Both the position numbers and the translations under genes were made by a program. Positions 1 to 64,000 of a stretch of DNA of 64,000 bases are shown here, piece by piece. The first letter of the stretch is position 1. Every line of letters starts with the position of its first letter. This DNA comes from Bradyrhizobium sp. sBnM-33 (GTDB lineage Bacteria; Pseudomonadota; Alphaproteobacteria; Rhizobiales; Xanthobacteraceae), in assembly GCF_032917945.1 (NCBI RefSeq), contig NZ_CP136624.1, positions 2,294,001-2,358,000 of the forward strand, written 5' to 3'. The notes beneath the pieces were generated by a model. The model saw only the letters and a program-made list of their open reading frames with translations, made no database searches and was not told where the DNA came from.

Positions 1-1
1 G

Positions 2-1672
2 GAGCGGTTGACCGATCTTCGAGCGAGGGTGCCGAATATCCTGACTCAGATGCTGCTCCGTGGCGCGAACGGCGTCGGATATACCAACTATCCGGACAAC
101 GTGGTCCGGCATTTCGTCCGTGAGGCCGCGAAGGCCGGCATGGACCTGTTTCGCATTTTCGACTGTCTGAATTGGGTCGAGAATATGCGCGTCGCAATCG
201 ACGCCGTCGTCGAAAGCGGCAAGCTGGCGGAGGGTGCGATCTGCTATACTGGCGATATCCTCGACCCCAACCGCACCAAATACGGACTCAAGTATTACGT
301 TGCGCTTGCGAAAGAGCTCGAGGCGACTGGAATTCACATTCTCGGCCTGAAGGATATGGCGGGCCTGTTGAAGCCCGCCGCGGCGCGCGTCCTGATCTCC
401 GCACTGAAGCAGGAGATCGGCCTGCCGATCCATTTGCACACACACGATACCTCAGGCATTGCGGGAGCCACGATCCTTGCCGCCGTGGAAGCTGGGGTAG
501 ACGCGATCGATGCGGCGATGGACGCCATGAGCGGAACGACATCGCAGCCGACCCTTGGATCGATCGTCGAAGCGCTTGCGCGTACCGAGCGCGACACTGG
601 TCTTAGTGCGGATGCCATCCGCCGCATCAGCTTCTACTGGGAGGAAGTACGGTCCCAGTATGCGGCTTTTGAAAGCGACCTCAAGGCCGGCGCTTCGGAG
701 GTCTACCTGCATGAGATGCCAGGCGGCCAGTTCACCAATCTAAAGGAGCAGGCCCGATCTCTGGGGCTTGAGACGCGCTGGCACGACGTTGCGAGGGCCT
801 ACCGTACGGCCAACGATCTGTTCGGCGATATCGTCAAGGTGACACCATCGTCGAAGGTGGTCGGCGACATGGCCTTGATGATGGTATCACAGGGACTGAC
901 GTCGGAGGATGTCACCGCCGAGGACCGCGATATCTCGTTTCCAGCCTCCGTCGTGGAGATGCTCCGCGGCGATCTAGGCCAACCACCGGGAGGATGGCCG
1001 AAAGCCTTGCAGAAGAAAGCCTTGCAGGGTGAGGCGCCGATCGTCGTCCGACCGGGATCGCTTCTGCCTGATGCGGACCTCACTCAACGGCGCGAGGAGG
1101 CAGAAAAATTGTGCGGCCGTGCGCTCAATGAGCACGAGCTCTCCGCGTATTTGATGTACCCGAAGATTTTCATCGAGTTTGTCGCAGTCCAGCGCAAGTA
1201 CGGTCCGGTATCCGTACTGCCGACGCCCGTATTTTTCTATGGCATGAAAATTGGCGACGAGGTGACGCTGGAAATCGAAAGGGGCAAAGCACTGGTCGTG
1301 CAGCTGGTGGCGATCGGCGAGCCGCGGGAAGACGGGCAGGTCGAGCTATTTTTTGAATTGAATGGGCAGCCACGCGTCATCACCGTTCCTGATCGGGCCG
1401 CGGCCGCCACTGTCAAAGCACGCCGGAAGGCCGAGAGCGGGAATCCGGCCCACATCGCTGCGCCGATGCCCGGTGTGGTATCGACTGTAAATGTCGTCAA
1501 GGATCAGGATGTCAAGACCGGAGATGTGCTGCTTGCCCTCGAAGCCATGAAGATGGAGACTATGCTGCACGCGCCGCACGATGGAACGGTCGCCGAGCTG
1601 TTCGTCGGTCCCGGTGCTCAGGTCGATTCGAAGGATCTATTAGTCGATCTAAGACCAAGCCCGGCCAACTGA
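2..1672 (+). CDS. pyc: Pyruvate carboxylase, C-terminal part (5' end outside window)
   Basis: Biotin-dependent ATP-driven carboxylation of pyruvate to oxaloacetate (anaplerosis, cytoplasm). Only the carboxyltransferase, allosteric and biotin-carrier parts lie in the window; the biotin carboxylase half is upstream of base 1, and the frame is open from base 2, so the TTG at 8 is not a true start. Visible signatures are the MLLRGANGVGYTNYPDNV block of the carboxyltransferase, the LKDMAG segment with the lysine that is carbamylated in this family, the metal-binding HTHDTSG, and the biotinylation motif EAMKME with the acceptor lysine 40 residues from the C terminus, as expected. No lesion is seen. 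It is probably a core gene marking the edge of the mobile region, since the first IS end lies about 110 bp after its stop. Confidence in family is very high. Confidence 0.97.
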   Translation, partial: ERLTDLRARVPNILTQMLLRGANGVGYTNYPDNVVRHFVREAAKAGMDLFRIFDCLNWVENMRVAIDAVVESGKLAEGAICYTGDILDPNRTKYGLKYYVALAKELEATGIHILGLKDMAGLLKPAAARVLISALKQEIGLPIHLHTHDTSGIAGATILAAVEAGVDAIDAAMDAMSGTTSQPTLGSIVEALARTERDTGLSADAIRRISFYWEEVRSQYAAFESDLKAGASEVYLHEMPGGQFTNLKEQARSLGLETRWHDVARAYRTANDLFGDIVKVTPSSKVVGDMALMMVSQGLTSEDVTAEDRDISFPASVVEMLRGDLGQPPGGWPKALQKKALQGEAPIVVRPGSLLPDADLTQRREEAEKLCGRALNEHELSAYLMYPKIFIEFVAVQRKYGPVSVLPTPVFFYGMKIGDEVTLEIERGKALVVQLVAIGEPREDGQVELFFELNGQPRVITVPDRAAAATVKARRKAESGNPAHIAAPMPGVVSTVNVVKDQDVKTGDVLLALEAMKMETMLHAPHDGTVAELFVGPGAQVDSKDLLVDLRPSPAN

Positions 1673-1818
1673 ACCTGTTCCTCTTCTGACTCCGAAAAGC
1701 CGATTTTCCTTCTTTCCTCGCTGGCGGCAGTTTCCTTCCTCTTTCCCTGCGAATGCAGCTCATTCGGGAGATCGGGATCTAGCTAGTTTCTGTCGCGAAA
1801 GACATTTCGCCCTTTAAA

Positions 1819-2250
1819 ATGGGGTTATTTCGCGATTTTCGAGCACGTTTTTTCTTGCGGCGTACATGTGCATGGTATCACATTCTTCATATGAAGCATG
1901 TTGATTCGGAATCGCCTTCGGATGTCGCGCGCTGGCTGCGAAGCGAATCGACGAATCTCTGGCCTGCGCTTCTGGGTTCGCTGAGCCTGCGTCGTAGCCG
2001 GTGCATCCGCAAGAACTGCCCTGCGTGCCAGTCTGGCGAACAGCATCAAAGTTATGTGCTCTACGGTCGCGCGAACGAGCGTCGCGTTGCCGTCTACGTG
2101 CCGGAAGAGCTTGTGCCGGAGGTTCAGCGCAACCTGGACAACGGGCGCGCTCTGCAGGATCTGCTGCACCAGGCGGCACCGCGATACATCAAAGCGCTGA
2201 AGCGACAGCGCGCCGAAGCATCCAAAAGCAAGAAGAGCCGAGCGGTGTGA
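1819..2250 (+). CDS. Small accessory protein of the ISNCY-like element (copy A)
   Basis: A 143-residue basic protein with a Cys motif (CIRKNCPACQSGEQHQ) and a lysine-rich tail. It precedes the transposase and its stop overlaps the GTG start of that gene (GTGA, 2247-2250), which suggests translational coupling. Copy B has a homologue with an equivalent CPKCARGEGHQ motif, so this is a real conserved partner. It resembles the small DUF-type proteins that accompany such transposases; its role (DNA binding or regulation) is inferred. An internal ATG at 1891 is an alternative start and would give 119 residues. Confidence 0.7.
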   Translation: MGLFRDFRARFFLRRTCAWYHILHMKHVDSESPSDVARWLRSESTNLWPALLGSLSLRRSRCIRKNCPACQSGEQHQSYVLYGRANERRVAVYVPEELVPEVQRNLDNGRALQDLLHQAAPRYIKALKRQRAEASKSKKSRAV

Positions 2251-3674
2251 GAGCGACAGCGCGACAGATCAGCTTTGCCGATTGGGAGCTGATGCGGCAA
2301 CGTGATCAGGGCATTCGCCTGGAGCCGCTGCTGGAGGCGATATCTGGCTTTCTCGACGACCAGCGGGACGTCATCGAGCGTGTCCGGCGGGATCTGGTGC
2401 GTGGCCTGAAGCAGCCAGATAGCGGTCGTCACGGATTGACGGCGACACAGGTTCTGCGCTCGCTGGTTCTGATGCGGCTCAAGAACTGGGACTATCGCGA
2501 GTTGCGTGAACGCATCGCAGATGGATTGACGCTTCGTCAGTTCACCGACTTCTACTGCGCGCCGGTGCCGAAGCACGACGCCTTCCAGCGTGGCTTCATC
2601 CGTCTGACCCCACAAACGTTGAAAGCGGTCAACGATTTGGTGGTTCGGGCAGCGGTCGAGCTCGGATTGGAGGATGGCACGAAGCTGCGGGTCGACACTA
2701 CGGTGGTGCAGACCGACATTCATCATCCGACCGACAACACGTTGCTATGGGATGTGGTCCGCGTCGTCACACGCTTGGTCCGCCGTCTGGCCAAAGCGCT
2801 GGAATTGCGAAGAATCAAGGGCTTTTGCGACCGCACGCGCGCGGCGCGGCGCCGGATGTACGAGATCCAGCGCATGACGACGAGGCAGCGTCACGAGCAG
2901 CAGACCCGGATATACCGGGCGCTCGTCGACATTGCCGAGGAGGTCGTAGGAAACGCACGCGCGGGGCTCGAGAGGACCCGCACGATGCGCGGCAAGGACA
3001 TGTTCGCCGACATGGCCATCGAGGAACTGCGCAGTCAGATCGAGCACTTCTGCGGGCTGGGAGATCGTGTCATCGATCAGGCACGTCATCGTGTGCTCTT
3101 TGGTGAGCAGGTAGCTACCGACGAGAAGATTTATTCCATCTTCGAGCCCCATACCGACCTGATCAAACGCGGCAAGGTGCGCACGCCGGTCGAGTTCGGC
3201 CACAAAGTCTTCCTCGCCGAAAGCGCGGAGGGCCTGATCACGCAATACGAGGTGCTGAAAGGCAATCCGCCCGACGAGGTTCATGTGGCATCTTCCCTCC
3301 AGCGCCACAGGCAGGCCTTTGGCCGTGCCCCGCAGCTGTATGGCTCGGATCGTGGCTTCTTCAGCGAGCAGAACCTTGCCTCGTGCAAGCACGCCGGCGT
3401 GAAGGTGGTGTGCATTCCTCAGCGTGGTGGCAAGAGGACGGGACGACGTGAGGCGTACGAAAAGAGCGTGGTCTTCAAGAATGGTCAACGCTTTCGCGCC
3501 GGCATCGAGGGACGCATCTCCGTGCTGTTCCGAGGCCGCGGCATGAAGCGCTGTCTCGCCGAGGGACGTGACCGCTTCGAACTGTGGGTCGGCGCCGCGG
3601 TGCTCGCCAACAATCTCATGAGGATTGCGGCAATGCTGATGGCAGGATCGTCGCGCAGGCGAAAAGCTGCTTGA
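2247..3674 (+). CDS. ISNCY-like transposase (copy A)
   Basis: DDE-type transposase of about 475 residues, intact in one frame. Recognisable blocks are VDTTVVQTDIHHPTDNTLL (first catalytic Asp region), a central helical insert, LYGSDRGFFSEQN (second Asp) and GIEGRISVLFRGRGMKR near the C terminus with the catalytic Glu. The chosen GTG at 2247 overlaps the stop of the preceding small gene; the upstream extension of the open frame is out-of-frame overlap with that gene. The copy B transposase shares the same blocks but is clearly diverged, so these are two members of one family and not a recent duplication. Family naming as ISNCY is tentative; DDE transposase is secure. Confidence 0.85.
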   Translation: MRATARQISFADWELMRQRDQGIRLEPLLEAISGFLDDQRDVIERVRRDLVRGLKQPDSGRHGLTATQVLRSLVLMRLKNWDYRELRERIADGLTLRQFTDFYCAPVPKHDAFQRGFIRLTPQTLKAVNDLVVRAAVELGLEDGTKLRVDTTVVQTDIHHPTDNTLLWDVVRVVTRLVRRLAKALELRRIKGFCDRTRAARRRMYEIQRMTTRQRHEQQTRIYRALVDIAEEVVGNARAGLERTRTMRGKDMFADMAIEELRSQIEHFCGLGDRVIDQARHRVLFGEQVATDEKIYSIFEPHTDLIKRGKVRTPVEFGHKVFLAESAEGLITQYEVLKGNPPDEVHVASSLQRHRQAFGRAPQLYGSDRGFFSEQNLASCKHAGVKVVCIPQRGGKRTGRREAYEKSVVFKNGQRFRAGIEGRISVLFRGRGMKRCLAEGRDRFELWVGAAVLANNLMRIAAMLMAGSSRRRKAA

Positions 3675-3881
3675 TAGACCCGTAGGCCTGCCCCGGTCAC
3701 TCAAAGTGGCCACGGCTCAGCGCATCTCAAGCTGACAGCCGGCGCGCAATACCTGAAACCAACTCAAAAATCATCTGTCCCGAGCTTGCCGGTCCCGTTG
3801 CTCTCCTTCATTTTGTGCCCAATCCATCGGCATAACTTGGATCGGCGCCCCCAAATCCGGGCGTTTCGCGACAAAAACTAG

Positions 3882-5163
3882 ATTAGCGTTTTCTTGGTTC
3901 GAATCATTATCAGGCGGCGTCGGCGAGTTTGTATGACCACGTGTGGATGACCGGATGGCGATTGACGTCGTCGATACCGGCCATGATGCGCTCCTTGAGT
4001 TCGTGTTTTGAGGTCACCCGGATGTGGCGGAGGACTGAACGGGCGAACTTGGAGAAGAATCCTTCGATGAGATTGAGCCATGAGCCGTGCTTGGGGGTGA
4101 AGGTGAGCTCGAAGCGCCCGCTTGGTCGAGTGGCGAGCCAGGCTCTGGTTTCTCTCGAGATGTGCGCGGAATGATTGTCGAGGATCAATTTGATCGCAGT
4201 GTTCGGCGGATAGGCGGCATCGATAAGTCTGAGGAACTCGATGAACTCTCGACTGCGGTGACGATCTTTGACAAGGGCGTGGACCTTGCCGGTGAGCAGA
4301 TCAATCCCAGCCAACAGGCTGAGCGTGCCATGTCGTTTGTATTCATGGTCGCGCGCAAAGCTGGCGTGGACGCCAGGCTTGGGCGGCAAATCCGGCGCCG
4401 TTGTTGCGATGGCCTGGATTCCCGGCTTCTCGTCGCAGGAAACGATCGTCACCGGCTTTCCCGCTTCTTTCCCTTGGCAGAGGCTTTCTTCAGGACTTCG
4501 ACTTCGCGGTAGACGCACAGCACCTCCGCCATCTTCTGTTCGAACTCGGCGTCGCGATTTTCAAGATAGTAGCGCACTTTGTGCGGCTTGATTTCCTCCC
4601 GGCCGAGGATCTTGCACACCGTTCCCTGGACCAAATTGGCCAAACACGCATGCCCCGCCGCCGGCCCGTGTTCACGCGCATGGCGCGCCAAGAGCCGCGT
4701 CGTCCACAACTCATGTGGATAGCCGTGGTCCTTGGCCTTGTCGCACGCCAGCGACACCAACCAGGCTTTGGCTTCCGGCGTGATGGTTGGTTCCTTGCCC
4801 GGTCGCGGGCGATCGTCGAGGGCTGCCAGCGGGCCATCGGCCAGCGCCCGCTCGACACAGCGCTGCACCGTCTGATGATGGACCCCAAGTCTCTGGCCCA
4901 CCGCGCAGAACGAAGGGTTTTCCCGATACGCCAGCAGCATCTGCGCCCGCGACACCCGGCTCGCCAGTTCGATCCTCGACCGCGAAAGCGTCGTCAAGGT
5001 TGCTATCTCTTCATCACTCATGGCCAATTCGACCGCTCGCCGCCATCCTGCCATGATACAGCTCCTCGTTTCGCCGACCGCAAACGAGGAATCCGCCAAC
5101 AGCCGTCCGTTCCACCAATTCAGCCTGCTCCATCAGCACAGGTTTCATGGAATCGGTCGTCTA
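3882..5163 (-). mobile_element. IS630-family element, copy 1
   Basis: This element fills the whole space between the right end of ISNCY-like copy A and the left end of copy B. Its 5' edge (GGAATCGGTCGTCTA, ending about 5163) recurs at the same place in copy 2 near 29613, which fixes one boundary. IS630 elements insert at TA, and both edges here fall on the TA of a CTAG. The transposase is frameshifted. Confidence 0.7.
3910..5099 (-). pseudogene. IS630-family transposase, frameshifted (copy 1)
   Basis: Two overlapping reading frames together encode one IS630-type transposase. The N-terminal helix-turn-helix part (SRAQMLLAYRENPSFCAVGQ) reads from 5099 and the DDE part (CDEKPGIQ, LILDNHSAH, HGSWLNLIEGFFSKF) reads to 3910. 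At 4450-4470 the frame breaks. Copy 2 of the same element reads straight through this point with one more G and one extra Lys codon, so copy 1 has lost one base and one codon here. This is therefore a decayed gene and not a programmed frameshift. Confidence 0.85.
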
Positions 5164-5256
5164 GCTAGCTACTTTCCGGCGCAAAATTCGGCGGCCTTTT
5201 GAGGCAGCCAGAATCGCTTGGTGGGGTGAAAACTGCAAGATCGGACGGAATCAGCG

Positions 5257-5640
5257 TTGACTTGTGTGGGTGAGATTGATTCATTCTTAGGAATGATTCG
5301 AGATCGAGCCCTTCAAACCCGCGAGAAGCTTGTCGGCAAGCTGCCGGTCACCGGCGAACTGCTGCGTGGTTCGCTGCTGGAGCGCACTGTTCGTCACAAG
5401 CGCGGCTGCCCGAAGTGCGCGCGCGGCGAAGGGCACCAGGTGTACGTCCTGACGGTGAGCTATGGGGGCGGACGCGTGCGCCAGTTCAGCGTGCGTCGTG
5501 AGCGCGTTGCCGAAGTGCGCCGTTGGCTGGACAATTATCAGAAGCTGAAAGAGGCGATCGAAGCGATCTGCGAGCTCAATCACGACCTGCTGCGCCCTGA
5601 CACGGCGGTGTCGAGGGGCGGGAGGAAGAAGCGTGATTGA
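5257..5640 (+). CDS. Small accessory protein of the ISNCY-like element (copy B)
   Basis: About 115-127 residues, homologous to the small protein at 1819-2250, with a CPKCARGEGHQVYVL motif and a basic C terminus (GGRKKRD). The open frame begins with TTG at 5257; ATG at 5293 is an equally possible start. Its last bases overlap the GTG start of the transposase by 8 bp. Function is unknown; conservation of position suggests it is needed for, or regulates, transposition. Confidence 0.7.
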   Translation: MTCVGEIDSFLGMIRDRALQTREKLVGKLPVTGELLRGSLLERTVRHKRGCPKCARGEGHQVYVLTVSYGGGRVRQFSVRRERVAEVRRWLDNYQKLKEAIEAICELNHDLLRPDTAVSRGGRKKRD

Positions 5641-7051
5641 GATGCGCAGAGTGCAACTGAGCTTCGGCGATGGCTTGATCGCCGAAGAAGTGAGCGATCT
5701 TCGCGAAGGTTGGATGGAGCATGCCGACCGCGTTCTGGCGGATGAACAGATCGTAGCTGCGGTATATGAGGCGCTGGCGAGACGGCATCCCAAGAGCCGC
5801 AGTCGTGGCCGGCTGGGCGCGCCGGCCGAGGTGGTGCTGCGATTGTTGATCCTCAAGCACGTGCGGAATTGGAGCTATCACGTGCTGGAGCGCGAAGTGC
5901 GCGCCAACCTGGTGTATCGCGACTTCACCCGCGTGGGCGGCGGCAAGACGCCGGACGCAAAGACGATCGGCCGCTGGGGCCTGGCTGTGGATCCGGACAC
6001 GATCAGGCAGATTCACGACCGAATGGTGCAAATCGCGCAGCAACAGGGGGTGACGCAGGGGCGCAGAATGCGCGTGGATACGACGGTGGTGGAGACGAAC
6101 ATCCACCATCCGACGGACAGCACGTTTTTGGGGGACGGAGTGCGAGTGCTGATCCGCACCATGAAGAAGATCACCGCCATCACGGGCGTCGTCGGAACGA
6201 AGCTGCGCGACCGAAGTCGAAGCGTGAAGCTGCGGTTGCTTGAGATCGCGCGGATCGCGCGTGCCAAGGGACCGCTCAATCACGCGAAGCTCAAGGAGAG
6301 CTATCGCAAACTATTGAACACGACGAGCCGGGTGGTGGGTCAGGCGAAGCGCTTCTCCAGCAAGATCGCCGAAGGCGTGAAGCGGTCCAGGGGCATCTTG
6401 AAGCAGCTGGCGTTGAAAGGCCTGCGTCTGCAGCTGGAAGCGATGCTGCCGCTGGTGCGGCAAGTGATGCGGCAGACCCGGGAACGTATCTTCCGCGGCA
6501 ACACCCGGGCAGAAGGCAAGCTCCTCAGTGTGTTCGAGCCCTCGACCGAGATCATTCGCAAAGGTAAGGCCGGCAAGCCCAACGAGTTCGGCAAGATGGT
6601 CAAACTGCAGGAAGCAGAGAACCAGATTGTGATCGACTACGACGTCTACGATCAGCGGCCAAGCGATTCGGAGCTGTTGATCCCGGCCATCGAAACCCAC
6701 GAGGCAAAACTCGGACGCACGCCACGCCTGGTGGCGGCGGATGCTGGATTTTACTCCGCCAGGAACGAAGCTGCAGCGAAAGCCAGAGGCGTCAAACGCG
6801 TCTGCATTCCCAATCGCTCGACCAAGAGCGCCGAGCGCAAGCGTGAGCAGAAAAAGCGCTGGTTCCGTAACGGTCAGAAATGGCGAACCGGATGCGAGGG
6901 ACGTATCAGCGTCGTCAAACGGCGACACGGGCTCGATCGCTGCCGCTACAAGGGCAGCATCGGAATGAAACGCTGGGTCGGCCTCGGCGTCGTCGCCGAC
7001 AACCTCATCAATATCGGACGCGCGATGGAAAACCAGTCACGCCAACCGTAG
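5633..7051 (+). CDS. ISNCY-like transposase (copy B)
   Basis: A 472-residue DDE-type transposase with the same blocks as copy A: VDTTVVETNIHHPTDSTFL, LVAADAGFYSARNEAAA, GCEGRISVVKRRHGLDRC. It starts at GTG 5633, overlapping the end of the small gene; an in-frame ATG three codons later is the alternative. No stops or shifts are seen. The central region is rich in Lys and Arg, as expected for DNA binding. Confidence 0.87.
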   Translation: MIEMRRVQLSFGDGLIAEEVSDLREGWMEHADRVLADEQIVAAVYEALARRHPKSRSRGRLGAPAEVVLRLLILKHVRNWSYHVLEREVRANLVYRDFTRVGGGKTPDAKTIGRWGLAVDPDTIRQIHDRMVQIAQQQGVTQGRRMRVDTTVVETNIHHPTDSTFLGDGVRVLIRTMKKITAITGVVGTKLRDRSRSVKLRLLEIARIARAKGPLNHAKLKESYRKLLNTTSRVVGQAKRFSSKIAEGVKRSRGILKQLALKGLRLQLEAMLPLVRQVMRQTRERIFRGNTRAEGKLLSVFEPSTEIIRKGKAGKPNEFGKMVKLQEAENQIVIDYDVYDQRPSDSELLIPAIETHEAKLGRTPRLVAADAGFYSARNEAAAKARGVKRVCIPNRSTKSAERKREQKKRWFRNGQKWRTGCEGRISVVKRRHGLDRCRYKGSIGMKRWVGLGVVADNLINIGRAMENQSRQP

Positions 7052-7077
7052 TCCGTCCCAGCTCAATCTGGCCTCTC

Positions 7078-7106
7078 AAGGCCCCGCCAGCCCCTAGCGG
7101 GGCCTT
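7078..7106 (+). terminator. Stem-loop terminator after ISNCY-like copy B
   Basis: Perfect 10-bp GC-rich stem (AAGGCCCCGC / GCGGGGCCTT) with a 9-nt loop, starting 27 bp after the transposase stop. It is followed by a weak T-rich stretch (TGTCGTTGT). Placed inside the right inverted repeat, it probably ends the element's transcript. Confidence 0.6.
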
Positions 7107-7171
7107 GTCGTTGTCCGCGCGGTTGACCAGTCTGGTTAGAACCGCGAATTTTGCGCCGGAAAGTAGCTAGC

Positions 7172-7945
7172 AGTCCGCTGAAAAACCATGAGATGGAGAG
7201 TTTTCTTGTTCTGGCCGGTCGTTGTTGGGGCGACGCGGCGGAGTTGGATGTAAATTTCTAGCCTGGTGTTGGGTGCACCCTGACGCGGGGTGGCTAAGCG
7301 GCAAGCAGTTTTGGAATGCGGATCAGGTTATAGGCGATCAGATTGAGCAGGAAGCCGGCGGCGACGCGAGCGATGCCACGATGCTTGGTCTTGCGCATGG
7401 TGCCGTGCTGCTTGCCCCATCCGAAAATGCACTCGACCATCGCCCGGCGCGATTGCGACATGCCATAGCCTTGATGCCGGGTGGTTCGTTCATCGATGGC
7501 ACTGGTGCGGGTCTTGCCGGTTTGGTGACGGCCTGGTTCTGCGTCACATGCGGTGTCACGCCGATGGCGCGAAGATTGGCGACATGATCGGCGGTATCGT
7601 ACGCCTTGTCCTCGCCGGCCGTGATGCGGCGGCCTGCGGCCTTGCGTCTCGCCTTCAGCATGGTCTCCGACGCGCGGCGTTCGGCGGTGCCATTGGCATG
7701 CGTGACCCTGCCGGCCACCGCCAGCCCATGCCGGTTCTCCATGGTGGCGTGGCCCATGTAGCAAAGCTTGGCCTCCCGGCCGGCCGCCTTGCGATAAAGC
7801 CTGCTGTCCGGGTCGCTGGTACTTGCATGGGTGTCGTTCTTGCGCTTCTGGCCGTGGAAGTTGGCGCCGTCATCAGCGTCGCCGCTGCCGTCCTTGGGGC
7901 GAAAACTCTTCTGCGAAGCCCAGGCTTCGATCAGCGTTCCGTCCA
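7172..7945 (-). pseudogene. IS5-family transposase remnant
   Basis: C-terminal two thirds of an IS5-type transposase read on the minus strand. VDGTLIEAWASQKSFRPKD (first catalytic block) begins near 7945, ENRHGLAVAGRVTHANG follows, and after a frameshift near 7490 SRRAMVECIFGWGKQHGTMR ends at 7294. The N-terminal DNA-binding part is absent: the homology stops abruptly about 85 bp before the ATP-grasp gene start at 8031. Bases 7172-7293 carry the likely right end of the element. Confidence 0.75.
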
Positions 7946-8030
7946 CCGATCGGGCGCACACACCCCTGCGCATTTGGCCCAGCTCTTGCTACAGGATTGG
8001 CACGGTGGTTTTTCTGGCTAGGAGAACGTG

Positions 8031-8158
8031 ATGAGATTGCTCATGCTCGTAAATACTCTCGATGGCTTAGAAGAGAATGCGGCCCTTCTCACTAACGCGT
8101 TCCGTCGTTTCAGTTGCGAAGTAATTCTCGGCGACATCAATGTGCTGATTCCGCTCGA
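8031..8158 (+). pseudogene. Glutathione-synthetase-like ATP-grasp gene, 5' fragment
   Basis: Forty-three codons starting at ATG 8031 behind a good ribosome site (AGGAG at 8020-8024). The reading MRLLMLVNTLDGLEENAALL is a typical Rossmann-like N terminus of the GshB fold. Translation is cut by the left end of an IS21 element. The rest of the gene continues in a compatible register beyond the far end of that element at 17921-18830, so the gene was split by insertion. Joined, the product is about 310 residues, the usual length of bacterial glutathione synthetase. Confidence 0.65.
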
Positions 8159-8160
8159 TG

Positions 8161-8229
8161 TCGCCCACCATTCCGGAATGATCTCGCCCACCATTCCGAG
8201 ATGATCTCGCCCACCATTCCGGGATGATG
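8161..8229. repeat. Three tandem 23-bp terminal repeats of IS21 no. 1
   Basis: Three units at 8161-8183, 8184-8206 and 8207-8229, each beginning TCGCCCACCATTCCG and differing only in the last bases, plus a partial fourth (TCGCCCG). Degenerate inverted copies lie at 17834-17925. They are probably the transposase binding sites. Confidence 0.85.
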
Positions 8230-8302
8230 TCGCCCGGGGGTGACGAGGCCTCTTCTGGCTCCGATACGATCCCGCCTTTCGGCTTTGCGAAGGGGGACCT
8301 GG

Positions 8303-9862
8303 ATGCCGACGGAGAGGCTTGCGATGCGCCACGTGCGCGATGTGATCAGATTGAAGTCGGCCGGGATGCCGACCCGCGAGATAGCGCGGCGGGTGGGGAC
8401 GGCCCCTTCGACGGTGCGGTTGACGATCCGCCGGTTCGAGGCATCGGGGCTGACCTGGCCGTTGCCCGACGACATCACCGACACTGAGCTGGAGGCCCGG
8501 CTGTTCGCCAGCGCGGGAGCCGGTCCCGGCACCCGGCGGGGCCATCGCCGGCAGGCCGAGCCGGACTGGGCGGCGGTGCATCGCGAACTCCGGCGCAAGC
8601 ACGTGACGCTGTCGATCTTGTGGGAGGAATACATCGCGGGCGAACCCGGCGGGTATCGCTATTCGCGCTTCTGCGAGCTCTACCGCGGCTGGGAAGGCCG
8701 GCTGTCGGTGACGATGCGCCAGTCGCATGCGGCCGGCGACAAGCTGTTCGTCGACTATGCGGGCGACGGCGTGCCGGTGGTGATCGACCGGTTCAGCGGC
8801 CAGCGGCGCGCCGCGCAGATCTTCGTCGCAGTGCTCGGCGCATCGAGCTTCACCTACGCGCAGGCGACCTGGACGCAGGGGCTCGCTGACTGGATCAGCG
8901 GCCACGTCGGCGCCTTCGAGGCGATCGACGGCGTGCCGGCGCTGCTGGTGCCGGACAACACCAAGGTCGCCGTGATCAAGGCCTGCCTCTACGATCCGCA
9001 GATCAACCGCAGCTACGCCGACATGGCGGCGCATTACGGCACCGCCATTCTGCCGGCCAGGCCGCGACGGCCACGGGACAAGGCGAAGGTTGAGCAGGCG
9101 GTCCTCATGGTCGAGCGCTGGCTGCTCGGGCGGCTGCGCCACCGCACCTTCCACAGCCTCGCCGAGGTCAACGCGGCGATCGCCGAGTTGCTGACCCGGC
9201 TCAACGAGGAGCGGCCGATCCGGCGGCTCGGCGTGACCCGCCGCAAGCTGTTGGAGGAGATCGACCGGCCGGCACTCAAAGCCTTGCCGGAAAGCCCTTA
9301 CGTGTTTGCCGAGTGGCGGATCTGCCGGGTCAGCATCGACTATCACGTCGAGGTCGAGGCGCATTACTACAGCGTCCCGCATCGCTTCGTCCGCGCCGAG
9401 GTCGAGGTGCGCTTCACCGCCCGCACCGTCGAGATTTTCCACAAGGGTGAGCGGATTGCCGCGCATCAGCGCATGAGCGGCAACCACAAGCACACGACCG
9501 TGCCGGAACACATGGCGTCCAGTCATCGGCGCTACGCCGGCTGGACCATCGAGCGCATCCGCAAGGATGCCGCCTCGATCGGGCCGGCCACCGCGGCGCT
9601 GTGCGACCTGATCCTCGATGAGCGCACACACCCCGAGCAGGGCTTCCGCGCCTGTCTCGGCATCATCCGGCTCGCCCGATCCTACGGGCACGAGCGGCTC
9701 GATGCCGCCGCCATGCGGGCGATCGACATCGGCGCGCGCACCTACGGCTCAGTCAAATCGATCCTCGCCAACAATCTCGATCGGCGTCCTTCACCCAAGC
9801 GCTCCGCGGACGATGCGCCGATCCTCCATCCCAGTATCCGCGGGCCGCGCTACTACAACTAG
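8303..9862 (+). CDS. istA: IS21 transposase IstA (element 1)
   Basis: About 519 residues, intact. N-terminal helix-turn-helix (IRLKSAGMPTREIARRVG), then the rve-type DDE core with FVDYAGDGVPV (first Asp), LLVPDNTKVAV (second Asp) and a downstream Glu in DKAKVEQAVLMVERWLL, followed by a beta-rich C-terminal domain. Start is taken at ATG 8303 with AGGGGG upstream; the open frame extends to 8240 without a better start. istB follows after 11 bp. Together they form the IS21 transposition operon. Confidence 0.92.
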   Translation: MPTERLAMRHVRDVIRLKSAGMPTREIARRVGTAPSTVRLTIRRFEASGLTWPLPDDITDTELEARLFASAGAGPGTRRGHRRQAEPDWAAVHRELRRKHVTLSILWEEYIAGEPGGYRYSRFCELYRGWEGRLSVTMRQSHAAGDKLFVDYAGDGVPVVIDRFSGQRRAAQIFVAVLGASSFTYAQATWTQGLADWISGHVGAFEAIDGVPALLVPDNTKVAVIKACLYDPQINRSYADMAAHYGTAILPARPRRPRDKAKVEQAVLMVERWLLGRLRHRTFHSLAEVNAAIAELLTRLNEERPIRRLGVTRRKLLEEIDRPALKALPESPYVFAEWRICRVSIDYHVEVEAHYYSVPHRFVRAEVEVRFTARTVEIFHKGERIAAHQRMSGNHKHTTVPEHMASSHRRYAGWTIERIRKDAASIGPATAALCDLILDERTHPEQGFRACLGIIRLARSYGHERLDAAAMRAIDIGARTYGSVKSILANNLDRRPSPKRSADDAPILHPSIRGPRYYN

Positions 9863-9873
9863 GAGATCACACC

Positions 9874-10374
9874 TTGCTCACGCATCCGACCCTCGATCAA
9901 CTCCACGCGCTCGGCCTTCACGGCATGGCCAAGGCCTTCGCCGACATCGAAGCCGGCGGCGACGCCGCGAGCCTCGGCCACGCCGAATGGCTTGCACTGC
10001 TGCTCGAACGCGAAGCGTCATTGCGACGCGACAAGCGGCTGTCGAAGCGGCTGCAATACGCCAAGCTGCGCCAGCAGGCCTGTGTCGAGGACATCGACTA
10101 TCGCACCCCGCGCGGCCTCGACCGCAGCCTCCTGACGATGCTGGTCGAAGGCCAATGGATCGACGACCACGCCAACCTGCTGATCTGCGGACCCTCTGGC
10201 GTCGGCAAGAGCTGGCTTGCGTCTGCGCTCGGCAACAAGGCCTGCCGCGACAATCGCTCCGTGCTTTATCAGCGCGTCCCGCGGCTGTTCAGCGATCTCG
10301 CTTTGACGCGCGGCGACGGCCGCCACCCTCGTCTGCTGCGTGCGCTCGGCCGCGTCGATCTCCTCATCCTCGAC
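9874..10374 (+). pseudogene. istB: IS21 helper ATPase IstB, 5' part (element 1)
   Basis: AAA+ ATPase that assists IstA in target capture. The first 167 codons are present with Walker A (GPSGVGKSW) and the start of Walker B (VDLLILD). After LILD the gene is cut by RIT1, and the missing DDWGLEP... part is found intact at 17421-17666. The split falls exactly inside Walker B, so no functional IstB can be made. Confidence 0.92.
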
Positions 10375-10375
10375 T

Positions 10376-10402
10376 TATGTGGAGCGCGCAGTGATGTGGA
10401 GC
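10376..10402 (+). repeat. RIT1 left terminal inverted repeat
   Basis: TATGTGGAG at 10376 and ATGTGGAG again from 10394, spaced 17 bp as hexamers, matching the complement of 17364-17390 with about three mismatches. A third, inverted and degenerate copy (CAACATA) ends at 10455, 80 bp in. Confidence 0.8.
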
Positions 10403-10502
10403 GATATCGATCTCCCCGCTATTAACAGCCGCTTCGACCGTTCCTACTCAACATAACTGACGACGGAAGCGTGGTTCTCCCAATCATCCAAAGGGGGCAA
10501 CC

Positions 10503-11720
10503 ATGCTCGAACACTTATTTCGGAAGGTTCACGCGTGCTACACGGAATCGCCCAATGGCGCTTTGTTGGAAGATTTCGCCGCTTGGCTCATCTCGGCTGG
10601 ATACGCCCGACCCACAGCCTGCCGCCACGTACGAGGGCTAAAGGAAGCCCTCGATCGGATGGGCGCGGCGCGGCTTGATTGCGATACTGGCGTTTCAGAG
10701 AGGTTTTTGTCGCAAGCATTTTCTTCCGCGTCATTGCAAGGCACTCGATGCGCCGTTGTACGCTTTCTCACCGTGAGAAGACTGCTCGTCAGGGAACCAT
10801 CGCCAGACCCGTTCTCATCGCTTCTTGATCGCTACAGACGGCATCTATCGGAGGTGCGTGGCCTTACCAGCGCGACGCTGGAACAGCACATCGCAACGGC
10901 GAAGAGCTTGCTCGCGCACGCTTTGCCAACTGACGCCCCGCTGCATGCGTTATCAACCGCTGCAGTCGAACGGTTCGTAATCACCGAAGCCCGGCGGATC
11001 AAACGACAGACACTACAGCACGTTGTCGCTCGCCTTCGTGCTTTTCTTCGGTTTTGCTTCGACCAAGGCGAGGTCCAAGAGCGGCTCGACATAATTGACG
11101 CGCCGCGCACCTATCGAGGTGAACTACCACCTCGAGCCCTGGCATGGCCGCTCGTCCAGCGGCTGCTGCGTTCCATCGATCGATCGAACCGACTTGGCTG
11201 GCGAGACTATACGATCCTTCATTTGATGGCGCACTACGGCCTGCGTCCCTCAGAGATCATCACATTGAGCTTTGGCTCCATCGATTGGGAGAACAAGTCG
11301 CTCCACGTCAAGCAGTGCAAAACCAGATCGGATCTGATCCTTCCTCTGGCCGACCAAACGCTGCGGATTCTCAGACACTATCTGCGCCGCGGCCGGCCTG
11401 GCGGGAAGTACCCTGAACTGTTCCTCCGCGCCAGCACCCCGGTCGGCCCGCTCACGCACTACGCCATCGGCGATCTCTACCAGAAGCGCGCGGGTCAGAG
11501 CGGGCTGCCACTGCAGGGTACATCCTCATACTGCCTGCGCCATTCATTTGCGATGCGTCTGCTAGACCGCGGCGTCGGCGTGAAGGTGATCGGTGATCTG
11601 ATGGGTCATCGTACTCTGGAGAGCACCTGTGTCTATCTCCGGCTGCAGACCGAAGCCCTGCGAGAGGTCGCGCTTTCCCTGCCGAAGGCGACCATCGGCA
11701 TCGAGGAGGACGCGAGATGA
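10503..11720 (+). CDS. ritA: RIT1 tyrosine recombinase RitA
   Basis: A 405-residue phage-integrase-family recombinase, the first gene of the trio, with AAGGGGG as ribosome site before ATG 10503. It has an N-terminal SAM-like DNA-binding domain (about 1-200) and a catalytic domain (about 215-390). The box I Arg is in YGLRPSEI (about residue 248), box II reads YCLRHSFA (the usual His of HxxR is replaced by Tyr), a GH pair follows in LMGHRTL, and the nucleophile Tyr is in CVYLRL (about 378). Its stop overlaps the ritB start (ATGA, 11717-11720). The frame is complete. RitA, B and C are thought to act together in moving the element; the division of labour is not known from the sequence. Confidence 0.88.
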   Translation: MLEHLFRKVHACYTESPNGALLEDFAAWLISAGYARPTACRHVRGLKEALDRMGAARLDCDTGVSERFLSQAFSSASLQGTRCAVVRFLTVRRLLVREPSPDPFSSLLDRYRRHLSEVRGLTSATLEQHIATAKSLLAHALPTDAPLHALSTAAVERFVITEARRIKRQTLQHVVARLRAFLRFCFDQGEVQERLDIIDAPRTYRGELPPRALAWPLVQRLLRSIDRSNRLGWRDYTILHLMAHYGLRPSEIITLSFGSIDWENKSLHVKQCKTRSDLILPLADQTLRILRHYLRRGRPGGKYPELFLRASTPVGPLTHYAIGDLYQKRAGQSGLPLQGTSSYCLRHSFAMRLLDRGVGVKVIGDLMGHRTLESTCVYLRLQTEALREVALSLPKATIGIEEDAR

Positions 11721-12487
11721 GTGCGACATTACCCGGCAGCGCGTTCGACCATTTGGTGGACGGATATTTGCGGAGGCAACGTTCACTCGGGCGCGCCTAT
11801 GTTCATGAGGAGCGCGTATTCGACGCTCTGCGTCGGTTTCTTGAGAAGACCAGCTCTACCGACCTCGATCAAGCGCTCTTCGGGGCATGGTGCACGGCGC
11901 AAGGTCATCTCTCTGCAAATACGCGACGCAATCGCCAGCGCATCGTGCGCAACTTTTGCCTCTATCGACGGCGTACCGAGCCAACTTGCTTCGTTCCGGA
12001 TATCAACCGTCTCCCACATCGCAGGCCGTACGCACCGCCGGTCATCTTTGGGGCGGCCGAAGTCGCCAGGATGTTGGCCGCGGCCGATCGTTTGGCCCCG
12101 ACTTCGACCTCGCCGCTTCGGCCAGCCGTGATGCGACTTGCCGTGGTCCTGCTCTACACGGCAGGGCTCCGTCGGGGCGAACTGCTGCACCTCACATTGG
12201 CCGACGTGGATCCCCGCCACGGCACTTTGCACATTCGGGCATCGAAGTTCCACAAGTCGCGGATCGTCCCGTTGTCGCCAGACGCCGCTCGGGAGCTGAG
12301 GTCGTACCTCAGGAAGCGGCTTCGGCCACCGCTGAGCCGTTCAGCGGATTCACCCTTGCTTTGCAACAGCAAGGGGCGCATGCGCGGCTACACGGGTACC
12401 GGCCTGCGGCAAGGAATCCAAGCGCTATTCCGAGCAGCTAACATTTGCGGCACCGACGGACGAACCCCGCGGGTGCACGATTTTCGT
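11717..12487 (+). pseudogene. ritB: RIT1 tyrosine recombinase RitB, 5' part
   Basis: The first 257 codons of the second recombinase, through the box I Arg (YTAGLRRGEL) and up to VHDFRH, the box II catalytic motif. There the sequence runs into the RIT2 left repeat at 12488. The rest (SFAVGSLLRWYQQ... with the nucleophile Tyr) is at 16064-16273. RIT2 thus landed in the catalytic HxxR codons of its host's recombinase and inactivated it. Confidence 0.88.
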
Positions 12488-12637
12488 CATAATTCCGGCA
12501 ACTGGATTATTCCGGCAACTGACGGACAACGTCGGCATTTTCCGGAGAATCGCGGGGGTGTGGGTACATGATTGGCGGAATAATCAGAGCGTCTTCAGGA
12601 AGGCCAGAATACGATCGGTGGGGCTGGTAGCGAGAGG
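12488..12637 (+). repeat. RIT2 left 150-bp terminal inverted repeat
   Basis: Matches the complement of 15890-16038 with one G/A difference (in GGCCAGAATA) and one extra G. Outermost are two direct copies of ATTCCGGCAACTG starting at 12492 and 12509. Confidence 0.9.
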
Positions 12638-12782
12638 ACCGTCACAAAATGGCTGATGGGTGAAGAGGTGATGAATCGAATTCGTCGCGAGCATGTATTG
12701 TCGATTCCGATCTCGACGTTGCTGTCATGTTCGTCTCTTGTCCCGCGCTGGGGATGTTCCCCCAGCTTTGCGGAGACAGATC

Positions 12783-14015
12783 ATGACGATAACTCTCAAG
12801 AGCGCTGTTACGGTATCAACCCAACGCGTCTGCATCGGCTCAATCGCCGCTCATATAGATAAATTTGCGGAGTCCCTCGCGGGCGAGGGTTACGTTTCGC
12901 AGACCGTAAAAGCCAAATGTGCACTGGTGGCGGATCTCAGCCACTGGCTCAAGCAGCGTGGAGTGCCACTGGCACAACTCGATGAGGTGAGGCTCAAACA
13001 GTTTCACACCCACCGTCGTGGCTCAAGGCGACGCGGCGATGTATCTACCGGTCATCAGCTGTTGGATCATTTGCGGTGCCTCGGAGTCGTTTCTGCATTG
13101 CCGCAAAAAGTGGACTGGACCGCCCTCGGGCAGCTCACACGCGACTACGAGAGCTTCTTAAGTTCGGAACGCGGCTTGGCGCCCGCGACATTGATCAGCT
13201 ATCTGCCCATCGTGCGAAGGTTCTTGACCGCGCATTTCGGGAACAAGGCGCTGCGTCTTCAGGATCTGCAGCCGCAGGACCTACATCGGTTCATTCTTCG
13301 TCAAGTTCCGCGGGGCAGTCGCACCTATTCCAAGCTCATGGTCACGGCACTGCGCTCGTTCCTTCGCTTCCTGTGTCAGCGCGGAAGCATCAAGACTGAC
13401 TTGGCCTCCGCCCTATTCGGGGTGGCCCACTGGCGATTGTCTCATTTGCCAAAATCGCTCCCGCCCGACCAGGTCGAGCGACTCCTGCGCTGCTGCGATC
13501 GCAGCACTGCGTCCGGCCAGCGTGATTACGCAATCTTGCTGCTTTTAGCTCGCCTCGGTTTGCGCGGCGGAGAAGTACTGGCCATGACCTTGGACGACTT
13601 GGACTGGGAGCGCGGCGAGATCCTCGTGCGCGGCAAAGGCCAGCGATTGGAACGATTGCCGTTGCCTAAAGATATCGGCACGGCTCTGGTTCAATATCTG
13701 CGCCAGGTTCGTCCAACGTGTTCGACGCGCAAGGTTTTTATCCGCCTGAAAGCCCCGCACCGCGGCCTTCGCCAGACCTCCATTTGCTGTGTAGTTCGTC
13801 GTGCCCTCCAGCGCGCCGGATTGAACCCCGATTTCAAAGGGGCGCATTTATTGAGGCATTCTCTAGCCACCAAGATGCTGTGCCGAGGTGCGTCCCTCGG
13901 CGAGATAGGTCAACTGCTTCGTCACCGGCAACCCACGACGACCCAGATCTACGCCAAGGTCGATATCAAAGCGCTACGCGGCATAGCCCTTCCGTGGATG
14001 GGAGGTGCGTCATGA
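12783..14015 (+). CDS. ritA: RIT2 tyrosine recombinase RitA
   Basis: About 410 residues from ATG 12783 (the frame is open further up to 12693, but that stretch has no supported start). Phage-integrase fold: core-binding domain about 1-210, catalytic domain about 230-400 with box I RLGLRGGEV, box II AHLLRHSLA, then LLRHRQPTTTQIYAKV with the nucleophile Tyr. The usual GH before the Tyr helix reads RH here. It overlaps ritB by ATGA at 14012-14015. The frame is intact. Confidence 0.87.
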   Translation: MTITLKSAVTVSTQRVCIGSIAAHIDKFAESLAGEGYVSQTVKAKCALVADLSHWLKQRGVPLAQLDEVRLKQFHTHRRGSRRRGDVSTGHQLLDHLRCLGVVSALPQKVDWTALGQLTRDYESFLSSERGLAPATLISYLPIVRRFLTAHFGNKALRLQDLQPQDLHRFILRQVPRGSRTYSKLMVTALRSFLRFLCQRGSIKTDLASALFGVAHWRLSHLPKSLPPDQVERLLRCCDRSTASGQRDYAILLLLARLGLRGGEVLAMTLDDLDWERGEILVRGKGQRLERLPLPKDIGTALVQYLRQVRPTCSTRKVFIRLKAPHRGLRQTSICCVVRRALQRAGLNPDFKGAHLLRHSLATKMLCRGASLGEIGQLLRHRQPTTTQIYAKVDIKALRGIALPWMGGAS

Positions 14016-14947
14016 GTTCGTTGCAAATCGCACTCGATGAGTATCTCTCCGTGCGTCGTGCTCTGGGATACAAGTTGGTTCTGGAAGGGCGGCTGTTGCG
14101 TCGATTCATCGAATTTGCCAAGCACGCGCGGGCCGATTACATCACCACCGAACTGGCCTTGAAGTGGGCAACCCAGCCGGCCCATGCACAGCCGTCCCAG
14201 TGGGCCAACCGCTTAGGAATGGTGCGCCGCTTCGCGCGGTACTGCTGCCCCAACGATCCGCGCACCGTTGTACCGCCGCCTGATTTGCTTCCGCATCAGT
14301 ACCGTCGGGTGGCACCCTACATCTACAGTGACCAGGAGATCATCCGTCTACTCGAGGCGGCGCGGCAGTTGCCGTCCACAATCGGTTTGCGGCGCCACAC
14401 CTTTGCCACGCTCTTTGGATTGTACGCGGCCAGTGGCTTGCGGGCCAACGAAGCATTGCGTCTCGATCGCGACGATGTGGACCTGATCAACGGCGTGCTG
14501 ACAATTCGGGATACCAAGTTCGGTAAGACCAGATACGTTCCCGTGCATCCTTCCACGCGACACGCTTTGCAACGCTACGCAAATCTTCGAGATCGCTTGT
14601 GTCGCACCCCGAGCAGTCCCAGATTCTTCCTTTCCGATCGTGGAACCCGCGTGACTTACGACATGCTGCGATGGACGTTTGTCAAAGTGTCTCGCCAGAT
14701 CGGCCTGCGCGGTCCACGTGATTCGCACGGCCCCCGTCTGCATGGGTTACGCCACCGGCTTGCCATTAATACGCTTGTCAAGTGGCATCGCCGTGGAGTC
14801 GATGTCGAACGTAATCTGCCAGCGCTCAGTGCGTATTTAGGCCACGCACATATCACTGACACCCAGTGGTACCTCACCGCGACCCCGCAGTTGCTGCGCT
14901 ACGTGCTGCGGCGTGTGGAGCGATCCGAGCGCAGGGGTCGTCCATGA
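14012..14947 (+). CDS. ritB: RIT2 tyrosine recombinase RitB
   Basis: A 311-residue recombinase. Box I SGLRANEAL, box II LHGLRHRLA, LGHAHITDTQWYLT with the nucleophile Tyr after Trp, a pattern seen in all RitB copies in this window. ATGA overlaps at both ends couple it to ritA and ritC. It is the same subfamily as the disrupted RIT1 ritB, as shown by similar spacing and the shared RRGVDVERNLPALSAYLGH-type segment. Confidence 0.88.
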   Translation: MSSLQIALDEYLSVRRALGYKLVLEGRLLRRFIEFAKHARADYITTELALKWATQPAHAQPSQWANRLGMVRRFARYCCPNDPRTVVPPPDLLPHQYRRVAPYIYSDQEIIRLLEAARQLPSTIGLRRHTFATLFGLYAASGLRANEALRLDRDDVDLINGVLTIRDTKFGKTRYVPVHPSTRHALQRYANLRDRLCRTPSSPRFFLSDRGTRVTYDMLRWTFVKVSRQIGLRGPRDSHGPRLHGLRHRLAINTLVKWHRRGVDVERNLPALSAYLGHAHITDTQWYLTATPQLLRYVLRRVERSERRGRP

Positions 14948-15942
14948 AAGGAATCAGCCAATTTCCTACTCTGCTGGAGTCATTCTTCATGGATCGACTG
15001 ATGCGGCAGCGACAGGCGAGTCCCCACACCATCGCAAGCTACCGCGACACCTTTCGCCTGCTGATGCAATATGCACAGCAGCGGCTACACAAGACACCGT
15101 CACAGTTGATCATGCCGGATTTGGATACTCCGTTCCTCGGCGCCTTTCTCGATCATCTTGAGCAAAAACGGGACAATAGCGCCCGCAGCCGCAACGTGCG
15201 TCTCGCTGCCATCCATTCGTTCTTTCGCTACGTTTCGTTGCATGCGCCGGAATACAACGCGTTGGCGCAGCGCGTGCTCGCCATGCAAAGTAAACGCTAC
15301 GTGCGTCGACCGATCTGTTTCCTCACGCCGGTCGAAATTGAAGCTCTGCTCGCCGCGCCGGACCTCAACACCTGGAGCGGACGACGCGATCGAGCCCTGT
15401 TGCTGCTGGCCGTGCAGACCGGATTGCGCGCAGCAGAACTCACCGGCTTGCGCTGTGAGAACATCGCCTTGGGTACCGGTGCACACGTGCAGTGCTTGGG
15501 AAAGGGACGCAAAAGCCGGTCCACTCCGCTTCGCAAAGAGACCATCGCAGTGCTGCGCGGTTGGCTGCGAGAACGTCAGGGGCAAGCTTCCGATCCAGTC
15601 TTTCCGACCACACGAGGGCATGCCTTAGGTCATGACGGCTTGGAATACCTGCTCAACAAGCACATGGTCGTGGCTCGCCGTCATTGTCCCTCCCTGAACA
15701 AAAAACGTATCACGCCCCATTCCTTGAGACACTCGCTCGCGATGAACCTTCTTCACCACGGTGCTGATCGTTCTGTTATCGCTCTCTGGCTGGGTCACGA
15801 AGACGTCCAAACGACGTCTGTTTACTTACAGGCCGACATGCAGATCAAAGAGCAGGCGTTGGCTAAGACCACGGTCACGGGGGCTCGCGCCTCTCGCTAC
15901 CAGCCCACCGATCGTATTTTGGCCTTCCTGAAGACGCTCTGA
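14944..15942 (+). CDS. ritC: RIT2 tyrosine recombinase RitC
   Basis: A 332-residue recombinase of XerC/D size. N-terminal SAM-like domain about 1-120. Catalytic motifs are QTGLRAAEL (box I), TPHSLRHSLA (box II, canonical HxxR) and WLGHEDVQTTSVYLQ (GH and nucleophile Tyr). Its last 53 bp lie within the RIT2 terminal repeat, so the C-terminal tail (TDRILAFLKTL) is encoded by the element end itself. It starts with ATGA overlap on ritB. Confidence 0.88.
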   Translation: MKGISQFPTLLESFFMDRLMRQRQASPHTIASYRDTFRLLMQYAQQRLHKTPSQLIMPDLDTPFLGAFLDHLEQKRDNSARSRNVRLAAIHSFFRYVSLHAPEYNALAQRVLAMQSKRYVRRPICFLTPVEIEALLAAPDLNTWSGRRDRALLLLAVQTGLRAAELTGLRCENIALGTGAHVQCLGKGRKSRSTPLRKETIAVLRGWLRERQGQASDPVFPTTRGHALGHDGLEYLLNKHMVVARRHCPSLNKKRITPHSLRHSLAMNLLHHGADRSVIALWLGHEDVQTTSVYLQADMQIKEQALAKTTVTGARASRYQPTDRILAFLKTL

Positions 15943-16038
15943 TTATTCCGCCAATCATGTACCCACACCCCCGCGATTCTCCGGAAAATGCCGACGTTGT
16001 CCGTCAGTTGCCGGAATAATCCAGTTGCCGGAATTATG
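15890..16038 (-). repeat. RIT2 right 149-bp terminal inverted repeat
   Basis: Complement of 12488-12637. It includes the ritC stop at 15940-15942. Confidence 0.9.
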
Positions 16039-16042
16039 CCGC

Positions 16043-16062
16043 TAATTCCGTCGGCGGAATTA
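16043..16062. repeat. Stem-loop at the RIT2 right junction
   Basis: TAATTCCG, 4-nt loop, CGGAATTA. It lies outside the terminal repeat and directly before ritB of RIT1 resumes. Comparable palindromes flank the ritC side of RIT1 and RIT3. Confidence 0.75.
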
Positions 16063-16063
16063 T

Positions 16064-16273
16064 CGCCACAGCTTCGCGGTCGGGTCGCTGTTGCGATGGT
16101 ACCAGCAAGGTGCGGATGTCCAATCCAATCTGCCAAAGCTTGCGATGTACATGGGGCACGTCTCAATTGTTTCGACTGCCTATTACCTGCGCTGGATTCC
16201 GCAACTCGCGGCTGCAGCCAGCGATCGGCTCGAGAGGCACTTCGGCCACCTTATCACCGGAGGTGCCGCATGA
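16064..16273 (+). pseudogene. ritB: RIT1 RitB, 3' part
   Basis: Continuation of the gene cut at 12487: from RHSFAVGSLLRWYQQGADV through MYMGHVSIVSTAYYLRWIP, which contains the GH pair and the nucleophile Tyr. It ends at TGA 16271-16273 overlapping the ritC start. Confidence 0.87.
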
Positions 16274-17296
16274 GATCCCAAAGACCTAACGAACTCGGCA
16301 AGGGCATCGAGCGGTTCTTCCGCGAGTACCTGCCGACGCTCCGGGGTACCAGCCGACACACCATACGCAACTACCGGGATGCCATCGTGCTGTTCTTGCG
16401 TTTTACTTCGTCGCAAAAAGCCAAGGCTATCGAGGATCTCGACCTCGTCGATTTCACCGCCAGGCAGGTCCAGGACTTCCTGGCCTTTCTGGAGGCCGAG
16501 CGTCACAATGGCGTCGCCACCCGCAATGCGCGGCTGGCGGCGCTGCATACATTTGCTCGCTTTCTTGCAACCGAACAGCCCGCCTATCTAGCCGAGCTGC
16601 AGCGCGTGCTAGGCGTACCGTTCAAACGCGGCGCGCGTACCAAGCCGATCGAATACCTTGAGCCGCAGGAAGTCGAAGCGTTGCTCAAATCGATCGATCG
16701 CTCAACGCCAGGGGGTAAGCGCGACTATGCCTTGTTTGCACTGATGCTCAACACGGGGGCCCGCGTTCAGGAGATACTCGATCTGCGGCCGTGCGACATA
16801 CGCACCGATCCTCCTCATCAAGTCCGGCTGCACGGCAAGGGCGGCAAAACGCGATTATGTCCAATTTGGCCGCAAACCGCACAACTTCTGCAAGAACTCT
16901 CGAACAACGTCGCTCATTCAGGAGGTAGCGACTCTCCGCTGTTCGTAAACCGCCAGGGCAACAAATTGACCCGCTTTGGCGTTCGTTACCTGCTCAAGAA
17001 GCACATTGTAGCCGGAGCCAGGGCAACTCGCACGCTGCAGGAGAAGCGGATCCATCCCCATTCCTTGCGGCATACGACCGCCATCTTTCTCCTGAAGGCG
17101 GGAGTCGACTTTTGCGACTATCAGTCAATGGCTGGGACATTCGTCGCTGAACACAACCATGACCTATGCAAGGGCGGACATCGATCTCAAACGCCAGGCG
17201 CTTATGCAGGTGTTCCCTGAGATCCTCGCACCGCCTCGTGCCGGGCACGTCTCTTCTGCGGCGATCAACATCGTTGATTGGCTGAAGAGGCTATGA
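16270..17296 (+). pseudogene. ritC: RIT1 tyrosine recombinase RitC, frameshifted
   Basis: It reads intact for about 280 codons (NTGARVQEI box I, HPHSLRHTTA box II). Then one extra T near 17115 (TTTT where TTT is expected in GVDFATIS) throws the frame. The true continuation ISQWLGHSSLNTTMTYARA, with the nucleophile Tyr, is in the +1 frame and ends at TGA 17294-17296. The in-frame product stops at 17220 without the Tyr, so it is inactive. Confidence 0.85.
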
Positions 17297-17309
17297 CCTA
17301 CAGGTAAAT

Positions 17310-17390
17310 TATGTGGAGTTGGCGGCTGTCAAAAACCGGACCGGCGCCGATTGTCGACCCTCAACTCCACATCACTGGGTGCTCCACATA
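17310..17390 (-). repeat. RIT1 right terminus with three TATGTG-type sites
   Basis: Reading inward from 17390: TATGTG (17385-17390), GATGTG 17 bp further in, and an inverted TATGTG at 17310-17315. The whole block is 81 bp. The inner pair ATGTGGAGTTG (17311-17321) and CAACTCCACAT (17362-17372) forms a hairpin arm. Confidence 0.8.
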
Positions 17391-17391
17391 A

Positions 17392-17423
17392 GTCGAGTCA
17401 CGTTGAGCTCAACGTGACTCGAC
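17392..17423. repeat. 32-bp perfect palindrome at the RIT1 right junction
   Basis: The half-site is GTCGAGTCACGTTGAG, followed by its exact complement with no loop. The outer arm ends in CTCGAC, which is istB sequence. No counterpart occurs at the left junction. Confidence 0.9.
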
Positions 17424-17666
17424 GACTGGGGCCTCGAGCCGCTCGACGCCGCGGCCCGCCACGACCTCCTGGAGATCCTCGAGGACCGCTACGGTCACCG
17501 CTCCACCATCGTCACCAGCCAGCTTCCCGTCGATCAATGGCACGCGCTGATCGGCGACCCCACCTACGCCGATGCTGTCCTCGACCGCCTGGTCCATAAC
17601 GCCCACCGCATCGACCTCAACGGCGAGAGCCTGCGGCGAACCCGTAAACCCAGCCGAAAGGCCTGA
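17421..17666 (+). pseudogene. istB: IS21 IstB, 3' part (element 1)
   Basis: Eighty codons from [20 protein letters not shown] to [10 protein letters not shown] then stop. They contain the second Walker B acid and sensor region (STIVTSQLP). Direct continuation of the fragment ending at 10374. Confidence 0.92.
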
Positions 17667-17920
17667 GCCAATGGCGCTGTGGACATGCCGCTGCGCTTGG
17701 ACAACGCGACAGCGTTGCCCACATGCCCACAGCAGGAACAGCAGCAGACGAAGAAGACCAAGCCGCGATTCAAAGGTTGACCTCGCGGCTTCGCCGATGC
17801 CAAAAACCAGACAGCCAGAACGCCTCGCGCGCCGGGCGACATCAAATCGGACTGATGGGCGAGATCATCTCGGAATCCTGGGCGAGATCAAATCGGTACA
17901 CCCGGGCGAGATCATCGGAA

Positions 17921-18830
17921 TCCGCAATCAATGCTATTGCGGCAGATGACTATCGCTATTTCACACGAGGAGTGCTGGTACCTGGAAACGGCGAACCGTA
18001 CCATCCCGGCTCTGAAGCGCCGGGGGATCGAGAGAGATATTTTCTTGACGAATGCCAGCTGATCTGGGTCCTGGGCTCGCCTCAGGATCGCGTGGCCCGC
18101 GATGTCTGGCAGATGCTATGGCTGGCTTCCAAACATACCGCCTTCGTTAACAGCATTGAAGGCCTCGTGTTTTTGAATACAAAACATGCGTTGGGCTATA
18201 GCCTGCCAAAGCAGAACAGAGCCTATTCATATATATCGGATGATTTCTCGTTGCTCTGGGAGCGCTATCGGGAGACTCCGGATCAATGGTGGGTGGCCGA
18301 CAAACGCCAGCTGCGGGCAAAACGTCTTCTTACTTCCTCCAAACGGACCAAATGTTCGAACAATACTTCAATGCCTTACCGGCAATACTGCTGCACAAGG
18401 CGCGATCTACTATGGCGGAGTGGATGGCTTTAAAGCTGATTACGCTATTCTTCAGAAGTTTATTCCGGAAGTAGGCCTAGGTGAAAAGCGCGTCATCGTT
18501 GCTTGCGGGAAGGCTGTTTGCTGGCATGGTCGGCAAGGGAATCCAGACGATCATAGGTCGAATCTAGTACAAGGAGGAAAGCCGATTCCAGTCGATTTGC
18601 ACTCCAATGAGGTCGAGCTGGCCGTCGGTCAAAAGCTGATGGCAAATGGGATAAATTACGTCGGGATAGATATGGCTTATCCATATATACTTGAACTTAA
18701 TCTTGCATACCCGGCCGGGCTATACGCCGCAAAGTTAATTTCCGGGGTAGATCATTCGGATGAGGTTGCGGAGCTCATCATTGCTCACTTCAAGAAGCAT
18801 TGTTCTTCGTGGGATATGGGAGCTTACTGA
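17921..18830 (+). pseudogene. Glutathione-synthetase-like ATP-grasp gene, 3' part
   Basis: It continues the gene cut at 8158. The ATP-grasp signature is clear in the second half: AILQKFIPEVGLGEKRVIV, then VACGKAVCWHGRQGNPDDHRSN, then NGINYVGIDMAYPYILELN, which match the ATP/Mg-binding and substrate strands of GshB. One base is missing near 18305 (WVADK then ASCGQNVFLLPPNGPNV in the next frame), so the gene is broken twice, by the IS21 nest and by a frameshift. Substrate cannot be told: the fold makes amide bonds (glutathione, peptide-like products), and this copy is divergent from housekeeping GshB. The stop is at 18828-18830. Confidence 0.7.
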
Positions 18831-20033
18831 GCTGCGGCAGCCACGCTGATCCAAGGGCGGATCGGATCCGAGGGTGCAGGCTGGGATGAGCGCGAACCGG
18901 CACAATATCCGTGAGGCGACGTTCGACAGAGTATCCTGTATGCGGTTTGGCGTCGTGCTGGTGGCATTCTGTGCCAATCGGTCGCCCACGCAGCTCGAAA
19001 GCCCAAAGAAGCGCCGCGAGGGCGATTCTCGTCGCGTAGTCTGATCCTAGAGAGGGAGCAGGTGGTAGAATGGCGTCACAGGCCGTAGAGAAGAACTGCG
19101 ACAGATGCTTCTTCATTGTGTTTTCTCTGGCAGATCTGTGGCGACGATTGGATTCGATGTCGACGGATTAAGTCGTGGAGTGACGCGCGGAGCCAACGAC
19201 AGTGCCTAGCCACGCAAGCACGCGCTTGACTGGACAAGTCCATCATCGCCCTCCAATTTGTCCGGAATAGTTCGGGAAAAATTCCCGTTAAATCTGCGAT
19301 AGAAACTCGTTGACCCCTCACATCTTGACAATACGACACTTGTCACGCTCAAGCGAAGTAGGAGCGTCAATCGACAATCTCCTCGCATGAGCCTGACAAA
19401 CTTTGTTCAATAACGCTACCAGCTTTCGTTCGACCAGCTGCCGCGACAATCACCCGAAACAACGATGTTTCGCGCGCCCAACACCACTGATGCTTGTCCG
19501 GTTTCTGACTGCGGTACAAGGGTGTAGGGTTTGAAACATCGGTCAGGGACCGGCCGCGTGCGAGCTTTTGTCTAGCCGAATTAGAAGCTTGCTGCGTTTG
19601 AACGCTCCTGGCACGGCGGTTGCTATGAGGGAAGCAACACTGAGGCTTAAAGGGGACGCAAACGCAAGCCGAGATGGCTCAACGATCTTCGCGACGATCT
19701 CAGGGCCGAGACATGTTGAGCAAGTTTTGAACTTAATTGATGAGAGTAAGGCACGCGTTAAACATATGCATATTTCCGACCATCGATTTCAAAAGCCTGT
19801 CCGCATTGTTCGGCAACTCACGGCTGGACGAAAGGTCTCTGTGATCTCGTGCCGGATCCCTTCTCACGCTTCGCAGTCATTTCTATGTACGATTGCAGCT
19901 TGCGCTTTCCGCGATCTCGGCCTCGGTAGACGAAGAAACCGGTTCCGGAAGCCTCGCCATCCCCAGTTTTTAGCCAACATTCGCTTGTGCAAGTGCCGGC
20001 GTTTCGGCCGCCAATATCGCTTCAGGAGACAAA
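18831..20033. other. 1.2-kb stretch without a supported gene
   Basis: Small open frames exist on both strands (for example 18790-19116 minus and 19568-20033 plus), but none has a recognisable domain, convincing ribosome site or neighbour logic. A short piece reading VEQVLNLIDESKARVKHMHI near 19720-19790 looks protein-like and may be a gene remnant. It probably contains the promoter of the aldo/keto reductase in its last 200 bp. Confidence 0.5.
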
Positions 20034-20852
20034 ATGGATCATTTGCAGACGCAAGGCATCAGCCTGCCGCGGCTCGGCCTCGGCACCTTTCGCATGCAGG
20101 GCGATGTCTGCCGTGCTGCGGTAGAGAGCGCCCTTGCCCTCGGGTATCGCCACATCGACACCGCAGAAATGTACGCCAACGAAGACGCCATCGGGCGTGC
20201 GATTGCATCTTTCCCTCTCCCCCGCAACGACCTGCATCTCACGACAAAAGTCTGGCATAAGAATCTCGCGCCGGACGCGATCCGCCGAGCCTTCGATACG
20301 AGCCTCAACAAGCTTAGAGTCGAATTCGTGGATCTCTATCTGGTGCATTGGCCCTCGCGCAGCATGAACCTTCCGGCGGTATTCGAGACGATGGTGAAGC
20401 TGAAAGAGGATGGACTCACCCGCGCGATCGGGGTTGCCAATTTCACCATGTCTCTGCTCAAGACCACCGTCGAGGAGATCAAGGCACCAATCGCTTGCAA
20501 CCAGATCGAGTATCACGTGATGCTCAGCCAGTCGAAGGTCAAAAGTTATCTCGACAACAAAGGCATTCCGCTGGTGGCCTATTCCCCGCTGCTGCAAGGC
20601 TGCGCGGAAAGCAATGCCACTCTGATAGAGATCGGGAAGAAGCACAATGCAACCGTAGCGCAGGTAGCGCTGAAATGGCTGCTCGACCAGCCCGGCGTCG
20701 CCGTAATCCCGAAGGCCTCACGCACCGAAAGCCAGAAGGCGAATCTGGATGCGCTGAAGGTCGACCTCGATGACGACGATCGCAGAGCGATCGGGGCCTT
20801 GCCGAAGGACAAGCGTCTTGTGAATCCAGGTTTCGCGCCGGCCTGGGATTAA
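20034..20852 (+). CDS. Aldo/keto reductase
   Basis: NADPH-dependent carbonyl reductase of the AKR superfamily (272 residues, cytoplasmic). The catalytic tetrad is visible: Asp42 and Tyr47 in HIDTAEMY, Lys72 in TTKVWH, His105 in YLVHWPS. The C-terminal cofactor site reads VIPKASRTES. It is closest in style to 2,5-diketo-D-gluconate reductase B-type enzymes, but substrate cannot be assigned. ATG 20034 has AGGAG six bases upstream. It stands alone between two transposon nests and is intact. Confidence 0.9.
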   Translation: MDHLQTQGISLPRLGLGTFRMQGDVCRAAVESALALGYRHIDTAEMYANEDAIGRAIASFPLPRNDLHLTTKVWHKNLAPDAIRRAFDTSLNKLRVEFVDLYLVHWPSRSMNLPAVFETMVKLKEDGLTRAIGVANFTMSLLKTTVEEIKAPIACNQIEYHVMLSQSKVKSYLDNKGIPLVAYSPLLQGCAESNATLIEIGKKHNATVAQVALKWLLDQPGVAVIPKASRTESQKANLDALKVDLDDDDRRAIGALPKDKRLVNPGFAPAWD

Positions 20853-21290
20853 CGTCGGCCGTCATTGCGAGCCGGCCCGCTCGTAAGCCGTGCCCGTGCG
20901 GTGGTCTAGATTTAGGAGGCTGGCCAGCATTCGGCACCGTGCTAAAGGCTCCCCCTGATCGATACCCGGCTTATTCCTGTCTCGAAGCGACGCAGAACGC
21001 AGAACCCAGCCACAGGAGAGACGATCGGCACGATCGCTGGGGCTCCGAAAAAGACTTCGCTTGAGAGAAGCCGACAGATCGAGGCCGCCCATCAAGGCTT
21101 TCTCATAACGCACACGGCACGGGCCGTAGAACCGGTAGCCGGCGGAGGAGGCCTACAGTGAGAGGTCTCCTGAGGGGACACGCGCATCCTTTACTTTGAG
21201 GCATTGTGTCTGGACTCGGAGTTTAATGCGACCTAGAGCCTCCGGACGGGGACCGCTGACGAGCAGACCTTTCTCGAAGCGTCACATACT
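20853..21290. other. Intergenic stretch, nothing recognised
   Basis: About 440 bp after the reductase. No strong hairpin terminator, gene or IS end was found. Confidence 0.4.
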
Positions 21291-21599
21291 CTAAAGTTGG
21301 GGCGGAGGCGAGCGCTGCGCGCGAGCCTCTTGATCAGCTTGGATCGCTCGAGCAGAAAGTCGCGAACGATACGGCGCGCTAAGCAGCAACACAAAAAGCG
21401 CTCTGTTGGCCTCATATCTGGCAGCGGATCGGCTGCTTCTTGAACCCGTCATTACCAGCGTGCCTTGGGAGGTGCAGACCGACCACAACCATCTTCGCCT
21501 GCGCTGTTTTAAGAAAACCTCGAATACTGGAAATCGATCAGACATGGCATTAGCACCTGAGGCCATAACCTCTACCCGTAGTCTGCATTCCTGCATCAT
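21291..21599 (-). CDS. Hypothetical small protein
   Basis: Up to 102 residues; ATG 21545 would give 84 residues starting MSDRFPVFEVFLKQRRRR. The reading FLKQRRRRWLWSVCTSQGTL and AARYEANRALFVLLLSAPYRS has the look of a real small conserved protein, but I cannot place it in a family. There are no membrane segments of note and no coupled neighbour. Confidence 0.35.
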   Translation of the reverse strand: MMQECRLRVEVMASGANAMSDRFPVFEVFLKQRRRRWLWSVCTSQGTLVMTGSRSSRSAARYEANRALFVLLLSAPYRSRLSARAIQADQEARAQRSPPPQL

Positions 21600-21779
21600 A
21601 GCCCAACTAGGCGGGTGCCGGTCTATCTGTTGCGCATGCTGGTTCTAGGCGTACTGCCGTGTGGGGTCTAAGAAAGCCTTGATGGACCGCCTCGATCTAC
21701 CGGCTCCCCTCCAGCGAAGTGTTTTTTTCGGCCCCACCAAGGCCAGGAACACGGGCCCGCCGTGGATATGCTCATTTGG

Positions 21780-22400
21780 TCATTTCCGCAGGCATACAGG
21801 TTTTAGTTGCGGAAATCCGTAGAGCGCAGTAGACGTCTCGCCGAGGACCCGCTCTCGGGCGTCCTCGTCTGTGACGAGCCCCTCAAGCCATTCCAGGGTC
21901 TCCACATAGGATGGCACATAGGCGTGGGCGGCCGTCACGTGCGGCCACTCCGACCCACAGAGCAGCTGTTTCGGGCCGAGCTCCTCTAGCATCCTGCCCG
22001 CCGCTGCTTGGGCCCAGCCATGTGGGACGCGTCCGATCCCCGACAGCTTCACCCACGCGTTCGCGCCTTTAGCGAGCGCCAGAAGCCGCTGCAGGCGCGG
22101 ATCCCAGGCGGGATCGCGGCCGCAGTCCGCAAGTCCGAAGCCTCGGAACACCAGACGGTGGCCGTCGGCTAGGAGCAGCTCTGCCAAGCGCTCACGTCCT
22201 TCGATGCCGCCGGACACCTCCAAGTGCAAGCCAAGCTGAAGGGCAGCCTCGAGGGACTCGGTCAGTGGATCGGGATCGTCGAGGGTTAACGCCAAACCCG
22301 CAGCGCCTGATTGGCCCCACTCCTCCAGGACCTCAGGCGCCAGCGGTTGCACGAGGGGCGGAATGAGTCTCACCGGCATTCGGGCCTGCCTCGCCTCCCC
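21780..22400 (-). pseudogene. Amidohydrolase (PDC-hydrolase-like), 3' part
   Basis: C-terminal about 205 residues of an amidohydrolase-2 family TIM barrel. AWVKLSGIGR and LLCGSEWPHVTA match the conserved lower barrel (usually GSDWPH; here Glu). It reads from the inner edge of IS21 no. 2 at 22400 to the stop at 21780. The N terminus is on the other side of that element (28336-28516). Family members hydrolyse lactones or cyclic amides such as 2-pyrone-4,6-dicarboxylate; the exact substrate is unknown. Confidence 0.75.
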
Positions 22401-22538
22401 GACGGTCGGTCAAAATCCCCCGGGTGAGGTCACCTCAAACTCCCCCACCTGATTCCGCCTGGTTGGGCGGCTGATCGGCCGCAAAGCACGTAGCAGGACG
22501 TTTATTTTCGCCCCCTTTAGGGAAGAGGGGACCGGGAG

Positions 22539-23207
22539 TTGAACGTCTTGAAGCCGCATCTGCAAAGCACCGTATTTACGTTACTTGAGCGCCAGACGAG
22601 CCAACGAGAGATCCAGCGGCTGACGGGGATCGACCGCAAGACGATCCGGCGCTACCAGGCGATTTTCGTGTCCCGGCGAGCGGCGGAGGCAAATTCCCCC
22701 GGGGTGACCGCCGGCTCCGAGGCCGCGAATGGCCAAACTCCCCCACCTCCGCGACCGCCGGCTATCGGCATGAAGGTGGCCGCCAAGACGTTTGATTTCG
22801 CCCGCTCAGCCTGTGAACCGCATCGGGAATGGATCGAGCAGCAGGTCCGACTGAAGCGCAATGCGCAGGCGATCTACCAGGATCTGGTTGATCAGCTCGG
22901 CTTCACTGCCAGCTACGAGAGCGTCAAGCGTTTCGTGCGCGCCTTGCGCCACATCGATCCCAAACAGTTTGACCGTCTCGAGTTTGCCCCCGGCGAGGAA
23001 GCCCAGGTCGATTATGGTGAAGGCGCGCTGACCCGTGATCCGAAGAGCGGTCGTTACCGCCGGCCGCGCCTGTTCGTGATGACCCTGCGCTACTCGCGGC
23101 GTAGCTTCCGGCGGGTGGTCTGGAAGTCGAGCCAGCAGATCTGGGCACAGCTCCACGAAGAGGCTTTTCGATATTTTGGCGGCGCCGTCGGCTATGTCGT
23201 GCTCGAT
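22539..23207 (+). pseudogene. istA: IS21 transposase IstA, 5' part (element 2)
   Basis: TTG start at 22539. Helix-turn-helix (ERQTSQREIQRLTGIDRKTI), a proline-rich linker, and the first catalytic Asp in AQVDYGEGAL. It reads to GGAVGYVVLD and is then cut by RIT3. The homologous protein resumes at 26536 (VENAIQHTQGTAL); roughly 45 residues between are missing, so DNA was lost on the right side of RIT3. Confidence 0.87.
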
Positions 23208-23229
23208 TTTGTTACCGGTAACAAAATCG
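23204..23229. repeat. 26-bp perfect palindrome at the RIT3 left (ritC-side) junction
   Basis: Half-site CGATTTTGTTACC followed by its exact complement. The outer arm includes CTCGAT of istA. It sits 5 bp before the first TATGTG of RIT3, mirroring the palindrome of RIT1. Confidence 0.9.
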
Positions 23230-23318
23230 CTCTTATGTGCCGGACATCGTTATGTGGCTGGCAACGGCTTGAGCCGGTCTTTCGGGGGAGGACCGCGGGC
23301 GAGTGGGCACATAATGCG

Positions 23319-24323
23319 CTACAGCGAGTTGAGCCAGTCGAGCAGGGTTTTGTCGTCCTTCCAGGCGACGCGAGCCCGGGACACCGTTGAAATATCGGAA
23401 CCCAGTTCGCAGGCGCGCAGCGCCTCGGCCTTAGCGCGCAGCGTCAGCTCGGCATAACGGTTTGTCGTGTCGAGACTGACGTGCCCGAGCCAACTCCGTA
23501 TGACATTGACTTCGACACCGGATTCCAGCAGGTGGCAAGCAGCGGTGTGCCGGAATAGATGCGGACTGACCCGCCTGGATTTCGGCCCGTGTGTATCGAA
23601 GGATGCGCCGTGTCGTCGGACAATCTTATAGATCCCGAACCGCGTTAGAGGGCGGGCCTTCGGAGCGCAGAAGACTGGCTCGCCTGGCGATGCGCCACGC
23701 TGGGCGAGGAGCGCCTGGAGATGCTTCACTGTCTCATCCCAAAGCGGGCACGTCCGCCACTTGTCACCCTTGCCGTGCAAGTGGACTTTGGCCGGCGGCT
23801 TGAGTTCGAGGTGCTCGATACGAAGATCGGCAACTTCCTGCACCCGAGCGCCCGTGTTGTACAGGAAGAGCAACAGTGTGTGGTCGCGCAGCGAGAGATG
23901 ACCTTGTCGAGGCAGCGAACGAAACAATGCCGTTACCTCCTCCCGCTCGAGGAAATGTGTGTCGGGCAATGATGTGCGCTTGACGGGGATCGCCGCGACC
24001 TGCTGACAGACCGCCAGCATCTCGGGTGCACGCACCGCGAGGTAGGCAAAGAAGGTGTTCAGTGCTGCCCGCCGTTGATTGCGAGTACGCACCGAGTTAC
24101 CGCGCTCTTGCTCCAGGTGCCTCAGGAACGCCAGGCTTCGTTCGAACGTCAGGTCATCAAGGGCCAGTGTAGCAATCCGGCGACCACGCTGCTCGGACAC
24201 GAAGCACAGGAACAGGCGAATCGTGTCACGATAACTGCGGATCGAACCGAGCCGCAGGCCCTTCTGTACCGGGAGATGATCGGTGAAAAATGACTGAACC
24301 AGTGTACCGAGGGAGGGGGTCAT
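23319..24323 (-). CDS. ritC: RIT3 tyrosine recombinase RitC
   Basis: 334 residues from ATG 24323, which overlaps the ritB stop. Motifs: NTGARVQEV (box I), SPHLFRHTAA (box II) and WLGHVSLDTTNRYAEL with the nucleophile Tyr. The frame is complete. The longer open frame to 24512 is read-through into ritB. Confidence 0.86.
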   Translation of the reverse strand: MTPSLGTLVQSFFTDHLPVQKGLRLGSIRSYRDTIRLFLCFVSEQRGRRIATLALDDLTFERSLAFLRHLEQERGNSVRTRNQRRAALNTFFAYLAVRAPEMLAVCQQVAAIPVKRTSLPDTHFLEREEVTALFRSLPRQGHLSLRDHTLLLFLYNTGARVQEVADLRIEHLELKPPAKVHLHGKGDKWRTCPLWDETVKHLQALLAQRGASPGEPVFCAPKARPLTRFGIYKIVRRHGASFDTHGPKSRRVSPHLFRHTAACHLLESGVEVNVIRSWLGHVSLDTTNRYAELTLRAKAEALRACELGSDISTVSRARVAWKDDKTLLDWLNSL

Positions 24324-25311
24324 GACTGATCCTCCCCGAGCGTTGTCGCAGCAAAGGCACGGAAGCGGCGGTTGGCGTGTTCGAGAAGCTCCGGGGTCGG
24401 CGTCAGATACACCGCAGTGGAATTGATGTCGCCTGCCCCATGAAAGTCGAGAGTGCAAGAAGCTTCGTCTGAGGATCGAGGCCGAGCCTGTACCAGCGCG
24501 TGAGTGTACCAACGGCGAACGAGTGTCGCAGATCGTGCAGGCGCGGCGGCGAAATGCCTGGCGGGATCTGCAGATTTAAGCTCAGGACCATAGCGTGAAA
24601 GGTCTGGCTGATTGTGCCAGGGTTGATTGGCCTCCCCCCACGCAAGCAGAACAGCGGCGCGTCGTCTGCAGCAGTGGCGGCGCGCGCCGCAGTCTGGCGT
24701 TGACGGAGATGCTGCGCCAGGAGCGTTCCGAGCTTTGGTCCAAATGGGACGAGGCGGCTCTTGTAGAATTTAGTCTCCCGGATAATGAGCAATCGCCGCT
24801 CCAGATCGACATCTTTGAGGCGCAGCCGGCAGGCCTCCCCGACGCGCAATCCCAGCCCATACAACACGGCGAACAATGCGAAATACGTGTTGCCACGCTC
24901 GATCGTACCACCATGGTTCGGGAGCGCCTTGGCAAGGGCAAGCAACCGAGTGGCTGTGTCTGTGTCGAAGATAAATGGTGTGCGCTGATACCTTCCGCGA
25001 CGCGGCGGTGATCTCAGCGGTGTCTGGGCGAGCTTCCCGTGATCGACGAGATACGAAAGCAGTCGTCCCACCGTAGAGCGCAGGTGATTATAGCTTCTTG
25101 GCCGCGATCGCGGACGCGAGAGAAGAAACTCATCCACCAGTTCCGGGGTTACCTCACTAAGGCTACCAATTTTGTTCTTCGACAAGTAGGCATCGAACAG
25201 CGCGAGCGTCTTCTCTTCGACAAGATAGCGCCGTCGCAAAGAGCGCTTGTGAGCGAGGAATTGCTCGATCTCGCGGCCGAGAAAACTCTGGAAACGTGCA
25301 TCGGAGCTCAC
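24320..25311 (-). pseudogene. ritB: RIT3 tyrosine recombinase RitB, frameshifted
   Basis: GTG start at 25311 overlapping the ritA stop. It reads GLGLRVGEA (box I) and LHDLRHSFA (box II), then loses one base at LSTFMG(H), so the frame ends at 24403. The neighbouring frame gives DINSTAVYLTPTPELLEHA with the nucleophile Tyr and ends at 24320. Inactive as read. Confidence 0.85.
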
Positions 25312-26535
25312 AGCACGTCCTCCCCATTGCCGAATGCAACCTCACGCAGCTGTTCGACGGCGATCTTCCCGTAGATCTGGGTGGAGGAGGCGCTGCGGTG
25401 GCCGACGTAGTCGCCGATATGCTTCAGGGAGAAATTGGCGTTTAGCAGGCGCTGCACACAACTGTGCCGTAGGACATGCGAACCGGCGCGTGGCACGCGA
25501 ATGCCGGCTTTGCGGATGAAATGGGCGGCGCGACAGACAACCGCGGCGGAGCCAATCGGGGCGTGCGGAGCACAGCAGCGCATAAACACCTCGCGGCATG
25601 TCGTGGCTGGCCGCCCGTTTTTGAGGTATTCGACGATCGCTGCTCCCACCGCCGCCGAGAGCGGATAAGTGGTGGTATTGCCTGCTTTGCGTTCCCTGAT
25701 CTTAAGCCGTTCGTTGCGCCAGTCGATGTCATCGAGCGTGAGCGAGGCGACCTCCGCTGCCCGCAGCCCATAGGTCGCAAGCAACAGCATCATCGCATAA
25801 TCGCGCTTGCCAGAGGCGGACCGTCTGTCGATACCCGCCAGCACTTGCTCGACCTGCTCCCAACTGATCGATCGTGGCACGCCAGCGTGCCGGTACGACT
25901 GCGGAAACTCGACGAGCGAACTGAGATCCTTGGCCATAACCCCTTCACGATTGAGATAACGCAGAAAGACCCGCAGGACTCCGCATGCATTGCGCACCGT
26001 TGACCAGGACACTCGGGGCGGAGCGTACTCGGCAATGAACCCGCTGAGCACGGTTGGCGATAACTTTGCGAGGTTGTCGACGCGGATGCGTTCAAGGTAG
26101 GCCGCGAACTGACGCAAAAAAATTTGGTATTGGTATATCGATCGCTGACGAAGTCCTTTCTCTTCGATCAGGTACCTCAACAACCCTGGTGCTTGGCGTT
26201 CGAACGGGTTGTCCGGCTTATGGAGACGACCCCGGCCAATGTAGCCGGGGACCGCCAGCCTTAGCATCTGGCGGATGGGATTGCGTACTTCATCGCCGAT
26301 CTGCTTGCGTCGCCGGGCTGAGCGTCGTCTAGCACGCTCACCAATCCACGCTTGCACGAACGGCTCGACGTGATCAGGCAGGTTTTTGACCTCGCTGGCG
26401 CCGTGAGCTTTTGCGAACTCGCCAAAGCTCACCACGATGGGAATCCGGCGAGACACGCTGCGGTCCGTATAGCGCTGCTCCGCCATCCAGCTGACGTACT
26501 GCTCGACTGCGGGAGCGATCCAGGACTCGTGAATA
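25308..26535 (-). CDS. ritA: RIT3 tyrosine recombinase RitA, N terminus truncated
   Basis: Catalytic domain complete: TYGLRAAEV (box I), GSHVLRHSC (box II), YVGHRSASSTQIYGKI (GH and nucleophile Tyr). An ATG at 26486 could start translation, but upstream codons (ESWIAPAVEQYVSW) still look like RitA sequence and continue to the istA junction, so the natural start is lost. Probably non-functional or unregulated. Confidence 0.8.
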
Positions 26536-27497
26536 CGTGGAGAACGCGATCCAGCACACCCAGGGCACCGCGCTCGCCGGGCGGCGCTTCGAGTTCACTC
26601 GAGGCTCAGAACAGCTTTCTGGAGCACTGGGAGACGAACTGGGCTTCCAAACGCATCCATGGCAGCATGAGGCGTCAGGTCGAGGCCATGTTCTAGGAGG
26701 AGAAGCCGCATCTGCGGCCATTGCCCGCGACCGGCTTCCGTTACTTCTCCGAGCTCGTGCGCACCGTCTACGACGACACCACCGTGCGGGTGGATCACAG
26801 CGACTATGCCGCGCGCCCCGCGCCGATCGGCAGCCAGGTCGTGGTACGCCTTTACGAGACCACGATCGAGATCCGCGACCGCAGTACCCAGGCGCTGCTG
26901 CGCGTTCATGCCCGCGCCGCACGGCCGGGTTCGCTCAAACTGCCGCACAACGAGCGCCCGTTCAATCCATCTCGTCAGACCGCCTTCCTGCTGGCAAGCG
27001 CCGGCGACATCGGACCGCAAGCGAAGGCGCTCTGTCAGCACCTGTTCGACACCGAAGGTCGCGTTGGACAACGCGCGATGTGGGGCATTGTCGGACTTGC
27101 GAAGAAGTATCCCGCCCGGCTCGTCGAGCAAGCCTGCGATCACGCGGTGCGTCATCACATCCATCGCTACAAACAGGTGCGCGCCATCGTTGAGCGATTG
27201 TTCGAGCGGGCGCTCGAGCGCGTCGATCAGGCACCACAACTCACGCTGTCTCTGACGCAGGATCATCCACTGATCCGTCCCGCAGACGAGTACGGCGAAC
27301 TCTTTCGCCTCGGCGCCCAGAACCGGGCCAGCAACGAGCGCCGGCCCGGCAACAACGGCAATGATCAGCCCGCACCAAACCGCGCTCGCGTCGTCTCCGC
27401 AATCCCGGCCAGCTCCGACGACGCGAGCGCTCCCGCCGAGACCTTGATTGCCGATCAACTCTGCCTTTCAACTTCCACAGGAGATCATTCGGAATGA
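26536..27497 (+). pseudogene. istA: IS21 transposase IstA, 3' part (element 2)
   Basis: Resumes with VENAIQHTQGTALAGRRFE, holding the third catalytic acid. It has one extra T near 26591 (frame change before SLEAQNSFLEHWE) and an in-frame TAG at 26709-26711 following AMF. Beyond, the C-terminal domain reads to 27497. The stop of istA overlaps the istB start (ATGA). Confidence 0.82.
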
Positions 27498-28264
27498 CCA
27501 TGACCTTGCCAGAAATCGATCGCTGCCTACGACAGTTGCGGTTGTCGGGCATACGCGACACGCTCGAGACCCGCGTCCTGCAGGCCCAGGGCGCCAGCCA
27601 ACCGTTCCTCGAGACCTTCTGCCTGCTCCTGCAGGACGAACTCGATCGTCGTCAGTCCCGTCTCATCGCTCGCCGCTACCAGCAATCCGGGCTTGAAGAG
27701 AAGCTCACGCTCGCGGAGTTCGACTGGTCCTTCAATCCCAAACTGCCGCGTCAGGCCTGCTTCCAGCTGCATGCGCTGAAGTTTGTCGCCGTCGGTGAAA
27801 ACGCTCTGTTCATTGGCAAGCCCGGCACTGGAAAATCGCACGTGGCCAAGGCCGTCGCCTACCAGGCCGTCCTGCAAGGCCACAAGGTCCAGTATCTCGA
27901 GGCCGATGACTTCTTCAACCGTTACGCCCTCAGCCCCGCCGCTCAGCGCGAAGCGCGACTGCGGAGCATCTTTGACTGCGATCTGCTTGTGCTTGACGAT
28001 CTGTTCCTCGCTCGCACCATCCCCGACGAAGCTGGCGCTTTGCTGCAGAATCTAATCCATCAACGCTACAAATTGCACCGCAGCGTCATCGTCACGTCCA
28101 ATCGCGTCGTGCAGGATTGGGGCGCTTATCTCCGCGACAACACCATGAGCACGACGATCCTTGACCGCCTCATGCACCATTGTCATCTGCTTGAGTTCGA
28201 CGGCCGCAGCTACCGCCTCAAGGAAGCCGCCGAAGCCCTTGCACGCAAAACCCAGTCAATCTAA
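27494..28264 (+). CDS. istB: IS21 helper ATPase IstB (element 2)
   Basis: 256 residues, intact AAA+ protein. Walker A GKPGTGKSH (about 108-116), Walker B LLVLDD (about 166), sensor VIVTSNRVV. Its partner IstA is broken, so the element cannot move by itself. Coupled to istA by ATGA overlap. Confidence 0.93.
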   Translation: MTMTLPEIDRCLRQLRLSGIRDTLETRVLQAQGASQPFLETFCLLLQDELDRRQSRLIARRYQQSGLEEKLTLAEFDWSFNPKLPRQACFQLHALKFVAVGENALFIGKPGTGKSHVAKAVAYQAVLQGHKVQYLEADDFFNRYALSPAAQREARLRSIFDCDLLVLDDLFLARTIPDEAGALLQNLIHQRYKLHRSVIVTSNRVVQDWGAYLRDNTMSTTILDRLMHHCHLLEFDGRSYRLKEAAEALARKTQSI

Positions 28265-28335
28265 TAACCTCTTGTCCTGCTCCACAAGTGGGGGAGTTTG
28301 CGCGACCACAGGTGGGGGAACTTGAAGTGACCGTC

Positions 28336-28516
28336 CGGGCGCCTGGGCGAAAAGCTCCGTCGGGTCACCGTTCAGGAAGGCGGGCTGGATCAGGACCAGC
28401 CCGGTGATCGCGCAGGCGCGCGCGGCGCCTTCCAGCTGTTCCAAGGAGCCGTCGATGATCGGCGCGGTCCGCCGGGCCTCTCGGCGGAAGGCATGGACCT
28501 CGCAGTCGATCCTCAT
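28336..28516 (-). pseudogene. Amidohydrolase, 5' part
   Basis: First about 60 codons: MRIDCEVHAFRREARR, then GLVLIQPAFLNGDPTELFAQ, the typical opening of amidohydrolase-2 proteins. The first metal motif reads CEVH where HxH is usual. Cut at IS21 no. 2; continues at 22400 on the minus strand. Start ATG 28516 overlaps the stop of the gene upstream (ATGA), so it was the second gene of an operon. Confidence 0.75.
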
Positions 28517-28767
28517 GGAGCGCCCTCGCCGCAGAGCGCAGCCGGCAGAGCGACCGCCAGGCCGCAGCTCACCCGGAAAAGCAGGTCCTCGACGGCGGCG
28601 CGGCGCACGTAGAGACTCTCCAACTTCTGCTCAATCACGCGGCGAGCGACGTCCCGCTGCGCGTCCGGGCCGTGGCGCTCGGCCGCGATGATCTCGTCGA
28701 TAGGGCCGAGTCCTAAAATGGAATGCTCGCGCGCCATTGCAAATACGGGGTCGCTATAGGTGATCCT
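28513..28767 (-). pseudogene. Unrecognised gene, C-terminal fragment
   Basis: About 83 codons, from ITYSDPVFAMAREHSILGLG to ALPAALCGEGAP, ending with a TGA that overlaps the amidohydrolase start. The 5' part was replaced by the truncated IS630 copy. The family is not recognised. Coupling suggests it worked in the same pathway as the amidohydrolase. Confidence 0.45.
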
Positions 28768-29613
28768 CAATCCCAGCCAACAGGCTGAGCGTGCCATGTC
28801 GTTTGTATTCATGGTCGCGCGCAAAGCTGGCGTGGATGCCAGGCTTGGGCGGCAAATCTGGCGCCGTCGTTGCGATGGCCTGGATTCCCGGCTTCTCGTC
28901 GCAGGAAACGATCGTCACCGGCTTTCCCCGCTTCTTCTTTCCCTTGGCAGAGGCTTTCTTCAGGACTTCGACTTCCCCTCCGCCATCTTCTGTTCGAACT
29001 CGGCGTCGCGATTTTCAAGATAGTAGCGCACTTTGTGCGGCTTGATTTCCTCCCGGCCGAGGAATCTTGCACACCGTTCCCTGGACCAAATTGGCCAAAC
29101 ACGCATGCCCCGCCGCCGGCCCGTGTTCGCGCGCATGGCGCGCCAAGAGCCGCGTCGTCCACATGGATAGCCGTGGTCCTTGGCCTTGTCGCACGCCAGC
29201 GACACCAACCAGGCTTTGGCTTCAGGCGTGATGGTTGGTTCCTTGCCCGGTCGCGGGCGATCGTCGAGGGCTGCCAGCGGGCCATCGGCCAGCGCCCGCT
29301 CGACACAGCGCTGCACCGTCTGATGATGGACCCCAAGTCTCTGGCCCACCGCGCAGAACGAAGGATTTTCCCGATACGCCAGCAGCATCTGCGCCCGCGA
29401 CACCCGGCTCGCCAGTTCGATCCTCGACCGCGAAAGCGTCGTCAAGGTCGCTATCTCTTCATCACTCATTGCCAACTCGACCGCTCGCCGCCATGCTGCC
29501 ATGATACAGCTCCTCGTTTCGCCGACCGCAAACGAGGAATCCGCCAACAGCCCGTCCGTTCCACCAATTCAGCCTGCTACAGCAGCGCGAGTTTCATGGA
29601 ATCGGTCGTCTAG
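28768..29613 (-). pseudogene. IS630-family element, copy 2, truncated and frameshifted
   Basis: Nearly identical to copy 1 (3882-5163) but lacks the last ~130 transposase codons, stopping abruptly at 28768. Small deletions near 28977 and 29163 and an insertion near 29063 break the frame. The lysine-rich stretch that is frameshifted in copy 1 reads AKGKKKRGKPVTIV in frame here. The outer 5' edge (GGAATCGGTCGTCTA) is retained at about 29613. Confidence 0.85.
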
Positions 29614-29752
29614 GATTCAACAAACAGGTTGATGCGGCTACCGCAATACAGTGTGAGTAGCGGTGTTCCTTCGGCGCAAAATCTCAAGGCCTCTCTTTCA
29701 AAACTGGCCCGTGCAATGTCGTTTTAGAGGTGCCGCGATAGTCTCATGCGCA
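29614..29752. other. Short spacer with a degenerate ISNCY-like end
   Basis: CGGCGCAAAAT at 29672-29682 followed by AAGGCCT resembles the left end of ISNCY-like copy B, which likewise adjoins an IS630 edge. It may be a solo remnant. Confidence 0.3.
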
Positions 29753-30661
29753 TTAAGCGGCTTCCGGAAGGGCGGCCTTTTTACAAAGGCGGACTAGCCA
29801 CCGGCAAAAAGCACGAGCGATTTCGGGATTGTCACTGCGGTCGACCGAATAGGCCCGATATTGCATGCCGCTGGGAGTACGTGACCCTGGTATCACCTGT
29901 AGAACGCCCCCGCGCACCAGATCGCCGACAATAATTTCGGGCGCTATCAGAAGGCATTTTCCCGTCATGACCGCCGGCAGAGCAAGGTAATTGTGATCAT
30001 ATCGCGCCCCTGACCTTATGTCTTTGGAGGTCAGGTTCATCGCCCGCAACCATGTGGGCAGTATGTCGGGCCGGGATGTGATGTTCAGAACTGGCATTGA
30101 GCGAACGACTGAGAGGCTTTTGCTGTGCAGGTGATTTGGAGAGCCCACACAGACGAGTTGCTCGTTGTAGATCTCCCAATCGTCAGCCGGTTCGATGACG
30201 GAAAGATCGCGCGTAATCAGGATGTCGAAATCGTCGGAAGATGTCGGTGGAGACAGTGAACTAATCACATCCACAATTACGCCACCCATTTCAGCGGAAA
30301 ATGCCTGGAGATTAGGAATCAGAAAGGAGTAAGCGAAGGTCGAGAGCGACGTGCGGACAACAAGCCGATTGGCGTCCGGAAGGTTCCGCCGGCACATTCT
30401 TTTAGCGGTGAAACACACTGTATCTAGCGGTTCGGTGACCGTGTTCGCAAAAAGCCTTCCGAATTCCGTCAATTCGCTCCGCCTACCGCGTCGTTCCATG
30501 AGGTCTGTGCCCAGATAGCCTTGCAGCACGGCAAGGTAGCGGCTGACCGAGCTCTGTGTCATTCCCAATGCGCTAGCCGCGCGCGTTACGCTTCCTTCTC
30601 GCGCGATCGTCACGAACACCCGGATCGCGTTGAGAGGCACTTCATTGTCTTCGATAGCCAT
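29753..30661 (-). CDS. LysR-family regulator 1 (PalR-like)
   Basis: 302 residues. Winged helix-turn-helix at about 9-68 (VTRAASALGMTQSSVSRYLAVLQ), then a periplasmic-binding-type effector domain (VVRTSLSTFAYSFLIPNLQAF to the end). It is about 90% similar by eye to the copy at 40284-41188, and decayed relatives lie at 33240-35980. It follows the phosphonopyruvate hydrolase gene, matching the known pairing of a LysR regulator with that enzyme in phosphonoalanine catabolism. An operator-like dyad sits 70 bp upstream of the start (30731-30747). Ligand (phosphonoalanine or phosphonopyruvate) is inferred. Confidence 0.88.
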   Translation of the reverse strand: MAIEDNEVPLNAIRVFVTIAREGSVTRAASALGMTQSSVSRYLAVLQGYLGTDLMERRGRRSELTEFGRLFANTVTEPLDTVCFTAKRMCRRNLPDANRLVVRTSLSTFAYSFLIPNLQAFSAEMGGVIVDVISSLSPPTSSDDFDILITRDLSVIEPADDWEIYNEQLVCVGSPNHLHSKSLSVVRSMPVLNITSRPDILPTWLRAMNLTSKDIRSGARYDHNYLALPAVMTGKCLLIAPEIIVGDLVRGGVLQVIPGSRTPSGMQYRAYSVDRSDNPEIARAFCRWLVRLCKKAALPEAA

Positions 30662-30730
30662 CTTCTATTCCGGCAACTTCTGGAATGTCCGCCAGTTTTC
30701 ACGGCAGGCCATTGCCAAAAATGAATGTTC

Positions 30731-30747
30731 CATCACATTATTTCATG
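30731..30747. promoter_or_regulatory. LysR-type operator box, copy 1
   Basis: CATCACATTATTTCATG, within a conserved TTCCATCACATTA context also found at 36818 and 41259. In those two copies the arms are CATC...GATG with T-N11-A spacing; here the second arm has one change. It lies 70 bp upstream of LysR 1. Confidence 0.6.
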
Positions 30748-31074
30748 TTTGTAGCCGGATTACTGCTTATCAACGGTATATCGCGCGCAAAAACCACGTC
30801 CGGCCGAAGCCGATACGGTCGGCGCGATCGCCTTAGTTGAGTTGATCTCTGTCGCGTTCTCCTTAGGCGTATCTTAAGCGAGCCGTGGCAGTGGTTGCCA
30901 CGATCGCTCGATCGCTCTTCTCGCAGTCGGACACCACGCGACTTTCCGGAGGAGAAAAACCCGTTAACTCGAGTGTTCCGATCGACAGCGCGCTAGGCAT
31001 AGCGCCTGAGCGGAGCTCAGACCCTGCCTAACGTGTTGAAATCTCGACAATCACGGCGGAGACGAATGGTGCGT
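30748..31074. other. Intergenic region downstream of PPH1
   Basis: The first ~45 bp still resemble the leader that follows the operator at 36834 and 41275, then similarity ends. No gene or clear terminator is seen. Confidence 0.4.
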
Positions 31075-31947
31075 TCAGCAAAGGAAGCGAGCTTCAGCTG
31101 CCTTAACCTCGTCCATCTTCTGAAGTCTGAAAATCTCCTCCACCGGAAGAATGTCCTTGTGGACGTTCTGGACGCCACCGTCTGCGATGATCCGGCGGAA
31201 GGTCTCTTGGATAGCACTTGCAGCAGCGCGGATGCCGTAGTTGCCGTAGATCATCATGCGGATGTTGCTAAGCGCCTTGACCTGTTTGGCGTCGAGATCC
31301 GGGTATGCGTTCGGCACGATCACCAGCGGCACCGATCCGGTCCAGGCGCGCGAAAAGCTTTCAATCTCGAAAGGATCCTTCTTTTTCGAATGGATCAGGA
31401 TCATGTCGGCGCCAGCCTCCACATAGGCTTGCGCCCGACGCAGGGCTTCCGCTTCGCCGAGGCCTGCGATCAGGGCCTCGGTGCGGGCGATGACGAGAAA
31501 ATCTGGGTCCCGTTTTGTCGCACCGGCGGCTTCGACCTTGCCCTGAAACTCCTCAATGCGCAGCAGCTCCTGGCGTCCGCCCGCAACAAGGCTCGTTACC
31601 TTAGGAAAGGTCTTATCCTCGATGACAACGGCGCTCGCGCCGGCTCGCTCGTATTCTCTGACGGCATGGATCACATTGATCGCATTGCCGTAGCCCGTAT
31701 CGATATCGGCAATGATCGGCAGCGTCGTGCGTCCGGCGATCGCCCGCAGCATGTCGAGATGCTGTGTCATCGAGATCAGGCTCATGTCCGCAAGGCCGTA
31801 AAGCGCCGACAGCTCAAATCCTGAGGCCCACAGGCCATCGAATCCGGCTTCTTCTGCGAGGATCGCCGAAAGCGGGCTATGGGCGGCCATGATGTGGACG
31901 AGGCCGGTCTCGGCCATGCGCGCGCGGAGGCGTTTGGCAGCGGACAT
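31075..31947 (-). CDS. palA: Phosphonopyruvate hydrolase 1
   Basis: 290 residues, a PEP mutase/isocitrate lyase superfamily (alpha/beta)8 barrel. It reads VIEDKTFPKVTSLVAGGRQ: PEP mutase has Asn in EDKxxPKxNS, while phosphonopyruvate hydrolase (for example Variovorax sp. Pal2, also 290 residues) has Thr at that point, so C-P bond hydrolysis of 3-phosphonopyruvate to pyruvate and phosphate is the best assignment. The Asp-rich DIDTGYGNA segment binds Mg. The aminotransferase ends 10 bp upstream and forms an operon with it: phosphonoalanine would be deaminated and then cleaved. The symbol follows the Variovorax naming. PEP mutase is less likely; other ICL-family lyases are possible. Confidence 0.82.
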   Translation of the reverse strand: MSAAKRLRARMAETGLVHIMAAHSPLSAILAEEAGFDGLWASGFELSALYGLADMSLISMTQHLDMLRAIAGRTTLPIIADIDTGYGNAINVIHAVREYERAGASAVVIEDKTFPKVTSLVAGGRQELLRIEEFQGKVEAAGATKRDPDFLVIARTEALIAGLGEAEALRRAQAYVEAGADMILIHSKKKDPFEIESFSRAWTGSVPLVIVPNAYPDLDAKQVKALSNIRMMIYGNYGIRAAASAIQETFRRIIADGGVQNVHKDILPVEEIFRLQKMDEVKAAEARFLC

Positions 31948-31957
31948 CGGAGACCTT

Positions 31958-33156
31958 TCAGGACAGGGCGGCGCAGGCCGCTATGATGCGGTCGCAGGCG
32001 CGGGTGAGGTCCTCGAGCGACGAGGCATAGGAAATGCGGATATAGGGCGAGGCCATGAAGCCGCTGCCGGGCACGACGGCCACGGCGAAAGCCTCGAGCA
32101 GATACATCGCAAAATCGGTGTCGGTTTCGATGACCTTGCCATCCGGCGTGCGCTTGCCGATAACACCCGCGCAGGAGGGGAAAACGTAGAAGGCGCCGTC
32201 CGGCACCCGGCACGTAAGTCCCTCGGCCTGGTTCAGCCTGGCGACAACGAAATCGCGGCGCTGCAGAAAGGCGCTCGCGAATTCCTCGATATGTTGTCGG
32301 CCGCCGGTTAGCGCCTCGATGGCGGCATATTGCGAAATCGAGCTGGTGTGCGAGGAGGTCTGGCCCTGGATGAGGTTCATCGCCTTGATCAGCGGCAGAG
32401 GCCCCGCGCCATAACCGACGCGCCAGCCGGTCATTGCGTCGGCTTTGGACACGCCGTTCACCGTCAGGGTGCGCTCGTAGAGGTCTGGCGCGACCGCGGC
32501 CATGGTAGCGAAGTCGGCGTTATAGGTGAGCTTTTCATAGATGTCGTCGGACAGCACATGGACATGGGCATGGCGGCGTAGCACCGCTGCTAGCGTCAGC
32601 AACTCGCCTCGACTATAGACCGCGCCGGTCGGATTGCACGGCGAGTTCAGCATCAGCCACTTGGTGCGCGGCGTGATCGCCGCCTCCAGCGCCTCGGGGC
32701 GCAGCTTGAAACCATGGAATTCATCGCAGGCGACGAGAACCGGCTGCCGCCGGCGAGCGCTACCATATCGGGATAGGAGACCCAGCACGGCGTCGGAATT
32801 ACCACCTCGTCGTCCGGATCGAGGCTGGCGAAGAGCGCGTTGAAGACGACCTGCTTGGCGCCGCAGCCCACCGTGATCTGGTCGATCCCGTAATCGAGCC
32901 CGTGATCGCGGCCGAAGCTCTTGCGGATCGCCTCGCGCAGCGGCTTGATCCCGGCGACGGCCGTGTATTTCGTTCGCCCGTAGAGAATCGCCCGGATGCC
33001 GGCTTCGCAGATCGCGGACGGCGTGTTGAAATCCGGTTCGCCCTGACTGAGCGTGATCACATCGGCGCCCTGATTGCGTAGCTCGGCGGCACGCGCTGTC
33101 ATGGCCTTGGTTTCAGAGGGGCGGACGACATTGAGCCGTTTTGCAACGAGAGGCAA
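31958..33156 (-). pseudogene. palB: Class I aminotransferase (PalB-like), frameshifted
   Basis: Fold-type I PLP aminotransferase of the AspAT Ibeta type. LSQGEPDFNTP and YTAVAGIKPLREAI lie in the first frame. After one lost base near 32745 (AGG then QPVLVACDEFHGF) the rest follows: NSPCNPTGAV, the PLP lysine in VNGVSKADAMTGWRVG, and the Arg of YIRISYASS. The likely start is TTG 33156. In phosphonoalanine catabolism such an enzyme converts phosphonoalanine to phosphonopyruvate for the hydrolase directly downstream. The break makes the copy inactive unless it is a sequencing error. Confidence 0.82.
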
Positions 33157-33239
33157 GATGGAATACCTGCGAAGTTTCGAAGAAAATCTTTGACGGCTTC
33201 TAGTCGCTCTAAACGGGCTAACCAATCCGGCTATCGCTT

Positions 33240-33998
33240 TTTTGAATTAGATGATCGAAAGTTACGATATCTTACGGTTGCATCGCCGGGCACGGCCTTC
33301 TTGCAGACGTGCGTCATCCAACGGCAGAAGGCACGAGCAAGATGCGAAGTAAGGCTACGATCGACTGCATAGGGCGCGGTATTGCATGCCGCTTGGGACC
33401 CGCGTGCGTCCGGCAGCACGGCAAGATAAGGCCCCCGGGAATAGGTCTGAGATAAGGACTTGCAGGCAGCCAGCAGGGATTAGCCGGTCGTCACCACCGG
33501 ACGGGCGAGGTCGTGATGGTCGTAGTGCTGGCCGAGCACGCCATCGCCGCTCTTCATGTTCTTGATGTTCTCTTGGTCGCAGCCAAGTGGGAAGCTCGTC
33601 CGGTCAGGAGATAACCGTCAGCAGCGGGATAGAAGTAGCGCGGCACGTCGACGCCCGGCGATGCATTGCGGGGCACCCACGCGAGACCAGTTGTTCATTC
33701 ATAGAGTCCCAAGGGACCGAAGGATCCGGCGGCTCAAGCTCGCGCGTGATCAGCACTTCGAAGCTATCCGCGGTCGAGGGCATGAACCGTGAGCTGCTGA
33801 CGCACCGCCCCACGAATCTCGGATGAGAATGCCTGTAAGTTGGGAACAAACAACGTGCAGCCAAAGATTGTGAGTGAGGTGCGCACACGATGCGGTTCAC
33901 CTTCGTCTCGTCGCCTCAGCCTTAGACGGTGAGCAGGATCGTCCACAGCGGCCCGGCGCATTGACGAAAAAAACGATTGGGCTGTAGCGCGACAAACT
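33240..33998 (-). pseudogene. LysR-family regulator 3, decayed C-terminal part
   Basis: Scattered frames match the effector domain of LysR 1 and 2: VRTSLTIFGCTLFVPNLQAFSSE, then DSFEVLITRELEPPDPS with MNEQLV, then YDHHDLARPVVTTG, then ARAFCRWMTHVCKKA. Many stops and shifts. The N-terminal part lies beyond the ISL3 element at 35747-35980. Confidence 0.8.
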
Positions 33999-34000
33999 GA

Positions 34001-35746
34001 GGTTCTTCCGCACATTTGGTGCAGGGTGTAGGATTCACGGACAGTTCAAATAAGGGCATAAGGTAAGAATCGCAGTCGACGCTCGTGATTCGCCTTGCTC
34101 CAAGCCTTCCGCTCACTGGTTTCCCCCGAGCTTTCGATTGTCAAAATCTCTCCCCAGACCGACAGGGTGGTGCTCGTGGCTCGGCCGAAGTCAGCGGTCT
34201 CGCTCTGTCCCTGTTGCGGCTGCCAGACGGGTCGCGTCCACAGCCATTACGTGCGACGCTTAGCCGATCTGCCGTGGCAGGGTCAGGTTGTTGAAATCCG
34301 GCTTCACGCGCGACGGTTTCGATGCGCGAATCCGCAATGCCCGCGTCGGATATTCACCGAGCGGCTACCGGCAACGGTGCGGCCGAAAGCAAGACGCACA
34401 ACCCGCCTCGGCGAGAGCCAACTGGCGATCGGCTTTGCGGTCGGAGGTGAGCCCGGCTCGCGCCTGTCGCGCAAACTGGCCATGCCGGTCAGCGGCGACA
34501 CCTTGCTCCGAATGATTCACTCGGCTCCCTTGCCGGATTTCGTTGCCCCGACCGTCGTCGGCATCGACGATTGGGCTTGGCGTCGTGGCCAGCGATATGG
34601 AACGATCATCTGCGATCTGGAGCGCAATTGCGTGCTTGATCTGCTTCCCGATCGTAACGCCGACAGTGTTGCGCGCTGGCTGAAGCGCTGGCCGGGGATC
34701 AAGGTCGTCGCCCGCGATCGTGCGGGACTTTATGCTGATGGCGCACGCTGCGGCGTCCCCGACGCGGTGCAGGTGGCGGACCGCTGGCACCTGCTCAATA
34801 GTCTGGGTGAGGCCTTGCGCCACGCGGTCGGCCGCCATCGTCACAACGTAGCCGCCGCCGTGCAAATCATGGCGTCCGCGCAACGAGCGAAGACCGGCAG
34901 TTCCGCGCCGCCGCCCGGCCTTGCACAGTTGCGGGCGGATCGAAAGGCTGCGCGACGCGAACGCTGGGATGAAATCTGTCGCCTACGCCAGCAAGGTTGC
35001 CCGACATCCAGGATCGCCCAACTGCTCGGCGTCGACAGGCGCACTGTTCAGCGCTGGCTGGCCGCTGGCGGCGAACCGGAGCATTCGCGTCCTCACCGAC
35101 CTTCACATCTTCTCGCGCCCTTCCAGGCATGGCTCGAAGCGCGGTGGGCCTCCGGTTGCCAGGTGGGCCAGCAGCTTTGGCGGGAGCTTCAGCAACAGGG
35201 TTATACTGGAAGTCGGGTGACCATCGCGCGATGGGCCGCTGACAGGCGTGCACATGCAGACGCGGGAGGAGCAGCACAACCACACCTGACATGGAAAGCT
35301 CCCACGCGTCGTCGCTGTGCTTGGTACTTGAGCCAGGATCCGGATCAGATCGATGCTGAAGCCAGGCTGTTCCTCGGCCATCTATTTGCGCAAGCTCCGG
35401 AACTCGCGACGGTCGCCGATCTGGCGAAGCGGTTTGTGTCCCTTCTTAGTGGTAGCGACATCGCCGAGCTCGATGAATGGATCACACAAGCAGGCAACAG
35501 CGAGCTCAAGAGCTTCGCCAACGGCATCGCGCGCGACATCGATGCGGTCCGAGCGGCAATAACGACCTCCTGGACAACCAGTCCGGTCGAAGGCCAGATC
35601 AGCAGGATCAAAGCCATCAAACGACAAATGTATGGCCGGGCAAGCTACCCGTTATTGCGTCGACGCGTCCTTCTGGCTGCTTGAGAGCGACCGGGCAACC
35701 TATCCAACCCCGATCGCTCATGCTGCACCAAATATGCGGAAGAACC
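34001..35746 (+). mobile_element. ISL3-family element inserted in LysR 3
   Basis: A 24-bp inverted repeat with one mismatch: GGTTCTTCCGCACATTTGGT (from 34001) and the complement at 35723-35746. The LysR remnant on both sides shows it disrupted that gene. No target duplication is obvious, perhaps because the host gene is decayed. Confidence 0.87.
34095..35684 (+). CDS. ISL3-family transposase
   Basis: 529 residues, intact. N-terminal zinc-finger-like part (LCPCCGCQTGRVHSHYVRR and FRCANPQCPRRIF), then the DDE core with VVGIDDWAWRRGQRYGTI, VVARDRAG (second Asp) and VEGQISRIKAIKRQMYGRA (Glu). A middle helix-turn-helix (TSRIAQLLGVDRRTVQRWLA) is typical. TTG 34095 is taken as start. Confidence 0.92.
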   Translation: MLQAFRSLVSPELSIVKISPQTDRVVLVARPKSAVSLCPCCGCQTGRVHSHYVRRLADLPWQGQVVEIRLHARRFRCANPQCPRRIFTERLPATVRPKARRTTRLGESQLAIGFAVGGEPGSRLSRKLAMPVSGDTLLRMIHSAPLPDFVAPTVVGIDDWAWRRGQRYGTIICDLERNCVLDLLPDRNADSVARWLKRWPGIKVVARDRAGLYADGARCGVPDAVQVADRWHLLNSLGEALRHAVGRHRHNVAAAVQIMASAQRAKTGSSAPPPGLAQLRADRKAARRERWDEICRLRQQGCPTSRIAQLLGVDRRTVQRWLAAGGEPEHSRPHRPSHLLAPFQAWLEARWASGCQVGQQLWRELQQQGYTGSRVTIARWAADRRAHADAGGAAQPHLTWKAPTRRRCAWYLSQDPDQIDAEARLFLGHLFAQAPELATVADLAKRFVSLLSGSDIAELDEWITQAGNSELKSFANGIARDIDAVRAAITTSWTTSPVEGQISRIKAIKRQMYGRASYPLLRRRVLLAA

Positions 35747-35980
35747 CCAGATTGACGCTCCACTTCCATCCTGATTGTCGCGCTGCAATTGGGCGGTCAA
35801 TTCGCTGTTGCGACCGCGCTGGCTCGATCAGCTTCGAGCCGAGATGGGTGTTCTAGGCCAGCGAGATGCGACTGACCGAACTTTGGGTCATGCCGAGGCT
35901 CTTCACAGCGCGCGGCACGTTCTGTTCCCGAGCGATCTCCACGAAGGCGCGCACCGCTTTGAGCGACAGCCCTAAGCCTC
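35747..35980 (-). pseudogene. LysR-family regulator 3, N-terminal remnant
   Basis: Reads SLKAVRAFVEIAREQNVPRA, then VKSLGMTQSSVSR, the LysR helix-turn-helix, then in other frames LGSKLIEPARSQQR matching LGTDLMERRGRRSE of LysR 1. Separated from its C-terminal part by the ISL3 element. Confidence 0.75.
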
Positions 35981-36064
35981 GGTCAGTGTTTTGGTTAGGG
36001 GTCTTGGCCGTGTAAAAACGCCCTCCCAGGCAAGTCGGTGAGAAGCCAGGGCGCCCGTTCGGTC

Positions 36065-36530
36065 TCAGGCCACGATCGCAGCCATCAGCGGCTTGGTCCC
36101 GACGATGTTCATGACCCGTGTCAGATTATAGGCCAGGACCGAGAGAGCCATCTCGGCGGTTACTTTTAGAAGCGTCTTGGTAAGGAAGTGTGTCGCCCCC
36201 ATCCGAGCCTTCATCGTGCCGAACGGATGCTCGACCGTCTCGCGACGCTGGCGCATGGCTTGTTGGTTTGCGTCAAGGCGCTGCTGCACAGCCCTCGAGC
36301 AGATGCTCATTCTCCGATCGCGTGATGCGCCGCTCTGGCCCGGTCGTACATTGCGATTTGAGCAAACAATTTTGACAGGCCGAGGTCCAGTAGCGCCGCA
36401 GCATCTTGCCGTCTTCTTCGTTTGTGTAGCGATACGGCAGTCGCTCCCCCAGCTGGACAGCGATAGGCGTCTTCCTCAATGACTTCCAAGGAAGGTGCGC
36501 GCTCCGTTGAAGTGAACGGATGCGCGCGCC
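36065..36530 (-). pseudogene. IS1182-type transposase remnant
   Basis: C-terminal piece with frameshifts: YRYTNEEDGKMLRRYWTSAC, then TVEHPFGTMKARMGATHFLT, then ALSVLAYNLTRVMNIVG. It separates the LysR 3 remnant from its operator at 36818. Confidence 0.75.
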
Positions 36531-36780
36531 AGCGTTTGAGCAATCGCGATCACAGGGGCCTTGCGCGTCACCGCTAGGCCTCCATTAGATAGAGAAGCGC
36601 TCTATCAATCCGGCGCGTCCTAAGCTCCACGAAGCTTTTCCTGCACGTTGCGCAGCGATCCGGCGTCGCACCATCCGCCTGTTGGCGCTCGTTCCAGCTG
36701 GTGGGACGGCCTTGCACCGATGACTCGCGATTGGTAGCGCGATCAGCTCTTCACCCAAGAAGTCGGATTGGATGGCGGCG
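36531..36780. other. Intergenic, nothing recognised
   Basis: About 250 bp between the IS1182 remnant and the conserved leader; probably IS-derived or decayed sequence. Confidence 0.4.
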
Positions 36781-36817
36781 CGTTCTCACGCTAATCCATC
36801 GCCAAATCAGAACAGTC

Positions 36818-36834
36818 CATCACATTAGTTGATG
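36818..36834. promoter_or_regulatory. LysR-type operator box, copy 3
   Basis: CATCACATTAGTTGATG: dyad CATC / GATG with T-N11-A layout. The surrounding 250 bp resemble 41221-41540. It was presumably shared by LysR 3 and the divergent importer/porin operon. Confidence 0.65.
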
Positions 36835-37060
36835 TCTGTCACCGGCCTATTGCTTCCCAACGATACTGCGTCGGCAGAAATCGGGGTTCGACCTAAGGAC
36901 AGAGGCATGGCATTTCCAACTGAGTGCGTTGGCTTACATCGTTGCGGCTTTGTGCAGCCTGAATTGACGGCCTGTGTTTTTCGTCCCCATCGAATTGCGG
37001 ACACACTGATCGCTCGTCGTGCGAGCCGCCCATGTAGAAGGCGGACGGTTATTCCACGCG

Positions 37061-37204
37061 TTCGCCTCATGTCGTCGATGGGCGAATGCTGCACGTCGGC
37101 ATCATGCCTGAACACGTGCTCTTCTACACGCGCGAGAGCTACCGGTTGCAACTGCAGCCAGGAACAGGCGCCGCGCCGGTCCTGTCGACACGGGACCTGG
37201 CTTG
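37061..37204 (+). pseudogene. ABC transporter ATPase, last ~47 codons only
   Basis: The frame SPHVVDGRMLHVGIMPEHVL, then LQLQPGTGAAPVLSTRDLA and a TGA, aligns with the end of the ATPase at 41640-42815 (PHIVTGQTLHV, LQHGTGAASV, RDWA then stop). It is joined directly to the leader that in the other locus precedes the ATPase start, so a deletion of about 1 kb removed the rest of the gene, and no permease or binding-protein genes follow. Confidence 0.75.
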
Positions 37205-37407
37205 ATGGGAACGCATCTTTCCCTCGCTAGCTGGGCACGACCCGTTACGGGCTAACACAGACATCTCCGATTTCTCTATTCCTACGTGAAAAACATAGTG
37301 GTCTATGTTTGCGTACTTGTGTGGGGGCTCCAGTGCTAAAAAAATCGGTCGTAGCAATATCTAGAGACAAATCTAATTTTGCGCGGCGACGGCCATCCGG
37401 CAGATTG

Positions 37408-38946
37408 ATGGCATCGCGATGGATCGCGACTAGCGCCTTGGTCGGTTGTGCATTTTCGTATTCACCTTCCATCGCTCATGCCGAGTCATTGGACGATCTA
37501 AGGCAAGAGCTGAGACGTCTGCAGGCTCGCGTTCATTCACTTGAGGCTACCGAACAGACGGGGGCCCGCAACGATCGTGCAGCGGCTAAGGCGGCAAAAC
37601 TGGCACAAAAGGAGGCAGAGGAGGCGAGGGCACACGCGGAGGAGGCGCGACTGCAGGCTGAAGCCGCTCGTGCGAAGGCGCAAGCAGCGCAGAATGGGGC
37701 AGATCCATTGCAAGGAAGCTTCCCCGGGAGCATGCGAATTCCGGGAACTGACACGTCCTTCAAACTTTACGGCTTTGCAAAGCTCCATCTCTATGGAGAT
37801 CTCGGGCCGCGCAACAGATCTGACACAATTGCACTTCCGTCCATTCCGCTATCGAATGGGGCGCTGGGCGCTCGAACACCAGGAGATGTTGCTGCTGGCG
37901 CTCGATATTCTCGAGTGAATCTTGATGTAAGGACGCCGATTAGCGAAAGCTTTGGAACTGTACGTACCTTCTTCGAGGTTGATTTCGCGGGGCAGTCTGA
38001 TCTTACGAGTCAGACAACTGCATCGAGTTTCAATACAAGGCTTAGGCAAGCGTTTGGAGAATTTGGAAAGGCTGATGCTTGGGGCTCCATAGTTGCGGGG
38101 CAAACCTACTCGCTCTACAGCGAATCAACACTCAACCCGCTACGCAGCGTCTCTGATTGGACCATGCCGGCAACTAGCTCCGTCCGCCAGGCAGCGGTTC
38201 AATACAGCAAGAGCTTTGGATCGACGACGCTTAGTGTGGGCTTGGAGAATCCGTATTATGACGTCATAAGCACCGCTGGAACGAGCTATCCCGATTCTAA
38301 CGGTGGCGCGGGCTTTAGCCTGAGTGGGGCTCCAGATGTTACCGCGAGAGTCCTGTGGCGCGGAGAGAGCGGGTTCTTCGCCCTGCGAGGCATGGTTCGA
38401 AATATCGAGATCAACAATGAGGCTGCTGTTCCTGCGCAACGATATGACGCGTCTACTTTGGGCTATGGCATTGGCGCGAGCGGTGCGCTCAACCTTTTGG
38501 ATAAGCGTCTTACACTGTTTGCGACGGCAAACCATGGATCCGGTATCGGTCGTTATCTTAGCACGGTCAGTACAGGAGTTGGCGCCGTAACCAACTTTGG
38601 CCTGTCCGGCGTAACGGCCCAAAGGGCTCAAATTGATACGGTAACAGCGACGGCTGGCCTTGTTGGGCTGCAGTATAAGTTCCTTCCAAATCTACAGAGT
38701 AATGCCATTGTTGCAGCCGCCAGCCTCAACTATCCCAACTATGTCACCCAATTCACCACAACCTCGAGTGTGATCAACAGGAGCTTGTGGGCCACAAGTG
38801 TCAATCTGATCTACAGCCCTGTGCCATCCGTTGACCTCGGGATCGAGTATCTACATGGATCGCGCATGCTGTTGGTTACCGACGCGAACGGCGTTGTGGG
38901 TGGAACAGCTGACCGTATTCAGGGCATGGTGCTTGTTCGTTTCTAA
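37408..38946 (+). CDS. DcaP-like trimeric outer-membrane porin
   Basis: 512 residues from ATG 37408. Signal peptide MASRWIATSALVGCAFSYSPS with cleavage after AHA. Then a coiled coil (about 25-95, Ala/Glu/Arg-rich heptads such as EEARAHAEEARLQAEAARAK), then a beta-barrel of alternating strands ending in VRF, the C-terminal Phe typical of porins. DcaP-type porins admit small negatively charged compounds such as dicarboxylates, which would suit an anionic phosphonate. A hairpin terminator follows 30 bp after the stop. It probably belonged with the importer operon now deleted upstream. The frame is open to 37309, but the later ATG gives the clean signal peptide. Confidence 0.85.
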   Translation: MASRWIATSALVGCAFSYSPSIAHAESLDDLRQELRRLQARVHSLEATEQTGARNDRAAAKAAKLAQKEAEEARAHAEEARLQAEAARAKAQAAQNGADPLQGSFPGSMRIPGTDTSFKLYGFAKLHLYGDLGPRNRSDTIALPSIPLSNGALGARTPGDVAAGARYSRVNLDVRTPISESFGTVRTFFEVDFAGQSDLTSQTTASSFNTRLRQAFGEFGKADAWGSIVAGQTYSLYSESTLNPLRSVSDWTMPATSSVRQAAVQYSKSFGSTTLSVGLENPYYDVISTAGTSYPDSNGGAGFSLSGAPDVTARVLWRGESGFFALRGMVRNIEINNEAAVPAQRYDASTLGYGIGASGALNLLDKRLTLFATANHGSGIGRYLSTVSTGVGAVTNFGLSGVTAQRAQIDTVTATAGLVGLQYKFLPNLQSNAIVAAASLNYPNYVTQFTTTSSVINRSLWATSVNLIYSPVPSVDLGIEYLHGSRMLLVTDANGVVGGTADRIQGMVLVRF

Positions 38947-38976
38947 CCGAACGTTTCTGGCTGAGCACACAACAGA

Positions 38977-39000
38977 AACGCTCTCTTACGAGAGAGCGTT
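38977..39000. terminator. Hairpin after the porin gene
   Basis: Perfect 10-bp stem AACGCTCTCT / AGAGAGCGTT with loop TACG, 30 bp after the porin stop. No long T run, so termination strength is uncertain. It lies between convergent genes. Confidence 0.65.
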
Positions 39001-39254
39001 GTCAACAAGGACAAGCAATGGGATGGTCAATGACAGGGTCTGGAGAAGGCTTGCCGAGGAGACCGAAATAGGTCCTTGTCGTCCAAATAGAGGATGGGAC
39101 GAAACGTTTGTTCGTTGTAGCCAAATTAATATTCGATTGTTTGAGGCTGTTACCGCAATACGCTGCGACCCTGGAATAGCGGTCTTCCCTTGGCGTCAAC
39201 TGTCAAGGCATCGTTTCCATAACGGGTTCGTTCAACGATGGCGCAGTAATGGTA

Positions 39255-40127
39255 TCACCGTAGAAACCGAGCTTCGTCCTCTTTGACTGCTTCCATCCTC
39301 TGCAGCCGGAAAATTTCCTCTACCGGCACAATGTCGCGGTCGATGTGGTGGATGCCACCGTCAGCGCGGATGCGGGCAAAGACGTCCTTCATCGCGGTGA
39401 CAGCGGCCCGGATTGCATGATTGCCATAGATCACCATGCCGATTTTGCCAAGCGCGCGGATGCGCGGTTCGGTCATTTGCGGATAAGCGGTCGGTACGAT
39501 GACAATCGGAGCATTGCCGTCCCATGCGCGGACAAAACTCTCCACCTCATCCGGCGTCCTATGCTTTGAGTGGATCAGGATCATGTCCGCGCCAGCTTCC
39601 TCATAGGCCGCAGCCCGCCTCAGGGCCTCGGCCTCTCCAAGCCCGGCGATCAGCGCTTCAGTGCGTGCAATGACGAGGAAGTCCGGGTCCGAGCGCGTCG
39701 TCACGGCCGCGCGGACCTTGCCCGCGAACTCCTCCGTTCGGACCAGGTCCTGGCGGCCATCTGCGATGAGGCTCGTGACCTTCGGAAAGGTCTTGTCCTC
39801 TATGACGATCGCCGCGGCGCCGGCGCGCTCGTATTGCTTCAAGGCATGGATCACATTGATTGCGTTGCCGAAGCCAGTGTCAATATCAGCGACGATCGGA
39901 AGCGATGAATGCTCGGCCATCGCACGGACCATGTCCAGGTGCTGAGTCATGGAGATAAGGCTCACGTCGGGCAGACCATAAAGAGCGGAGAGTTCGAAGC
40001 CGGACGCCCAGATCCCATCGAAGCCGGCTTCGCCGGCTAGGATCGCCGACAGGGGGCTATGCGCCGCCATGATGTGCACCAGGTCTCGCTCGGCCATGCG
40101 GGCGCGGAGACGTGCTGCACTCGTCAT
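39255..40127 (-). CDS. palA: Phosphonopyruvate hydrolase 2
   Basis: 290 residues from ATG 40127 (the frame extends to 40199, but this start gives the exact family length and aligns with copy 1). The motif is VIEDKTFPKVTSLIADGRQ, again Thr where PEP mutase has Asn, so phosphonopyruvate hydrolase is favoured. It is clearly diverged from copy 1, so this is not a recent duplication. Downstream of LysR 2 on the same strand; no aminotransferase is between them. The enzyme would release phosphate and pyruvate from phosphonopyruvate in the cytoplasm. Confidence 0.82.
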   Translation of the reverse strand: MTSAARLRARMAERDLVHIMAAHSPLSAILAGEAGFDGIWASGFELSALYGLPDVSLISMTQHLDMVRAMAEHSSLPIVADIDTGFGNAINVIHALKQYERAGAAAIVIEDKTFPKVTSLIADGRQDLVRTEEFAGKVRAAVTTRSDPDFLVIARTEALIAGLGEAEALRRAAAYEEAGADMILIHSKHRTPDEVESFVRAWDGNAPIVIVPTAYPQMTEPRIRALGKIGMVIYGNHAIRAAVTAMKDVFARIRADGGIHHIDRDIVPVEEIFRLQRMEAVKEDEARFLR

Positions 40128-40283
40128 CCCGGCGGCTCCGGACGTGAGGTTGGCGTTGAGGCTATTTTGTAGCATTCTGTGTTGCAAACGAATGGACAAT
40201 CGCTGTCACTGTATTCAGCTATTGAGTGCGCCATCAAATGCATTGATCGAATTTTTGAAACATTTCGATAGCCTGATGCGATG

Positions 40284-41188
40284 TTAAGTAGCTTCCGGAA
40301 GGGCGGCCTTTTTACAAAGGCGAGCTAGCCACCGGCAAAAAGCACGAGCGATTTCAGGATTGTCACTGCGGTCCACCGCATGGGCCCTTGCATGCCGCTG
40401 GAAGTACGCGATCCTAGTATCACATGTAAAACGCCCCCGCGCACCAGATCGCTGACAATAATTTCGGGCGCTACCAGAAGGCATTTTCCAGTCATGACCG
40501 CCGGTAGAGCAAGATAATTGTGATCATATCGCGCTCCCGACTTTATGTCCTTTGAGGTCAGGTTCATCGCCCGCAGCCATGTCGGCAGTATGTCGGGCCG
40601 GGATGTGATGTTCAGAATCGGCATTGAGCGAACAACTGAGAGACTTTTTCCCCCTACGTGATTTGGAGAGCCCACACACACGAGTTGCTCGTTGTAGAGT
40701 TCCCAATCGTCGGCCGGTTCGATGATGGAAAGATCGCGTGTAATTAAGATGTCGAAATCGTCGGAGGATGTCGGCAGGGACAGCGAACTAATCACGTCCA
40801 CGATTACGCCGCCCGTTTCAGCGGAGAATGCTTGGAGATTCGGAATCAGAAGAGAGTAGGCGAAGGTCGAGAGCGACGTACGGACCACAAGCCGATTGGC
40901 TTCCGGCCGTTTCCGCCGGCGCATTCTTTTGGCGGTGAAGCACACCGTATCCAGCGGTTCGGCGACTGTGTTTGCAAAAAGCCTTCCGAACTCCGTCAAT
41001 TCGCTTCGCCTACCGCGTCGTTTCATGAGGTCTGTGCCCAGATACTCTTGCAGCACGGCGAGGTAGCGGCTGACCGAGCTCTGTGTCGTTCCCAACGCGC
41101 TAGCCGCGCGCGTTACGCTTCCTTCGCGGGCGATCATCACGAACGCCCGGATCGCGTTGAGCGGAACTTCATCGTCTTCGGTAGGCAT
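40284..41188 (-). pseudogene. LysR-family regulator 2, C-terminal frameshift
   Basis: Very similar to LysR 1 (29753-30661). A 4-bp deletion near 40390 (GGCCCTTGC where copy 1 has GGCCCGATATTGC) shifts the frame. The read-through product ends at 40325 with an unrelated 20-residue tail in place of VDRSDNPEIARAFCRWL, which is found in the next frame ending at 40284. The helix-turn-helix (SVTRAASALGTTQSSVSRYL) and most of the effector domain remain, so residual DNA binding is possible. Confidence 0.83.
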
Positions 41189-41258
41189 ATTCTATTCCGG
41201 CAACTTAGTGGATTCGCGGCCAGTTCTCACGGCGATCCATCGCCAAATCAGGATATTC

Positions 41259-41275
41259 CATCACATTATTCGATG
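41259..41275. promoter_or_regulatory. LysR-type operator box, copy 2
   Basis: CATCACATTATTCGATG: dyad CATC / GATG, T-N11-A. 71 bp upstream of LysR 2 and about 365 bp upstream of the divergent importer operon. Confidence 0.68.
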
Positions 41276-41391
41276 TATGTCACCGGACTGTTGCTTCCCA
41301 GCGATATCGCGTGGGCCGTGATCCTCTGCGTCGTGCCTCGGATGTCGATCCTGTCTTCGGCGCAAGAAACGAGTTCTGGAAGGATAGGGGC

Positions 41392-41643
41392 ATGACATTC
41401 CAAATTAAGGGGTTTGACTTACATCATTGCGGCCTCGTGCGGCCTGAAATGACGGCCGGTATTATTCGTCCTCATCGAATTGCGAGCACACGAAACGATC
41501 GTCGTGCGAACCGGCCGTGTGGAAGCCAGACGGCTGTTTCACTCCGTGCGATCACTCCTTCCTTCGTTGTTCGAGAGATAAGCCACAAGAAATCGTCTTT
41601 CGAAGCGGTCGCTTCTGAGAGGAAGCGGGAATCCGTCGAATGA
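41392..41643 (+). CDS. Possible small leader ORF before the importer
   Basis: 83 codons from ATG 41392 with AAGGATAGGGG upstream; its TGA overlaps the ATPase start (ATGA, 41640-41643). The same frame exists at 36907 in the related locus behind a similar ribosome site (AAGGACAGAGG), with shared residues (LHxCGxVxPExTA, RPHRIA, RRAxRPC). It matches no family I know. It could be a coupled leader peptide or only a conserved regulatory region. Confidence 0.35.
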   Translation: MTFQIKGFDLHHCGLVRPEMTAGIIRPHRIASTRNDRRANRPCGSQTAVSLRAITPSFVVREISHKKSSFEAVASERKRESVE

Positions 41644-42815
41644 GTGGAATTATCCTCAGAAACGTTCACAAATCATTCGGCCTCACCACTGTGCTGAACG
41701 ACGTCTCTCTGTCGATTGCAGATGGCGAGTTCCTGACGCTCCTTGGCCCGTCAGGTTGCGGAAAGTCAACGTTGTTGCGCATCCTCGCTGGACTTGAGCG
41801 TCAGGACGCGGGCAGCGTTGCGATCGGCGATCGTGTCGTGGATGGACTGCGTCCCAAGCGGCGAGACGTGGCGATGGTATTTCAGTCCTATGCGCTTTAT
41901 CCGCATATGACGGTCGCTGCGAATATGGCGCTTCCATTGCGGATGCGGCGACTGAATTCCTGGCAGCGTGTACCGCTGATCGGCCGGCGGCTGCCCGGCA
42001 CCAGCGGTGTCCGAAGTGCGATCGACATGGAGGTCGCCCGAACGGCGGAAGCGCTCGGAATTGCGCATCTATTGGATCGCAAGCCGGGCCAACTATCCGG
42101 CGGCCAACGCCAGCGCGTCGCCGTCGGCCGCGCCATGGTACGCCATCCGGCTGTGTTTCTGATGGACGAGCCGCTCAGCAATCTCGATGCTAAGCTGCGC
42201 GTCCAAATGCGCACCGAGATCAAGGAATTGCACCGGCGTCTGGGAGTGACATTCGTTTACGTCACGCACGACCAGGCGGAAGCGATGACACTCTCCGATC
42301 GAGTGGCCGTGATGCTCGATGGCAAACTGCTACAGATCGCACCACCGCGGGAGATCTATGCTGACCCCAGCGACCGGCAGGTTGCCGAATTCATTGGTTC
42401 ACCGAAGATCAACATGCTGAACGCCGTTGTGCGCGAATATGGAGAGATCGATGTAGCGGGCTCGATCCTTTCGGTTGCGTTTGAGATGCCGCTGGGTACC
42501 GAGCTCACCATCGGCATTCGCCCAGAGGCCTTCCAGTTTGCTGGCCACCCCGGACCAGGGGTGCTCACCGGGTCGGTGCGCATGGTGGAGCATATGGGCT
42601 CCGACATGTTCGTTTATCTCGACGTGGCCGGCGTTGAGCAACGATTGATAGTCCGGCTTTCGGCCGAGCGCGCGCCTCATATTGTTACGGGACAGACACT
42701 GCATGTCAGCGTCAGATCGGACCATGTGCTCCTTTTCGATCGTGACGGTCGCCGGGTTCGTCTGCAGCACGGGACAGGCGCTGCATCAGTTACACCGATC
42801 AGGGACTGGGCGTAA
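41640..42815 (+). CDS. ABC importer ATP-binding protein (CUT1/UgpC-MalK type)
   Basis: 391 residues. Walker A GPSGCGKST (about 37-45), signature LSGGQRQRVAVGRA, Walker B VFLMDEPLSNLDA, switch His in VTHDQAEAMT, then a C-terminal TOBE-like regulatory domain. A ~25-residue insert between Q-loop and signature (LNSWQRVPLIGRRLPG) is unusual for MalK relatives. First gene of a four-gene importer operon with 1-4 bp overlaps. Its placement opposite LysR 2 and phosphonopyruvate hydrolase suggests that it imports phosphonoalanine or a related C-P compound, although the sequence family is better known for sugars and glycerol phosphates. Confidence 0.92.
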   Translation: MSGIILRNVHKSFGLTTVLNDVSLSIADGEFLTLLGPSGCGKSTLLRILAGLERQDAGSVAIGDRVVDGLRPKRRDVAMVFQSYALYPHMTVAANMALPLRMRRLNSWQRVPLIGRRLPGTSGVRSAIDMEVARTAEALGIAHLLDRKPGQLSGGQRQRVAVGRAMVRHPAVFLMDEPLSNLDAKLRVQMRTEIKELHRRLGVTFVYVTHDQAEAMTLSDRVAVMLDGKLLQIAPPREIYADPSDRQVAEFIGSPKINMLNAVVREYGEIDVAGSILSVAFEMPLGTELTIGIRPEAFQFAGHPGPGVLTGSVRMVEHMGSDMFVYLDVAGVEQRLIVRLSAERAPHIVTGQTLHVSVRSDHVLLFDRDGRRVRLQHGTGAASVTPIRDWA

Positions 42816-43795
42816 TGAATGTCCGCCACTCTCTTATCAGTCGGACTGCGCACCCTTTGACGTCATCGGAAGAGGCCGCGGGGCCACCTCCATCGCGCGC
42901 CGGCTCGCCCGCACAAAGGCACGCGTTGAATGAGGCGCTCTGGGCTTGGGCACTCGCTGCGCCAGCCCTTACCTTCCTCATCCTGCTGTTCTTCCTGCCG
43001 GTCGCCGGAGTCTTTGTCATAGCGCTTACCGACTGGAAGTTCGGCGCCAGCTCTCTCTCCTTCGTCGGCTTCGCAAACTTTCACGAAATCATCTTCGATG
43101 AAGTTTTTCGAGCGTCACTCGTCAACACCGTCATCTACGTTCTGATTGTTGTTCCAGGAAGCGTTCTTGTCGGGCTTTTGATCGCGCTGCTGATAGAGAG
43201 CAGCGATTCCTGCCGCTCTCTTTACCGCGCCATCCATTTTCTGCCGTTCATGGCCACATTAGCTGCGATGGCGATCTCTTGGGAAGCCTTGCTCCATCCC
43301 ACTATTGGCCTTGTTAACCAGACCTTTGCCGCCCTTGGCATTCCAACAGCCAACTGGCTGCGCGACGAGAACACTGTCCTGCCGGTGCTCGCTGTCATCG
43401 GCATCTGGCAGAATCTCGGCTTCGCCATGGTGCTGTTCCTCGCCGGCCTCAAGAGCATTCCTCAGGACCTCTACGATGCGGCGGACGTCGACGGCGCCGA
43501 CCTCTGGCTCGACCGGATTCGCACCGTCACGCTGCCGATGCTGGGGCCGGTCTCGATGTTCGTCGTCATCGTCGTGGCGCTGAGGGCGTTCGAGGCCTTT
43601 GATACGATCCAGATCCTCACCCAGGGCGGGCCCGGTCACGCCTCCGAAGTGCTGCTCTACACGCTCTACCGCGAGAGCTTCGAATATCTGCGCACCGGAT
43701 ATGGCGCCGCCGTTGCCGTCGTCTTCCTCGCCATTGTTGTGACGCTTACCCTCGTCCAGGCTCGCGTCATGGACAGGAAGGTGTATTACCAATGA
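42815..43795 (+). CDS. ABC importer permease 1 (UgpA/MalF type)
   Basis: 326 residues, six predicted membrane helices after a ~40-residue cytoplasmic start. The EAA loop, which docks the ATPase, reads YDAADVDGADLWLDRIRTVTLP. ATG 42815 shares one base with the ATPase stop (TAATG). The inner-membrane channel is formed with permease 2. Confidence 0.93.
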   Translation: MNVRHSLISRTAHPLTSSEEAAGPPPSRAGSPAQRHALNEALWAWALAAPALTFLILLFFLPVAGVFVIALTDWKFGASSLSFVGFANFHEIIFDEVFRASLVNTVIYVLIVVPGSVLVGLLIALLIESSDSCRSLYRAIHFLPFMATLAAMAISWEALLHPTIGLVNQTFAALGIPTANWLRDENTVLPVLAVIGIWQNLGFAMVLFLAGLKSIPQDLYDAADVDGADLWLDRIRTVTLPMLGPVSMFVVIVVALRAFEAFDTIQILTQGGPGHASEVLLYTLYRESFEYLRTGYGAAVAVVFLAIVVTLTLVQARVMDRKVYYQ

Positions 43796-44640
43796 GTGCC
43801 ACCACCTCCAGCAACCGCCTGTCGCACCCGGCCGCCCTTCTTCGCCACGCCGTGTTGCTCGTCACCTGCGCCCTCATCCTCGTCCCATTCGTGTGGATGG
43901 CTTCGCTGTCAATCAAGCCGCCAAGCGAGATATTCCGGGCCAGCTTCTCCTTCTGGCCTGCTCAGTTCTACGGCGTCGAGAACTACACCAAGGCCCTGAC
44001 CGAAGCGCCGCTGCCGCGCTACATGGGCAACGGGGCGATCGTCTGCGCGATCATCCTGGCGCTCCAGATCCTCGTCTGCGCTCCTTGCGCCTATGCGCTC
44101 GCCAAGCTGCGGTTTCCCGGCCGCGACCTGCTCTTCGGCCTAGTGCTGATCGGCCTGCTGCTGCCGCATCAGGTGCTGTCGCTGCCGCTGTTCATCCTCG
44201 GCTACCGGCTCGGCATTCTCAACACCTATGCGGCGCTGGTCTTCCCCTATGTTGTCTCGCCCTTCGGCATCTTCTTGTTCCGACAGTTCTTCAAGACCAT
44301 TCCCGACGACGTGGTCCAAGCCGCGCGCCTCGACGGCCTTTCTGAACTCGCCATCGTCTGGAGGATCATGGTGCCGATGGCGCTGCCGGCGGTCATCGCC
44401 TTCTCGATTTTCTCGGTGGTCAGCCACTGGAACGATCTCTTCTGGCCGCTGATCGCGGTGCGAGACCAGTCTCTGATGCCGCCTCCGCTTGGCATCATGG
44501 CCTTCAAGAACGAGGAGGCCGGCAACGATTACGGCCCACTCATGGCGGCATCCACCCTCGTTGTTATGCCCCTCGTCGTCGCCTTTCTGGCCGCCCAGCG
44601 CTGGTTCGTCGAAGGACTAAGCGGCGGAGCCGTAAAGTGA
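43792..44640 (+). CDS. ABC importer permease 2 (UgpE/MalG type)
   Basis: 282 residues, six membrane helices. The EAA loop reads VVQAARLDGLSELAIVWRIM. ATGA overlap with permease 1. Ends with the usual short cytoplasmic tail (FVEGLSGGAVK). Confidence 0.93.
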   Translation: MSATTSSNRLSHPAALLRHAVLLVTCALILVPFVWMASLSIKPPSEIFRASFSFWPAQFYGVENYTKALTEAPLPRYMGNGAIVCAIILALQILVCAPCAYALAKLRFPGRDLLFGLVLIGLLLPHQVLSLPLFILGYRLGILNTYAALVFPYVVSPFGIFLFRQFFKTIPDDVVQAARLDGLSELAIVWRIMVPMALPAVIAFSIFSVVSHWNDLFWPLIAVRDQSLMPPPLGIMAFKNEEAGNDYGPLMAASTLVVMPLVVAFLAAQRWFVEGLSGGAVK

Positions 44641-44672
44641 ACTGCCGAATCCAATGGAAAGGAAGCCGCCCC

Positions 44673-45941
44673 ATGAATTCTTTCAAGCGAATGATTTGCA
44701 GCATCGCTTTCACCGCAGCCTTGCTCGGCGCGAACGCTGCATTTTCCGAAACATTGGAAATTGCTGCCGGAAGCGACAATACGAAGTTGTTGGAGGCAAT
44801 CGGGGCTGCCTTCGAAGCCGCCAATCCCGGCGTCAAGGTGAACGTTCCTCCGGGGCCACGCAGCTATGACGATCTTGCTCAGGACCTTCTGCGCCGTCAA
44901 ACGGTCGGTCAGGTGCTACCGGATCTGTTGGTGGTTGGTAGCAATCAGCGCCTCTATGCAGACCGGGGGCTGGCTGTACCGCTCGATCCCCTCCTTGCTG
45001 CCAATCCGGATCTCGAACTCGCCAAGGCTTCTCCGATCGTGCGCGAGAAGGGGCGGGTTGGAGAGGCGATTTTTGGTGCTGCTCTGGGCGTTTCGGCGCC
45101 TGTCGTGATGTTTAATTCAGAGCTCGTCCGCAAAGCAGGCGGGGATCCGAACGCACTGCCAGAGGATTGGGATGGGATTCTCAGTCTGGCCAAACAAATA
45201 GATCGGCTCGGCCCCCCGGTGGTCGGCGGTTTCATCGAAGCAGATACGTCCGGTGCGTTTACCTTTCTATTTCTTCTCCAGTCGCAGGGCGGAAGTGTAA
45301 TGGACAAGGCTGAAACCAAGCTGCAGATCGACACGCCCGAAGGGCTACGGGCGTTAACGGTTCTGAAGCGCTTCGGTGAGGCGGGGCAGGCAAAGGCCGC
45401 GATGACGCGGGATCAGGCGCGTCAGGCATTCGGTGCGGGAACGATCGGTATTCTCGTCGGCACTAGCTCGACGATCACCGTGGCCGAGAAAGCTGCTGGT
45501 AATCGCTTCACGGTGGTCGCCATGCCTTTGCCCGTCAAACCGGGCGTTGGAACGGTTCCGACCTCCGGTCCCGTAGCATCCATTCTGAAGACGACGCCGG
45601 CCAAACAAAAACTTGCTCTGAAGTTCATCGATTTCGCCCTGGGACCGAAGGGCCAGCAGATCGTTGCCGAAAGCAGCGGATACTATCCTGCTAACCAGCG
45701 GGCCATCGATGCGTCCCATGAACTCAAGGCCCGGATTGCCAACCGCCCGAATGCTCAAGCAGTTTTCGCCAATTTCGCCGTTGCAACCGGCTGGTACACC
45801 CCGCCAGGCGCCCAAGCGGCGCGGATCCCGACGATCGTCAACAACCATCTGCTTCAGGTCGTGACCCTGAAGGAGGCTCCGGAAGACGCCGCAAAAGCCT
45901 TGACGAAGGAAATCGAGCCCTTGGTGCGGGGCACCAACTGA
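44673..45941 (+). CDS. ABC importer solute-binding protein (UgpB-like family)
   Basis: 422 residues with signal peptide MNSFKRMICSIAFTAALLGA, cleavage near AFS, so periplasmic. Family 1 extracellular solute-binding fold: EIAAGSDNTKLLEAIGAAFE, then a hinge, ALGVSAPVVMFNSELVRKAG, and the C-terminal lobe. ATG 44673 is preferred over the coupled GTG 44637 because it has GGAAAGGAAG upstream and starts the signal peptide. Substrate by context could be a phosphonate; glycerol-phosphate-type or sugar ligands cannot be excluded. Confidence 0.9.
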   Translation: MNSFKRMICSIAFTAALLGANAAFSETLEIAAGSDNTKLLEAIGAAFEAANPGVKVNVPPGPRSYDDLAQDLLRRQTVGQVLPDLLVVGSNQRLYADRGLAVPLDPLLAANPDLELAKASPIVREKGRVGEAIFGAALGVSAPVVMFNSELVRKAGGDPNALPEDWDGILSLAKQIDRLGPPVVGGFIEADTSGAFTFLFLLQSQGGSVMDKAETKLQIDTPEGLRALTVLKRFGEAGQAKAAMTRDQARQAFGAGTIGILVGTSSTITVAEKAAGNRFTVVAMPLPVKPGVGTVPTSGPVASILKTTPAKQKLALKFIDFALGPKGQQIVAESSGYYPANQRAIDASHELKARIANRPNAQAVFANFAVATGWYTPPGAQAARIPTIVNNHLLQVVTLKEAPEDAAKALTKEIEPLVRGTN

Positions 45942-46148
45942 GGAATTTGCGCAAGCGAACACGACGCGGGCGAGGTCGTGTTCGGCTCCTAGTCAGGGAT
46001 TGCAGAGAATGTACCTTGCCCGCGGCTTACGACTCCAAGCGAGAGCGAGTGTTTCTGAGGATCCCGAGTGAGCTTGACACTCGATCGACGTTGCCACGAG
46101 ACATCGATTCCAGCTGTCCAAAATTGGGTGCAGAGCGATCGTCAGTTA
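45942..46148. other. Intergenic before IS481
   Basis: 207 bp, no gene or clear terminator seen. Confidence 0.4.
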
Positions 46149-46155
46149 AGTTACT

Positions 46156-47404
46156 TGTAAAAGTCTCGACTTAATCTGACAGAATGGTTTGGACTGGTGG
46201 GGAATGGAGCTGCGGGGCGAGCGGGAGCGCTCACCCGAACTGGCGCTCCCGCGCTGCCCCGCAGCGTCTCACACAGGAGATGCAACCATGACACAAGAGC
46301 AGAAAGTCATTCGTGCGAAGGTCGGGGTGTTGGAACTGGCCAAGCAGTTGGGCAATGTCAGCCAGGCCTGCAAGATGATGGGATATAGTCGCGACAGCTT
46401 CTACCGGTTCAAGGAACTGTACGACAAAGGCGGCGAGCTGGTCTTGCCGAGATCAGCCGGAAGAAGCCGATCCTCAAGAACCGTGTCGCGCCTGAGATCG
46501 AAGCGGCAGTGGTGGCGCTGGCGATCGAACAGCCGACCTGGGGCCAGGTGCGTGTTTCTAACGAGCTGAAGAAACAGGGCTTGTCGATCTCGCCGTTCGG
46601 TGTGCGGGGCGTCTGGTTGCGCCACGATCTGGCGAACACCAAGACGCGGCTCAAGGCGCTCGAAGCCAGGATGGCACAGCAGGGCTTTGTCCTCACCGAA
46701 GCTCAGGTCGTGGCGCTGGAGAAAGCCAAGACCGAGAAGGAGGTCCATGGCGAGTTCGAGAGCGAATGTCCCGGCTATTGCGGCGCCCAGGACACCTTCT
46801 ATGTCGGCAACATGAAGGGCGTGGGCCGCATCTATCAGCAGACCTTCATCGATACCTACACCAAGGTGGTCTTCGCCAAGCTCTACGACCGCAAGACGCC
46901 AATCACCGCGGCGGAGATGCTGAACGATCGGGTGCTGCCGTTCTTCGAACAGCACGGTATTGTACTGTGCCGGGTGCTGACGGATCGTGGCACCGAGTAT
47001 TGCGGCAACCCCGAGCATCACGACTACGAGCTCTATCTCTATCTCGCCGTCGAGGACATCGATCATACGCGGACCAAGACCAAGAGCCCGCAGACCAACG
47101 GAATCTGCGAGCGCTTCCATCGAACCGCGCTCGATGAGTTCTATCGTGTGGCGTTCCGCAAGAAGATCTATCGAACCATCGACGAGCTGCAGAATGATCT
47201 CGATGTTTGGGTGACGGCGTACAACGAAACGCGCCCGCATCAGGGACGATGGCGCTATGGAAAAACACCGATGCAAACCTTCCTTGACGCGCTGCCCATT
47301 GCGAAGGAGAAATTGCTGCCGGCCGCGTAGCGCCGGACACAAATCTTCGTCGGACACCCACCACGACGAAGAGCCAGTTGTCAGGTCAAGTGCATACTTT
47401 TACA
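46156..47404 (+). mobile_element. IS481-family element with 7-bp target duplication
   Basis: Ends TGTAAAAGT... (left end about 46156) and ...ACTTTTACA (to 47404) form a ~28-bp imperfect inverted repeat. AGTTACT flanks both sides (46149-46155 and 47405-47411). The clean duplication points to a fairly recent insertion between the importer operon and the dehydratase gene. The transposase is frameshifted. Confidence 0.85.
46288..47330 (+). pseudogene. IS481-family transposase, frameshifted
   Basis: ATG 46288 with AGGAG upstream. The N-terminal helix-turn-helix ([21 protein letters not shown]) ends in a shift near 46445 (DKGGELVLP). The rest continues in another frame as [20 protein letters not shown] and includes the DDE core ([43 protein letters not shown]). 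One base or two are affected; the ends are intact, so it could be moved by a related transposase. Confidence 0.85.
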
Positions 47405-47461
47405 AGTTACTTGATCACAACCTCTGCCAAACCGGCCTCGGCCGCATGTCTGCGCTAATCG

Positions 47462-48523
47462 CTACACTGCCAACGCTGCTGTGTAGGTCTCAAGGTCAAC
47501 GTTCGAGCCACTTATAACCGCAACGCTTGTTCTGCCGCGGACATTTAAACGGCCGGCCAAGATGGCCGCAAGTGGCAATATGCCACCTGGCTCTGCGATT
47601 AATCCGAAATGTCGCGCAGCAAAGCGCATCGCCAGTCTGACCTCATGATCAGTGACACTCATACTATGCACACTTCGTCCACACAGAATTCGGAAGGGCA
47701 GATCGCTTGGAGTCGGCGCGAGAAGCGCATCGCAAATACTGGTCGCCTCGGGTGAATTGCGTACCCTATGGCCGAACTTGAGACTGCGAGCCATGTCGTC
47801 AAATCCTAGCGGTTCGATGATCGAAAGTTCAAGCGCGGGGCAAGCAATAGCGCATCCCGCGGCCAACCCGCCTCCACCACATCCCGCGATGATAGCATCG
47901 AGTTTGAGTCCCATCTCCTTTGCTTGGACCTGCACTTCCACGCCCAGGGTCGCCGCACCGGCAATAATTGCGCGGTCATTGTGCGGATGAATAATGGTTG
48001 CACTTCGCTCAAAAGCAATTTCTTTGACAATTTCCTCCCGGTCTTCAGTGCGCCGATCATACATCCGAACTTCCGCTCCGTAAGAGCGCACCGCATCAAC
48101 CTTTACGGTAGGTGCGTCGTGTGGCATGACAATTAAAGCCTTACAGTCCCTTCGTCTTGAGGCCCAAGATACGGCGTGGCCATGGTTCCCCGAAGAATAG
48201 CATACGACCTCATTCCGCAGTTGCTCCGCACGAAGGAAGCTTAGTCGATTTAGCACACCGCGCGTTTTGAAGCTTCCCGTTACTTGTAGTCCTTCCGCTT
48301 TCACAAGAATTCTTCCGCCGACACTATGATTCAGACTCTCGCTCTCCAGAAGCGGCGTCACGCGCACATGATTTTCGATTTCCCTTCGCGCCCGCAGAAC
48401 GTCATCACAGGTCGGCGGCTGTATGAACCAATCCGATAGATCGCTGAACATCTCCACTGGCGCCGATGGGCAAGAAATTTCGGCGGCGCTTCTTCCTATG
48501 CTTGGTTCATCCCCGGTTCTCAT
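47462..48523 (-). CDS. Threonine/serine dehydratase-like PLP enzyme (fold type II)
   Basis: About 353 residues from ATG 48523, with GAGGTGGGGG upstream. PLP lysine in VTGSFKTRGVLN, SSGNHGHAVSWA substrate loop, and the glycine-rich phosphate-binding GCGGGGLAAG. The family deaminates serine, threonine or hydroxyaspartate to the 2-oxo acid, or racemises serine. There is no C-terminal ACT domain, so it is the catabolic rather than the biosynthetic (IlvA) form. Divergent from the alanine-racemase-family gene, with a 197-bp shared promoter region. Confidence 0.87.
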   Translation of the reverse strand: MRTGDEPSIGRSAAEISCPSAPVEMFSDLSDWFIQPPTCDDVLRARREIENHVRVTPLLESESLNHSVGGRILVKAEGLQVTGSFKTRGVLNRLSFLRAEQLRNEVVCYSSGNHGHAVSWASRRRDCKALIVMPHDAPTVKVDAVRSYGAEVRMYDRRTEDREEIVKEIAFERSATIIHPHNDRAIIAGAATLGVEVQVQAKEMGLKLDAIIAGCGGGGLAAGCAIACPALELSIIEPLGFDDMARSLKFGHRVRNSPEATSICDALLAPTPSDLPFRILCGRSVHSMSVTDHEVRLAMRFAARHFGLIAEPGGILPLAAILAGRLNVRGRTSVAVISGSNVDLETYTAALAV

Positions 48524-48720
48524 TGTTACCCCCACCTCGCTGTTAGGTCGTGAGGTTTCTCGATAGCCAGATCGGCGCCGGCGGTCAACATGTACGTACT
48601 TGTGGACATCTATCTGTCATGTTAGTCCGCTATGCCAGATTGCACCGTCAAGTGTGACGGCAACTCAGCCGGTGAGCGAGAGAACTCGGCTGATGCCTAG
48701 AACGCCATGAGAGGTAATGA

Positions 48721-49920
48721 ATGTTGAAGATCTCAACCCCAAGTCGAATTGAGTCGGCCGAGAATATCGCCGCCCGATCTTTTGGCTCTGTGGCCCTAAC
48801 AAGGGCGAATTGGATAGAAATCGATCTGGCAGCGCTGGAACACAATGTCGCTGTCGTGAGATCCATGCTCGAACCCGGCGTTCGTATACATGCTTGCGTG
48901 AAAAGTAGCGCCTATGGATGTGGCGTCGTGGAAGTATCTCAGCGGTTTGCTGCGGCAGGGGTCGACGCCCTGTGCTGCGGCACGTTTGATGAGGCTGTTC
49001 ACATCCGGGCAGCCTTGCCGAAAATGGATCTCATCATGTTTGGGGCAACCTTGCCCGACGGAATCCCAGCATACCTGGAGCATGGTTTGATTCCGAGTGT
49101 CCACAATATTGAACTGGCGCGGGCAGTTTCGCGTTTTGCAACCAGTCCTACCCGCGTTCATATCAAGGTCGACGGAGGTTGGGGCAGATTGGGGATTCCC
49201 TTGCCTCACGCAAAGGATGCCATTCTCGGGATCGCGCGTCTGGCAAACATAGAAATCGAAGCCGTTTATACACACCTTCCATTCACCGATCTGCCGGGCC
49301 GTGATTGGGCGCAACAGCAAACGACGGCGTTCTGCAAACTGATTGACGACCTACGGGCATCCGGTTTGAAGGTGCCTATTACCCAAGCGCGCGCGAGCAA
49401 CGGAGTCGTGTTTGGAATTACTGACGAGTGCAACGCCGTTTCGCTCGGCAGTATTTTGTACGGGAAGTCATCTGCGCCGCGTGATCTTGCCGATTTCTCG
49501 AACCTCCGCCCCGCCTGCCGATCAATCCGCACAAAACTGATACACGTTCATCCTGCTTTTCCAGGCAAAACGGTTGGACGGACGACAGGCCTGCATGGCA
49601 GGCCGACCTCGCCGTTTGTCGGAATCACTGGGGTCATTCCGTTCGGCCGCCGGGACGGGTATGCCGGCGCAAGGTCCGGTGAGACTGCTTATGTGCTGAT
49701 CCATGGCGTAAGGGCTCCAATTCTAGCAGTTAATTCGGAGCTATCGGTTGTTGATCTCTCGGGAGTTCCGGATGCCGGCCTCGGAGATGACGTTATCATT
49801 CTGGGCAAAGACCGTGACGAAGAGATAACCCTCGAGGATCTGTCACATTGGCAGGGGGCAGGTCAAACGGACGTCCTTGTCAGGATGAGCGGGCGGTTGA
49901 CCCGCGTATTTCATCAGTAG
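48721..49920 (+). CDS. Alanine racemase family protein
   Basis: 399 residues, fold type III PLP barrel followed by a beta domain. It reads IHACVKSSAYGCGVVE with the PLP lysine, where housekeeping Alr has AVVKADAYGHG, so the active-site loop is altered (Ser-Ser for Ala-Asp, Cys for His). HIKVDGGWGRLGI matches the conserved KVDTGMGRLG. The divergence suggests a secondary amino-acid racemase (not necessarily alanine). The metallophosphoesterase starts 30 bp after the stop, so they are probably co-transcribed. Confidence 0.85.
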   Translation: MLKISTPSRIESAENIAARSFGSVALTRANWIEIDLAALEHNVAVVRSMLEPGVRIHACVKSSAYGCGVVEVSQRFAAAGVDALCCGTFDEAVHIRAALPKMDLIMFGATLPDGIPAYLEHGLIPSVHNIELARAVSRFATSPTRVHIKVDGGWGRLGIPLPHAKDAILGIARLANIEIEAVYTHLPFTDLPGRDWAQQQTTAFCKLIDDLRASGLKVPITQARASNGVVFGITDECNAVSLGSILYGKSSAPRDLADFSNLRPACRSIRTKLIHVHPAFPGKTVGRTTGLHGRPTSPFVGITGVIPFGRRDGYAGARSGETAYVLIHGVRAPILAVNSELSVVDLSGVPDAGLGDDVIILGKDRDEEITLEDLSHWQGAGQTDVLVRMSGRLTRVFHQ

Positions 49921-49949
49921 CTTCCGATCTCTTTCGAGATACCCTGGTC

Positions 49950-50762
49950 ATGAAAATAATCCTTATCTCCGATCCTCATATCAAGGTCCGTGGCGAGCGT
50001 GTGCGAGGAGTCGATCCGGTCGAGCGGCTTGAACTTTGCGTTCACAGAGCTCAACAGCTTGCCGGCGATGCCGATCTTTGCGTCATGATGGGCGACAACG
50101 CCGACACGCCGACCGAAGACGAGTACAGGACGCTTTTGGATTGCGTGCGGCCATTAAAGATGCCTGTGCGCTTCCTCATTGGAAACCACGACAATCGGGA
50201 CATGTTTCTCCGCGTTAACCCGGATCTAGAAAGAGACGAAAGAGGATATATCCAGAGTTCTCTTGAAACCGCGACCGAGACACTGCTCTTTCTCGATACT
50301 GGTCGAACCGGCGAACACGAAGGCGACTACTGCAACGAGAAGCTTGATTGGCTGAAGCGAGAGTTATCCAAAGCTGGAGTAAAGCCGGTCTATATCTTCA
50401 TGCATCATCCGCCATTTAGGACTGGGTTCTGGAACGATCACTCCATGGTCCGCCAAGCCGATGATTTCCTGACGGTGCTCAATGAGGCTCGATCGGTACG
50501 CCACATTTTTCTCGGCCATACGCATAGAGCATCCTCTGGCCACTGGAATGGAGTCACCTGGACAACATTGCACGGGACATGTTACGAAAATGATTTTGAG
50601 ATGCTTCCGGCGAAACCGAACTACCGAAGCGGACCGGCCCAGCTAGGTATTCTTCTCATTAATGGTGGCGAAAGCGTCCTGCATTTCCAGGATGTTCTCA
50701 ATCCCTACCCACTGATCGCCTATAGCGGTCGCTCAATTCGCGAGCCCGAAATTGCGGCGTGA
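49950..50762 (+). CDS. Calcineurin-like metallophosphoesterase (CpdA-type)
   Basis: 270 residues from ATG 49950. Dinuclear-metal motifs: ISDPHIK (DxH), MGDNAD (GDxxD), IGNHDNR (GNHD/E), FMHHPPF and LGHTHRA (GHTH). This order is that of class III cyclic-nucleotide phosphodiesterases, but many relatives act on other phosphodiesters or phosphonate esters. Soluble. Same operon as the racemase; GntR regulator downstream. Confidence 0.88.
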   Translation: MKIILISDPHIKVRGERVRGVDPVERLELCVHRAQQLAGDADLCVMMGDNADTPTEDEYRTLLDCVRPLKMPVRFLIGNHDNRDMFLRVNPDLERDERGYIQSSLETATETLLFLDTGRTGEHEGDYCNEKLDWLKRELSKAGVKPVYIFMHHPPFRTGFWNDHSMVRQADDFLTVLNEARSVRHIFLGHTHRASSGHWNGVTWTTLHGTCYENDFEMLPAKPNYRSGPAQLGILLINGGESVLHFQDVLNPYPLIAYSGRSIREPEIAA

Positions 50763-50975
50763 AGGCTGACGCGTCGGCTACGAGTGCATAGCTCAGACGT
50801 CGGAAAAGAGAATCAGCGGGTTGCCGGACCGGCTGATGCTCTTTTATCAAGAGCGCAACCGACATTCAATTTGGACAACCGACCTGTTGCGGGTTGTACA
50901 GCCGGAGTCGAGGAGGGCCGGCGCTTCAAAGAAGGCAGGCGCCTCTCCCCCTCGTCCATATCATGAGGCACTGAG

Positions 50976-51734
50976 ATGACGAGATCCTTTCACGGCGCCG
51001 GCATAAGCCGTTGGCGAGAGATTGGGGAGACACTTATCCGTGAGATTGATCAGGGTATCCTTCTTCCTGGTGACAAACTTCCGGGCGAGATGGATTTGGT
51101 TAATCGCTTCGGGGTAGCGCGCCAGACGATCCGCCGAGCCTTAGCTCATCTGAAAAATGCTGGCCTCCTCGATGTCGAACTCGGCCGCGGCACATTCGTA
51201 GCAAGGAAGGTCTTTGAGTACCGCATTGAGGCTCAAAAGACGCTCGAGCAGAACCTTCTTGATAGCGCCATGACGCCGAGCCGAGAGGTGATCGGCCTCC
51301 ATGTTTCGTCAGCGGCCAAAGGCATCGCAGAAAGGCTTGAGATCGGCGTTGGCGAGCCGGTCTTGATCGTCGACATGCTGGGAAGGGCGGATGGATCACC
51401 AGTCGCGCTGGTTCGAGCCCATTTCCCGGTCGCGCGGATACCGGGCATCGAGGAAGCGTTCAGGGCCATTCTTAGGAAACGTAACCGAACGTTTTCTCAG
51501 ACCAAGCTCCTAGAATTAGTTGGCGTCTCGACGTTTTCCAGACGATTCATTCGGCTGAAGTCTCGTTTCCCAAGTGCCGAGGAAATGCAGCATCTGGGGC
51601 TCTCATCCATCGACATCGTTGTCGAAACGAGCTCTGTGAGCGATGGGACAACAGGTGATCCGGTATTCTATGCGGTTTCATCGTACCCCGGATCGAAAGT
51701 TGAGTTTTATGTCGGAGACATTCAGAACCCGTAG
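50976..51734 (+). CDS. GntR/HutC-family regulator with UTRA domain (PhnF-like)
   Basis: 252 residues. Winged helix about 10-78 (LVNRFGVARQTIRRALAHLK, GRGTFVARK), then a UTRA ligand domain about 95-248. PhnF, a regulator of phosphonate genes, belongs to this subfamily, as do regulators of sugar and amino-acid genes. It lies downstream of the racemase/phosphoesterase genes and tail-to-tail with the MFS exporter gene. Control of the neighbouring clusters is inferred. Confidence 0.88.
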   Translation: MTRSFHGAGISRWREIGETLIREIDQGILLPGDKLPGEMDLVNRFGVARQTIRRALAHLKNAGLLDVELGRGTFVARKVFEYRIEAQKTLEQNLLDSAMTPSREVIGLHVSSAAKGIAERLEIGVGEPVLIVDMLGRADGSPVALVRAHFPVARIPGIEEAFRAILRKRNRTFSQTKLLELVGVSTFSRRFIRLKSRFPSAEEMQHLGLSSIDIVVETSSVSDGTTGDPVFYAVSSYPGSKVEFYVGDIQNP

Positions 51735-51968
51735 GTACTCGCTGAACGGTACCCTATCAGGTTAGGGTACATTCGCCATCGAGGAAACTGATCCCTCTCA
51801 GGTCGTTGCCCACGTGACGGTTGTCGGAATTGTGGGTTTTGGCCTCTTGTCGGTGCGTTCCGGAGCCGTTCGCGCCTTCAGATTGAAGGAGTGCACGAAG
51901 ACCTCCGCGTCCTCCAGCCGGCATCGTCGGAACAACCTGTACCGGAATATCCGTACACCGACGTAATC

Positions 51969-53219
51969 TCATTGCCGGTCGAGGGGCGGTCGGAACATGG
52001 CATGGTTTCGTATCGCCTGGTAGAAGTAGACCCCACTGACCAGACAAGAAAGCGCCGCGGCACCGAGAACTGCGGTCGTAAAGCCAACAGCGTCGGACAG
52101 CGCCCCCCAAGCCCAGCTGCCAATGGCAAGGCTTCCCGCATTGACTGTCTGATACATCGCGAGCGTTCGGCCAATAAGGGGGCGAGGTGCTGTGACGTGT
52201 ATCGTAGTGTTCAGATAAACAAAGCCTGAGACCCATGAGATCCCTCCGGCGAACGCAGCTATCGCGGCAACTTGAGCGTTTGAGGCGATTGCGAAGAGAA
52301 CCGCGCAAAGTCCAATGCCGGAAAATGCCCCCGCTAACACAAAGTGTTTCGCGACCATATGCCGGCGCCACGACGCAGCGATTAGTCCTCCGCAAACGGC
52401 GCCACACCCGAAGCACGATGTCACAATCCCAAAGCTCCAGGATGAACCATTGGCCGAAAACTTAATAACCGCCGGCAGCAGAGCCGATGCGATGCATGCT
52501 ATAAAACCGAAAATCAGCGTCTCAAAAAGCGCGCGACGAATCGTAATGTGATGCCATGAGAACACGAACCCGATCTTCAGCGTCTCCCAGAACGTTGTCA
52601 CCTTTGTAGGGACTTCTTTGGCCGTTGGCGTCCATCGAAACAGCACTACGAGAAAGATCATGAAGCCGCCACAAGAAACGGCGATGGTGCCGGCGGCTCC
52701 GATCAGGCTTATCAGAAGCCCTGCCAATGCCGGTCCGACGATGCGTGCGATGTTGAAAATGATAGCGTTTGCGCTAACCGCCGCGGGGAGGTCGGCGCCT
52801 TCGACTAGATCACCGATTGATGCCTGCCATGAAGGGTAGCTTAACGCTACACTGCTGCCAATAATCGTCGAGATCAGAAGGAAGCTCCAGGTGGGTGGGG
52901 TTGTAATTGCCAGTATTGTGACAAGAACGAGTGATGCCACAATTGCAAGTCCCTGGGCCAATATTAGAAGCATACGCCTTTCCACGATGTCAGCGACGAC
53001 GCCGAACGGAATGCAAAGCAACGCAAGAGGGAGACTTTGGGTCGACTGAACCAACGCCACGGACGCTATAGATCTCGTGTTATTCGTTAGGCACCACGCG
53101 ATCGTCATAATGTTTACTGAGATACTGATGTTCGCGAGTACGTTAGCTCCAAAGAGGAGCTGAAAGGGACCATTGTATCGTGTCGAGCTGCTGCCCTCTG
53201 GCTGAACGCTGCTGAACAT
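51969..53219 (-). CDS. MFS transporter (MFS_3/EntS-like exporter)
   Basis: 416 residues with 10-12 membrane helices. The loop between helices 2 and 3 reads FGVVADIVERRMLL, the usual GxxxDRxxRR site. This subfamily often exports small secondary metabolites. Such proteins often carry a C-terminal cytoplasmic domain; here a stop follows FRPPLDRQ, and the next ~170 bp still read YRLFRRCRLEDAEVFVHSFN in frame-like fashion, so the C-terminal domain may have been lost. Last gene on the minus strand after the FMN monooxygenase, with a 300-bp gap. Confidence 0.88.
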   Translation of the reverse strand: MFSSVQPEGSSSTRYNGPFQLLFGANVLANISISVNIMTIAWCLTNNTRSIASVALVQSTQSLPLALLCIPFGVVADIVERRMLLILAQGLAIVASLVLVTILAITTPPTWSFLLISTIIGSSVALSYPSWQASIGDLVEGADLPAAVSANAIIFNIARIVGPALAGLLISLIGAAGTIAVSCGGFMIFLVVLFRWTPTAKEVPTKVTTFWETLKIGFVFSWHHITIRRALFETLIFGFIACIASALLPAVIKFSANGSSWSFGIVTSCFGCGAVCGGLIAASWRRHMVAKHFVLAGAFSGIGLCAVLFAIASNAQVAAIAAFAGGISWVSGFVYLNTTIHVTAPRPLIGRTLAMYQTVNAGSLAIGSWAWGALSDAVGFTTAVLGAAALSCLVSGVYFYQAIRNHAMFRPPLDRQ

Positions 53220-53518
53220 AATGGCCTCACTAAGCAGTGAATGTCGAAGGAACAGCTAGTGTGGCCTCATCTGCCACAAGACGATGATCGTATGAGAGAA
53301 GGTTGATGCCAAAATCCCTCACTGGTGAATGAGCGGAGTTCGCTTTCTTCACACACACATACACACAAGAGTAGCGTTGAGGGATCATCCGAGGCGCTGC
53401 AATACGAGCTGATTGCAAAAAGCCGCTCCGCTCCCGCGCTTGCCCGACGGTCACGATCGCAATAGCCTGGGTGGCACAACGCATTGCTGATCGGAATTCC
53501 GCTCGGTCTGATGCCGAT
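53220..53518. other. Intergenic with a short CA repeat
   Basis: Presumed promoter region of the MFS gene. A CA-dinucleotide run (CACACACACATACACACA) lies at 53350-53367. No gene seen. Confidence 0.4.
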
Positions 53519-54898
53519 CTATCCAGAGAAGACAGTTGTGCGGCCGCGCTCTTTTCCTTGTACCTGCGAGAACCGATTGAGTGGCTGCTTGAGACCGAGA
53601 TTCTCCCTTAGTGTTTGTCCCGAGTATCCCGATCTGAATTTCCCTCGCCGACGCAATTCGGGAACAACGAGCTCAACAAAATCCTTGAGCCCGCCGGGAA
53701 CTATCGCCGGCAATACGTTGAATCCGTCAGCCGCACGTTGATCAAATATATCAACCATCGTGTTGGCAATTTCGTCCGGTGTTCCAACAACCATCAGATG
53801 GCCATGGCTGTCCGACACAAAGCGGATCAGTTGTCTCCAGGTGAATTTCTCGCGTGCGGCCAACTCGAGGAGCAGCGTCTGACGACTCTGGATGAAATTC
53901 GTCTGCGGTAAAGTCTCTGGGACCAATGAATCGAGATCCATTGAACGCAGGTCGGTGACAAACCCCAGCAAACGATCGGCCATCCCAACTAAAACGTCGA
54001 TGTGCGTATACGATTGTAGTCTTTCAAGCTTCTCATACGCTTCTTGCTTGGTACTCCCCACGATCGGGACAATGCCAGGCATGACTAGCAACTGATCGTC
54101 GTCTCGCCCAAGCGCGCGCGCTTTCTCTTTGAGAGTTGCGTAGTATCTTTTGCCGTTCTCTAAAGAAGGGTCGGCGGTGAACACGACCTCGCTGAGTTCT
54201 GCAGCGAACCGCATTCCGGCATCGGATGCGCCAGCTTGAACCAACACTGGATAACCTTGGGGCGGCCTTGCGATGTTCAGCGGGCCTCTGACTGAGAAGT
54301 AGTCCCCTCGGTGGTTGAGAAAATGCAGCTTCGTCGTGTCGGCGAAAATACCACTCTTCTTGTCGCGAATGAAAGCGTTGTCTTCCCACGTATCCCAAAG
54401 ACCCTTGACAACTTCTACGAATTCTCTCCCTCGAGCATAGCGCTCGTCATGATCCGGAAGTTCCTCTTCGCCGAAGTTTGGGGCTTCGAACCTATGTCCC
54501 GAGGTGACAATGTTCCAGCCCGCACGTCCCCGCGATAGGTGGTCAAGTGAGGCGAACATGCGTGCAAGATGATAGGGCTGGTGGTACGTCGTCGTCGCTG
54601 ACGCGACAAGGCCGATGTCCTGTGTTCTCGATGAAAGCGCCGACAACAGCGTGATTGGCTCGAACCCATCGTTTCGGCTTACACGAGCTATGGTTGCGTG
54701 GTCTTGATCTCTTACGCTTGGGCTATCGTTGAGAAATACGAAGTGAAATGCCGCGCCTTCGGCAAGTGCGGCCAGATGGGCATAATGGTCGATGTCCACT
54801 CCGCCACTCGCAGGCACGCTCGGATCGCGCCATGCACCCTCGTTATGCCCCGCCTGAAGGAGGAACACTCCGAGCTTCATTTGTTCATTGCGCCGCAT
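53519..54898 (-). CDS. FMN-dependent monooxygenase (NtaA/DmoA type, LLM class)
   Basis: About 459 residues, luciferase-like TIM barrel using reduced FMN from a separate reductase. Family marks: KLGVFLLQAGHNEGAWRDP at the start, TTTYHQPYHLARMFASLDHLSRGRAGWNIVTS, and PPQGYPVLVQAGASDAGMRFAA. Relatives oxidise nitrilotriacetate, dimethyl sulfide, alkanesulfonates or dibenzothiophene sulfone by C-N or C-S cleavage; substrate here is unknown. ATG 54898 is chosen for the GGGAAG upstream; 54880 is an alternative. Downstream of RidA with a 90-bp gap. Confidence 0.9.
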   Translation of the reverse strand: MRRNEQMKLGVFLLQAGHNEGAWRDPSVPASGGVDIDHYAHLAALAEGAAFHFVFLNDSPSVRDQDHATIARVSRNDGFEPITLLSALSSRTQDIGLVASATTTYHQPYHLARMFASLDHLSRGRAGWNIVTSGHRFEAPNFGEEELPDHDERYARGREFVEVVKGLWDTWEDNAFIRDKKSGIFADTTKLHFLNHRGDYFSVRGPLNIARPPQGYPVLVQAGASDAGMRFAAELSEVVFTADPSLENGKRYYATLKEKARALGRDDDQLLVMPGIVPIVGSTKQEAYEKLERLQSYTHIDVLVGMADRLLGFVTDLRSMDLDSLVPETLPQTNFIQSRQTLLLELAAREKFTWRQLIRFVSDSHGHLMVVGTPDEIANTMVDIFDQRAADGFNVLPAIVPGGLKDFVELVVPELRRRGKFRSGYSGQTLRENLGLKQPLNRFSQVQGKERGRTTVFSG

Positions 54899-54985
54899 GC
54901 CGTACTTCCCTTTCAAATGGACTATCCTCACGGACCGCAGTCAGCTGGTGGGTCGTGTTGATTGGCGCCACAGAAACGGCGTGCC

Positions 54986-55357
54986 TCAACGCTTGACTTT
55001 GGCAGCCACCACCGAGATCTCGACGAGTGTGCCTTCCGACAAAGTCGCTCCGATACACATCCGCTGAGGCCAGTGTTGAGGGGTTGCTCCGACCCAAGCG
55101 TTCCACACGTCGTCAAACCTTGCCTTCTGTCGAAGGTCCGAGAGAAAGACTGTCGCAGAAAGCAGATACCGCCTATCGGTACCGAGATCCGCCAGAACGC
55201 CATCAATCTTGCGAAAGCATCGCTTCGCCTGCTCTTCCAAACCAACTCTCTTGTCATCGGAAGTGGCAACCGCAAACGCCAACGAGCTGAAAGCAGAGCC
55301 TGAACTTCTACCTTCGGCAACGCCTTTCGAACGCAGAATTGGCCAATCCTCACCCAT
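54986..55357 (-). CDS. RidA/YjgF/YER057c family protein
   Basis: 123 residues. RidA deaminases hydrolyse reactive enamine/imine intermediates (for example 2-aminoacrylate) to the ketone and ammonia. The key Arg in PQRMCIGA and Glu in TLVEISVVAA are present. It lies between a PLP aminotransferase and an amino-acid-oxidase gene, both of which make imines, so a clean-up role in this pathway fits. Confidence 0.9.
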   Translation of the reverse strand: MGEDWPILRSKGVAEGRSSGSAFSSLAFAVATSDDKRVGLEEQAKRCFRKIDGVLADLGTDRRYLLSATVFLSDLRQKARFDDVWNAWVGATPQHWPQRMCIGATLSEGTLVEISVVAAKVKR

Positions 55358-55412
55358 GTTGGTTCCTCACGGTTTTTCAAGAATCCGAAACAAACGAGAA
55401 CAGTTGAGTGCT

Positions 55413-56561
55413 TCAGACTATTTTGGAGGCTATTCGCTGCGGGGAATCTTCATCTTGATGCCGTAACTGTTGATAGATGCCGCGAATGACTTCGACCGCG
55501 TAACGCGTTTCAGCGAGATCCACAGGATCTCCAACGCCGGGCCGAATTCCTTGCAAACGCGGCTCACGGTCACCAGCATAGAGTTTGCTCGGCCGCACCA
55601 GGATTCCGGCCTCCCCAATCGCCCGGCTGAATTGCTCGCTATCGACGCCGGCCGGTGCCGGCAGCCAGAAATGAATGCCAGATGAACCTTGAAATCCATC
55701 GATGTCCGAGAGGACTTCGGAGACGATCGCCTGTCTCTTTCTGACTTCGATACGGGCTAACTGGAGAAGAGTCTCGGCAACGCCGGTTCGTATCCAATGA
55801 GTGATGACTGATGCCATCAGTGGGGCAGGATGCCAGGTCGAGATCGGACGGAGGCGTTCCAGGATGTTTGCCAGGGCACGTTCCGACGGGGCGACGACAA
55901 ACGCCAAGCGGATGCCGAGGCTCAAATATTTCGATAGCCCCATCAAATACCACGTAATATCGGGTGCTATCGTCGCAAACGAATCGGGCAAAGCATCCAA
56001 ATAGAGTGCTTGAGCTTCGTCTTCGACGATCTGAACACCATATTTACGCGCGATGTCCGCGATCGCTCTGCGTCTTTCTGTTGGCATCACATAGGCGGTC
56101 GGACTGTGAACTGTGCAATTTACATAGACTGCCTTCGGCGCATATTGCTTGCACTTTTGCTCGAAATCCTCCGGAACCAGGCCTTGTTGGTCGATTCGGA
56201 CGCCTTGCACTTCGACAGACGCGATCTTGGCAAGCGTGTAGACCTGCGGAAAGGTGAGTTCTTCCGTAAGCAGGACGTTCCCAGGTCCAACGAGAGAAGA
56301 CGTCAGCAAAAGAATGCTGTTCATGGTGCCGTTGGTCACCATCATTCTGTCCAGGGCAGGAACGGGCCTGACACGATTCCCGATCCATTCCACCCCAGCA
56401 GCACGGTCCTCCTCGTTCCCGTTGTAACGGTGTTGACGAAACTGCCGAGCGAGGTTTTCGTCCGAGTCCGCGAATGCTGCCCACGTTTTCTGAAGAGCCT
56501 CTGAAAGAGCGCTCAGGTGTGGCGGTGTCGCTCGCATAAGGCTAATCTGCTTCCGTTCCAT
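55413..56561 (-). CDS. PLP aminotransferase, MocR-type catalytic domain without HTH
   Basis: 382 residues, fold type I. VTNGTMNSILLLTSSLVGPG, then VYVNCTVHSPTA, Asp in IVEDEAQALYL, and the PLP lysine in LMGLSKYLSLGIRLAF. It resembles the aminotransferase part of MocR regulators and 2-aminoadipate transaminases, but there is no DNA-binding domain. The flavoenzyme ends 20 bp upstream, so it is in the same operon. Confidence 0.87.
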   Translation of the reverse strand: MERKQISLMRATPPHLSALSEALQKTWAAFADSDENLARQFRQHRYNGNEEDRAAGVEWIGNRVRPVPALDRMMVTNGTMNSILLLTSSLVGPGNVLLTEELTFPQVYTLAKIASVEVQGVRIDQQGLVPEDFEQKCKQYAPKAVYVNCTVHSPTAYVMPTERRRAIADIARKYGVQIVEDEAQALYLDALPDSFATIAPDITWYLMGLSKYLSLGIRLAFVVAPSERALANILERLRPISTWHPAPLMASVITHWIRTGVAETLLQLARIEVRKRQAIVSEVLSDIDGFQGSSGIHFWLPAPAGVDSEQFSRAIGEAGILVRPSKLYAGDREPRLQGIRPGVGDPVDLAETRYAVEVIRGIYQQLRHQDEDSPQRIASKIV

Positions 56562-56582
56562 CTCCAGTCCTCCTAAGACGAA

Positions 56583-57689
56583 TTACCCATGCAGCCGGGT
56601 TCTGCTGACGGCCGGTTTGAGGCGCGAAGTCCGAAATTCGGTCGGAAGTGCAGAACTCTTCCCAAGCATTTCCTTCGCACTCAGCATGCCGAGCAGGGGG
56701 CCTACCGTGATGCCGCTATGGCATGCCGATACGTAAATTCGATCAAGTTCGGGAAGCCATCCCGCGATTGGGAGTCCATCGGCAGGCACGGGCCGACTGA
56801 CTGCATAAGTTTGAATGTCTGGCGCCTGACTGAACGACGGCACGACTTTGGCTAGTTCTGCGGCCAGTCTCAGCGATTGCGTCAACGCTTCGCCGTCAGT
56901 GCCCTCGAATGAGGCAGTTTGACCTCCCATCATGCGCCCATTGGAGTCGGGTCGGAAATGGAGGTCCCCCGCATAGACGACGTGGTTCAGGATCGACGGC
57001 CGAACTGATGCGGTGAACAGGATTCCAGGATCCTTCGCGACCTCGACCTTATAGCCTAGTTCCTTGGTGAGGTTCGACGTGCCAGATCCTGCCGCGAGGC
57101 AAACGAAAGTGCCATGAACGTTGCCACCGCTGGTGGCAATACACACTTCATCCCGCCGCGTTTCAATGTGCAGAGCCGTTGCAGTTACTGCCGTTAGTAG
57201 TCCGGTCTCTATCGCGGCCTGCCTGAGGCGGCCAATAAAAGAGATGCTGTCGATCCACCCTTCGTCTGTCAGTCGTATGATCGGACCTTGAACGTCCCTC
57301 AGGCGTAGATTTGGCTCCAAACGCCGCTGCACGTCGTCGGGTGTCCAATATTCGACAGCGACACCCATCCGTTGAAGACGAGACGCAATATCTTGAAGCT
57401 TTTCTCTGCTTGATCCGGTGTCGCCCCAACGAAGCGTGCCAGATAAATGAAAATGTTTCGCGGCGCGAACTTCCTCTGCGAGCTTCTCGCTGAAGCTGAT
57501 AGCCTTTCGTCGAAAACTGAAATATGGTTCTTCAACAAAGCTGAAGTAATTAATGCACGCAAATGTGCGCGATGATCCGATGCCGATTGGAGCGTGCTCA
57601 TCAACGATAACGACTTCGCAACCATGCTTCGTAAGATGATAAGCGATTGATGTCCCCACGATCCCGCCGCCAATAATAATCACCCTCAT
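56583..57689 (-). CDS. FAD-dependent amino-acid oxidase/dehydrogenase (DAO family)
   Basis: About 368 residues. N-terminal dinucleotide fold VIIIGGGIVGTSIAYHL (GxGxxG) and VVIVDEHAP, C-terminal SRPVPADGLPIAGWLPE with the conserved GxPxxG. Same family as DadA and sarcosine/glycine oxidase: oxidises an amine to an imine, probably passing electrons to the membrane or oxygen. Start taken at ATG 57689 (GAGG upstream; 57695 also possible). The preceding SDR gene ends 30 bp upstream. No signal peptide. Confidence 0.9.
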   Translation of the reverse strand: MRVIIIGGGIVGTSIAYHLTKHGCEVVIVDEHAPIGIGSSRTFACINYFSFVEEPYFSFRRKAISFSEKLAEEVRAAKHFHLSGTLRWGDTGSSREKLQDIASRLQRMGVAVEYWTPDDVQRRLEPNLRLRDVQGPIIRLTDEGWIDSISFIGRLRQAAIETGLLTAVTATALHIETRRDEVCIATSGGNVHGTFVCLAAGSGTSNLTKELGYKVEVAKDPGILFTASVRPSILNHVVYAGDLHFRPDSNGRMMGGQTASFEGTDGEALTQSLRLAAELAKVVPSFSQAPDIQTYAVSRPVPADGLPIAGWLPELDRIYVSACHSGITVGPLLGMLSAKEMLGKSSALPTEFRTSRLKPAVSRTRLHG

Positions 57690-57719
57690 TGCCATATCCT
57701 CTTCGTGGTGCTGCTGCAT

Positions 57720-58520
57720 CTATCTGCACGCGGTAAGGCCGCCATCGACATACAGAATCTGCCCAGTCACAAAACGCGACAGCGCCGACGCGAGGAAATG
57801 TACCGCGCCCGCGACATCGGCTGGTGTTGCCAAGCGACCGAGAGGAACATCCGCCGTGGCCCGCTGAAACGTCGCTGCGTCCTCAAGAGCCTTGTCGTTC
57901 TTGTGAGTTCGTACCGCGCCCGGGGCGACACCATTAACGGTGATGCCGTTGGGCGCCAATTCGGTTGCGTGCTGCTTCAAAAGGACAGCCAGCCCACCCT
58001 TTGCAGCGCAGAAGGCGCTGTATCCACGGTCTCGGAAGCCAAGTGATGACCGAACCGAAAGAAGATGAATCTGGCTGCCGCCGTTTCCGGCCGCAACTTG
58101 ATGAGCGCCCACCGCCTGAGAAAGAAACATTCCTGCGCGCAATGTCCTGGAATAGACTTCATCGAAGGCTTCCTCCGTCACCTCGAGCAGCTTCTGCTCC
58201 TTATTGAAGCCGACACAGTTCACCAGAATGTCGATCGAACCATACTGTTGCCTCAGAGAAGCAGAGAGATTTCGCACTGCGCCGACATCGCACGCGTCGA
58301 GCTCGACACCTTGGACAGAGAAACCTTTGTCGCTTAGTTCCGCGGCAAGAGCTTGCGTCCGGTCGCCATTTGGTCCTGCAATAATGCTGGTCGCGCCGGC
58401 AATGGCCAACGTTTCGGATATTGTTGTGCCGATAGCTCCGTAGCCGCCGACGACTAATGCGACTTTGCCGTGCAGGCTCATCGAATGCTGAGACTGGGCG
58501 CCCACGTTCTGAATGATCAT
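57720..58520 (-). CDS. SDR-family oxidoreductase, catalytic Tyr replaced
   Basis: 266 residues, Rossmann fold. Cofactor motif VVGGYGAIGTTI, NAG-equivalent NCVG, catalytic Ser in LLSVRSSLG, C-terminal SRFVTGQILYVDGG. The usual YxxxK reads FCAAK (GYSAFCAAKGG): the Lys is kept but Tyr is Phe, with another Tyr three residues before. It may be a non-oxidoreductase or altered enzyme. ATGA overlap with the SelA-like gene. Confidence 0.88.
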   Translation of the reverse strand: MIIQNVGAQSQHSMSLHGKVALVVGGYGAIGTTISETLAIAGATSIIAGPNGDRTQALAAELSDKGFSVQGVELDACDVGAVRNLSASLRQQYGSIDILVNCVGFNKEQKLLEVTEEAFDEVYSRTLRAGMFLSQAVGAHQVAAGNGGSQIHLLSVRSSLGFRDRGYSAFCAAKGGLAVLLKQHATELAPNGITVNGVAPGAVRTHKNDKALEDAATFQRATADVPLGRLATPADVAGAVHFLASALSRFVTGQILYVDGGLTACR

Positions 58521-60115
58521 TCCAGTCTCCCCTGGGTTGGCGCGACAACCTGCGTGGCATCAATCGACTTATCCGGGGTTACGTGGACGTGTGTTGCATG
58601 CCATTCCGCAGAACCGTATTGGCCTTTGAAGACCGGCCCGAGATGTTCTTTGGCGGTGCCGCCCAGTCGAACTGTTCCACTGATGGAGCCATCCTCTGCG
58701 AATTCGCCCTCGAACCCGTAGAATAGCCAAATCGGCACCTGCTCGTGCGCAGCCTCGAAGTGGGTATGGCGGCCATGAACTTCACCAGATACGGCGCCCG
58801 AGGACGATCCCGTGTGATGGATGCCAGATATGAGCTCGCCGTTCTGCTGAATGTTGAGATGGTGTGTCGCCGAACCATGAAGGAAGTGCATTTCGACACG
58901 CCAACTGCCCGAGACATCTATTTCTGCAAGAAAGTTGGGGGCAGGTTGAGCAATGGACCGAGGCTGACGAAATGCGATTGCCAAAGCGTGGCCGACAATC
59001 TCCGCCTCGTCATCGGAGAGATTCACGGGATCCAGTATGATCGAGGTCGGCGTGGACCAGAAATCGTGGATCAGGATCCGCGGTCGTTGTTGCAAGAGCG
59101 CAAGCCTTAGGTCTTCCGAATTAAACGGAATAACAGCCGCATCCCAGCTCACCTTCAGCCGAACAGCTGTCACAGAACCGGCCCAGGACAGCACTTCCGT
59201 CGTAACGCCTGGCAGCGAGCTGAGGTGAGTCTCAATCCGCTTCAATCGAGGAATCCACTGGTCGCGTTCGTCTTTCGCCGACTGAAAATTGATCCAGCGA
59301 TCGAGCGCGACTACGGCGCCGACCACCTCCTCCTTGCCGACCTTCATTGACCGGCCAAATGCCTGGTGAGGCGCTCCATTCCACCAGATCGCCTTGCAAA
59401 GCCGCTCCTTGCCAAGCACGATCGCAGTGGATTGTGGCGCACGGATATATTTGCCACCTGCGTAAACCACCAAGTCGGCTCCGTTCTTGATCCAGCGATC
59501 CGGCTTTCCTGGCGAAAGGCCGGCGGCATCGACGAGAATGGGCACACCGTGCGCACGCGCGAAGGGAAGGAACGAGCTTAGTGGTAATACCGACGCAGCG
59601 TCCATGCGACCGAGGAGGCAGATCATCGCGATGCTTCCATCCAACGCCTGCGCCAACTCCTCTATCCTCGCAATGCTGACAATCTCGGCACCCGCGACGC
59701 GGAACGCCTGTTCGTAGGCAAAACGTTGATCGCAGGGGATCAACACCTTGTTGCGCAGCCCCGATGTGTCCGGTAACCGCAACATCAGCTCCGGATTGTT
59801 TCCGGCAATGCACGCTGCCGTGGCTAACGCTAGCGTCGCTGCAGTGCCGGCGGTGATGACACCCCATTCGGCGCCGGTGAGTTCAGCCATCCTTCGGCCT
59901 GCGCCTTCAGCGAGTTCGTCCATGTCGACAAAAGCCTCGGCAGCCGCGTTCATTGCGGCGATGACCTCGTCGCTCGGATTGCTTGCTCCATAAGTCGTGC
60001 GGACACCGGCGCATTGGATGAACGGCTCGACGCCGAGTTCCCGGTAGATCCAGCCGCACGTGTGGTCTCGTTCGGACAGATCGCGTGCCTGTATGGATTC
60101 AGGCCGCGTATTCAT
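58517..60115 (-). CDS. SelA/DgaE-like PLP enzyme with C-terminal beta domain
   Basis: 532 residues. The first ~395 are a fold type I PLP protein of the SelA/DgaE group: GVEPFIQCAGVRTTYGASNP, VDMDELAEGAGRRMAELTGA, VITAGTAATLALATAACIAG, and the PLP lysine in VVYAGGKYIRAPQ. DgaE is a D-glucosaminate-6-phosphate ammonia-lyase; other members are lyases or transferases of unknown role. Residues about 405-530 form an extra domain (SGSWRVEMHFLHGSATHHL, SGIHHTGSSSGAVSGEV, SGTVRLGG), probably all-beta. Overlaps CDP-alcohol phosphatidyltransferase and SDR genes by ATGA at both ends, so it is tightly co-expressed with them. Reaction unknown; lyase or aminophosphonate-modifying roles are guesses. Confidence 0.82.
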   Translation of the reverse strand: MNTRPESIQARDLSERDHTCGWIYRELGVEPFIQCAGVRTTYGASNPSDEVIAAMNAAAEAFVDMDELAEGAGRRMAELTGAEWGVITAGTAATLALATAACIAGNNPELMLRLPDTSGLRNKVLIPCDQRFAYEQAFRVAGAEIVSIARIEELAQALDGSIAMICLLGRMDAASVLPLSSFLPFARAHGVPILVDAAGLSPGKPDRWIKNGADLVVYAGGKYIRAPQSTAIVLGKERLCKAIWWNGAPHQAFGRSMKVGKEEVVGAVVALDRWINFQSAKDERDQWIPRLKRIETHLSSLPGVTTEVLSWAGSVTAVRLKVSWDAAVIPFNSEDLRLALLQQRPRILIHDFWSTPTSIILDPVNLSDDEAEIVGHALAIAFRQPRSIAQPAPNFLAEIDVSGSWRVEMHFLHGSATHHLNIQQNGELISGIHHTGSSSGAVSGEVHGRHTHFEAAHEQVPIWLFYGFEGEFAEDGSISGTVRLGGTAKEHLGPVFKGQYGSAEWHATHVHVTPDKSIDATQVVAPTQGRLE

Positions 60116-60735
60116 GGCAGTCCCCTAGTCGCAAGTACGATGGATGCCCCAACACAAAATGCCATGACGACGAGGTACATGACGCCAGCCGTCTTCGGCA
60201 CTCGGAGGGGGGCAATGTGCAGGACAGCAAGTACGACGAGGACGAACGCGAACAGGTTCGGGAAGATCACCTCGGAGATGACCGGACGAAGCAAGAAAAT
60301 GATTGCCGTTACCGGTACCACGTAGGTGGTCGGCACTCCGATGAACCGGCTACCCGGAGATCCGAATACGTTGAAGTAGCTTAGCCGCAAGGCACTGGCC
60401 ACAACGAGAATGGTTCCCGCGGCAACGGAGATCGTTGAGCCATGGCCAATGATTATCGATGTTACGGCCGGAAAGACACCGGCACTCACCAAATCGGCGA
60501 GGGAATCCAGATTCTTGCCGATCTGTCCTGTCTCTGCCGGGCGGCCCTGCGTCCGCTGGGCCACGACCCCGTCGAGGTGATCAGCCAGCAACGCCCAGAG
60601 CACGACGGCTACCCCGATCTCCGGAAGGCCGGCGATTGCCAGGTTGATACCGATGGCGGAGAGCACAAGGCCTGTTGCAGTCACGGCGTTGGCCGGATCG
60701 ATAAGTTGGCGGAGCATTGGATCCTCCCTCATCAC
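60112..60735 (-). CDS. CDP-alcohol phosphatidyltransferase family protein (PssA-like)
   Basis: About 205 residues, 5-6 membrane helices, inner membrane. The family signature is present as DHLDGVVAQRT then GKNLDSLAD (DxxDG, GxxxDxxxD), with AQ in place of AR and a longer spacer. Family enzymes use a CDP- or CMP-activated donor to form a phosphodiester lipid. Next to a cytidylyltransferase-like gene and pepM, transfer of a CMP-activated phosphonate onto a lipid alcohol is a reasonable hypothesis. Confidence 0.88.
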   Translation of the reverse strand: MMREDPMLRQLIDPANAVTATGLVLSAIGINLAIAGLPEIGVAVVLWALLADHLDGVVAQRTQGRPAETGQIGKNLDSLADLVSAGVFPAVTSIIIGHGSTISVAAGTILVVASALRLSYFNVFGSPGSRFIGVPTTYVVPVTAIIFLLRPVISEVIFPNLFAFVLVVLAVLHIAPLRVPKTAGVMYLVVMAFCVGASIVLATRGLP

Positions 60736-60747
60736 ACAAGCCGATGC

Positions 60748-61539
60748 TCAAACGGCTCGGCTGACGAGCGGCGGCGACGCGGTTGCGAAGATGTTTTCAG
60801 CGATCCGCAAATCCTCCGTGCTGTCGATCTCATACCAACGGAGATCGTCACAACGCGCCGCAGCAAGCTGTAGCCCGCGTCTTTGGACGAGATAGGCGAG
60901 AAGCTCCTCGGTGTACGCCTGTGTGGCACCTGAACCGATGATGTCTTCCAGCGAAGGGACAATCGTCTTTGTCAGCGTAACGGAATTAAACCGCAGTATA
61001 TTCATTGTCTTGAACAGTACCGGGCCGTCCCCGTCGAGGTCCGCTGCCGTCTGCTTCATCCGGAACGCAGAAATAAGTCCATTCTCTGAGAGCGTTACGG
61101 CAGACCCTTGCATGCTCGAATCGAACGGTGCAACCGCGGCAACGTCGTCGGCATCGGCAACGTTGAGATAGCGGAGCGCGTCCACCTCAAAGAAGACGTC
61201 ACCTTCCAAGAGGTAGCAGTCTCCAGAAAGAAGCGCATCACGCGCTAGCCATAGGGAATAAGCGCTGCCAGTGCGGTCGAAAACGGTTGACTCGACATAC
61301 TTGATCTCAAGCCCGCCGAAGCGGCTGCCGCAGGCATATTGAATGGCGTCCTTGCGATAGCCGACGACGATCGTCACCTCTTCGACGCCGACTGCCTCCA
61401 GGTTTCGCAGGGCATTGTGGAGGATCGGTGTGCCGTTGACCTCGACCAGGGGCTTCGGCCGCAGATCCGTCAGCGGTCGCAGGCGAGAGCCGAAGCCGGC
61501 GGCGAGAATGATGGCTTTCTTTGGAGCATTGGTAGCCAT
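60748..61539 (-). CDS. Nucleotidyltransferase (LicC/PntC-like)
   Basis: 263 residues from ATG 61539 (AAGGGG upstream). NTP-binding start AIILAAGFGSRLRPLTDLRPKPLVEV, acceptor site EGDVFF, FKTMNILRF and the end WYEIDSTEDLRIAENIF, as in phosphocholine and 2-aminoethylphosphonate cytidylyltransferases. With PEP mutase in the same cluster the likely reaction is CTP + aminophosphonate to CMP-phosphonate (PntC role). A sugar-nucleotide pyrophosphorylase is the alternative. 12 bp upstream of the phosphatidyltransferase. Confidence 0.85.
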   Translation of the reverse strand: MATNAPKKAIILAAGFGSRLRPLTDLRPKPLVEVNGTPILHNALRNLEAVGVEEVTIVVGYRKDAIQYACGSRFGGLEIKYVESTVFDRTGSAYSLWLARDALLSGDCYLLEGDVFFEVDALRYLNVADADDVAAVAPFDSSMQGSAVTLSENGLISAFRMKQTAADLDGDGPVLFKTMNILRFNSVTLTKTIVPSLEDIIGSGATQAYTEELLAYLVQRRGLQLAAARCDDLRWYEIDSTEDLRIAENIFATASPPLVSRAV

Positions 61540-61574
61540 TTCATTCCCCTTCATCGTTGCGCGATATCGCTTCG

Positions 61575-61830
61575 TCATTCACAGGCGTTGAGGACTTCAA
61601 CGAGCCGGCTCAGGCCGGTCTCGAGTGTGTCAGGTGGAATTCCATAGGAGAGGCGAATGCCTACGGGGTCCCCGAATGCGATGTCGGATACGGTCGCGAC
61701 GCGGGCTTCGCAAGCAGCGTGTTTACGATGTCGGCGGCTGTCCTTGCACCGTTTCCGAATGTCTGTCGCAGCAGATCGGAACGGTTGAAATGGAAATAGA
61801 AAACACCTTGGAATTCCAGGCATGATGTCA
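61575..61830 (-). pseudogene. Aminotransferase C-terminal remnant
   Basis: A duplicate of the tail of the aminotransferase next to it: GVFYFHFNRSDLLRQ and ADIVNTLLAKPA in one frame, then VATVSDIAFGDPVGIRLSYGI and LSRLVEVLNACE in another, against GGFYFYLDLSELQRQ and VATVSGTAFGDPAGIRLSYGI. Diverged, so an old tandem paralogue reduced to its last ~85 codons. Confidence 0.78.
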
Positions 61831-61836
61831 CCGTCT

Positions 61837-63060
61837 TCAACTACAAGCGCCTTGCGGAGCCAGGGAGTCAGTCCACGTGTTCACAGTTGCGGTCAGACGC
61901 CGCAAGCCTTTGCCGAGCAATTCGAGATCGATGCCGTAGGAGAGCCGGATCCCGGCGGGGTCGCCAAAGGCTGTGCCCGAAACCGTTGCGACACCAGCGT
62001 CCATCAGCAACGTTTTAACGACGTCATCGGCGCTGAATTCGCGGCCATGGGCCTTGGCCTGCCGCTGCAATTCGCTGAGATCGAGATAGAAGTAAAATCC
62101 ACCTTGGGCGGCAGGTTGGGGTACCGATGTCAGCGTTGAAAGGATCGAGAGCCCGAGCGCCCGCGCGTTGGCAACTTGGCGCTGCAACTGCAATTGGTAT
62201 GCAGGACCGCCGCACTCGAGGTAATGGAGCAGCGCGTGCTGTGCAATGACATTGGGATTGGAGGTTGTATGGCTTTGCAGCGCTCTAACCGCGCCTATGA
62301 CCGCCTCGGGGCCTGCAAGATAGCCAATCCGCCAGCCGGTCAGGGCCAATGACTTGGAAAACGAATTGACGATCAAAGTGCGATCGCGTGCCCGGGGCGC
62401 AACCGAGACGATCGGATGATGGGTATGTGGGGCATGGGCGAAAGCTCCGTAGCATTCATCGAAGATGATCCAGAGATCCCGGTCGATGGCGAGTTGGGCA
62501 ATGCCAGCAAGAGTGTCGCGGTCGTAGATCGCACCGGTCGGATTGTTCGGCGTGTTGACCACGATCGCCTTAGTCTTTGGTGTAACGGCCGCGGCCAGGT
62601 CCGTAAGGCTCGGCACATAGCTATTATGCCGGGTCTCGATAAACACCGGCGTGCCGCCGGCAACGACGATCTGGGCCGGGAAAGTAGTCCAGTAGGGGGC
62701 CGGGATCAGCACTTCGTCCCCGGGATTCAGAAGAGCCATGGCCGCATTGAAGAGCGCCTGTTTGGCGCCGTTCGTCACCGCGATTTCGTCTGCCGACCAG
62801 GGTTGAGCGGTCTCGGCGGAAATCTTGCGAGCAAGCGCATGTCGCAACTCCATCAGACCGAGCGTGTCAGTGTAGCGGTTGACGTTGCGATTAATTGCGG
62901 CGATCGCGCCCTCGCGCACCGAGGCCGCCAGGTCACTCCAGATCTCTCCGGCGGTCAGATCGATTATCTCCTTGCCGTTCGCGGCAGCTGCTTTGGCAGC
63001 GGTTCTCGCGGCGGCCGTGCCTGACGACTTGAACAGAACTGTTCGTTGCGCCAACATCAT
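61837..63060 (-). CDS. Class I aminotransferase (AspAT Ibeta type)
   Basis: 407 residues from ATG 63060 with GGAG upstream. Fold type I PLP enzyme: IDLTAGEIWSDLAASVREGA, VTNGAKQALFNAAMALLNPG, NTPNNPTGAIYD, PLP lysine in VNSFSKSLALTGWRIG, carboxylate Arg in GIRLSYGI. In this cluster it is well placed to aminate phosphonopyruvate, the pepM product, to phosphonoalanine, or to act on a later oxo-phosphonate. Its relative at 31958-33156 sits with phosphonopyruvate hydrolase, which supports such a substrate. Confidence 0.88.
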   Translation of the reverse strand: MMLAQRTVLFKSSGTAAARTAAKAAAANGKEIIDLTAGEIWSDLAASVREGAIAAINRNVNRYTDTLGLMELRHALARKISAETAQPWSADEIAVTNGAKQALFNAAMALLNPGDEVLIPAPYWTTFPAQIVVAGGTPVFIETRHNSYVPSLTDLAAAVTPKTKAIVVNTPNNPTGAIYDRDTLAGIAQLAIDRDLWIIFDECYGAFAHAPHTHHPIVSVAPRARDRTLIVNSFSKSLALTGWRIGYLAGPEAVIGAVRALQSHTTSNPNVIAQHALLHYLECGGPAYQLQLQRQVANARALGLSILSTLTSVPQPAAQGGFYFYLDLSELQRQAKAHGREFSADDVVKTLLMDAGVATVSGTAFGDPAGIRLSYGIDLELLGKGLRRLTATVNTWTDSLAPQGACS

Positions 63061-63430
63061 CGCTCTCCGTCGATCCAATGTAGCCTATGGTTGCTGCTGT
63101 GGCGCGAGGTCTAGCGGAGTCCTTGAAAATGAGACCCCACAAACCAAAAAAGACGGATCATCGTCCGTTTCGGCCTTTCGCCGAGAGAGAAATAAGCTCC
63201 TAGCTCTTCTTCGGGGACTAGGTGGCCATGGAGATAAGAGATCGGGCCGAGATAAGGCAGAAATGTACAGGTCGGCCGAGTAAGAGCTGTGGCGCCATTT
63301 GATGATACGGCCAATGCCAGAAGGGCAAACAAATGCTTCGTTTGCGATTGCAGTGGAGCGTGACGATAGGGCAGGCGGTCGCATCGCAGCAGTCCTTCGA
63401 GAATGAGTATGTTGTTGTGTGGATGACAAG
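63061..63430. other. Intergenic between pepM and the aminotransferase
   Basis: 370 bp, no supported gene. It may hold a separate promoter for the aminotransferase-cytidylyltransferase operon. Confidence 0.4.
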
Positions 63431-64000
63431 CTATTGCCGTGGGTCAGGGGGGTGGAGATATCGCGCTTCCGCACGGGCGAGCTCGTCGTACCTCAACAAA
63501 TCGAAGACCTCATCGAGCGTTGCGATATCTGGCTCAATGCCGGCAATGCCTTCCTCAGCGATAATGCGGCCGCAGACGTGCCGCATTGCCGCTATTGCAG
63601 CTCGCATGGAGTGGTTGGCCCAGATCACTGTGGAGATGCTGGCATCCCGATATTTAGAGACCGGTGTTCGATAGTATTTCGTTGGAACGATTACGACTGG
63701 TAGGCAGTTCTGCCAGGCACTCGCGAACGAGAGGATCTCGTCCGCGGTGCTCTTGCGCGAGTGAATGAGGATCGCGTCGGCTCCCGCGGCCGCGTAAGCG
63801 CTAGCGCGTAAAATTGCCTCGTCCATTCCATGGCCGGCGATCAGCGCTTCGATCCGGGCCACGAGGACCAAGTCGTCCGCGACTGTATCTTTCACTGCCC
63901 GCAGCCGGCCGGAAAATTCGTCGATATCGGCTAGAGGATGCCTATCGCCAACAAACGAGTTCATCTTCGGAAAACAGCTGTCCTCCAGCGCAATCCCGGC
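63431..64000 (-). CDS. pepM: Phosphoenolpyruvate mutase, C-terminal part (5' end outside window)
   Basis: Interconverts PEP and 3-phosphonopyruvate, the entry step of nearly all C-P biosynthesis. At the window edge it reads ALEDSCFPKMNSFVGD: the Asn of the PEP-mutase motif EDKxxPKxNS is present (Lys of EDK is Ser). Further mutase marks are ARIEALIAGHGMDEAI, ILIHSRKSTADE, VIVPTKYYRTP and VIWANHSMRA. These differ from the two hydrolase-type paralogues at 31075 and 39255, which have Thr in the motif and lack KYY. No phosphonopyruvate decarboxylase (ppd) is seen inside the window. About 190 residues are visible. Confidence 0.9.
   Translation of the reverse strand, partial: AGIALEDSCFPKMNSFVGDRHPLADIDEFSGRLRAVKDTVADDLVLVARIEALIAGHGMDEAILRASAYAAAGADAILIHSRKSTADEILSFASAWQNCLPVVIVPTKYYRTPVSKYRDASISTVIWANHSMRAAIAAMRHVCGRIIAEEGIAGIEPDIATLDEVFDLLRYDELARAEARYLHPPDPRQ

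What the first reader, a model, noticed from the sequence alone, without database searches (positions are those of the whole stretch)
58517..64000. Candidate phosphonolipid-type (C-P) biosynthesis operon: pepM, aminotransferase, PntC-like cytidylyltransferase, PssA-like phosphatidyltransferase
A PEP mutase with the Asn motif, a phosphonopyruvate-type aminotransferase, a LicC/PntC-like nucleotidyltransferase and a CDP-alcohol phosphatidyltransferase follow each other on one strand, the last few genes with 4-12 bp spacing. Known knowledge: pepM starts phosphonate synthesis, and PntC-type enzymes make CMP-aminophosphonates. Inference: the membrane enzyme uses CMP-phosphonoalanine (or another CMP-phosphonate) to make a lipid with a C-P headgroup. 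The absence of a visible phosphonopyruvate decarboxylase points to phosphonoalanine instead of aminoethylphosphonate. The SelA-like and SDR genes are translationally coupled to it and would be additional tailoring steps. I do not know a described cluster with this exact set.
Basis: partly seen in the sequence, partly recalled or inferred. Interest (0 to 1): 0.85.

Follow-up and report, generated by a model that had tools for sequence, protein, structure and literature searches.

The report
Rhizobial make-and-eat phosphonate gene locus
Root-nodule bacteria appear to carry one linked set of genes that builds and exports a small molecule with a carbon-phosphorus bond, and beside it genes that take up and break down such a molecule, an arrangement resembling the 'opine' deals of other plant bacteria and not expected of a plain membrane-lipid pathway.

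Summary
The four genes are real and intact. PepM continues 405 bp past the window and meets the PEP-mutase cut-off; aminotransferase, LicC/PntC-like cytidylyltransferase and CDP-alcohol phosphotransferase (CAP) follow. No phosphonopyruvate decarboxylase reaches the family cut-off in the genome, so phosphonoalanine is the likely phosphonate. The pairing is conserved: of 265 Bradyrhizobium genomes 54 carry PphA and 50 of these also CAP (81 of 265 do); 34 of 41 same-contig pairs lie within 50 kb. Sixteen of the window's genes stand in the same order and orientation on a Sinorhizobium meliloti plasmid. 79 of 81 CAP genomes carry nodA; here the locus lies between nifH and nodA. Best reading: a soluble, CMP-activated phosphonoalanine ester that is exported, re-imported and degraded, like an opine. 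Acceptor, product and role are unproven; no NifA/sigma-54 promoter signal was found. The phosphonolipid remains the main rival.

The parts
63431..64000 (-). pepM (PEP mutase); 3' part, gene continues 405 bp past the window end (L005:1432-2406, 324 aa)
   Evidence: TIGR02320 over cut-off; 1m1b E 1.5e-93; Asn motif
61837..63078 (-). class I aminotransferase, proposed phosphonopyruvate to phosphonoalanine
   Evidence: PF00155, aspartate-aminotransferase-like; 34% identical to the PalB-like enzyme of L094
60748..61578 (-). PntC/LicC-like cytidylyltransferase
   Evidence: E125 and E224 invariant in 18 of 18 and aligned to Tde-PntC E104/E196
60112..60735 (-). CDP-alcohol phosphotransferase (CAP), PssA-like fold
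   Evidence: PF01066; D52 D55 G56 A59 G73 D77 D81 invariant in 21 of 21; model pLDDT 94.3, the four Foldseek hits with E<=0.001 are all phosphatidylserine synthase chains
58517..60115 (-). SelA/DgaE-like PLP ammonia-lyase family protein with an extra C-terminal part; tailoring, reaction unknown
   Evidence: TIGR01437 164 bits, below cut-off 385.3, over residues 23-377 of 532
57720..58520 (-). SDR oxidoreductase
   Evidence: PF13561; fused to the SelA-like gene in S. meliloti RRI128
56583..57719 (-). FAD-dependent amine-oxidase-type protein (DAO)
   Evidence: PF01266
55413..56561 (-). MocR-type aminotransferase domain without the DNA-binding part
   Evidence: NF052286 profile positions 96-452 only, below cut-off
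54986..55357 (-). RidA-like protein
   Evidence: PF01042
53519..54931 (-). NtaA/DmoA-type flavin monooxygenase
   Evidence: TIGR03860 523 bits over cut-off 279.7
51969..53219 (-). MFS_3 exporter-type transporter, 299 bp after the monooxygenase gene
   Evidence: PF05977 E 4.9e-75; gap
50976..51734 (+). PhnF-type GntR/UTRA regulator
   Evidence: TIGR02325 176.8 bits over cut-off 156.8
49950..50762 (+). GpdQ-like metallophosphoesterase, no signal peptide seen by eye
   Evidence: best solved relative 2zo9 (with 2zoa, 3d03) E 1.9e-24, labelled 'Phosphohydrolase' (the name GpdQ for it is recalled); start read
48721..49920 (+). alanine/serine-racemase-like
   Evidence: TIGR00492 185.4 bits over cut-off 168; VanT serine racemase model 190.8 bits, below its cut-off 460
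47462..48535 (-). PLP enzyme of the threonine/serine dehydratase fold (PALP)
   Evidence: PF00291 E 3e-65
41640..45941 (+). Ugp-type ABC importer: ATPase 41640-42815, permeases 42815-43795 and 43792-44640, binding protein 44637-45941
   Evidence: ATPase 406.6 bits to the UgpC model, below its cut-off 432
40325..41188 (-). LysR regulator
   Evidence: PF00126
39255..40199 (-). phosphonopyruvate hydrolase (PphA/PalA)
   Evidence: TIGR02321 407.5 bits over cut-off 374.4; 2dua E 4.1e-111; EDKTFPKVTS, Thr in place of the PepM Asn
37309..38946 (+). porin
   Evidence: PF02530; homologue near PphA in several other loci
31958..33225 (-). PalB-like aminotransferase, broken (two overlapping frames)
   Evidence: an uninterrupted homologue exists elsewhere in the genome (L112)
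31075..31947 (-). second phosphonopyruvate-hydrolase-like gene
   Evidence: TIGR02321 368.4 bits, just under cut-off 374.4
29753..30661 (-). second LysR regulator
   Evidence: PF00126

Best explanation
The operon makes a small, water-soluble phosphonate ester and the neighbouring genes take it back up and degrade it. Proposed steps: PepM turns PEP into phosphonopyruvate (family assignment shown, activity inferred); the aminotransferase makes phosphonoalanine (inferred); the PntC-like enzyme makes CMP-phosphonoalanine (inferred); the CDP-alcohol phosphotransferase passes the phosphonate from CMP to a small alcohol, perhaps serine because its nearest relatives are serine-using PssA enzymes (inferred, weak); SelA-like, SDR, DAO, MocR-aminotransferase, RidA and the flavin enzyme tailor it; the MFS protein exports it. 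The other half imports it (porin, Ugp-type ABC), cuts the ester (GpdQ-like or, elsewhere, NPP-type phosphodiesterase), transaminates phosphonoalanine (PalB-like) and hydrolyses phosphonopyruvate to pyruvate and phosphate (PphA). The linkage of the two halves is shown; that it works like an opine or rhizopine in nodules is inference.
For: Family cut-offs met for PepM, PphA and PhnF. In 265 Bradyrhizobium genomes: CAP 81, PphA 54, both 50 (Fisher 1.2e-27); 41 of 50 on one contig, 34 within 50 kb, 39 within 110 kb. NPP-type phosphodiesterase in 55, 50 of them with CAP; 47 of 50 on one contig, 42 within 20 kb. Within 139 strongly nodA-positive genomes the PphA-CAP link stays (49 both, 2 PphA only, 30 CAP only, 58 neither; p 3e-14). 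Second set: of 35 PLSDB plasmids with PphA at least 14 also carry CAP, each pair within 31 kb by the listed coordinates (60 of 70 CAP rows shown). On S. meliloti pRRI128_3 sixteen window genes stand in the same order and orientation: pepM, AT, NT, CAP, SelA, SDR, MocR-AT, MFS, then facing them GpdQ-like (60%), racemase (52%), binding protein (55%), two permeases (80, 75%), ATPase (72%), then LysR and PphA, with PalB between. Similar two-part layouts in R. indigoferae, R. gallicum, M. huakuii and S. meliloti ml47. No Ppd over cut-off. Both halves meet at phosphonopyruvate/phosphonoalanine. Among 12 loci binding proteins are 27-45% identical except three close pairs (62-87%), the permease 67-89%, as expected if receptors track a diversifying ligand, though binding proteins often diverge faster anyway.
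Against: No activity, product or acceptor is known. CAP belongs to a membrane phospholipid-synthase family. 31 of 81 CAP genomes lack PphA, 12 of 81 lack both PphA and NPP; 21 of 35 PphA plasmids show no CAP among the rows listed. The window's own palB is broken, IS elements lie in the catabolic part, and this genome has no NPP at E<=1e-60. The window's DAO, flavin enzyme, PALP, PhnF and porin have no reported match on the S. meliloti stretch, whose MFS gene is split by an IS. No convincing sigma-54/NifA signal: 9 of 58 upstream regions (pepM 8 of 39, pphA 1 of 19) against 164 of 1220 background windows. 8 of 20 further Bradyrhizobium loci have pepM-NT-CAP without this AT. Two PepM of other loci (L072, L080) read QDS for EDS at the motif. 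Relatedness and island transfer inflate the Fisher values. The genome also has a C-P lyase gene phnJ, so PphA is not its only C-P route.
Confidence: 0.52

Rival explanations
1. Phosphonolipid: CAP transfers phosphonoalanine (or a derivative) from CMP to a lipid alcohol such as diacylglycerol, giving a membrane lipid with a C-P headgroup; the catabolic genes recycle or scavenge related compounds.
For: CAP is a CDP-alcohol phosphotransferase with a PssA-like fold; CMP-activated aminophosphonates are known (PMC6697681, parts 1-3 of 8 read); a related pepM/ppd/AEPT/NTPT/CDP-APT cluster is published as phosphonolipid in Nostoc (PMC5987646, passages).
Against: Conserved linkage to a binding-protein ABC importer, phosphodiesterases without a visible signal peptide, PalB and PphA; an exporter-type MFS gene lies at the end of the gene run, an EamA-type transporter in another variant (by reading).
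Confidence: 0.25
2. Secreted bioactive phosphonate (antimetabolite or competition factor): the operon makes a small phosphonate natural product; PphA/PalB give self-protection or recycling and the importer is for uptake by kin.
For: Phosphonate natural products are often antibiotics or herbicides (start of abstract of PMC12871164); variable tailoring genes and exporter-type genes.
Against: PphA would not act on a tailored ester before it is cut; Bradyrhizobium sp. 4 keeps only the uptake/degradation half, as expected of a nutrient more than of an antibiotic. I did not look for target or resistance genes.
Confidence: 0.13
3. Neutral neighbourhood: phosphonate synthesis and degradation genes merely accumulate on the same symbiosis islands and plasmids, without a shared metabolite.
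For: The region is rich in IS elements and duplicated fragments; island genes travel together.
Against: Conserved order and orientation in Bradyrhizobium, Sinorhizobium, Rhizobium and Mesorhizobium loci; the association holds within nodA-positive genomes; both halves share the same intermediates.
Confidence: 0.1

Closest known systems
PntC phosphonyl-tailoring pathways (Treponema denticola, Atopobium rimae; PMC6697681, parts 1-3 of 8 read)
   Same: PepM plus cytidylyltransferase next to it; the two Glu placed near the AEP amine in Tde-PntC (E104, E196) are matched by invariant E125 and E224
   Different: No ppd over cut-off; separate PssA-like phosphotransferase; Bradyrhizobium PepM mostly reads EDS instead of the EDK of the survey motif (24 of 37 readable matches), so that motif filter would drop them
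Phosphonolipid-type clusters (pepM, ppd, AEPT, NTPT, CDP-APT; Nostoc/Burkholderia, PMC5987646, passages)
   Same: pepM, NTP transferase and CDP-alcohol phosphatidyltransferase together
   Different: aspartate-aminotransferase-like step in place of ppd/AEPT; linked import and C-P hydrolysis genes
Phosphonoalamide pathway (PnaD/PnaA, Streptomyces; PMC11867202, passages)
   Same: phosphonopyruvate transaminated by an enzyme compared there with aspartate aminotransferase
   Different: there the product is joined to peptides by ATP-grasp ligases; none was seen in this operon
Phosphonoalanine degradation, Variovorax sp. Pal2 PalA/PalB (reference title seen; rest recalled)
   Same: phosphonopyruvate hydrolase with transaminase and LysR; solved hydrolase 2dua is the best relative
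   Different: here linked to C-P biosynthesis and to an importer/phosphodiesterase module
Opine/rhizopine loci (recalled)
   Same: synthesis and uptake/catabolism genes linked on a symbiotic or virulence element; strains with catabolism only
   Different: C-P compound; no host-encoded or NifA-type control shown

Membership tests
PEP mutase (PepM) | TIGR02320 cut-off | tested here: met
   329.7 against 319.55 bits
PEP mutase (PepM) | Asn of the EDKXXXXXNS motif | tested here: met
   EDSCFPKMNS; Asn in 37 of 37 PepM matches readable by the pattern and in 3 more read by eye (L072, L080, L084); the other two of 42 are a second piece (L047) and a degenerate fragment (L092)
PEP mutase (PepM) | Lys of EDK in that motif | tested here: not met
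   Ser here and in 24 of 37 matches; Lys in 12 and Thr in 1
PntC cytidylyltransferase | GXG(T/S)RX4-8PK signature | tested here: met
   GFGSRLRPLTDLRPK
PntC cytidylyltransferase | two Glu near the aminophosphonate amine (Tde-PntC E104, E196) | tested here: met
   E125, E224 invariant in 18 of 18; profile alignment to 6pd1. The residue at the place of Lys153 is not an invariant Lys
PntC cytidylyltransferase | CTP plus aminophosphonate activity | not testable with these tools
   needs an enzyme assay
CDP-alcohol phosphotransferase | DxxDGxxAR(x)nGxxxDxxxD (pattern recalled) | tested here: met
   Asp, Gly and Ala positions invariant in 21 of 21; the Arg is Gln here and varies, with a longer spacer than in PssA
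Phosphonolipid cluster | ppd present | tested here: not met
   best hit in the genome 141.8 against 312.5 bits
Phosphonolipid cluster | lipid product | not testable with these tools
   needs chemistry
Phosphonopyruvate hydrolase (PalA/PphA), window 39255-40199 | TIGR02321 cut-off and Thr at the Asn site | tested here: met
   407.5 against 374.4 bits; EDKTFPKVTS in the window protein; Thr in 17 and Ser in 3 of 20 PphA matches
Opine/rhizopine-type system | synthesis and catabolism genes linked | tested here: met
Opine/rhizopine-type system | on the symbiotic element | tested here: met
   between nifH (1979262) and nodA (2591235) of this genome; 79 of 81 CAP genomes strongly nodA-positive
Opine/rhizopine-type system | bacteroid-type (sigma-54/NifA) control | tested here: not met
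   9 of 58 upstream regions against 164 of 1220 background windows; crude recalled consensus
Opine/rhizopine-type system | product used as nutrient by linked genes | not testable with these tools
   needs growth tests

The most novel reading that the evidence does not exclude
Rhizobia own a family of 'phosphono-opines': CMP-activated phosphonoalanine esters with strain-specific tailoring, made in or around nodules and recovered by matching importers, esterases and a C-P hydrolase, with consumer-only strains such as Bradyrhizobium sp. 4 (PphA, NPP, importer, nodA, but no pepM or CAP by these searches) living off producers.
Probability: 0.35. Interest if true: 0.93.

Novelty: new variant of a known kind. 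Interest (0 to 1): 0.8.

Why it matters
If true, a stable C-P compound is a private P, N and C currency in legume symbiosis, a new chemical class for the opine concept, and a direct way to test cheating and partner fidelity among rhizobia. It would also offer a reason why pepM is so common in nodulating Bradyrhizobium (106 of 139 strongly nodA-positive genomes have a pepM match at E<=1e-60, some of them partial copies).

Tried and rejected
A housekeeping PssA was considered and rejected: CAP sits beside NT in 21 of 21 loci and in 16 of the 20, and scores below the PssA cut-off (75.2 against 107 bits). A sugar-phosphate specificity of NT is less likely because of the PntC-type Glu pair, though LicC is the best-scoring solved relative. 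A NifA/sigma-54 control was sought and not found. Sigma-70 and terminator scans were at shuffle level. Serine as acceptor was kept only as a weak lead.

Literature searches: 'PntC/phosphonate/nucleotidyltransferase', 'pepM/phosphonate/Bradyrhizobium', 'phosphonolipid/CDP-alcohol phosphatidyltransferase', 'phosphonoalanine/aminotransferase/phosphonopyruvate', 'phosphonate biosynthesis/rhizobia/symbiosis island', 'phosphonopyruvate hydrolase/phosphonate/rhizob', 'opine/phosphonate/PEP mutase' (55, none), 'phosphoenolpyruvate mutase/symbio/Mesorhizobium' (72, none), 'rhizopine/phosphonate', 'phosphonopyruvate hydrolase/pepM'. No listing or abstract start described such a linked locus; beyond listings I saw parts 1-3 of 8 of PMC6697681 and passages of PMC10708946, PMC11867202, PMC12871164 and PMC5987646. 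Subscription papers are mostly not held, so this is no proof that it is unpublished. PMC10708946 reports a pepM/ppd/pdh cluster in a free-living Bradyrhizobium without symbiosis island: pepM in this genus is not only symbiotic, and 8 of the 114 pepM genomes here lack strong nodA.

Dropped or weak rows: the pepM count of 114 includes G055, whose hit is its PphA, and a few genomes with only partial or stop-bearing copies (for example G099, G182, G191). nodA: the tool counts 160 of 265 over its cut-off; I used the 139 with strong E-values. The first promoter count (10 of 59) wrongly sliced L047; one search gives 9 of 58. In one search the plasmid locus L105 was missed by my gene caller; its figures come. 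Several loci overlap or share a genome (for example L062/L085, L079/L087, L067/L089), so counts over loci are not independent.


Full report
Observation. The window lies in a 9.18 Mb one-contig genome (G000:C1:2294001-2358000); same-genus relatives whose contigs are named in the databases are Bradyrhizobium. pepM runs on to G000:C1 2358405, 324 aa, and is intact. Spacing is tight from NT to the flavin enzyme (12 bp, two ATGA overlaps, 0, 21, 55 and 54 bp) and looser upstream (352 and 258 bp) and before the MFS gene (299 bp).

Core cassette. A pattern-based scan of 84,980 species genomes with the phosphotransferase (CAP) gave 21 loci; in 16 of 21 pepM, AT, NT and CAP stand in order on one strand, in Bradyrhizobium, Mesorhizobium, Sinorhizobium, Phyllobacterium, Rhizobium/Xaviernesmea and two alphaproteobacterial MAGs. 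In 20 further loci that I chose from the Bradyrhizobium CAP genomes, NT is present in 16, pepM in 15 and AT in 8. In eight of the 20 pepM-NT-CAP stand without AT; four of these have a HisC/CobD-like gene after CAP (by reading) and two a MocR-type aminotransferase-like gene. What follows CAP varies: SelA-SDR, MocR-aminotransferase with methyltransferases, asparagine-synthase-like, formyltransferase-like (names are from Pfam where one search covers them, otherwise by reading). Of 81 CAP genomes 79 also have a pepM match.

Enzyme assignments. PepM carries the Asn of its motif but EDS for EDK; two other loci read QDS. The NT family (18 sequences) keeps R32, K42 and, aligned by profile to T. denticola PntC, E125 and E224 at the places of E104 and E196, which in that structure are placed to contact the amine of AEP; LicC has Asp there according to the paper. 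CAP keeps the Asp residues of its superfamily; its model (pLDDT 94.3) matches phosphatidylserine synthase best, the only four hits with E<=0.001. No phosphonopyruvate decarboxylase reaches cut-off in the genome. Together these favour CMP-phosphonoalanine as intermediate; none of this is an activity.

The missed half. In the same window lie PphA 39255-40199 (over cut-off; best solved relative phosphonopyruvate hydrolase 2dua, E 4.1e-111), a second PphA-like gene with a broken PalB-like aminotransferase, two LysR genes, a Ugp-type ABC importer, a GpdQ-like phosphoesterase (2zo9, E 1.9e-24), a racemase-like gene, a PLP dehydratase-type enzyme, a porin and a PhnF regulator. A further copy of the second PphA, with an uninterrupted PalB-like match and Ugp genes, lies near 2.235 Mb (L112).

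Linkage statistics. PphA (E<=1e-80) is in 54 of 265 Bradyrhizobium genomes, CAP (E<=1e-10) in 81; 50 carry both, 4 PphA alone, 31 CAP alone, 180 neither. 41 of the 50 have both on one contig: 34 within 50 kb, 39 within 110 kb, median 24 kb; 9 are on different contigs. The NPP-type phosphodiesterase (PF01663; E<=1e-60) is in 55, of which 50 with CAP; 42 of 47 same-contig pairs are within 20 kb. 69 of 81 CAP genomes have PphA or NPP; 12 have neither. Strong nodA is in 139 of 265 and in 79 of 81 CAP genomes; within nodA-positive genomes the PphA-CAP association remains. These genomes are related and the islands move, so p-values overstate independence.

Plasmid set. CAP matches 70 of 72,556 PLSDB plasmids, all from Rhizobium, Sinorhizobium, Mesorhizobium and one Bradyrhizobium; PphA matches 35, including a few non-rhizobia; at least 14 carry both, 3 to 31 kb apart by the listed coordinates, and 21 show no CAP in the 60 of 70 rows listed. 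S. meliloti RRI128 pRRI128_3 has pepM, AT, NT, CAP, SelA-SDR fusion, MocR-AT, MFS (split by an IS), facing GpdQ-like, racemase, binding protein, two permeases, ATPase and NPP, then LysR, PalB, PphA, RidA and FAD / 2Fe-2S / FAD oxidoreductase genes; sixteen of these correspond to window genes in the same order and orientation. The window's DAO, flavin enzyme, PALP, PhnF and porin have no reported match there. Similar layouts are in R. indigoferae, S. meliloti ml47, M. huakuii and R. gallicum, where pepM is about 10 kb from nifH and NT is split over two frames. M. japonicum MAFF303099 pMLa has the biosynthetic cassette. Bradyrhizobium sp. 4 p4_1 has importer, NPP-type, PphA, LysR and porin genes; its genome is nodA-positive without CAP or pepM by these searches (that G189 is sp. 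4 rests on equal plasmid length and equal PphA coordinates).

Interpretation. A pathway whose product is only a membrane lipid does not predict a binding-protein importer, phosphodiesterases without visible signal peptides and a C-P hydrolase beside it across genera; a soluble ester that is exported and recovered does. Permeases are 67-89% identical between 12 loci while binding proteins are 27-45%, apart from three pairs of 62-87%; the binding protein closest to the window's among the loci examined (55%) belongs to L105, the locus that shares most of its genes. Serine as acceptor is suggested only by the PssA likeness and the racemase and dehydratase-type genes.

Limits. No chemistry, no expression, no promoter support. 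The opine-like role is a hypothesis; the phosphonolipid is the main rival.

Noticed in passing
window 61575-61823 (-): Short ORF between AT and NT whose C-terminal sequence resembles the end of the AT gene (read by eye): a likely duplication or recombination scar.
   Followed up: no
G000:C1 2217693, 2357434, 2496777: Three pepM copies in about 280 kb of this genome; the third has stops inside and sits beside an NT fragment.
   Followed up: partly
window 29753-33225 and L112:6107-11316: Duplicated LysR-PphA-PalB block (94-99% DNA identity, PphA proteins identical); palB broken in the window copy, uninterrupted match in the other.
   Followed up: partly
L005:4610-5494 (+): LuxR-like regulator by reading, about 2.2 kb upstream of pepM; cluster members occur in four other loci (L062, L085, L088, L093), of which L062 and L085 are the same region.
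   Followed up: no
L105:38677-40600: FAD / 2Fe-2S / FAD oxidoreductase genes after PphA and RidA in S. meliloti, an arrangement that recalls opine oxidases (recalled; first gene best matches ThiO, below cut-off).
   Followed up: partly
L106:8849-15603 (M. japonicum MAFF303099 pMLa): Variant with two aminotransferases and a malate/lactate-type dehydrogenase (over cut-off) inside the cassette, asparagine-synthetase-like gene downstream.
   Followed up: no
PLSDB plasmids of Bradyrhizobium from Acmispon strigosus (H82-H88, H90): Eight plasmids with PphA; the only Bradyrhizobium plasmid with CAP in PLSDB is that of strain 187, so these are candidates for catabolism-only plasmids; only sp. 4 was examined.
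   Followed up: partly
L072, L080 (PepM): PepM of these two loci reads QDS instead of EDS at the motif; whether such copies are active is open.
   Followed up: no
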